In this document: piece by piece, positions 1 through 34,402 of the stretch
How the letters are laid out: each line of letters opens with the position of its first letter
How positions within the stretch are numbered: the first letter of the stretch is position 1
NCBI GenBank assembly: GCA_016931455.1
Contig: JAFGES010000084.1
Location: 1 to 34,402 of the forward strand
Direction: 5' to 3'
Source of the DNA: Desulfobacterales bacterium
Lineage (GTDB): Bacteria; Desulfobacterota; Desulfobacteria; Desulfobacterales; JAHDSC01
DNA: 34,402 bases
Notes under the pieces: generated by a model
Told to the model about the DNA's origin: nothing
Databases searched by the model: none
What the model saw: only the letters and a program-made list of their open reading frames with translations
Made by a program: the position numbers and the translations under genes

Positions 1-58
1 ACTGGTTGAAGCAACAGATGCTGTTGGTGAAAATACCACTGTATCGTCAACAACTTAA
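1..58 (+). CDS. C-terminal end of an upstream gene (probable Ig-like surface protein), partial
   Basis: Reading from base 2, an open frame ends at TAA 56-58 with a tail resembling ATDAxGNTTTVS, the closing strand of bacterial Ig-like repeats in large secreted or surface proteins. A second frame starting at base 3 is also open to a stop at 60-62, but its translation resembles nothing known. The assignment is a guess from about 18 residues. If right, a surface protein lies just upstream of the CHAT gene on the same strand. Confidence 0.35.
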   Translation, partial: LVEATDAVGENTTVSSTT

Positions 59-92
59 ATAAAGTCTATTGAGAGTTTATTGGGAGAGAGCC

Positions 93-2495
93 ATGCCTAA
101 AAGATTCGGACGGATTTTCATTAGGTTGGTGGTGATTTTCCTGTTTTTGATCGTCTCAAGACCTCTCCCTCGATACGCTGTTTCAACGTGCAATTCAATG
201 GCGGTTCAGCAGTATCTTGGTGCTGATGTCGTCCGCTTAAGCCAACTTTTGAACAAGGCCCAGGGTCAGGAGCAGATCGTTCTGAAAATCCGTCGAGGGG
301 AGGCCTACCAGACCTCGGGCCACCTTGATGCTGCCTTGGAGGATTACCATAGTGCTTTGGATGAGGCAAGTGCAGCTAACGAGCCACTGCTGGCGGCAGT
401 TGCCGCCCAGAATCTTGGTTACGTCCATTTTCTTCGACAGGAGCCGGAACAGGCAGAACCGCTTCTGCGCTCTGCCCTTAAACAGGCCGAGAAGATCGAC
501 AAACCGTCCCTGGCTGCTGCCAGCGCCAATCGCTTGGCCGTTGTGTTATCCAGCCAGGGGCGTCAGGAGGAGGCGTACCCTTTTTTCCGGAAAGCACTTG
601 AGTATGCCAGCCAGACGGATGATTTTGCCCTTACTGCGGCCATCCATAGAAACCTGGCACGAGTTTTGGCTGATACAGATCGGGCTATGGCCCAGCTCGT
701 GGTCGCTCGTAAAGCCGCCACAAGGGTGACTTCCCCCACTGAGCGGATTGACTTGTTGTTGGGGATTGGAGTGGAGGCGAAGCGGGAGCGCTTTGATGTG
801 GCTGGTATTGCCCTGGCTTACGACGTTTTAATGAAAGCCCTGGACCTTTCCTCGGATTTAGATGATGCACGGAGGCTTTCTCAGGCGGCTGGCCATCTGG
901 GTGCCATTTATGAGCGTCGCGGTCGGCAGGACGATGCTTATGGGCTGACTGTTCAGGCTCTGGAGGCTGCCCAGCGTCTCCAGGCCCACGACCTGCTGCT
1001 GTTCTGGGAATGGCAGATTGGTCGGCTGCTGCGCAGCCAGGGTGATCGGAAAGAGGCCATTGCAGCTTATCGCCGTGTGGTATTTCATATCGAGGCCATT
1101 CGACAGGACATCCCCGTCATATACCAGGATGGACGTTCTTCCTTCAAAGCGACTCTGACCCCAATTTATATGGGGCTTGCCGACATGCTCCTCCTGCAGG
1201 CCGAAGTTGAGAAAGGTGAAATCAGGCAGGATATGCTTCAAGAGGCGCAGAGTGTGGTCGAACGCTTCAAACGTTCAGAGCTGACTGACTACTTTAGAGA
1301 TCCCTGCATCGCAGCCTTACGCCAGAGAGTCGAAAATCTTTCTCCCGGGACCATGGTAATCTATCCCATCATTCTTTCGGAACGGTTGGAGCTTCTAATA
1401 AACATCGGTGATCGTCTGGAGAGGCGGACTGTACCGGTGAGCCGAGAGAGGCTTGAAAGAACGGTCAGTAGTCTGGTCCACAGACTGAGAAATGAAAAAG
1501 CGTTCAAAGATCTTTCGCAAGAAGTCTATGCCTGGCTGATTCAGCCGCTGGAAGGGATTTTGGAGAAGCACCACACAGACACCCTGGTCTACGTGCCGGG
1601 CGGCGTGCTCAGGCTGTTACCCATCGGCGCCCTCTGGGATGGCGAAAGGTTTGTCACAGAACGATACGCTACTGTCACCCTACCCGGCCTGACCCTTTTG
1701 AATCCAGCGCCTTTAGCGCGTGGGGGGATGGTCACCCTGATGGCGGGAATGAGCGAGCTTGGCCCGGTGGTTTTCAATCTGCCTGAGCCTTTGTTGCAGG
1801 CGCTTTGCAACTTAGACTCAAATCAGATAAATCATGGAGTACGGGGACTGTCGGTGGAAACGGTCCAACTTTCAGGAATGAAGGGAGTTAAAGGGCCGAA
1901 AGGAATGCCACCTGAAAAGGTTGAAAGGATCCAGCGGTTATTGTCTCTTCCGGGTGTAGAGGGGGAAATAAGTCAACTTTCGAAGCAGCTGCCTGGAAAA
2001 GTAATGCTCAACGAGAAGTTTCTTTTGGAAAGATTCATCTCGGAGCTGGCTGATAATCCTTCTTATCGTGTGGTCCATATTGCTTCCCATGGTTATTTCG
2101 GCGGGACTCCGGAGCAGAATTTTATCATGACTTATGATCAATGTCTGGATATGGACAAGCTGTCGGCGTTGATCAAGCCCAAACAGTTGGCGGCAAAACC
2201 GGTGGAGTTGGTCACCTTTAGCGCCTGCCAGACTGCCGAAGGGGATGACCGTTCTCCCCTGGGGCTTTCCGGGGTGGTCTTGAAATCAGGTGCGCGAAGC
2301 GCCCTGGGTTCACTTTGGCCTGTGTCGGACAGTGCCGCACAGGCTCTCCTGCCTCGATTCTATTCATACCTGAAGGAAAAGGGTATGACAAAAGCAGAAG
2401 CACTGCGGCATGCTCAGATGTCCTTGATGGCAGAGGATGGTTTCAAGCATCCTTTTTATTGGGCACCTTTCATTCTTGTGGGAAACTGGTTATGA
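93..2495 (+). CDS. TPR-repeat CHAT-domain (caspase-like) protease
   Basis: An 800-aa protein with three parts. Residues about 8-28 form a hydrophobic N-terminal signal or anchor. Residues about 40-400 are helical TPR-like repeats with typical A..Y..AL spacing. A C-terminal CHAT domain covers about 490-800. The catalytic His (HIASHGYF, H666) and Cys (TFSACQTAEGD, C712) are both present, so it should be an active clan CD cysteine protease. The N-terminus implies action in the envelope or periplasm. I chose ATG 93 because GGGAGAG lies just upstream; the same frame could open at TTG 69. The stop overlaps the next start in an ATGA arrangement, showing translational coupling to the IalB-family gene. 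The substrate is unknown. TPR-CHAT proteins also serve type III-E CRISPR, but no Cas gene is visible here. Confidence 0.88.
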   Translation: MPKRFGRIFIRLVVIFLFLIVSRPLPRYAVSTCNSMAVQQYLGADVVRLSQLLNKAQGQEQIVLKIRRGEAYQTSGHLDAALEDYHSALDEASAANEPLLAAVAAQNLGYVHFLRQEPEQAEPLLRSALKQAEKIDKPSLAAASANRLAVVLSSQGRQEEAYPFFRKALEYASQTDDFALTAAIHRNLARVLADTDRAMAQLVVARKAATRVTSPTERIDLLLGIGVEAKRERFDVAGIALAYDVLMKALDLSSDLDDARRLSQAAGHLGAIYERRGRQDDAYGLTVQALEAAQRLQAHDLLLFWEWQIGRLLRSQGDRKEAIAAYRRVVFHIEAIRQDIPVIYQDGRSSFKATLTPIYMGLADMLLLQAEVEKGEIRQDMLQEAQSVVERFKRSELTDYFRDPCIAALRQRVENLSPGTMVIYPIILSERLELLINIGDRLERRTVPVSRERLERTVSSLVHRLRNEKAFKDLSQEVYAWLIQPLEGILEKHHTDTLVYVPGGVLRLLPIGALWDGERFVTERYATVTLPGLTLLNPAPLARGGMVTLMAGMSELGPVVFNLPEPLLQALCNLDSNQINHGVRGLSVETVQLSGMKGVKGPKGMPPEKVERIQRLLSLPGVEGEISQLSKQLPGKVMLNEKFLLERFISELADNPSYRVVHIASHGYFGGTPEQNFIMTYDQCLDMDKLSALIKPKQLAAKPVELVTFSACQTAEGDDRSPLGLSGVVLKSGARSALGSLWPVSDSAAQALLPRFYSYLKEKGMTKAEALRHAQMSLMAEDGFKHPFYWAPFILVGNWL

Positions 2496-3004
2496 ATTCA
2501 TCTTTTCGATTCTGGATTGCAATTTTCTTAGTTTGCCTTTCTACCCCTGCCTTTGGGGCGGGGAACGAAATGGTTTTTCGTGACTGGGCTCTGCGTTCCG
2601 CTGAAACTTCTGCCATGGTTCTGGAACAGCGGGTTTTTGTCGAGGGAAGCGACGAGGTGCCGCTGCTCCGCATGACCATTCAGCGTATCAACAATGATGG
2701 CCGAGCCGGTGAGGCTGGGAAGCTGTGGACGGTATTGCGGATCCCCCTCAGCGTCTTGCTTCAAACTGGTCTGCAATTTAGCATTGATGATGCCGAACCA
2801 ATGAGCATAGCCTTTCATCACTGTCAGTTGACGGGTTGCTTCGCCTTCCTGCCTCTAACCCCCGGGCTGCGGAGCAATCTGGAGACAGGAACCGAGGCCC
2901 GCGTGATCTTCCATACTTTGGACGGACGGAGTGTAAGTGTTCCTGTATCACTGTTTGGGATTAAGGCAGGTATTAGGGCCTTGGAGCAAACAACATTAAA
3001 ATGA
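2492..3004 (+). CDS. Secreted IalB-family (invasion-associated locus B) protein
   Basis: A 170-aa protein starting at an ATG that overlaps the CHAT stop. It has a classical signal peptide (MNSSFRF, hydrophobic core, cleavage near TPAFGA). The mature part matches the IalB family: an early W (FRDWALR), a central strand with IPLSV and IDDAEP, the paired cysteines of CQLTGC, and the ending VSVPVSLFGIKAGIRAL. The family is periplasmic and of poorly defined function, named after a Bartonella invasion locus. Coupling to a CHAT protease suggests it could be a partner or substrate, which is inference. A longer frame from 2315 exists, but it lies inside the CHAT gene and would bury the signal peptide. 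Confidence 0.85.
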   Translation: MNSSFRFWIAIFLVCLSTPAFGAGNEMVFRDWALRSAETSAMVLEQRVFVEGSDEVPLLRMTIQRINNDGRAGEAGKLWTVLRIPLSVLLQTGLQFSIDDAEPMSIAFHHCQLTGCFAFLPLTPGLRSNLETGTEARVIFHTLDGRSVSVPVSLFGIKAGIRALEQTTLK

Positions 3005-3025
3005 AGAAATTGAAGAGAGGGTGCA

Positions 3026-3655
3026 ATGAAAAGACCGGCAAAAAAAATTGTGGAATTTCTGCTGGCCATTTTTTTAGGATGTCTTGTTGTGAACCAAGTT
3101 TCAGCTGAAGATGATTGGGTAGAGGCCAGAATCGGAATTATGATAAAATCCGGGAAAAAGGAAGTTCGGGCCGAAGACCGAAACAAAGTTAAGGCCGGGA
3201 ATCTTTTCCGAATCTATGTTCATCCCCAGGAGAATGTCTTTATCTATGTTATCCACACCGATGGAAAGACCGCCACCTTGCTCAACATGACTATGCAAAA
3301 GATAGAGAGTACGATACTATGTTTACCCTCCATGTGCTCATATTATAAAGTGGACGGCAGCAATACCATGGAAAATATAACTATTATCTGTAGTGCGGCG
3401 GAGTTGCCACGGCTTTCAAAAATGATCGACAGAGACCTGCCGAATGACCAATGGAAGAAGATAGAGCATGAATTGAATACCAGGGGTGAAATTCTCCTGG
3501 TTCAAGTAGAAAACGATAATTGCCAATTCGAGGGACCCAGAAATGTTCGAGGAATCGAGACACTCAAAGTATACGATCCTTTCATCAAGGATCTGCCGAT
3601 CTATTCAGGGAGAGGCCTACTACTTAAAAAATATGAATTTTTTGTTCAAAAGTAG
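3026..3655 (+). CDS. Secreted DUF4384-domain protein
   Basis: A 209-aa protein with a signal peptide (hydrophobic core about residues 9-22, cleavage near VSAED). The body carries the DUF4384 pattern: KAGNLFRIYVHPQENVFIYVIHTDGKTATLL resembles the family's G..fri.v.p...vYvyv...dg...lL core. Four cysteines at about 93-121 could pair. The start is supported by GAGAGGG about six bases upstream of ATG 3026. It lies 21 bases after the IalB-family gene in the same direction, so it is probably the third gene of the CHAT operon. DUF4384 domains recur beside CHAT/caspase-like and FecR-type envelope proteins, but their biochemical role is not settled. Confidence 0.75.
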   Translation: MKRPAKKIVEFLLAIFLGCLVVNQVSAEDDWVEARIGIMIKSGKKEVRAEDRNKVKAGNLFRIYVHPQENVFIYVIHTDGKTATLLNMTMQKIESTILCLPSMCSYYKVDGSNTMENITIICSAAELPRLSKMIDRDLPNDQWKKIEHELNTRGEILLVQVENDNCQFEGPRNVRGIETLKVYDPFIKDLPIYSGRGLLLKKYEFFVQK

Positions 3656-3787
3656 TGGGAATTATTTTTCTTGCCTCTTGCTGATTGACGGATAATTGAG
3701 AGGTTGCAAGATAAAAGTCAACACTTTCTTGGCGTGGAATTTTTTGATATCAGGGTAAGTAATGACGATTGAAAGGAGTTACAAGTT

Positions 3788-4384
3788 GTGTCTCTAGACC
3801 TCGAAAAGTTGATGAAGATTAGTGAAGCATTAAGAAACCTTGCCATGACAATTGCGGTCATCCTTGGTGGTTTGTGGGCTGCTTATGTTTTCACTGCTGA
3901 ACTCCATATTGAAAATGCTCAAGCCACTTTGGAGAAGCTCAAATTAGAGGCAAGTAGTGCACCATCAATCGATAAAAAGCTTGATGTGGAGCAGCTATTT
4001 ATCCCCGGAGACACGGCATATTACCTCCACATCTCCGTACAAGGCACAAATACAGGAAACAAGAGCACTACTTTGAATATATTGAAAGAACCGATAAAAG
4101 TAGCTGAGGTTAGCCTGAACAACTCAGAAAAACCAAAATTTAAAATTGTTACGACATCAGATTTTTATAGCCCTGAGGGTTCCAAGACAGCGAACGTCGT
4201 AATAGGAGTAGGAGAAACAAAAAAAATTCCATTTGTCGTTAAGGTGAATCATCCAGGGTTATATTTGATTGAATTTGAGGCTCAGATGGAGAGCTCTGAT
4301 TTGACGGATTCAATCCGGGCTGGTGCTGATCCAAGATTTCCAACTACATGGGTAGCTCAGAAATACGTTGTGGTTAAAAACTAG
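3788..4384 (+). CDS. Membrane-anchored protein of unknown function
   Basis: A 198-aa protein read from GTG 3788, which has a good GAAAGGAG site upstream. A short N-terminal helix is followed by one transmembrane segment at about residues 17-37. An extracytoplasmic domain of about 150 residues follows, rich in beta-type alternation (for example around 66-85 and 140-160). I do not recognise the family. It sits 132 bases after the DUF4384 gene and may have its own promoter or belong to the CHAT cluster. One N-terminal anchor plus a soluble domain suggests a periplasm-facing accessory factor. Confidence 0.65.
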   Translation: MSLDLEKLMKISEALRNLAMTIAVILGGLWAAYVFTAELHIENAQATLEKLKLEASSAPSIDKKLDVEQLFIPGDTAYYLHISVQGTNTGNKSTTLNILKEPIKVAEVSLNNSEKPKFKIVTTSDFYSPEGSKTANVVIGVGETKKIPFVVKVNHPGLYLIEFEAQMESSDLTDSIRAGADPRFPTTWVAQKYVVVKN

Positions 4385-4741
4385 AAAAAAACACAACATT
4401 TGACTGGAAGAACAGGATGAGTAAATACGAAAGGGAAGATTGGTCAGAAATGAAGCTCGAAAAGTGCCCTAAGCGGACATCTACTGTTTCAAACCTGCTC
4501 GAAGAGTGATGATACTCAAAGAGGGCCGCGCAAAGATGCCCAAGTTAGGCATACCGGTTGTAATGGATCGGGTGGTCAGTCAAAATACCAATCTGGTATT
4601 TCTAGAGATATTTGAGCCGGATTTTAACAGATCCAACTATGGGTTTCTTTTTTCTTGGCCTTTTCTTTTTTTGAGTGATCTCGGGACTCTTGATTTAGGA
4701 AAAGGTCACCACACCACTTGATCTATTTCGGCGGACTCGGA
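4385..4741. other. Gene-poor interval with intron debris
   Basis: These 357 bases separate the CHAT cluster from the LPS genes. Apart from the reverse transcriptase relic, I see only T-rich runs around 4646-4672 and no convincing terminator hairpin. Bases 4400-4480 may derive from the intron RNA that normally precedes the maturase, judged from its purine-rich look only. Confidence 0.4.
4486..4721 (+). pseudogene. Remnant of a group II intron reverse transcriptase/maturase
   Basis: The frame from 4506 encodes KMPKLGIPVVMDRVV, followed by FLEIFEPDFNRSNYGF ending at 4646. This matches the conserved RT block (rpLGIPtv.DRvvQ...L.piFepdF...SYGFrpgrS) of group II intron maturases. Just before it, in another frame, 4489-4506 reads NLLEE, as at the N-terminus of such proteins, followed by a stop. 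The roughly 80 intervening residues are missing, and homology stops at YGF. This is therefore an internally deleted, truncated relic without the YADD catalytic block. An intact intron is excluded; I could not define its ends. Confidence 0.6.
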
Positions 4742-5644
4742 TTAAACAGGTTTTGATCGTGCTTGTCTTTTTTTCTCTCGACGCCGATACCATCGGTCCA
4801 TATCTTCGGGATACAGGTTGGGGTAATATCGCTTCCAACGTTTGTGAAACCAAAACCACTGGTCCGGATAACTTCGCACCACTTTTTCAACGGCATTGGC
4901 CATAAGTTGCGTGTTTTCCAGAAGATCCGCTTCTAAATCATTTGTTGTTTGAAGTGCTATGGGGGGTTCAACAAGCAGCGTCAGGCGTCCATCTGCTTCG
5001 CGAATGCAAAAAACCGGGAGGACGGGGGCGTTGTATCTTCGGGCCAGCAGGGCGGCAACCGGGGTGGCGATTGCCTTTCGATTGAAAAAAGAAATATCAA
5101 CGCCTTCCGAGGACTTCGTATTTTGGTCGATTAAAACTCCTATCCATTGACCTTTTTGAAGCGCCCGAACCATTTTAGGCAGCGCTCCTTTTTTGTCGAC
5201 CGTACGATTATCGAAACGAATTCGAAGTCTGTTCACCCAATCATTCAATTTTTTGGAGCGAATTTCTCTGGCGACCACCAATAAGGGCTTTTGGATATAA
5301 CAAGAAATGGCCAAATGAGACATTTCCCAGTTGCCGATGTGTGCTGAAATTAAGATAGCACCTTTGGGACTTTTCAGTGCTTTTAACAGATGCGATCTGC
5401 CCTTGATTCTGATATTCCGTAAAATATCTTCTTTTTCAAACGGAGCCATTTGGAAGATTTCTAAAATGGTTATGCCCATGTTCTGAAAAATACGTTTGGA
5501 GTGCTTTTGGATCAGATCCCAAGACCACTGCGGATAAGCGAATTTTAGATTTCGTCTTACGATACGGCGGTGGCGAATATCCAGACTGAATGCCAGCGTT
5601 CCGAGAAGGTTGCCCAAGCGTTTAATTTTTTTATGCGACAGCAT
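4742..5644 (-). CDS. lpxL: Lipid A biosynthesis acyltransferase (LpxL/HtrB family)
   Basis: A 300-aa inner-membrane acyltransferase that should transfer a secondary acyl chain onto Kdo-lipid A precursors. It has the HX4E catalytic motif (AHIGNWE, H102 and E107 from this start). It also shows the family's GVLIDQN block, the PVLPVFCIREADG strand and the ending YPDQWFWFHKRWK. I chose ATG 5644, six bases beyond the waaC stop. The frame extends back to ATG 5728, but that would overlap waaC by 79 bases and add an atypical N-terminus. Last gene of the waaF-waaC-lpxL unit. LpxM or LpxP-like chain specificity cannot be excluded. Confidence 0.88.
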   Translation of the reverse strand: MLSHKKIKRLGNLLGTLAFSLDIRHRRIVRRNLKFAYPQWSWDLIQKHSKRIFQNMGITILEIFQMAPFEKEDILRNIRIKGRSHLLKALKSPKGAILISAHIGNWEMSHLAISCYIQKPLLVVAREIRSKKLNDWVNRLRIRFDNRTVDKKGALPKMVRALQKGQWIGVLIDQNTKSSEGVDISFFNRKAIATPVAALLARRYNAPVLPVFCIREADGRLTLLVEPPIALQTTNDLEADLLENTQLMANAVEKVVRSYPDQWFWFHKRWKRYYPNLYPEDMDRWYRRREKKRQARSKPV

Positions 5645-5649
5645 ATTTT

Positions 5650-6714
5650 TTAAAATATTCCCAAGTTGGAAATTCCCTCTAAAACATCTTGTACGCTGAT
5701 TTGCTGCATACATTCGTGGGTTTCGCATTTGCGTTTAAAACAAGGACTGCACTTTATTTGCGATCGAATGATTTGGTGTCCGGGGCCGAATGGCCCGGTC
5801 CGCCATGGAGCCGTGGGTCCGAAAAGTGCTACCACGGGTTTTCCAAGAGCCGCAGCCACATGCATCGGGCCGGTATCGGTTGAAATGATAAAGTCTGTTT
5901 TTTCATAAACCGCAGCCAGAGTTAACAATGAGGTTTTCCCGGCAAGATTGACAGCCGTGCCATGCATACGGGACAGTATATCCTCGATGGCCTCGTGATC
6001 AGCTTTGCTGCCGGTAAAAATCAGATGGACTTGATATTTTTCAATCAGCGCATCGGCCAATTCAGCAAATTTTTGTCGATCCCAAAGCTTGGTTTCCCAT
6101 TTGGCTCCGGGATTTATGGCCACAAGCGGCTTGAATCCTTTTAGCTGATGTTGTTCAATCAAATAATTTGCTGTTTTACGATCCTGATCTTTTATGGGAA
6201 TATGATATACGATTTCAGATGAATGAATTCCGATCGAATCAAGGAGCATCAGACCTCTCGAGAGGGCGTGATGCTCCATACTCACCGGTGGAATACGTTC
6301 GTTTAGAAAAAAATAACTGTATTCCATGTGGTCCATGCCTCTACCGAATCCGATTTTACGTTTTCCCCTGGTCAGTCCGATTAGAATGCCGCTTTTCAGC
6401 AAGGATTGAAAGGCAATGATGAGATCATAGTAAGTATCTCTCAACTCTTTTATAAAACAACGAATTTCAGCAATATTTTTATGGCGGGATTCTGTGAAAA
6501 AAGTCTTCAGCCACCGTTTCCGATTTGAAATAATCACACGATCAATCGCCGGATGATCTTTGACAAAATCGGATGCATCTTTTTCCACCAGCCATGTAAT
6601 TTTGGCATGCGGGTAACAGCTTCGGATGGCATTTAGAGCCGGCAGGGTATGGATGACGTCCCCAATGGCGCTTAATTTTACAATCAGTATATTTAATTGC
6701 GATGAGTTCGCCAC
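5650..6714 (-). CDS. waaC: Lipopolysaccharide heptosyltransferase I (GT9)
   Basis: A 354-aa GT-B glycosyltransferase of family GT9. It should add the first L-glycero-D-manno-heptose from ADP-heptose to Kdo on the cytoplasmic face of the inner membrane. The N-terminus (ILIVKLSAIGDVIHTLPAL) and the C-terminal nucleotide-binding region (STDTGPMHVAAALGKPVVALFGPT) are diagnostic. The distal CSPCFKRKCETHECMQQI is the cysteine-rich tail usual in this family. It is distinguished from WaaF by the SAIGDVIH motif, where WaaF has NWVGDAI. The gene starts 11 bases after the waaF stop. Confidence 0.9.
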   Translation of the reverse strand: MANSSQLNILIVKLSAIGDVIHTLPALNAIRSCYPHAKITWLVEKDASDFVKDHPAIDRVIISNRKRWLKTFFTESRHKNIAEIRCFIKELRDTYYDLIIAFQSLLKSGILIGLTRGKRKIGFGRGMDHMEYSYFFLNERIPPVSMEHHALSRGLMLLDSIGIHSSEIVYHIPIKDQDRKTANYLIEQHQLKGFKPLVAINPGAKWETKLWDRQKFAELADALIEKYQVHLIFTGSKADHEAIEDILSRMHGTAVNLAGKTSLLTLAAVYEKTDFIISTDTGPMHVAAALGKPVVALFGPTAPWRTGPFGPGHQIIRSQIKCSPCFKRKCETHECMQQISVQDVLEGISNLGIF

Positions 6715-6725
6715 AGTTTAAAACC

Positions 6726-7769
6726 TTATGAAAGAAGTTTTTCAGCCACGGCAAATACCGTATCAACAGTAATTTCCCGCATACAACGATGGTCGGTCGG
6801 GCATTCCGGTTTCAGACACGGACTGCATTCAGCCGGCCATTTAACAATATGGCTGTTTGGATTGCTGGGACCTGTGGCGATATGATCCGTCGGACCGAAT
6901 ATTGCAATTTGGGCAATATCCAGTGCCGCTGCGACATGCATTAAGCCGGAATCATTCGTAATAAAAAGGCGGCACTTTTCAATCAATGCCATTGCCTCAC
7001 GCAGGCGGGTTCTACCGCAAAGGTTGATGCAAGGCTTTTCGATTGATGCGGAGATTTGATTCCCGAGGCCTTCTTCACCCGGACCGCCGAAAATTAGGAT
7101 TTGCGCTCTGCAGGCTTTCTGAAGTTTGTTGCACAGGGCGGCATAGCGTTCGGGTAACCAGCGTTTGGCAGTTCCGAATTTAGCTCCGGGATTAATGCCG
7201 ATAATTGGATCATGGCTCGAAATTTTATACTGTTTCAGAATTTTTTCCGCCTGAGATCGCTCCTCGTCTTTTAAAATCAGCGTCAATTGCCTGCCATGAT
7301 TTTTTAGACCTGCGTCGGCAAGCATTTTGAGATAATAATCGATTTGATGAGCCGCTTCTAAAGCAGGTTTAAGCGCTATGGCATGGGTGAGAAAAATCCT
7401 CCGGCCATCGGTATTGTAACCTACACGATTTGGAATACCGGCCAGAAAAGCTAAGAAAGCGGCCTCAAAAGCATTTTGCAGAAGAATCGCAAGATCAAAG
7501 CGTCTTTTCCGCAGATTTTTGCTTAAGCGTAGTTTTCCAACCCCTTTTCCGTGTCTTGCAGCAGCATCATATATCATGAGGTGATCAATATCCGGATTAT
7601 TATGGAAAACAGGTGCTACCCAAGGTTTTGCCAGAACGGTGATTTCAGCCGCAGAAAAATTTTTGCGAACGGCTCGAATCGCCGGTGTTGTTATGATCGC
7701 ATCGCCGACCCAGTTGGTTGAACGAATTAGGATTTGTTTGATGTTGTCTGATTTAATTTTTTTTGTCAT
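6726..7769 (-). CDS. waaF: Lipopolysaccharide heptosyltransferase II (GT9)
   Basis: A 347-aa GT9 enzyme that should add the second heptose of the LPS inner core. The N-terminus ILIRSTNWVGDAIITTPAIRAV is the WaaF signature. The C-terminal domain holds FITNDSGLMHVAAALD and AIFGPTDHIATGP, which contact ADP-heptose. A cysteine-rich tail (CSPCLKPECPTDHRCM) follows. It is first in the leftward waaF-waaC-lpxL unit and diverges from waaA across 190 bases of AT-rich DNA. No strong ribosome-binding site precedes ATG 7769, but no better start is available. Confidence 0.92.
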   Translation of the reverse strand: MTKKIKSDNIKQILIRSTNWVGDAIITTPAIRAVRKNFSAAEITVLAKPWVAPVFHNNPDIDHLMIYDAAARHGKGVGKLRLSKNLRKRRFDLAILLQNAFEAAFLAFLAGIPNRVGYNTDGRRIFLTHAIALKPALEAAHQIDYYLKMLADAGLKNHGRQLTLILKDEERSQAEKILKQYKISSHDPIIGINPGAKFGTAKRWLPERYAALCNKLQKACRAQILIFGGPGEEGLGNQISASIEKPCINLCGRTRLREAMALIEKCRLFITNDSGLMHVAAALDIAQIAIFGPTDHIATGPSNPNSHIVKWPAECSPCLKPECPTDHRCMREITVDTVFAVAEKLLS

Positions 7770-7874
7770 CGAAATAGGAATATAAGTTAAAAATCAACAA
7801 AAGTTTTTATTTATAAGGTTTGAAAAAATATCAGATGAATTTTAATAAAACAACTGAAAAAAATAGATTTCAAA

Positions 7875-7902
7875 TTGACATGGGGTTGTTTAAGATTGTA
7901 AA
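7875..7902 (+). promoter_or_regulatory. Candidate sigma-70 promoter for waaA-kdsB-histidine kinase
   Basis: A perfect TTGACA (7875-7880) is followed after 16 bases by TGTAAA (7897-7902), four of six matches to a -10 box. It lies about 60 bases before the waaA ATG in the divergent waaF/waaA interval. Seen by eye only. Confidence 0.4.
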
Positions 7903-7959
7903 TAGGCTTGGTTCGTATTTAAAATGGATAACATATTTGAATTTTAAAAAAGTTAGTAT

Positions 7960-9237
7960 ATGGCAGAGCCCCTCTCTCAAAAAGCAGCGCTGTGTTTTTA
8001 TAATTTGAGCTGGCGCATTGCAATTCCATTCCTTCGGTTAAATCATCGACTATCGGTAGGATTTAACGAGCGGATTTTAAAGCAAAAATTATTGCCGAAA
8101 GCGGATTTATGGATTCAAGCCGCTTCTGCAGGAGAGTCCTATCTAGCTTGGGAGCTACTCAAAAGTTTAAGTTTTAGCCCTCCAAAAAATGTATTAGTGA
8201 CCACCAATACCTGCCAAGGGATGGAAATCCTTGAACTTGCCTGCAATGACATCAATTCAAGTGATAGAGGGTTGAGCGTTTTTGCGGCTTATTTTCCTTT
8301 TGATCAGCCTGCAATTATGGCAAAGGCTGTATTTCAAGTTCGTCCGCGCGTAATGGTATTGCTGGAATCGGAGATATGGCCGGGTCTTCTGGCCTGTTTG
8401 AAACAGTATGGATGCAAGATATTGATCATAAACGGCCGGCTGACTCAAAAGAGCCTTCGGCGCTATCGAATCTTGCCTACCCTCTGGTATACACTCCGGC
8501 CGGATAAAATTCTCGCGATATCCGGAAGCGACGCACGACGTTTCAAAATACTCTTCGGCAGTGAGAATATCGATGTGATGCCGAATATTAAGTTTGATCG
8601 ATTCAATCCAACCGAGACCGTGACGGGGAAAAAGAGTCGAATCGCAGAGATTATCAGACGCGATATTCCATTTATCGTACTTGCCTCTGTTAGACGGCAG
8701 GAGGAGCCGCAGATCGAAAGAATCATAATAGATATTTTTCGCCGAAAACCTGAGGTGGTGATCGGTCTTTTTCCCCGCCATATGCACCGGATCAATCACT
8801 GGAAAGCAACTTTAGAACGGTTGAAGATTTCTTGGGTGATGCGATCTAAAACAGAAAATCCGGTTTCCGGCGAAACAGTTGTTCTCTGGGATACATTCGG
8901 CGAGCTATCCTTTGCCTACAAGCTTTCAAAAGCTGTTTTCGTCGGCGGAAGCCTTGCACCTTTGGGCGGACAAAATTTTTTGGAGCCGTTGACCTGCGGC
9001 GTCGTGCCCGTTATCGGTCCTTTCTGGGATAACTTTGCTTGGGTCGGCCGTGAAATTGTAGAACAGGGACTTTTGCGCGAATCAGCTAACTGGCAGGAAA
9101 CGGCAAACATATTGGTGGAAAATTTAAACCACCCACCGGAAAAAGAACAGATCATTAAAGCCGCTTTATCATATTTCAAGAAACACCAGGGGGGTACGCT
9201 GTCGGCCTGCCGGCTTATTGCAAAAGAGTTGGGTTGA
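7960..9237 (+). CDS. waaA: 3-deoxy-D-manno-octulosonic acid (Kdo) transferase
   Basis: A 425-aa GT30 enzyme that transfers Kdo from CMP-Kdo to lipid IVA at the inner membrane. Family blocks seen: [17 protein letters not shown] (GE catalytic region), [58 protein letters not shown] and [10 protein letters not shown]. The hydrophobic N-terminus ([15 protein letters not shown]) is shorter than usual but fits a monotopic membrane anchor. First gene of a rightward unit, followed immediately by kdsB, which makes its activated substrate. The number of Kdo residues added cannot be judged from sequence. Confidence 0.93.
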
Positions 9238-9238
9238 A

Positions 9239-9994
9239 ATGAATAAAAACTTAAAATGTTACGGGATTATTCCGGCGCGGTATGCGTCGACCCGCTTTCC
9301 GGGTAAGCCGCTATCTGAAATTCTCGGCAAGCCTATGTTTTGGCATGTTTTTCAACGGAGCCGAAAATGTCGCGAACTGTCTCAAGTTGTCCTGGCTACA
9401 GATAGCAATCTGATCTTTGCAGCGGCAAAAAAGTTGGCAGTGCCGGTCGTGATGACCAGAGATGACCATCCCAGCGGTACTGACCGGGTTTTGGAAGCAG
9501 CTAAAATTATCCAGGTGGAAGCCGATGCCATTGTAGTAAACATTCAGGGAGATGAACCGACCCTGAATCCGGTGATGCTTACCGAACTTATCGCTCCTTT
9601 TAAAGATCCGCAAGTTCAGGTGACGACATTGGCTAGAAAAATCGATTTAAAAGAAGCGGAAAATTCCGACCAGGTCAAAGTGGTTTTTTCAAAAAGCGGT
9701 CGAGCACTCTATTTTTCGCGGTTTGCCATTCCCTTCTGCCGAGATGGGAAAAATGATGACTTCTATGGGCATATTGGGCTATATGCCTTTCGGATGAAGA
9801 CTTTGGAGCAATTTTGTGCCTGTAAACCCAGCCGTCTTGAACAGATTGAAAAATTAGAGCAACTGCGTTTGCTGGAAAACGATATACCGATCCAGGTTGT
9901 GGAAACCGAGCATCGAAGCGTTGGGGTCGATCGACCGGAGGATTTGAAATTCGTGACCCAAATTCTTTTAGATGAAAAACTGGGGAACCCTTAA
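9239..9994 (+). CDS. kdsB: 3-deoxy-manno-octulosonate cytidylyltransferase (CMP-Kdo synthetase)
   Basis: A 251-aa cytoplasmic enzyme that activates Kdo with CTP for WaaA. The CTP-binding start is clear ([16 protein letters not shown]), as are [25 protein letters not shown] and the ending VGVDRPEDL. Length fits the family. ATG 9239 begins two bases after the waaA stop, so the pair is almost certainly cotranscribed. An upstream in-frame start at 9218 would sit inside waaA and add seven non-conserved residues. Confidence 0.95.
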
Positions 9995-11702
9995 CAAAAA
10001 GCGAACATTATTTTCGACGAACAATATGAAATCTGAAAATAAATCCCAAAAATGTCCACTTGATAAACTATCGGCATTGAGCAAAGAAATTTCCGGTTTC
10101 CAGTCCACCGATGTATCCTTTGAACTCAATGAACTGACCTTATCGATTTTAGATTCGATTCCACATGCATTGATCGGCTTAATGGATCGTCGGGTTATTT
10201 TTGCCAATAAGGCGGTAGAATCTATTTTTGGATGGCGACCTGAGGAGTTAATCGGTAAAAGCACAAGAAAAATTTACCGAAACGATAAAGATTATGAGGA
10301 AATTGGGCGTCGTTTTTATCCCATTCTTGAGCGGCAAAGAACATATAGTGAAGAATTTATCTGTTGCCATAAAAATGGGAGTGAAATCATTTGCTTAGTC
10401 AGTACTTCAAGAATCGGTGAAAGCCTGAAAGGAAAGATGATTATAGCTACTTACGTCGATATTAACCGGGTGATATCGGCGGAAGAGGCAATCTTGCAAG
10501 CCCATAATGAATTGGAGCTTCGGGTCCATGAACGGACATTGGAATTGAACAAAACCAATGAAGGCTTAAAAAATGAGATCAATGAGCGCAGACGTGTCGA
10601 AAATGCGCTCAGAGAATCGGAACGGCTGTTGGCACATATTATTGATTTTCTTCCTGATGCAACATTTGCCGTTGATCTTAAGGGTAGAGTGATAACATGG
10701 AATCAAGCAATCGAAGAAATGACAGGTATAAGTGCTGAATATATGCTTGGAAAAGGAAATTATGAATATGCTTTGCCGTTTTACGGCATTCGAAGGCCTA
10801 TACTGATTGACCTTACGTTAAAATCCGATGTCGAATTTGAAAAAGAATATTTTTTTATTCACAAAGAAAGAGATGTGTTGATTGTTGAAACAGATGTGCC
10901 TTGTGTAAAAGGAGAAAATTTACATCTTTGGGGTAAGGCCAGCCCCATATATGATTCCGACCGAAATATTGTCGGTGCGATTGAATCTATTCGGGATATC
11001 ACCGAACGGAAGCGAATGGAAACGCAGTTGCAAAAGTCACGCAAAGAACTCCAGTTGCTTTCTGCTCAGCTTTTGAAGGCACATGAGGATGAAAGAAAAC
11101 GAGTTGCAAGAGATCTCCATGATACGATTGCACAAAATCTGGCAACCATTAAAGTATTGTTGAATAATAAATTGGGGCAAATGGGCCGCAATGAAGAGGC
11201 CTCTGAAATTTCAATTGAAGCTATTATTGCAGTGGTTCAAGGCAGCATTGAGGAAATCAGGCGAATTATGAGTGACTTACGTCCTCCTCTACTGGATGAC
11301 TTGGGGATTTTAGCTGCAATTAAATATTACTGCCTGGAATTTCAGGAAATCCACAAGAATATTTATTTAGAAGACCAAATCGATATTAAAGAAAGCGAAA
11401 TACCACCTGCTTTAAAAATCGTGATGTATCGAATCCTTCAGGAGGCCCTGAATAACATTGTCAAACATAGCCAAGCCGATTCTATAAACCTTTTGATCCA
11501 AAAAAATAAAGATGGCCTTGAAATGGTTATTGCGGATAACGGCATTGGATTTGATTCAGCCGAAATATTTTCGATGGAGAATGCTAAAAAAGGGTTGGGT
11601 CTTATTGGGATGAAAGAACGGGCTGAACTTTCAAACGGATCTTTTGCGATCGAATCCAAAAAAGATGTTGGAACGACAATTCGGATATCTTGGCATGTAT
11701 AG
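9972..11702 (+). CDS. Soluble PAS-PAS histidine kinase of the NarX/DegS (HisKA_3) type
   Basis: A 576-aa protein without transmembrane segments. Domains in order: PAS at about 52-168 ([20 protein letters not shown]), a helical linker at about 168-215, PAS at about 216-345 with [12 protein letters not shown] at its end, a HisKA_3 dimerisation helix with phospho-accepting H383 ([12 protein letters not shown]), and HATPase_c with [17 protein letters not shown] and [11 protein letters not shown]. It should phosphorylate a NarL/FixJ-type regulator, but none is encoded nearby, so it is an orphan. The frame overlaps the end of kdsB by 23 bases. ATG 10026 (558 aa, H365) is an equally possible start, as neither site has a good ribosome-binding sequence. 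Its place after waaA-kdsB may link it to envelope state (inference). Confidence 0.88.
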
Positions 11703-11723
11703 GCAAAGAATTATTTTTTAAAA

Positions 11724-12209
11724 TCAAAAACCGGCCTCAAGTGTTTGAGCATGGCGGGTCCAAATTTTCCAATCGACAATGTAATTTTCCAAGTCATCGG
11801 GATGAATATGTTCCGAGGATATCACTTTACCACATACGGAAATACCGGCTTGACGGACCGTATCGGCATTGCCGGAGACCAATGGATGCCACCAAGCCAG
11901 TTCTTTCCCTTCAGCTAACAGCCTATAAGCGCAGCTTCCGGGCAACCAGCGAAATTTATTTATATTTTCAGGTGTGAGCGAAAGGCAAAAGGGCATCAAA
12001 GCTTTTCGATCCTTATAGGATTTACAGCGACATGTTTCAGGATCTAAAAGTGGGCAAGCTACGTTGGTATAATAGACCTTGCCTGTTTTTTTATTTTCTA
12101 GTTTTTCCAAGCAGCAGCGGCCACATCCATCACAAAGAGATTCCCATTCTTTCCTTGTCATTTCAGAAAGAGGCTTGATTTTCCAAAAGGGCTTGATAGG
12201 ATTGTGCAT
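11724..12209 (-). CDS. YcgN/UPF0260-type cysteine-cluster protein
   Basis: A 161-aa protein with the CxxCxxCC cluster (CDGCGRCC, residues about 26-33), then CPLLDPETCRCKSYKDR and later single cysteines. The family's W-rich C-terminal half (FRWLPGSCAYRLLAEGKELAWWHPLVSG) is well preserved. The cluster probably binds a metal or Fe-S centre; the cellular role is unknown. It converges on the histidine kinase gene with a 21-base gap. Confidence 0.85.
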   Translation of the reverse strand: MHNPIKPFWKIKPLSEMTRKEWESLCDGCGRCCLEKLENKKTGKVYYTNVACPLLDPETCRCKSYKDRKALMPFCLSLTPENINKFRWLPGSCAYRLLAEGKELAWWHPLVSGNADTVRQAGISVCGKVISSEHIHPDDLENYIVDWKIWTRHAQTLEAGF

Positions 12210-12358
12210 TATAACTTCTTGGTTGAAATATTTTTTATTCAGAGCTCCGATTTAAATTTCCTCAGTTATCAGTAGCGAATAATATTCATTTTGGCAAGAA
12301 GTTTGCCGCTTATGTAAGCCTTGAGATGCACCGAATGTGACCGGCTTGTTGAATTTTT

Positions 12359-12739
12359 TTAATCGATTACCAGAGGTAATTGTTTGGTGATTTTAAAAAA
12401 AACCTGATATTTTTTTATATCCTTATATTTTTCATACCAGCTTGGATAATGCTCTTTCATCAACTGATTCACAAAATCAGCATTATCATTTTCTTTGATT
12501 TTCGTCAGAAAAAGTCTTTTGCCTGTAAATTCTTTGCCTTCTTCCTTAAAAAGATAGGCTGCCTTTGGATTGGATTGCAAATTACCGTAACTCAAACGAT
12601 CGGCCATGATAAAGGATACGGTTTGATCGTCTTCAAAATACGGTTTGGTATAAACAGCCACATCAACATTGCCGGATGAATCCGCGGTTGCCAATACGCC
12701 GATTCCTTTTGTATTTTCAAAATATTCGCTTAAACTCAT
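12359..12739 (-). CDS. Pyridoxamine 5'-phosphate oxidase-like FMN-binding split-barrel protein
   Basis: A 126-aa single-domain split-barrel protein. The N-terminal helix is followed by GVLATADSSGNVDVAVYTKP, VSFIMADRLSYGNLQSNPKAAYLF and a closing FFKITKQLPL strand, the usual order in this superfamily. A near-perfect AAAGGAGG lies about six bases upstream of ATG 12739. Substrate unknown: such proteins may bind FMN, F420 or haem. Bases 12210-12358 downstream hold nothing I recognise. Confidence 0.8.
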   Translation of the reverse strand: MSLSEYFENTKGIGVLATADSSGNVDVAVYTKPYFEDDQTVSFIMADRLSYGNLQSNPKAAYLFKEEGKEFTGKRLFLTKIKENDNADFVNQLMKEHYPSWYEKYKDIKKYQVFFKITKQLPLVID

Positions 12740-13000
12740 TTTGAAACCTCCTTTCCTTGAATAAGCCGGAAAACATGATGATCGATAACCTATTGAGTTT
12801 GAATGTATTTTGAAATTTTGAGTTAAATTTATACTGTTTTTGATTTTTAATTTAATTGAAAATACTTGGAAAATACATAAGGTTAACTATTTATTTTTTT
12901 ATAAAAAAGACTGTATTTTTCAGTTATCTAAAAAATGTAAACTTTCATTCATTTACAATGATTTAAAAAAAAGTGAAAATCGATTGAATAAGGAGATCCG
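12740..13000. other. AT-rich divergent intergenic region
   Basis: These 261 bases separate the split-barrel gene (leftward) from the Kdo kinase-like gene (rightward). They are strongly AT-rich and must hold two divergent promoters. Poly-A/T tracts around 12894-12935 would make the DNA curved. No gene is seen. Confidence 0.5.
12936..12957. promoter_or_regulatory. Inverted repeat TGTAAA-N10-TTTACA, candidate operator
   Basis: Six-base perfect arms separated by ten bases, a spacing of about two helical turns centre to centre, 43 bases upstream of the TTG start at 13001. AT-rich DNA makes such repeats by chance, so confidence is low. Confidence 0.3.
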
Positions 13001-13753
13001 TTGAAAAATAAATATGAATTTTTTTGTGATGGTTCGGTTTTTCATAAATTGGATAAATGGATTTTCAAAATTAATCCTTTTTATCTTGAAGCGTTCAAGG
13101 CTTTAGTGAAAAGAAAAGATACAATTCTGGCCAAATCTATTATTAGAAACTATTCAGATATCGTTACGTTATATTTTGAAGGATTCAATAAGTATATTTT
13201 AATAAAAAAGATTAAATTTCAAAAGGCGGCGGATTATTGGCGTCGCTACATAGGTAAATCACAGGGTTTTAGAGAATTTTCATCATCCTTTAAGCTTTTA
13301 TCGATTCAAGTGCCCTGTCCGTTGCCGATATGTTGTGGTGTTAATCTTTCACCTTTTGGTCCCTATGAATCTATTTATGTGTCTGACTATATTGAAAATA
13401 CTGAGACCGGCATAGATTTTTTTATTCGAGAAAAAAATCTTGGTTTAAGGCAAAAATTTTTATCGATCGTAGCTGAAAATCTGGCTGAAATTCACAATCA
13501 TGGATTATTTCATAAAGATAGTCGTTTGGGTAACATTTTATTTCTAAACACAACTTTCCCGGAAATTTTTTGGATTGATAATGATCTGAAAAAAATGAAA
13601 TCACGATATGAGAGATACGAAAAATTAGCTTTGAATCGATTCAAGAAAACGTTAAGAAAAGATATCATTTCATCAGAAGAATGGAATTTTTTTATTGAAC
13701 AATATTTTTACAAAGTTAAAAATCATAGATGCCCGTGTAATTTTCCGGAGTGA
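13001..13753 (+). CDS. Kdo/LPS kinase-like protein (WaaP/KdkA/InaA fold)
   Basis: A 250-aa protein with the small eukaryotic-type kinase fold of LPS core kinases. The catalytic loop HKDSRLGNIL gives H171, D173 and N178; the DFG-equivalent WIDNDLKK gives metal ligand D193. An N-terminal Lys-containing strand (ILIKKIKF) and GFREFSSS with a candidate Glu complete the lobe. It should phosphorylate Kdo or heptose in the inner core, matching the LPS genes nearby. The start is TTG, chosen because AAGGAG lies five bases before it. The 3' end overlaps purB on the opposite strand by 38 bases. Very AT-rich compared with waaA-kdsB. Confidence 0.75.
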   Translation: MKNKYEFFCDGSVFHKLDKWIFKINPFYLEAFKALVKRKDTILAKSIIRNYSDIVTLYFEGFNKYILIKKIKFQKAADYWRRYIGKSQGFREFSSSFKLLSIQVPCPLPICCGVNLSPFGPYESIYVSDYIENTETGIDFFIREKNLGLRQKFLSIVAENLAEIHNHGLFHKDSRLGNILFLNTTFPEIFWIDNDLKKMKSRYERYEKLALNRFKKTLRKDIISSEEWNFFIEQYFYKVKNHRCPCNFPE

Positions 13754-15068
13754 TCTGCATTAATTCATTTCTTACGGATTCCGAAACATTTAGGGCTTGA
13801 ATAAAGTCGGCGATAGCCTTTGGGTCAATACGAACATTTTTGCGGGTGAGGTCTTTCAGTGTTTCGTAAGGATTGGGATAGCCTTCGCGCCGTAAGATCG
13901 TTTGAATTGCTTCCGCTACCACAGCCCAATTGGCCTGCAAGTCTGCACGGATTTCTTCTTCATTTAAGATCAGTTTATTTAAACCTTTTAACAGCGATTT
14001 TAATGCAATCAGCGTATGCGCCAAAGGTACTCCGATATTTCGGGTAACCGTTGAGTCCGTCAGATCTCTTTGCAGCCTCGAAATAGGCAGTTTGGCGGCC
14101 AGAAATTCAAAAATCGCATTAGCAAGCCCTAAATTTCCTTCCGAATTTTCAAAATCAATTGGATTGACCTTATGAGGCATGGCCGAGGATCCAATTTCGC
14201 CGGCTTTGATCTTTTGCTTGAAATAATTCATTGAAATATACGACCAAATATCTCGGCATAGATCAATGAGAATCGTATTGATGCGTTTTAGGTTGTCACA
14301 AAAGGCAGCTAAATTATCATAATGTTCAATTTGGGTGGTGACTTTTGAGCGGTCAAGGTTTAGAATTTTGTTTACAAAATTGTTGCCGAACATAATCCAA
14401 TCAATATCCGGATACGCAATGTGGTGCGCATTGAAATTACCGGTCGCTCCACCGAATTTGGCTGAAAAAGGAATTGATTTCATCAGTGTCATCTGCTTTT
14501 TTAAGCGATCGACAAAAACGTATATTTCTTTGCCTAAACTGGTGGGAGATGCCGGCTGACCATGGGTTCGGGCGAGCATGGGAACTTTTTTCCATTCTTT
14601 CGCTTTTTCAGTGAGAAATTCAACGATTTCGTTTAACCCGGGCTGCAAAATATCCACATAAGAATCCCTCAATGAATAAGGGATTGCAGTATTATTGATG
14701 TCCTGGGAAGTCAGACCGAAATGAATAAACTCCTTATATGTTTTCAATCCAAATTCATCAAATTTTTCTTTAAGGAAATATTCAACGGCTTTAACATCGT
14801 GATTGGTTATTTTTTCAATTGCTTTGATTTTTTGTGCATCATTTAAGGAAAATTTTTTATAGCAGCTTCTCAGGTACTCAAATTTTGTCTTGTCAAATTC
14901 TTTCAGCTGCGGCAGCGGCAACTCGCATAAAGCGATGAAATATTCGACTTCCACCAACACACGATATTTGATCAAAGCAGCTTCGGAAAAGTAATCTGCC
15001 AATTTCTCCGAAACATTTCGGTAACGACCATCTACGGGGGATATTGCATTTAGGATTGAGATCTCCAT
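13716..15068 (-). CDS. purB: Adenylosuccinate lyase
   Basis: A 450-aa enzyme of purine synthesis: it releases fumarate from SAICAR and from adenylosuccinate. It is the long, E. coli-like form: ISPVDGRY at the N-terminus, HFGLTSQDINNTA, ARTHGQPASPT with the catalytic His, and the superfamily signature GSSAMPHKVNPIDFE with the catalytic Ser loop. The C-terminus ends normally although it overlaps the convergent kinase gene. It is preceded by the HD-domain gene 35 bases upstream, so the two probably form one nucleotide-metabolism transcript. Confidence 0.95.
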   Translation of the reverse strand: MEISILNAISPVDGRYRNVSEKLADYFSEAALIKYRVLVEVEYFIALCELPLPQLKEFDKTKFEYLRSCYKKFSLNDAQKIKAIEKITNHDVKAVEYFLKEKFDEFGLKTYKEFIHFGLTSQDINNTAIPYSLRDSYVDILQPGLNEIVEFLTEKAKEWKKVPMLARTHGQPASPTSLGKEIYVFVDRLKKQMTLMKSIPFSAKFGGATGNFNAHHIAYPDIDWIMFGNNFVNKILNLDRSKVTTQIEHYDNLAAFCDNLKRINTILIDLCRDIWSYISMNYFKQKIKAGEIGSSAMPHKVNPIDFENSEGNLGLANAIFEFLAAKLPISRLQRDLTDSTVTRNIGVPLAHTLIALKSLLKGLNKLILNEEEIRADLQANWAVVAEAIQTILRREGYPNPYETLKDLTRKNVRIDPKAIADFIQALNVSESVRNELMQITPENYTGIYDF

Positions 15069-15103
15069 AATTATTTATTTTCCTGATTCATAAAAATTCA
15101 AAT

Positions 15104-15649
15104 TTAAATGTAATCTATGCTTGCCTTTATTTCCTCCAATAGCTCTCGAATCTCAGGGATGGTAATATAATGGTCTGCATCTGAAAAAAATTCCTGCAAG
15201 TTTTTATGAGGATAACGCTGTTGGTATTCAACGGCTTGGAGGAGCATTTCTAATTTATCGATATTTTTTAAAAGTATTGCTTCCGGGCTTGCCTGGTTTT
15301 CGTATTCGATCCATAAGGAGAAATAGTGGTCGGCATTCGGCAAATTTTCGATTAATTGTTTTAGGGCCTGTTTTTCTTTTTCTATTTTTTCTTCACGCGT
15401 TATTTCGGATCGGGGTGTTATATCACCGATCGTTATTTCAGCCATATCGTGAATCAAGCTCATTTTCAAAAGTTTCAAAAGATTCAGTTTAAGATGATCG
15501 CCCAGGACCATTGCCATTACAGCGGTTCGATACGAGTGTTCAGCAACCGATTCCGGGTTTTCAACGCTATGCATCAGCCATCCCGTTCTTTTGATCGCTT
15601 TGAGCTTGCCGATATTATGGAAAAAATCGAGGAGGTCCGTGTTGTTCAT
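15104..15649 (-). CDS. HD-domain phosphohydrolase (YfbR/HDDC2-like 5'-nucleotidase)
   Basis: A 181-aa protein with a full H...HD...D metal site: VAEHSYRTA, SLIHDMAEITIGD and, further on, NIDKLEMLLQA. Length and motif order match the YfbR/HDDC2 group of deoxyribonucleoside 5'-monophosphatases. GGAGAAAC lies just upstream of the ATG. It leads the purB transcript, which fits a nucleotide-pool role; substrate preference is not visible. Confidence 0.82.
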   Translation of the reverse strand: MNNTDLLDFFHNIGKLKAIKRTGWLMHSVENPESVAEHSYRTAVMAMVLGDHLKLNLLKLLKMSLIHDMAEITIGDITPRSEITREEKIEKEKQALKQLIENLPNADHYFSLWIEYENQASPEAILLKNIDKLEMLLQAVEYQQRYPHKNLQEFFSDADHYITIPEIRELLEEIKASIDYI

Positions 15650-15823
15650 TGTTTCTCCTTAGCAGATCAATAGGGGTGCTGCAACAATGTTTTCGGTTCA
15701 GTCTTTTCGGGTTGCTAAATTGCTTGACACATTAAGCAGAGAAGAATAGGTTCAGTGCACTTATCACTTGGCGTGTAGCTTTTTTAATTTTTGTGAATCA
15801 TAAAATCAACAAGGAACATGAAT

Positions 15824-16486
15824 ATGAGTACGAGAAATTGGGGATCAATCGGATTTTGGGCAACTTTGTATCAAACCAAACAACCGTCTCTTGAGAGCCC
15901 TTTTAAATTAGAGCCTTTAACGGAAAAAAGCATTTATATTTGGAGTGAAATCGGGGCTCCGAAGCACTCCGGCATCGTCAACGGGCAATGGAATTGGTTC
16001 CCGAATCCTGAGGCCCTGGCCGGTTTTCTCAGGTTTGTTGAGTTGCCTATGTATTTCAGCATCTGGTTGGTTCGCGAGGAATGGGATCCTGAACCCAATC
16101 GTTTCAGACGAGCGGAAGAACTACTTTCCTTGGCCGAAATTTCGGATCAATGTCGTTTCAAATTCGATATTCCGGATATGAAAGACTTGATCTATCAATT
16201 AGATGCTCTTTTTGATTTACCCGATGATCAAATTCGATCGGGTTTAAAAGATGTAGCCAAAGATTTTAATAAACATTGGTCTGATACAGCCACCTGGCAT
16301 TTTAAGCTGCTTATTCTTGATACGGCGCCAGATGTCGGTAAAGAAATTTTTAAACGCATGATCAATTCCGAAGGTCGGCTCGAAATGTCTGAAAAGGATT
16401 GGATGAGGCTCTGCAGTAGGGTATCGGAAGATCAGACCGCTCAAGCTGAATTTAAAGAGGTGCTGGCGGAAAATGCCTGGTTTTAA
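15824..16486 (+). CDS. Conserved-looking protein of unknown function
   Basis: A 220-aa soluble protein, rich in Trp (about nine) and acidic residues, without signal peptide or membrane segment. I do not recognise the family. Composition and frame integrity look genuine. ATG 15824 is preferred over 15818 because AAGGA at 15811 then has an eight-base spacer. The N-terminal half is beta/aromatic (WGSIGFWATLY, IYIWSEIG), the C-terminal half helical. It diverges from the HD gene and converges on the MIF-family gene with a 19-base gap. Confidence 0.65.
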   Translation: MSTRNWGSIGFWATLYQTKQPSLESPFKLEPLTEKSIYIWSEIGAPKHSGIVNGQWNWFPNPEALAGFLRFVELPMYFSIWLVREEWDPEPNRFRRAEELLSLAEISDQCRFKFDIPDMKDLIYQLDALFDLPDDQIRSGLKDVAKDFNKHWSDTATWHFKLLILDTAPDVGKEIFKRMINSEGRLEMSEKDWMRLCSRVSEDQTAQAEFKEVLAENAWF

Positions 16487-16505
16487 ATCGCTCTTTGAAT
16501 CTGTG

Positions 16506-16850
16506 CTAGAGCGTATCCTTATTCCATCCGAATTTGTTTCTTTCAATGCCTCTAAAATTGATATAGATTCGATCCGATGGAATACCGAGCTCCGACTCGA
16601 TAAAATTACATAGTGCATTTGAAAAAACAGCGCATTTATCTTCAGGGAGGCCAATGCTTTTCATTTCAACGTAAGCAAGGGGTTGGGTGCTGCCGCCGAA
16701 CATCATCGGAATACCTTGATTGATTGAAATCATCACCCAATTTTCAGATTTGTCTAGAAGGTTTGCCACAAATTCCGAGGTTTTTTTGAGAATCTCTTTT
16801 TTAAAAGCAATATTGAGTTCCTTGTTGGTTTCAATTTTTAAATACGGCAT
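16506..16850 (-). CDS. MIF/phenylpyruvate tautomerase-family protein
   Basis: A 114-aa member of the macrophage migration inhibitory factor family within the tautomerase superfamily, expected to form a trimer. Catalytic Pro2 follows the initiator Met (MPYLKIETN). The blocks NWVMISINQGIPMMFGGSTQPLAYVEMKSIG and RIYINFRGIER are typical. AAGGAGG sits just before ATG 16850. The natural substrate in bacteria is unknown. It starts 18 bases after the DnaJ-family gene, so it is probably cotranscribed with it. Confidence 0.88.
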   Translation of the reverse strand: MPYLKIETNKELNIAFKKEILKKTSEFVANLLDKSENWVMISINQGIPMMFGGSTQPLAYVEMKSIGLPEDKCAVFSNALCNFIESELGIPSDRIYINFRGIERNKFGWNKDTL

Positions 16851-16868
16851 TTTTACCTCCTTAACCCA

Positions 16869-17672
16869 TCACTTGCCCACAAGCCGTTTTGTAAAATTTT
16901 TGAACTTTTGAGATAGAGGGCGTTTGATGCGAACTTTCAATAATAAATCACCGGCTTCTCCGCCGCCTTTACCATTGTCGCCCATCCGCCGCAATCGGAT
17001 GGTCTGATTGCTTCTTATTCCTATCGGAATATTGACCAGCAACGCTTTGGAATTTTTACGGTGGGTATATTTTATTTTGCCGCCCAGCTGAGCCTGCTGA
17101 GGTGTAAGTGTGATCACATCGTACCAATCTTTGCCTTTTTGCGGCAGTTCTATCCCCAATATTTTTTCCATACCGTACTTGATTAGTTTACTCAGTTTTC
17201 CGGGCTGGGCCGTTTTTTGATTTTCATAAGCGCCTTTCCCTTTATGAGTAAAGACAAATCCTTTGCCAAAAAATCCCGGGCGCCGAAAATCAAAGGTTTG
17301 ATATTTGGGACCATAAAATTCTTTAAAAATTTCATCAAAGCTTCTGAATCCGAAAGCTTTGCCCATTTCCTCGAAAATTTGATTGACATCCGAGCCTCTG
17401 AATATATCTTGTTCGGAATAACTTCGTCTGAATTGACTGTAGGCGGAAGAACCATACTGTTGTCTTAAAACATCATATTCCCGTCTTTTGGTCGGATCGG
17501 AGATAACGGCATACGCTTCGTTAATTCCTTGCATCTTTGCAGCGGCAACCGGATTGTCCTTATTTTTGTCGGGGTGATACTCAAATGCTAATTTTCGGTA
17601 TGCATTCTTGATTTGCTTCGGGTCGGCATTTTTATCCACTCCTAAAATTTGATAATAATCTTTTTGTTCCAT
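16869..17672 (-). CDS. DnaJ-family cochaperone (CbpA-like, no zinc finger)
   Basis: A 267-aa protein with an N-terminal J domain ([16 protein letters not shown] motif in EYHPDKN, residues about 1-70). A Phe/Gly/Tyr-rich linker follows at about 75-165, then one DnaJ C-terminal substrate-binding-like domain at about 180-255 ([42 protein letters not shown]). It lacks the four CxxCxGxG repeats and is shorter than DnaJ or CbpA, which have two C-terminal domains. It should stimulate a DnaK-type Hsp70. It is not next to dnaK or grpE, so it is a specialised J protein. Confidence 0.85.
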
Positions 17673-17878
17673 GAACCTTTTCCCTTATATTAAATTATAA
17701 CCGCAGAGCGCCACCGTTTAAATCAGTAAATCCCTGCTATCTAAACAATTAAGTTTAACATAAATTGGTAGAGTTTGCCAAAGATTTATATTTGTTTCTT
17801 AATGTCTACAGACCGCAAATTATTAAAAAACACGGAGCGTATCGCAAATGGCGGATAAAAAGTAAAGTTTATTTTTAT
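17673..17878. other. Divergent intergenic region, DnaJ-family gene/lexA cassette
   Basis: About 200 AT-rich bases before the lexA control region. It must include the leftward promoter of the DnaJ-family gene, but I cannot place it. No small gene or RNA is apparent. Confidence 0.4.
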
Positions 17879-17906
17879 ACATTAACATTACATTGACATT
17901 TACATT
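17879..17906 (+). promoter_or_regulatory. Array of five ACATT repeats over the lexA-imuB-dnaE2 promoter
   Basis: ACATT occurs at 17879, 17885, 17890, 17896 and 17902, a 5-6 base period. Copies 1, 3 and 5 are 11 and 12 bases apart, about one helical turn. The array covers the -35 box and is a good candidate for the LexA operator of this cassette. It is not the E. coli (CTGT-N8-ACAG) or Gram-positive (GAAC-N4-GTTC) box. Confidence 0.4.
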
Positions 17907-17921
17907 TATGCACGTTATAGT
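17893..17921 (+). promoter_or_regulatory. Near-consensus sigma-70 promoter of lexA-imuB-dnaE2
   Basis: TTGACA (17893-17898) and TATAGT (17916-17921) are separated by exactly 17 bases. Transcription should begin near 17928, about 34 bases before the lexA ATG. A near-consensus promoter suits a gene set that must be held off by a repressor. Confidence 0.75.
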
Positions 17922-17934
17922 GATATTGTTTAAC
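17914..17934. promoter_or_regulatory. Imperfect inverted repeat GTTA...TAAC over the -10 box
   Basis: GTTATA and TGTTTAAC form arms (GTTA.A / T.TAAC) around the -10 element and start site. A second operator candidate for the adjacent repressor; arms are short, so chance is possible. Confidence 0.25.
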
Positions 17935-17961
17935 AGGGCTGAATCTAAACGGGAGGCTTTC

Positions 17962-18600
17962 ATGCGAGCGCAACTCACGCCGAAGCAACAGAGTTTTTTA
18001 GACTATCTTCACCGTCAAATTATGCATGCCGGCAAATCTCCCAGCTTGCGTCGAGCAGCACTGGATTTGGGTGTCAGCCATGCGGCGGTTGCTCAGATTA
18101 TAAAGGTGCTGGAAGAAAAAGGCTGCGTGAAAAGAGATGGCCGCTATAGTCGCCGGATTTATCTTTTGAATCGTATGGCTGAAGCCTCTGCTGTGCAGCG
18201 GTGGCGTGAAATTCCGGTTATCGGGCGTGTGACGGCGGGACTGCCCCTGTATGCGCAGCAGGAATGGGACGGAAGCATAGTCCTCGATGCTGCCGTCTAT
18301 CGCGGGCGGAACCTCTTTGCGCTTCGCATTAAAGGCGATTCCATGATCGGGGCCGGGATTTTAAACGGTGATCTGGCTATCTGCGAACCCCGTCAATATG
18401 CCCAAAACGGTGAGATTGTCGTGGCGCTCATCAATGGTGAAGATGCGACCGTCAAGCGGTTTTTTTTGCATCACGACCATATTGAACTTCGTCCGGAAAA
18501 TTCGGACTATGAATCCATGCACTATCAATTCGGTGAAGTCCTGATTCAGGGTAAGGTCATCGGTATTCAGCGCGGGCCGGAGATTATGGAGAAGATTTAA
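17962..18600 (+). CDS. LexA-family SOS repressor with self-cleavage domain
   Basis: A 212-aa repressor. The N-terminal winged helix (LTPKQQSFLDYL; SPSLRRAALDLGVSHAAVAQII) is followed by an S24 latent protease domain. The cleavage site is A92-G93 (VTAGLP), with nucleophile S127 (KGDSMIG) and general base K165 (DATVKRF); spacing matches E. coli LexA. RecA-stimulated self-cleavage should relieve repression. The recognition helix differs from canonical LexA, so its operator is probably different. ATG 17962 has GGGAGG at the right distance; starts at 17893 or 17908 would fall inside the promoter. It leads the cassette with imuB and dnaE2, as LexA2-type proteins do, and may be a second LexA in this genome. 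Confidence 0.88.
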   Translation: MRAQLTPKQQSFLDYLHRQIMHAGKSPSLRRAALDLGVSHAAVAQIIKVLEEKGCVKRDGRYSRRIYLLNRMAEASAVQRWREIPVIGRVTAGLPLYAQQEWDGSIVLDAAVYRGRNLFALRIKGDSMIGAGILNGDLAICEPRQYAQNGEIVVALINGEDATVKRFFLHHDHIELRPENSDYESMHYQFGEVLIQGKVIGIQRGPEIMEKI

Positions 18601-18614
18601 TCGGAAGGTGAAGC

Positions 18615-19787
18615 GTGGAACGTACGATTATCCATTTAAACGTGGCTGATTTTGCCGTTGCCGTGGAGCGGGAGGTGGATTGCCGACTGAAAAACCGGCC
18701 GGTGATTATTGCGCCGGAAGGTGCGGTACGCTCTCGGGTGTATGACATGAGCCAGGAGGCCTATGTGGCCGGGGTCCGTAAAGGCATGTCTTTGCGTCGG
18801 GCTACTCGATTGTGCGGCAGTGCTGAAATTTTGTCGCCTCATTGCGACCGCTATGAACGGGCCATGAAATCTCTGCTCAAACGGGCACTGCCGTACTCTC
18901 CCTTAATTGAAATGGATGATTGCCGGGGGCATTTGTTTATCGATGCCACCGGCACCCACCAACTCTTCGGCCCGGCCATGGATGTGGCCCGGCGATTGCG
19001 CCGGGAGATTAAAAGGGATCTCGGCTTTGATCCGATTTGGTCCGTAGCGTCCAACAAACTGGTTGCCAAGGTCGCTACACGTCTTGTAAAGCCTGTGGGT
19101 GAATACCTTGTGGCAGCCGGTGAAGAAGAAGCGGTTTTGGCTCCGCTGCCGGTTTGCCTGATTCCCGGTATCGAGCACGGCGATCTGCTCAGGCTGCAGG
19201 AATTCAATCTGACGCGGGTGTTTGAGGTGGTGACGCTGAGCTTGGAACAGCTGCAGATGATTTTTGGAACGTGTGCTCGGTTTATTTATGAATCGGTACG
19301 CGGGATCGATTCATCCCCCGTTGAGCCGGTGGGGCGGAAACCCCCGGTGGTCAGCGTTGACTTCGAATTCGGCGACGGCACCAACCAACCTTCCAACCTT
19401 GAAAGCGCTCTCTATAGTTTAGTTGAACAAGTCGGCAGTCAGCTTCGCAAACGCCGATCGGCTGCTCGTCGCCTTCGAATCCTGATCGACTATTCCGACG
19501 GCATGCGATGCGGCCGACAGACGATGATCAGACCGGCAACGGCTGATGACCCGACCCTTTTTGAGTGGGCCCGATCCTTGTTTTTGCGGACTTGGACTCG
19601 ACGGGTACGCGTAAGACATATACGTCTGATTGGTGATCAATTGGTATTTCCGCCGACCCAACTGGAGCTTTTTGCCGTTGACCGAAAGAAAACGCAAAAA
19701 CAGGTGCAATTGGCGGCTGCCATGGACTGTATTCGCGTACGTTTCGGTCCGCAAGCCATCGGCGTCGGTCGGCCGCCGGCAATCTGA
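18615..19787 (+). CDS. imuB: ImuB-like, catalytically inactive Y-family DNA polymerase homologue
   Basis: A 390-aa Y-family fold protein. The first metal ligand of Pol IV (HxD) is Asn here (IIHLNVADF, N9). The SIDEAFLD motif reads CRGHLFID, with G105-H106 in place of the catalytic Asp-Glu. Both changes argue against polymerase activity, as expected for ImuB. A beta-clamp-binding pentapeptide QLELF lies at 349-353 near the C-terminus. It should bring DnaE2 to the clamp at lesions. It sits 14 bases after lexA and 21 bases before dnaE2, in one operon. An imuA gene, its usual partner, is absent from the cassette. It is shorter than many ImuB proteins (about 500 aa). A metal-shifted active Pol IV cannot be fully excluded. 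Confidence 0.82.
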   Translation: MERTIIHLNVADFAVAVEREVDCRLKNRPVIIAPEGAVRSRVYDMSQEAYVAGVRKGMSLRRATRLCGSAEILSPHCDRYERAMKSLLKRALPYSPLIEMDDCRGHLFIDATGTHQLFGPAMDVARRLRREIKRDLGFDPIWSVASNKLVAKVATRLVKPVGEYLVAAGEEEAVLAPLPVCLIPGIEHGDLLRLQEFNLTRVFEVVTLSLEQLQMIFGTCARFIYESVRGIDSSPVEPVGRKPPVVSVDFEFGDGTNQPSNLESALYSLVEQVGSQLRKRRSAARRLRILIDYSDGMRCGRQTMIRPATADDPTLFEWARSLFLRTWTRRVRVRHIRLIGDQLVFPPTQLELFAVDRKKTQKQVQLAAAMDCIRVRFGPQAIGVGRPPAI

Positions 19788-19808
19788 ACTGAAAACGGAT
19801 AAGCCGCC

Positions 19809-22800
19809 ATGATTCCCTTAACGGTTCGTTCGCATTATTCTTTGATGTGGGGTACGGACTCCGTTAAACAAATTTGTCGTATTGCCAAACAACTGGGTTA
19901 TAAGCGTTTAGCACTGACCGACACGGACAATGTTTACGGACTGTGGCCCTTTTTGGCCGCCTGCCGGTGTGAAGAAATTACCCCCATTGTGGGGGCGGAG
20001 GTTACCGATCCAAGGCACAACCGACGGGCGGTCTGTTTGGTGGAAAATGAAACCGGTTATCACAACCTTTGCCGTCTGCTCACACGCCGTCACCTGGACG
20101 AGGCGTTTGATCTGGAAGGGGCGGTTGCAGCGCATGCCGAGGGGTTGACCGTTCTGACCGGCAGTGTTGATCTGCTTTTCTCATGGCACCGTGCCGGTGT
20201 CCAAGTTGCAGCCGCCATGCCGCGCAGGCCTTTGCCTGCCGGCCATCGACTGCGGCAAACCGCCAAACGCCTCGGTGCGCCTTTGGTTGCCACGCCGGGT
20301 AATTTCTTTTTAGAACCCAAAGATATAGGCCTTCATCGGCTGTTGCGGGCAATTGACGGCAATACCACCGTCGAGCGTCTTGATCCCGGAAGTGTTGCTC
20401 CCCCGGACGCATGGTTGGCTGCTTCCGACGAATATACCCGCCGGTTTGCTGTTTGTCCTGAAGCTATGGATTGCACGTATGCGCTTGCTGATCGTTTGCG
20501 CTTTACCGGTCCGAAATTCGGGGTGGTCATGCCGCCATGGGGAAAACGCAAGAACCCCGGCATTGAGGACGCGTACCGATGTTTGCGTGAAGCGGCTTAT
20601 GCAGGTGCTCACAAGCGTTACGGTGGCGAGTTGTCCGAGCCGGTGGTCGAGCGGCTCGAACACGAACTGCAGCAAATTCGAGCCAAACAATTTTGTGCCT
20701 ATTTTCTGATCGTTCGCGATATTGTCAGCCGCAGCCCGCGAACCTGCGGACGCGGTTCGGGAGCAGCTTCCTTGGTCGCGTATTGTTTAGGCATCACCAA
20801 TGTGTGTCCGCTCAAACACAATCTCTATTTTGAGCGCTTTTTAAATCCGGGCCGTACGGACCCGCCGGACATTGATGTTGATTTTGCCTGGGACGAGCGT
20901 GACGATGTGCTTAATGCCGTCCTGACACAATACCGGGGACATGCGGCAATGGTTTCCAACCACGTGCTTTTCCAGCCCCGCATGGCCGTTCGCGAAGTCG
21001 CCAAGGTTTACGGATTGACTGCCGCTGAGATCGGCAAGGTCGTCAAACGTCTGCCGTGGTATTGGCGCAGCCGTGATTTAGATACCGATCTTTTGACCCG
21101 TCTAAAAAATCGACCTGAAACCAAGGCCCTTGATTTTCCTTCACCCTGGCCGGAAATTTTGCGGTGGGCCCAACGGATCATCGGTATTCCGCGTTATCTG
21201 TCGGTCCATCCCGGGGGGGTGGTGATCACGCCCGGTCCCATTGATACCTATGTCCCGATTGAGCGGGCCGCCAAGGGAGTGCCGATTATCCAATGGGAGA
21301 AAGACGGCGCCGAGGAAGCCGGCCTGGTCAAGATCGATTTGCTGGGCAATCGAAGTTTGGGGGTGATACGGGATGCCGTGGCCAATGTTCATGCCAACGG
21401 CATTGTTTTCGATGAAACGCACTGGAAACCTGAAGATGATTTTGTTACGCAGGAGGCCCTATCCCAGGGCGACACCATGGGCTGTTTTTATATCGAAAGT
21501 CCGGCTATGCGGCTTTTGCAGAAAAAATCCGGGGTCGGCGACTTCAATCATCTGGTCATTCACAGCAGCATCATCCGCCCGGCAGCCAATGATTTCATCC
21601 GAGAGTACATCCGCCGCCTGCACGGCGGCTGTTGGGAACCGATTCATCCCCTTTTGACCGATGTGTTGACAGAAACCTTCGGCATCATGGTATACCAAGA
21701 GGATGTATCCAGGGCGGCCGTATCGGTCGGCGGTTTTACCCATGCCGAGGCCGATGGCCTGCGCAAGATTTTGTCCAAGAAAGACCGTCGTCAGCAGTTA
21801 CGTGATTTTTACGCCCGTTTTGTCTCCGGGGCAAAATCTCGGGGGGTATCGGCCGAACAGATCGAAGAGATTTGGAACATGATGATGAGTTTTGACGGAT
21901 ACTCCTTTTGCAAACCCCACAGCGCATCCTATGCCCGGGTCTCATTTCAGGCAGCCTATCTAAAGGTGCATTACCCGGCTGAATTCATGGCGGCGGTCAT
22001 CAGCAACCAGGGCGGTTTTTACAGCACATTTGCCTACGTTTCCGAAGCCCGGCGTATGGGACTTGAGATCCAGCCGCCTGATGTCAATAAAAGTGATATT
22101 TGCTGGAAGGGGCAGGGTAGGGGCATGCGTGTGGGGCTGCTTTCCATCAAAGGGCTTACCGGGCAAACCCGCAAACGGATTATTTCTCAGCGCCACGCCA
22201 GGCCCTATGACAGTATGAGGGACTTTCTTACGCGCGTCCGTCCCAATGATGTTGAGGCGCGCGCACTGATCCATTGCGGGGCCTTAGACGGCATGATCGC
22301 TCATGGCAATCGAGCGGTGTTGATGTGGGAGCTGGCTTGCCGGCAAACATCCCGGTCAATCCAACCGGCGACGGACTTTCTCTTTGCCGCTACTCCTTCC
22401 GCTACCCTTCCGCCGCCTTTGCCGCCGGAAAATGAACGCGATCGTCTGCGGCGTGAATTTGCCGTGCTCGGTTTTTTGTGCGCCCGCCATCCTCTTGAGT
22501 TGTTTGCAGATACCTTGAAGAAAATGCGTATGATCAAGGCCGTGGATCTGCCGCGCTTTATCGGCAAACGGGTTTGCTTGGCGGCTTGGCTGATTACCGG
22601 TAAAGTGGTTTCCACCAAACACGGCGAATCAATGCAATTTCTGACGTTTGAAGATGAAACCGGAATTTTCGAAACGACCTTTTTCCCGCAGACTTACCGC
22701 CGCTTCTGCCATATGATGGATCGGCAGCATCCCTACCTGCTTGCCGGAAAAGTCGAACAGGACTGGGGCGCCGTCACATTGACGGTTGATCAAGTGACCT

Positions 22801-22886
22801 TGCCTTTGCCTGAAAAATATGCCATTAATACCGTGTTAAATGGCGCTAAAAAAGGACCTTCATGCAGGGTAATTCCTAATTTTTAA
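19809..22886 (+). CDS. dnaE2: Error-prone DNA polymerase III alpha subunit DnaE2
   Basis: A 1025-aa C-family polymerase of DnaE2 length (replicative DnaE is about 1160). A PHP-like domain comes first, then the polymerase core with GRGSGAASLVAYCLGIT and the catalytic PDIDVDF motif (D354, D356). VHPGGVVI and SFDGYSFCKPHSASYARVSFQAAYLK follow, then helix-hairpin-helix-like and OB-fold regions (FLTFEDETGIFETTFFP). Damage-inducible lesion bypass with ImuB is the established role. The PHP N-terminus reads VRSHYSLMWG, without the usual His pair, so PHP nuclease activity is doubtful. Third gene of the lexA cassette. A terminator is not evident before the next gene, which starts 20 bases on. Confidence 0.93.
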   Translation: MIPLTVRSHYSLMWGTDSVKQICRIAKQLGYKRLALTDTDNVYGLWPFLAACRCEEITPIVGAEVTDPRHNRRAVCLVENETGYHNLCRLLTRRHLDEAFDLEGAVAAHAEGLTVLTGSVDLLFSWHRAGVQVAAAMPRRPLPAGHRLRQTAKRLGAPLVATPGNFFLEPKDIGLHRLLRAIDGNTTVERLDPGSVAPPDAWLAASDEYTRRFAVCPEAMDCTYALADRLRFTGPKFGVVMPPWGKRKNPGIEDAYRCLREAAYAGAHKRYGGELSEPVVERLEHELQQIRAKQFCAYFLIVRDIVSRSPRTCGRGSGAASLVAYCLGITNVCPLKHNLYFERFLNPGRTDPPDIDVDFAWDERDDVLNAVLTQYRGHAAMVSNHVLFQPRMAVREVAKVYGLTAAEIGKVVKRLPWYWRSRDLDTDLLTRLKNRPETKALDFPSPWPEILRWAQRIIGIPRYLSVHPGGVVITPGPIDTYVPIERAAKGVPIIQWEKDGAEEAGLVKIDLLGNRSLGVIRDAVANVHANGIVFDETHWKPEDDFVTQEALSQGDTMGCFYIESPAMRLLQKKSGVGDFNHLVIHSSIIRPAANDFIREYIRRLHGGCWEPIHPLLTDVLTETFGIMVYQEDVSRAAVSVGGFTHAEADGLRKILSKKDRRQQLRDFYARFVSGAKSRGVSAEQIEEIWNMMMSFDGYSFCKPHSASYARVSFQAAYLKVHYPAEFMAAVISNQGGFYSTFAYVSEARRMGLEIQPPDVNKSDICWKGQGRGMRVGLLSIKGLTGQTRKRIISQRHARPYDSMRDFLTRVRPNDVEARALIHCGALDGMIAHGNRAVLMWELACRQTSRSIQPATDFLFAATPSATLPPPLPPENERDRLRREFAVLGFLCARHPLELFADTLKKMRMIKAVDLPRFIGKRVCLAAWLITGKVVSTKHGESMQFLTFEDETGIFETTFFPQTYRRFCHMMDRQHPYLLAGKVEQDWGAVTLTVDQVTLPLPEKYAINTVLNGAKKGPSCRVIPNF

Positions 22887-22906
22887 TTGAACTGTGCAGG
22901 AAAACT

Positions 22907-24355
22907 ATGGACGAATCCAAACCCTTCTGGGAACAATCTGAATCTCGGCGTCTTGAGTTCAAGGAAGCATGGCCCAAAGGTGACCAGATCGCCCGTACGG
23001 TGGTTGCTTTTGCTAACGGGGCCGGTGGGAAAATAGTGTTCGGCGTTAAAAATAAGCCCAGAGAGATTATCGGTATAGCTGATGATGAACTCTTCGCATT
23101 GGAAGAACAGGTGGCAAATCATATTTTCGACCGCTGCACCCCGACAATCATTCCAGAGATCTATATCCAAAACGTGGAAGGTAACCCCCTGCTGGTTGTG
23201 GAGATATTTTCCGGTTTTCAAAAGCCCTATTTTCTTAAAAACAAAGGTAAACGCAAAGGAACATATGTAAGAATCGGCTCCGTAAACCGGCTTGCTTCGG
23301 AAGAAACACTGGTATCTCTGGAACGTGATAAGCGAAAAATATCGTATGACGAAGTGGTAGTATACGAATTTACCGCCGAACAATTGAACCTCAAGCGGTT
23401 TATAGCCGATTATACAGCCAGGTCCGGGAAACCCTTATCTGAAGAAAAACTCCAAAATATGGGATTGTTTGTTCCGGAGCGAGGGACTCTTTTCCCAACC
23501 CACGCAGCAATTCTGCTTTCCGAAGCACCTGCGAGAAAACGCTTTTTCCCATATGCTAAAATTGAATGCGCCCGATTCAAAGGAACAGAAACAAAAATTT
23601 TTCTCGATCAGGCTACGATCGCTGAGCCGGTTTATGCCGTCATTGAACCTTGCATGGCTTTTATCAAGAGAAACATCGCTTTGGGTTCACGAATTGGTGA
23701 AATATATCGGGAAGACCGTTGGGAATACCCTCTGGAAGCTGTTCGAGAGGCCGTCATCAATGCTGTTATACACCGGGATTACGCCATTCAGGGCAGTGAC
23801 ATCAAAGTGGCCATCTTCGATGATATGCTTGAAATTACAAGCCCCGGTCCTTTGCCGGACAACTTGCCGCCTGATGCCCTGGGAACAGGCCGGTCGGAAA
23901 TCAGGAACCGAATTCTCGCTCCCATTTTCAAGGAAATGAAATTGATTGAAGCCTGGGGGACTGGAATCCGGAAAATGCAGTCCGAAACTGCAAAATACCC
24001 GGAGATAGACCTCGTTCTGCAGGAAATCGGGCATGCTTTTCAGGTGCGGTTTATCAAAAAAGAAGCCCTATCGACTATTGATGAGACCCATGTTACACCC
24101 CAAGATGAACCTCATGTTACACCCCAAGTACTTCAATTGCTCTCTGTTTTGAAGGGTGCCGAGGATCGAGATACACTGCAACGTGCCCTGGGCTTAAAGG
24201 CCAGAAAGAATTTTAGACTTTTGTATCTGGTTCCGGCTTTAGACGCTGGTCTAATCGAGATGACGATCCCTGATAAACCCCGAAGCAGTAAGCAGAAATA
24301 CCGGTTGACGGAACAAGGTAAATTGATTCTAAAAAAATTACGATATTCAACTTAA
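22907..24355 (+). CDS. AlbA_2 (Schlafen-like) plus HATPase_c_4 putative regulator
   Basis: A 482-aa protein of the COG2865 type. The AlbA_2 domain (residues about 8-130) contains ESRRLEFKEAW, TVVAFANGAGGKIVFGVKN and the RIGS.NRLAS block. A GHKL ATPase-like region (about 265-365) follows with REAVINAVIHRDY, SPGPLP and WGTGIRKM. Two HVTPQ repeats (395-399, 403-407) lead into a C-terminal winged helix (about 410-480). The family is annotated as transcriptional regulators, and members are common in defence and mobile regions. AGGAA lies close to ATG 22907. It is only 20 bases after dnaE2, so it may be read through from that operon, but its composition and neighbours fit the downstream accessory region. 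Confidence 0.85.
   Translation: MDESKPFWEQSESRRLEFKEAWPKGDQIARTVVAFANGAGGKIVFGVKNKPREIIGIADDELFALEEQVANHIFDRCTPTIIPEIYIQNVEGNPLLVVEIFSGFQKPYFLKNKGKRKGTYVRIGSVNRLASEETLVSLERDKRKISYDEVVVYEFTAEQLNLKRFIADYTARSGKPLSEEKLQNMGLFVPERGTLFPTHAAILLSEAPARKRFFPYAKIECARFKGTETKIFLDQATIAEPVYAVIEPCMAFIKRNIALGSRIGEIYREDRWEYPLEAVREAVINAVIHRDYAIQGSDIKVAIFDDMLEITSPGPLPDNLPPDALGTGRSEIRNRILAPIFKEMKLIEAWGTGIRKMQSETAKYPEIDLVLQEIGHAFQVRFIKKEALSTIDETHVTPQDEPHVTPQVLQLLSVLKGAEDRDTLQRALGLKARKNFRLLYLVPALDAGLIEMTIPDKPRSSKQKYRLTEQGKLILKKLRYST
24089..24128 (+). repeat. Two 16-base direct repeats encoding HVTPQ linker units
   Basis: CATGTTACACCCCAAG occurs at 24089-24104 and 24113-24128, a 24-base period that keeps frame. Such VTPQ units vary in number among proteins of this family, so this is an expandable in-frame linker repeat. 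Confidence 0.8.
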
Positions 24356-24423
24356 GCACCGATCATTTTAAGACCATTTTACATTAATCAATTATCTGAA
24401 ATTTAGGGTGCGTTATAAACAAA
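24356..24423. promoter_or_regulatory. Short leader before the helicase operon
   Basis: Sixty-eight AT-rich bases between the AlbA_2 gene and the helicase. A GCACC (24356) and GGTGC (24407) pair could fold or bind a regulator, but the arms are only five bases. No clear -35/-10 pair is seen, and the helicase ribosome-binding site is weak. Confidence 0.25.
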
Positions 24424-27400
24424 ATGGTTAAACTCGAAGAGATTAAAAAAGATTCGGTATTAAATGGCATTGTGCTCGGACAATCCGTCAAGATTGCAAG
24501 CGTTGACGGTATCGGTGAAGATGCCATTTCAATTTTTTATAAGGATTCACATGGCCAGCTTGGTGAACGGATGCTGTTTCGTTCCGATGAAGCCAACCTT
24601 TCTCATGCCGAACTTGGCCGACCCTGGAGCTTTGATGGTAATGGCGCTGATTTCAAACTTGCAGCTGAAGCCCATCGTATCCATTTAGCACATCTTTTTG
24701 ATCCATTAATGGCGGTACATACATCAACGGTTGATCCCCTTCCACACCAGATTACCGCTGTTTATGATGCCATGCTGCCCAAACAACCTTTGCGATTCCT
24801 TTTGGCAGACGATCCTGGTGCTGGGAAAACCATCATGGCTGGGCTTTTCATACGCGAGTTGATGGTTCGAGGTGATCTGAAACGTTGCATGATCGTGGCA
24901 CCGGGTAATTTGGTCGAGCAGTGGCAGGATGAAATGGATCAAAAATTTGGGGTGTCCTTTGAAATTTTTAACCGCGAAATGGTTGAAGCAACAAGGTCTG
25001 GAAATCCTTTTGATGAGAAAGATTTATTAATCGCTCGTGTGGACCAGCTTGCCCGTGCCGAGGATTTACTTGAAAAATTGCAGGTTACGGACTGGGATTT
25101 GATCGTTGTCGATGAAGCCCACAAAATGTCGGCCTCCTGGTTTGGCAACAAACTCAACAAGACCAAACGTTATCAACTGGGTGAAGAGCTTGGTAAAATC
25201 ACCCGCCATTTATTGTTGATGACAGCTACGCCGCATAATGGCAAAGAAGAGGATTTTCAAACCTTCATGGCGCTTCTTGATTCAGACCGTTTCTATGGCA
25301 AATTTCGAGACGGCACCCATCAAGTTGACACTTCCGATCTCATGCGCCGCATGATCAAGGAAGATTTATTGAAATTCGATGCAACACCATTATTCCCTGA
25401 ACGCAGAGCCTATACGGTCAATTATAAACTCTCCGATTCTGAAGCTGCACTCTATGCCGCTGTCACCGAGTATGTACGCAATGAAATGAATCGTGCTGAA
25501 AATCTGGATAAAAAAAGAAAAGGCAACATTGGTTTTGCTCTCACTATTCTTCAGCGCCGCTTGGCCTCCTCCCCAGAGGCGATCTATCAATCGTTGCAAC
25601 GCAGACATAAAAAATTGCTGCGCATGCTGGAAGAAGTGAAGCTGAACAAGCGTGGTCTTTCTGAACTGGGAAACCTGAAATCCTCTAAATATCAAATGAC
25701 AGAAGAGGAATATGATGAATTTCTTGATGATGCCCCTGACGAAGAAGTGGAAGAGCTGGAAGACGAGGTCATTGATCAGGCCACCGCTGCCCAGACCATA
25801 GCAGAGCTTGAAGCGGAAATCGAAAGTCTTGAAAGGTTGGTGGCACAGGCCAGGGCAGTTCGGCAGGCTGAAGAGGACCGTAAATGGACTGAATTGTCAA
25901 AACTTCTGCAAGATAACCAGGAAATGTGGGATAAGCATGGCAATCGGCGCAAATTGATTCTGTTTACTGAACATAAAGACACACTCCGATATCTCTATGA
26001 TCGGATCACTGGATTGCTTGGTAAAGAAGATGGGGTGGTGATTATCCATGGCGGTATTAAAAGGGAAGAACGCCGCAAGGTGCAGGAACAATTCACCCAG
26101 GATAAAGATGTTTTGATTCTTATCGCCACTGACGCTGCCGGTGAAGGTATCAACCTTCAACGGGCTAATCTCATGGTCAATTATGATCTGCCATGGAATC
26201 CGAACCGTTTGGAGCAACGTTTTGGGCGTATCCATCGTATCGGCCAGACCGAGGTTTGTCATTTATGGAATCTGGTGGCCAGTGAAACCCGTGAAGGGGA
26301 CGTTTTTCAACGGTTATTTGATAAGCTTGAAAACGAGCGGGAAACATTGGGCGGTAAGGTGTTTGATATTCTGGGTCAGGTATTTGAAGAGTTTTCACTT
26401 AAAGAACTGCTCATGGAGGCGATCCGCTATGGTGACCGGGAAGATGTAAGGGCTAAGCTCTATCAAAAGGTTGAAAATGTCCTGGATACAGAACACCTAA
26501 AGAAAATTATCGAAAGAAACGCCTTGGCTGCTGACCATATGGATTCTGGTAAATTGTTCCGAATCAAAGCGGAAATGGAAAGAGCCAAAGCGTTAAAGCT
26601 TCAACCATTTTTTATACGCGCCTTTTTTGAGGAAGCTTTTACCAAACTGGGTGGTCAGTTGAAAAATCGTGAAAAAGGTCGGTTTGAAATCAGTTATGTT
26701 CCAGGATCAGTCCGTTCAAGGGATCGGGCAATCGGTTATGGCAAACCTGTGCTTCGCCGTTATGAACGGGTTTGTTTTGAAAAAGACAAAGTGCGCATGG
26801 ATGGAAAACCGATAGCAGCACTTATCGCACCAGGTCATCCCATTATGGATGCAACCATTGACCTGATTCAGGAACAATACCGTGATCTGTTAAAACAGGG
26901 TACAATCCTGATAGACCGTTCCGACGAAGGAACCGAACCTTATATACTCTATATCATAGATCATACCATCAGGGATGGCGGTAAGGACAAGAGTGGGCTG
27001 CAACGAATTATTTCCAGAAGAATGCAGTTTGTATTGATCGATGCCAACGGCAATATTTATCAGGGCGGGCATGCACCCTATCTTGATTATGAAGAGGTGA
27101 ACGCCGAAGAAATGACGCTTATCCAGGATGTTCTGGATCAACCCTGGTTAAAACAGAATATGGAAACCCCTGCTTTGGAACATGCTGTTAAAAAATTGGT
27201 GCCGGAACATTTTGAGGAAGTGAAATCAAGACGGGAAAGAATGGTTGACCTGACCCTTCAGGCGGTGCATGAGCGGTTGACCAAGGAGATCAACTATTGG
27301 AGCCATCGGTATGAAAAATTATTGTTGGAACATCAGGCAGGGAAACAACCCAACATGCAACCGGAGAATGCCCGCAGACGCGCCGAGGAATTGACCAGCA

Positions 27401-27927
27401 GACTCCAGGTCAGAACCAAGGAACTGGAAGAAAAACGTCATGTGGTATCCAGCACACCGGTGATTGTGGGTGGCGCTTTGATCATTCCACAAGAGTTACT
27501 GGATAAACGAAAAGGGATTGAAGTCCCGCTATGGGCATCTGACCCGGTTGCCAGGTCAAAGGTAGAACAAATGGCCATGCAAGCAGTCATGAATATTGAA
27601 AAACAGCTTGGGTTTGAACCGGAAGATGTCTCTCAGGCCAAATATGGCTGGGATGTTCAGTCAAAGGTTGATGGTGGGGAACTTCGTTTTATTGAGGTTA
27701 AAGGTCGTGCAAAAGGGGCACAAACGGTTACCGTTACCAAAAATGAGATTCTGGCGGGTCTGAATCAGCCGGATAAATATATTCTTGCCATTGTTTTGAT
27801 AGATGGTGAAGAAACAGAGGGGCCGTATTATTTACATCAGCCATTTGACCAGGAGCCGGGCTTTGGTGTTACCAGTGTTAATTATGAACTGAATGCATTA
27901 CTTGACAGGGCTGAACAGCCGAATTGA
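24424..27927 (+). CDS. SNF2/DEAH-type helicase with C-terminal DUF3883/PD-(D/E)xK-like domain
   Basis: A 1167-aa superfamily 2 ATPase. Motif I is DDPGAGKT (K135), motif II DEAH (230-233), motif III TATPH (267-271) and motif [13 protein letters not shown] (598-608). Between the two RecA lobes lies an acidic, coiled insertion (about 425-495). A long C-terminal region ends in a DUF3883-like domain with GWD (D1077) and FIEVKGR (E1091, K1093), the spacing of a PD-(D/E)xK nuclease site. It probably moves along duplex DNA and may cut it. DUF3883 helicases accompany the methyltransferase and ATPase encoded next, in defence islands. The methyltransferase start lies 13 bases after its stop. Confidence 0.88.
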
Positions 27928-27940
27928 ACAGGAAATAGGT

Positions 27941-30775
27941 ATGGAATATCCGAAAAAATTGATTGAGGTGGCTTTACCGCTTGATGATATTAATTATGCT
28001 GCTTCAAAAGAAAAATTAATACGTCATAATCATCCATCTACATTACATTTATGGTGGTCAAGAAAACCGCTTGCTGCAGCTCGAGCAATACTATTTGCAC
28101 AGCTTGTTAACGACCCGGGAGGTAAAAGAGGATATGGAAAATATAAAGGACAAACCAAAGAAGATGCTCAACGGGAAAGGGAACGACTTTTTCAGATAAT
28201 ACGTGAATTGGTAAAGTGGGAAAACACAGACAATGAAAAATTACTTGCGCGAGCTCGAGATGAAATTAAAAAGTCATGGGATAATAATTATGAAATAACT
28301 GGTACTATCAAAGAGCAAATGCCACCTTTTCTTGACCCATTTGCAGGGGGTGGCTCTATTCCATTTGAAGCTAGAAAACTTGGATTGGATGCATATGCAG
28401 CTGATCTAAATCCTGTTGCAGTTATGATCAATAAAGCAATGATTGAAATTCCTCCTAAATTTATTGGGAGAAAACCGATTGGTCCTCTTCCTCCTGGTGA
28501 GGGGAAACAGTCGAGTATTTTAGAACAGGATTGGCCTGGGACTAGAGGTTTGGCTGAAGATGTAAGGAGATACGGGTACTGGATACGCGAAGAGGCATTT
28601 AAAAAGATTGGACACCTTTACCCTAAAATTGAATTACCACAAGAATATGGCGGAGGCAAAGCAACCGTTATTGCATGGCTCTGGTCAAGAACAGTAAAGT
28701 GCCCAAATCCTGCTTGTAATTGTCAAATGCCTTTACTGTCTAAGCTAGATTTATCCACTAAGAAAGGGAATTGTTATAATTTAATTCCAATTATTTATGG
28801 TAACAAAATCAAATTTTCTATAGCAAGTGAAGAAGGGAAAAAACACCCCGGAACAATAAATAGAAATGGAGCATCTTGTCTTTGTTGCAATACATCAATT
28901 CCTTTTTCACATATTCGTTCTGAAGGGAAGAAAAAAAATTTACAGAAACAATTAATTGCTGTAGTTGCTGATGGCCTGAAAAAAAAGATATACCTCCCTG
29001 CAACTGATAGTATGGAAAAATTAGCATGTAGCGCCACACCGAAAAATGTACCAATAACTTCAATGCCAGAAAAAGCTCTCGGATTTAGGGTTCAAGAGTA
29101 TGGATATTTGAAGCATTGTGACCTATTTTCAGATCGTCAATTAGTTACTCTCACTACATTTTCTGATTTGGTTATAAAGGTGAGAGAAAAAATTATCTCT
29201 AATGTTAAAGTTAAAGGCAGGCAGTTTGTAGATGAAAAAATTGGGATTAATGGAAGTGATTTAGCAGCTTATGCTGATGCAGTTACTGTATATTTATCTT
29301 TCGTGATTGATAGATTAGCTGACTACTACAGTACATTTAATAGTTGGCAACCTGGAAATCAACAGTTAAGTCATACTTTTGCAAGACAAGCATTACCAAT
29401 GTCATGGGATTTTGCAGAAGCTAATCCATTTTCTGGTAAAGGTGGTAGTTTTGATAATTTGTTTGAATGGACCATTCAATCAATTCCTAATCTCTCATTA
29501 AGTAAAACAAAAGGTTATAGTATACTTGCTGATGTTCGTTCATTAAATAAAAGTAATAAATTTATTATTTCCACAGATCCTCCATATTATGACAATATAG
29601 GCTATTCTGATTTGTCTGATTTTTTTTATATCTGGATGCGCAGGACTATTAAAGAAGCATTCCCTAATGTGTTTTCTACTCTTCTTGTACCAAAACATCA
29701 AGAATTAGTTGCTACTCCTGAAAGACACGGAGGCAAAAAGGAAGCAGAGAATTTTTTTTTGGAAGGTATGTCCAAAGCATTGATTAGCATTAGGGAAGCT
29801 CAACATCCAATTTACCCTCTTACGATTTATTATGCTTTTAAACAAACGGAAAATAATAAAGATGGTACTTCTTCAATGGGCTGGGAAAGCATGCTTGAAG
29901 CTATTATTAAAGCCAACTTTTTGATCACAGGAACATGGCCAATTCATACTGAAATGAAAAATAGAATAAGGAGTATAGGTTCGAACACTCTATCTTCTAG
30001 TGTTGTATTAGTTTGTCGAAAACGGCATAGTAACTCTGAAACAATCTCCCGTAAACAATTCCTCCGAGAATTAGATGAATCTCTCCCTGAATCTCTCGAA
30101 GACATGATCGGCGGCAAAGAAGGCGCATCCCCAATTGCCCCGGTTGATCTCGCTCAAGCTGCCATAGGTCCAGGCATGGCTGTATTTTCAAAATATACCG
30201 CTGTTCTTGAAGCAGACGGCTCCCCCATGACCGTTCACACTGCCTTGACCCTGATTAACAAAGCAATAGACGAATATTTTACCCATGCCGAAAGTGACAT
30301 GGGAGCAGACACCCGTTTCTGTGTAGACTGGTTCCAACAATATGGTTTCAAAGAAGGTCCATTTGGTGAAGCCGACGTACTGGCCCGAGCAAAAGGTACC
30401 ACAGTTGACGGCGTACAAAACGCCGGTGTCATCCAATCCGGCAAAGGCAAAGTCCGACTCCTGAAAATCAGCGAATATCCACCCGACTGGGACCCAACCA
30501 AAGATTTGCGCACGCCTGTATGGGAAGCTTGTCATTACATGGCCCGTGCTTTAAAAGAGAGTGAAACCACAGCCGGCACATTGCTTGCTAAAATGCCGGA
30601 AAAAGCCGAACCAATCCGTCAATTGGCATATCGGCTCTATACAGTCTGTGAACGAAAAGGCTGGGCTGAAGATGCCCGAAGCTATAATGAGCTTATCGCA
30701 AGTTGGCATGCCATTGTGGAAGCCAGTCATGCTGTTGGACATGTAAGAAAACAAATGGAACTTTTTGAGGATTGA
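27941..30775 (+). CDS. DUF1156-containing DNA methyltransferase (N6-adenine type expected)
   Basis: A 944-aa protein. The N-terminus [15 protein letters not shown]...[19 protein letters not shown] is the DUF1156 signature. AdoMet motif I is DPFAGGGS (132-139) and catalytic motif [13 protein letters not shown] (from D546), giving an alpha-like order. The large insertion between them carries cysteine clusters (C254, C259, C261; C313, C315, C316) that could form a zinc ribbon and target-recognition part. The C-terminal 240 residues are helical. Start at ATG 27941 is chosen over 27893, which overlaps the helicase. It should mark host DNA within the helicase-methyltransferase-ATPase system. The first 2.1 kb is much more AT-rich (samples of 23-37% GC) than the last 0.7 kb (50-55%). 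Confidence 0.87.
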
Positions 30776-30801
30776 TCATAAAAAAACAAAAGGATTGTCA
30801 T

Positions 30802-33630
30802 ATGAGTTTAAAACCCTGGCGCGAACTGATTACTCCACATCAAAATGTATTGGAAGGAACTTTTCAAGAGTCAGAATTTGCCGCAGACCTGAACAAAGTG
30901 GTTAACGGATCAGCTCCTCCTGAATACCAAGACCCATCGCTTTTTTTCGAACGTACCTTTATTACTGAAGGCATGAAACTGATGCTGAACAGTGTGGTCA
31001 AACGATTGACCGGCAAAGGTGGTGATCCGGTGGTACAATTGCAAACCGCCTTTGGTGGCGGGAAAACCCATGCCATGATGGCGGTCTATCATATTGCCAG
31101 AGGTGAAAAACCAGCATCCCAATTGCCCGGCATCCCGCCAATACTTGATCTTTTGAAAATCAGCGAACTTCCCCGAGCCCATGTAGCGGTTTTAGATGGC
31201 AATAGCCTCAGCCCTTCCCAACCCAGAAAAAGAGGAAGTATCACCGTTAATACCCTTTGGGGTGAAATGGCCTGGCAACTTGGTGGAGAAGAAGGGTATC
31301 GAATGTTGGAAAAAGCAGACCAGGAGGGTACTTCACCTGGAAAGGAAATAATAGCGGAGTTATTTAAACGCTTTTCACCATGTATTGTGCTGATGGATGA
31401 AACCGTGGCCTACATTCGACAGTTTGCCGAAGGAAAAGATTATGCAGGGGGTACGTTTGGCTCAAACATGGCTTTTTTACAAGCTTTGACTGAAGCCTCC
31501 GGTCATGTGCCAACGGCTATGGTGCTGGCATCTCTCCCGGAATCAGACCTTGAAGCCGGTGGTGAACGTGGAAAACATGCCCTGCGACAAATTGAACATC
31601 TGTTTCACCGATTAGAAGCCATATGGAAACCGGTCAGTTCTGAAGAAGGTTTTGAGATTGTCCGGCGCAGATTGTTTGCAACATTGTCAGACCGAGACAC
31701 ACGGGATGCTGTGTGTAAAGCATTTGCAGAAATGTACATCGAAGGCGGCAATTATCCATCCGAAACCAGGGAATCGGTTTATTTACAGCGCATGAAAGCA
31801 GCCTATCCATTTCATCCCGAAATATTTGACCGTTTATATGAAGATTGGGCAACCTTGGAAAATTTTCAGCGTACCCGAGGTGTTCTGCGCTTGATGGCAA
31901 TGGTGGTGCATCGTCTCTGGGTGGATGGTAATCAGGATTATATGATCATGCCAGGTTCAATACCGATGTATGATAATCAGGTAAAAAGCGAATTGATCCG
32001 ATATCTTCCCACAGGATGGGAACCGGTTTTGGATCGTGATGTGGATGGTCCCAAGGCAATGACAACCCATGTGGATAATAGAGACACCCGTTTTGGAACC
32101 ATTCATGCTGCCAGAAGAGTGTCCCGCACCATTTTCCTGGGCAGTGCACCGACCACATCCGGTCAACGAATTCGCGGTATAAATGCAGAGCATATACGCC
32201 TTGGTTGCACCCAACCCGGTCAATCATCCGGCACATTTGACGATGCATTGCGCAGACTCAATGATCAGTTGTATTATCTTTATTCCGGTAATGACCGGTA
32301 CTGGTATGACACCCAAACCAATCTCCGCAGAGAGGCTGAAGACAGAATCACCAGATACAACCGGGAGGATCATCTCTTTCCGGAAATATCCAAAAGGATC
32401 AAAGCAACCCTTAAAGGCCAACCCTTTTCCGGTATCCATGTATTTACGCCGCACAGTGATATACCGGATGATACCAGTATCAGGCTGGTGGTTTTGCCAC
32501 CAACGGCATCTCATCTTTATAAAAAGAAAGAGACCATCGCAACCCAAACCGCATTGGAAATTATCCAAAAGCGGGGACAACAACCAAGGCTGAATCAGAA
32601 TCGGTTGATTTTCCTTTGCGCGGATGCTGATGCCACTGCCACTGTATATGACAATACCAAAAGGTATCTTGCCTGGAAATCCATCGTGGATGACAAGGAT
32701 GCCTTGAACCTTGATCAACACCGCATCAAAGAGGCAACCAAAAATCGTAATGATTATGATACCCGGCTAAATGGTGTGATCAGCCAGGCGTATAAATGGG
32801 TCATCGCACCCAACCAGGAACCCAATCCTAAAGGGGGTGTGGGCAAGCTTTATTGGGAAGAACATAAAGTGTCCTCCACCAATCCCAACATTATACCGGC
32901 TATTACCCATGTGCTTGCAGAAAATGAGATGCTGATCCCAAGGTGGTCGCCCATTCACCTGAATAATGAACTGCAAAAATGGTATTTGAAAGATGATCGA
33001 AAGGAAATCAGTTTAAAGACCTTATGGAATGATTTCTGTCGATACCCCTATATGCCAAGACTTGTTGATAGCAACGTGCTTCGTGATACGGTCGCTGCCG
33101 GTATTGAAAGTAAAGACTTTTTCGGTTATGCCTCGGGTAAGGATGGTGACAGATATATTGGACTGATCTATGGCAAAAGTGGTAGCGTTTTTGTTGATGA
33201 AAACAGTTTTATCGTTCAAAAAGAAGCGGCACAACGACAAATTGAGGCGGAAAGCAAACCACCAGAGCATCCCACCAACACAGGTGGTGCCGATTATGTT
33301 CAACCCACAGGTACAAACACGGGTACGCTTGGCGTTAAAGAATCAGGACCAGAACAACCTGGTGTTGGCCCAACAGTAGCACCACCCAAAAAGATGTTCA
33401 GACGATTTCACGGATCGGTTAAACTTGATCCCATTAAAGCATCGCTTGATTTTTCAACGATCACCCAGGAGGTTATTCAGCATTTTTCAAGCATCCTTGG
33501 GACTGAGGTGAACATCTCATTGGAGATCGAGGCGGTTTCAAATAATGGCTTTGAAGATTCAATCCGTCGCACTGTCCAAGAAAACAGTCGTACACTCGGT
33601 TTTAACCACGCTGAGTTTGAGGAAGATTGA
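30802..33630 (+). CDS. DUF499-family P-loop ATPase
   Basis: A 942-aa protein with the DUF499 start ([28 protein letters not shown]). A Walker A motif GGGKT (85-89, K88) sits in the conserved [14 protein letters not shown], with a Walker B IVLMDE at 195-200. The arginine-rich region [27 protein letters not shown] and a later P-loop-distal domain follow. A Pro/Gly/Thr-rich disordered linker (about 815-865) joins a small C-terminal domain. DUF499 proteins are large ATPases found with DUF1156 methyltransferases; their function is not proven here. AAAAGGA precedes ATG 30802, which is preferred over 30772 because the latter overlaps the methyltransferase stop. Confidence 0.87.
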
Positions 33631-33875
33631 GGGAGTTGATGTATAAACACGCTTTTGATTACAAGTCAGTCGGGTCAATCACAGCTAACACCTCGAAACT
33701 AAAAACTTCTAATTGAAAACTTGGACTTGGAATAGTAAAAATGACAATGCAAAACAACAGAGAGATTATTGTTTGCAAACATCGACTATCAAATACAATA
33801 TGGAGCACATTTTAGTATTGGGATCACTTACTAAAAAAATGGATAAAACCTTATTGGTTAGAAGGAACTAAAAAG
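33631..33875. other. Intergenic region downstream of the DUF499 gene
   Basis: These 245 bases hold no clear gene. A 24-codon frame from ATG 33741 has no ribosome-binding site. No strong terminator hairpin is seen, so read-through into the membrane protein gene remains possible. Confidence 0.4.
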
Positions 33876-34295
33876 ATGGATGCAATTCAGCAAGCGATCT
33901 CAAATGATCTTCAAACACAATGGCAAGATCATTTTCATATGCGTGATCAGACATGGAAAGTTCTCCAGTATTCAATCCTTTTCTTTCTCGGAGTTGTAGG
34001 TTTAGAGATCAAAGCTGTCGATAAAAGTATTTTAGTGCTGGCGTATATCGCCATATTAGTTACGAGCATATTTGGTGTGATCATTGCCGTCCACCATCGA
34101 CAACGACAGAAAGAAAAGTTTCGGATCATCATGATCTATGAAAAAGAACTGGGTTTGATTAAACTGATCAAACCGGTCCTTGATGATGCTCACAAACCGG
34201 TCGCCGGCCGTATAAATACATCTACATATATTGTTGTCATGCAGTTGGCACTTGCCCTTTTGGCATTCTTAATGCTCATGAAAAAAATTTTCTAA
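33876..34295 (+). CDS. Small three-helix membrane protein of unknown function
   Basis: A 139-aa protein with hydrophobic segments at about 28-46, 52-72 and 118-136. A basic, charged stretch (HHRQRQKEK, 73-81) and an amphipathic region lie between the second and third. I do not recognise the family. AAGGA lies nine bases before ATG 33876. It follows the DUF499 gene in the same direction. Small membrane proteins next to defence ATPases often act as effectors or signal to them, but no such link is shown here. Confidence 0.65.
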   Translation: MDAIQQAISNDLQTQWQDHFHMRDQTWKVLQYSILFFLGVVGLEIKAVDKSILVLAYIAILVTSIFGVIIAVHHRQRQKEKFRIIMIYEKELGLIKLIKPVLDDAHKPVAGRINTSTYIVVMQLALALLAFLMLMKKIF

Positions 34296-34333
34296 CGAAA
34301 TAAGAAGAATGATTAGATTTGGGTGCGGCTCTT

Positions 34334-34402
34334 ATGGAGCAAGTTAAATCAACCGGCAATAAAGGCGTTCATCATTATCAGCATAGGATTTACACCACTG
34401 CC
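34334..34402 (+). CDS. Possible start of a further gene, cut by the window edge
   Basis: ATG 34334 opens a frame of 23 codons running off the right edge. No good ribosome-binding site is seen; an in-frame TTG at 34319 is an alternative. Too short to identify. Confidence 0.25.
   Translation, partial: MEQVKSTGNKGVHHYQHRIYTTA

Follow-up and report, generated by a model that had tools for sequence, protein, structure and literature searches.

Probable replacement of the catalytic and recognition core of the HmaB methyltransferase in an HmaABC operon of a Desulfobacterales bacterium

The HmaABC operon and the architecture of HmaB

The DNA analysed here (the window) comprises 34,402 nt of contig JAFGES010000084.1 of a Desulfobacterales bacterium (GCA_016931455.1), a draft assembly of 133 contigs with a stated completeness of about 97%. 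It carries a complete HmaABC operon, the hmaABC allele set referred to below as WIN, in which the HmaA, HmaB and HmaC genes are adjacent and each matches its PADLOC model over nearly its full length (Table 1). Pfam matches are SNF2-rel_dom, Helicase_C and a C-terminal NOV_C (residues 1047–1131) in HmaA, and DUF1156 and MethyltransfD12 in HmaB, which would be 960 aa long if translation began at 27893. The Swi2/Snf2 helicase, DUF1156 methyltransferase and DUF499 ATPase identified by Pfam make up the Type-1 BREX-related gene set, and the Hma system (PADLOC; named Hma in PMC8565338) and the Type-1 DUF499-centred BREX-related system (PMC12839542) correspond in WIN to the same row of genes. A standalone DUF3780 gene marks Type-2 systems (PMC12839542); DUF3780 had no match among the eight proteins scanned in 17893–34295, the window itself stopping at 34402. 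An extra C-terminal PD-(D/E)XK nuclease is found on the helicase in 79% of Type-1 taxa (PMC12839542). Judged by its sequence, the WIN locus is a DUF499-centred, BREX-related system, HmaABC.

The order of motif I, recognition insert and DPPY is present in a structural model of HmaB (m35132b61c353, mean pLDDT 84.7), the insert being flanked by strands 151–155 and 541–545. DPFAGGG is methyltransferase motif I and DPPY catalytic motif IV; DPPY presumably makes WIN HmaB an amino-methyltransferase, in contrast to the m5C label that HmaB carries in the literature. That label was given in PMC8565338, and the recognition insert was placed after core strand 2 in PMC12839542. Strands run from 243 to 344 in the model and cover a four-cysteine patch; the last core strand spans 686–694, the next helix 704–723, and helices 734–931 make up the C-terminal module. 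At a threshold of E 0.001, Foldseek matched no PDB structure to either HmaB model (a first, poorer one with mean pLDDT 70.2, and that with 84.7), nor did a profile search for HmaB among PDB sequences yield a match.

Table 1. Features of the HmaABC operon in the window, with residues numbered in HmaB unless stated otherwise.
Feature	Coordinates	Strand	Basis
HmaA, SNF2-family helicase with NOV_C C-terminal domain; probably native part	24424..27927	+	PADLOC PDLC00659, 1907.6 bits
HmaB, DUF1156 DNA methyltransferase, 944 aa	27941..30775	+	PADLOC PDLC00661, 1351.7 bits
Probable exchanged core, residues 1 to ~692	27941..30016	+	GC3, triplet scan, synonymous-codon test
Motif I, DPFAGGG, residues 132–138	28334..28354	+	Columns invariant or nearly so in 76 aligned sequences
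Recognition region ("TRD"), residues 201–540, between motifs I and IV	28541..29560	+	Lowest inter-allele identity, conflict with hmaA tree
Four-cysteine beta-rich stretch of the other HmaB clade's type, residues 241–335	28661..28945	+	Log-odds scan
Catalytic motif IV, DPPY, residues 546–549	29576..29587	+	Invariant in 18/18 and 76/76 aligned sequences
3′ junction interval, in or beside helix 704–723	30016..30092	+	Triplet scan, nucleotide alignment, G+C step, model
Probably native C-terminal helical module, residues 717–944	30089..30772	+	Identity to L031 and synonymous excess (values in text)
HmaC, DUF499 AAA+ ATPase; probably native part	30772..33630	+	PADLOC PDLC00662, 1346.2 bits; Pfam DUF499

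Elsewhere in the window, a TPR-CHAT protein gene lies near the start (69–2495), followed by lipid A/LPS-core type genes at 4742–9237 (an acyltransferase, two of the heptosyltransferase family and one of Kdo-transferase type). LexA, polymerase-IV-type (ImuB-like) and DnaE-type polymerase genes stand in series at 17893–22886, possibly an acquired mutagenesis cassette; the GC3 of the two polymerase genes (0.58) exceeds that of 98% of sampled genome ORFs.

The diverged tract within hmaB

An earlier note on this DNA had proposed that hmaB breaks in composition near 30050, its catalytic and recognition part having been exchanged and its C-terminus kept. The five 60-base lines on which it relied, counted again, hold 19, 22, 15, 31 and 32 G+C (19, 22, 14, 30 and 33 in the note), and the step within one open frame (27893/27941–30775) stands: 300-base windows lie at 0.31–0.36 from about 28600 to 30100 and at 0.50 from 30100 to 30700. 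The helicase and DUF499 genes do resemble the 3′ part of hmaB, with a GC3 of 0.434 in hmaA, 0.419 in hmaC and 0.417 in HmaB residues 717–944. Residues 1–716 have a GC3 of 0.225, below which falls none of the 116 long ORFs in a 248,664-base sample of this genome. The low GC3 is present from the start codon (0.22 for residues 1–200), upstream of the lines quoted in the note. Among 15 long ORFs of the genome, GC3 of the first 75% minus that of the last 25% averages −0.009 (sd 0.026, minimum −0.065).

For comparison across the family, WIN was aligned with 52 of 79 loci in which HmaA, HmaB and HmaC each reach at least 93% of the WIN length (53 rows). Two loci were left out, L001, whose HmaB is identical to that of L031, and L003, which equals WIN; the single genome-contig scan, which yielded the loci, used short peptide patterns from the whole HmaB protein. 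Topology tests with 18 and 12 rows were drawn from the 53-row set, and a 39-row set combined 27 of the 53 with 12 rows from a further genome search. GC3 of the equivalent of residues 1–716 lies below the value averaged over hmaA, hmaC and C-terminus in 47 of the 52 homologues (mean difference over the 52 −0.095, sd 0.069), so that the G+C contrast alone is not diagnostic. The WIN dip of −0.199 ranks fifth of 53, four homologues dipping further, and L031, the nearest relative, is flat (+0.019).

The best full operons related to WIN are those of L031 and L036. WIN and L031 share 84% protein identity in HmaA, 82% in HmaC and 88% in HmaB residues 717–944, and 76%, 44% and 60% in HmaB residues 1–200, 201–540 and 541–716, respectively; between L031 and L036 the same six regions are 76%, 68%, 73%, 82%, 64% and 73% identical. 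Against every one of the 52 other rows, residues 201–540 of WIN reach 33–45% identity, and those of L031 average 48–51%. In 100-base blocks, WIN-L031 identity is 71–89% in hmaA and mostly 69–88% from 30100 to 33100, and drops to 42–67% in most blocks of 28000–30099 (exceptions are 83% at 28100 and 75% at 28400), a range over which L031 and L036 are 51–79% identical. In a triplet scan the tract spans 28276–30016, with a maximum descent of 153 that none of 20000 permutations matched (at most 33). Informative sites of the two kinds occur in near-equal numbers in 27941–28540 (78 and 87), so the 5′ edge can be placed only between the hmaA stop and 28276; the low GC3 suggests that it may lie at the start codon.

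The divergence extends to silent sites. At codons whose amino acid is conserved, the excess of shared synonymous codons between WIN and L031 is 0.123 in hmaA, 0.146 in residues 717–944 and 0.101 in hmaC, and is absent from residues 201–716 (−0.008), a difference reached in 2 of 20000 permutations; residues 1–200 are intermediate (0.057, interval −0.015 to 0.128). L031 and L036 display no such contrast (17199 of 20000 permutations reach the difference). Thus, silent sites in the tract have diverged as well, which is not expected from in-place selection on amino acids. Only a single match to 28200–30090, and thus no second copy, was found in the WIN assembly, and the genome holds one HmaB match. 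A search for the donor in plasmids, viral contigs and whole genomes (sets of 297, 389, 63 and 42 genomes, some genomes occurring in more than one) gave no match above 51% identity to residues 201–716 or 241–700; the best core match within WIN's class came from L031's own genome (51%), and other sets reached at most 50%.

Part of the core carries the residues of another clade. Cysteines at 254, 259, 313 and 316 of HmaB form a pattern present in 18 of 53 rows. One side of the C-terminal tree comprises 21 rows, 17 of them with the pattern; the eighteenth is WIN, the sole four-cysteine row on its own, opposite side. In a leave-one-out log-odds scan (17 four-cysteine rows versus 31 own-side rows), residues 241–335 of WIN score +32.7, compared with a mean of 32.9 (minimum 12.1) for the 17 other-clade rows and −54.9 (maximum −30.0) for the 31 own-clade rows; L079, L085, L093 and L095, which were excluded from both reference groups, score −41.7 to −56.9. 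Eleven of the 17 rows of this second clade are Bacillota. Elsewhere WIN scores with its own clade (−105.8 for residues 1–240, −33.7 for 336–540, −48.0 for 541–716 and −204.1 for 717–944), so outside 241–335 the case for a foreign origin comes from composition, silent sites and distance. On these residue patterns hmaB is a nested mosaic: the 95-residue patch of the other clade's type would mean that the imported core was already mosaic, or that a second exchange took place.

Separate phylogenies, proposed earlier as a check, give a mixed outcome. Both hmaA and hmaC strongly favour WIN+L031 (p-AU <0.002 for both alternatives, 12 rows), and the C-terminus groups the pair with a support of 95 for residues 717–944 and 98/91 for 717–926, the alternatives for 717–944 having p-AU values of 0.058 and 0.098 (18 rows). 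For residues 201–716, WIN+L031 is rejected with 18 rows (p-AU 0.043 under LG, 0.037 under C20) and is not rejected with 39 rows (0.833) or 53 rows (0.389); in the 39-row test the tree holding WIN+L031 is 12 log units better than the free tree, and that holding WIN+L031+L036 is 24 log units better (p 0.973). With 18 rows, neither WIN as sister to L031+L036 (p-AU 0.0996 and 0.096 for residues 201–716) nor WIN+L031 for residues 201–540 alone (0.175) or 541–716 alone (0.113) is rejected. The three WIN/L031/L036 arrangements are indistinguishable for residues 1–200 (18 rows), whose tree still groups WIN with L031, L036 and L033. WIN is a long branch in residues 201–716 (1.42, versus 0.062 in 717–926) and shifts its place between trees. 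It fell beside a mostly Bacillota group in a quick 53-row tree and beside gammaproteobacterial and Desulfobacter rows in a careful 39-row tree; neither placement was used as evidence of a donor. An origin of most of the core near the L031/L036 line is thus neither proved nor excluded by the trees, as might be expected if the core belongs to the same broad clade and bears a patch of another.

Family-wide variation, tandem hmaB genes and the explanations of the tract

Over the 53 operons, pair identities of hmaA and hmaC correlate at 0.97, and those of the HmaB C-terminus at 0.93 with hmaA and 0.92 with hmaC. Residues 201–540 correlate at 0.48 with hmaA and 0.54 with hmaC, values that are lowered by fast change alone and come from non-independent pairs. 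When supported splits are compared with supported splits of the hmaA tree, shared splits being counted over all splits, 18 of 22 conflict and 2 are shared for residues 201–540, 4 of 24 conflict and 23 are shared for residues 717–944, and 6 of 37 conflict and 29 are shared for full hmaC. Residues 1–200 (6 of 12 in conflict, 15 shared) and 541–716 (4 of 14, 14 shared) are intermediate or near the controls, random hmaC sets of 170–300 columns in which 1–5 of 18–30 splits conflict and 22–30 are shared. Throughout the family, then, the C-terminus varies in step with hmaA and hmaC, behaviour that a partner-binding module would show. Among 44 close pairs (hmaA and C-terminus at least 80% identical, hmaC at least 69%), the recognition region is at most 50% identical in 11 and at least 70% identical in 11. 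The 11 discordant pairs stem from few rows (the WIN–L031 pair, and rows L034, L042, L046, L054, L058, L059 and L062), and their mean identity is back near the concordant level from residue 721 onward; recognition regions are the most variable part of HmaB in the pairs profiled.

Some operons hold more than one hmaB. In L090 (Peptococcaceae bacterium 1109, 2681–17926) three full-length hmaB genes follow one another between hmaA and hmaC, and the genome gives three HmaB matches. Copies 1 and 2 are 43–83% identical in blocks upstream of residue ~691, identical in DNA in blocks from ~691 to ~760 and 92–100% identical beyond. The WIN junction interval (~692–717), which follows the last core strand, is close to this break. 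On contig 97 of genome G272, hmaC is preceded by two hmaB genes, of which the first is truncated at the end of the contig; they share 62% identity in residues 201–540 and 84% in 717–944. A second, diverged methyltransferase lies near hmaB in five more of the 79 loci (L070, L080, L086, L104 and L108); such enzymes match the C-terminal module poorly, and lengths of 738, 745 and 864 aa occur among L070, L080 and L086. Three of 72 genomes in the class of genome G757 have an HmaB match at E ≤ 1e-150, G757 being the sole one with three matches, and nine of 63 in the class of G272 have a match, several with 3–5, mostly on separate contigs. Tandem full-length arrays are thus rare within the genomes searched.

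We consider it very probable that hmaB is recombinant, a diverged core having been brought in while the C-terminal module, hmaA and hmaC remained native. The exchange of the core and the retention of the C-terminus, as proposed in the earlier note, are backed by the triplet scan, the synonymous-codon test, the clade-diagnostic residues and the regional identities; the break near 30050 is refined to a 3′ boundary at 30016–30092, and the exchange, itself well supported, is more intricate than first proposed, being nested with a patch of the other clade's type. A diverged, A+T-rich hmaB allele would have replaced the core with its recognition insert, beginning at or shortly downstream of the start codon and ending at about residues 692–716, with the C-terminal helical module, hmaA and hmaC staying native and residues ~241–335 having become, by either of the routes given above, of the second HmaB clade's type. 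The mechanism may have been homologous recombination between hmaB alleles or tandem copies at DNA encoding conserved motifs, one such stretch lying near residues 682–696, also at the L090 tandem-copy break. In functional terms, the core and recognition insert would determine the DNA sequence to be methylated and so protected, and the C-terminal module would dock to HmaA/HmaC, so that a single exchange of the core could redirect the entire system. Since the recognition insert lies within the exchanged part, the recognised DNA sequence would be expected to change with it.

Fast in-place evolution of the core under phage selection, joined to drift in composition, would require no exchange. The variability of recognition regions in the profiled pairs accords with it, as do the own-clade scores of most of the core and the failure to reject WIN+L031 for residues 201–716 with 39 and 53 rows, or for 201–540 or 541–716 alone with 18. 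We nevertheless judge it unlikely, since synonymous similarity has been lost along with protein identity, the GC3 of the core lies under that of every sampled ORF of the genome, residues 241–335 bear the other clade's residues including the cysteines, and the WIN branch lengthens so sharply between the C-terminus and residues 201–716. It is very improbable that HmaB recognition regions are simply A+T-rich as a rule, leaving the break uninformative about history. The earlier note had recognised that the same contrast in all homologues would point to such domain-specific constraint, and the 47 dipping homologues, four homologues being deeper than WIN, go some way towards it; L031, however, lacks a dip, that of WIN is roughly double the average and extends over residues 1–200 too, and neither the step in identity nor the triplet scan nor the patch of clade-diagnostic residues can be accounted for by composition. 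Domain-specific constraint alone is therefore insufficient, and repeated exchange may even lie behind the dip seen across the family.

Recombination could also have run the other way, with L031 (or the L031/L036 line) receiving a new core and WIN keeping the ancestral one, as the triplet scan is symmetrical with respect to which allele changed. This polarity is most unlikely given that the anomalous composition is that of WIN relative to its own genome, with L031 flat, that residues 201–540 of WIN are more distant from all 52 other rows than the L031 average, and that the other clade's patch sits in WIN. Nor do we give much credence to an assembly chimera of two strains or species, which the 133 contigs of a draft might invite and which we hold to be exceedingly improbable: the frame is open across both junctions with the catalytic motifs intact, the 3′ junction is close to the L090 tandem-copy break, and the assembly has no second copy of the tract. 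Beyond the recombinant origin of WIN hmaB, a broader proposal, to which we assign an even chance, is that HmaB is an exchangeable specificity cartridge. Alleles and lineages would trade cores at a fixed junction (~690–716), joining them to a conserved C-terminal module that docks to one HmaA/HmaC pair; the recognition region would itself consist of smaller tradable parts such as the four-cysteine patch, and operons like L090 would run several specificities with one helicase/ATPase, their C-terminal modules being kept alike by conversion.

Relation to known systems and minor observations

Type I and Type III systems already exemplify the principle of exchange, and defence enzymes that trade parts in this way alter the DNA sequence recognised. 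As in Type I HsdS (PMC7394358, PMC3077401), variable recognition parts are set on constant parts with one partner set and alternative genes per locus; unlike HsdS, HmaB joins catalysis and recognition in one chain, and no second copy of the tract was found in the WIN genome. A phase-variable specificity locus has silent cassettes or second copies, whereas the WIN assembly, about 97% complete, gave the tract once. Recognition domains of Type III Mod move between genes by recombination at conserved-motif DNA, across species borders (PMC3983042); the WIN exchange differs in that a whole core with its catalytic motifs would have moved while the C-terminal module stayed fixed, and in that the system is a BREX-related one of several subunits. 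BREX PglX/BrxX is similar in being a methyltransferase that also sets the motif recognised by a phage-defence complex (PMC11341690), but the recognition domain of PglX, called gamma-class, is C-terminal (PMC11341690), whereas that of HmaB is nested between motifs I and IV. WIN hmaB has the hallmark of recognition-domain exchange, a variable part apparently recombined onto a constant part, the topology tests of residues 201–716 alone being divided.

Neither core exchange in HmaB nor tandem hmaB genes are described in the accessible portions of PMC8565338 and PMC12839542, and the terms "recombination", "mosaic" and "domain swap" have 0 occurrences in the main text of the latter. Exchange in the Hma family, a recurrent junction and tandem hmaB genes were not found in the main texts of the open-licence PMC papers searched, and the papers found do not address how BREX-related systems acquire new target sequences. 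If the exchange is true, full-length HmaB trees mix two histories, and recognition type could not be inferred from hmaA or hmaC. The recurrent junction, the constant module and the natural chimeras (WIN and the L090 tandem genes) offer ready-made test constructs.

Some features of the operons stand apart from hmaB. A patch of WIN hmaC at 33200–33400 is 64% and 43% identical to L031, in a gene mostly at 69–84%, and may be the hypervariable C-terminal RRM of PMC12839542. An AlbA_2/HATPase_c_4/Fic-like C gene lies immediately 5′ of hmaA (22907–24355), and an AlbA_2 + HATPase_c_4 gene occurs within the Hma operon of L086 (11908–13344). Gaps of more than 500 bases separate hmaA from hmaB in 30 of 66 operons (WIN included) and hmaB from hmaC in 35 of 66. 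The WIN gaps hold no defence-gene insert; the gap contents sampled match other defence genes, namely PtuA/PtuB of Septu (L046), PtuA (L056, L073), AbiLi/AbiLii or RloB-like (L036), HEC-02 (L032, L041) and Ppl (L044).
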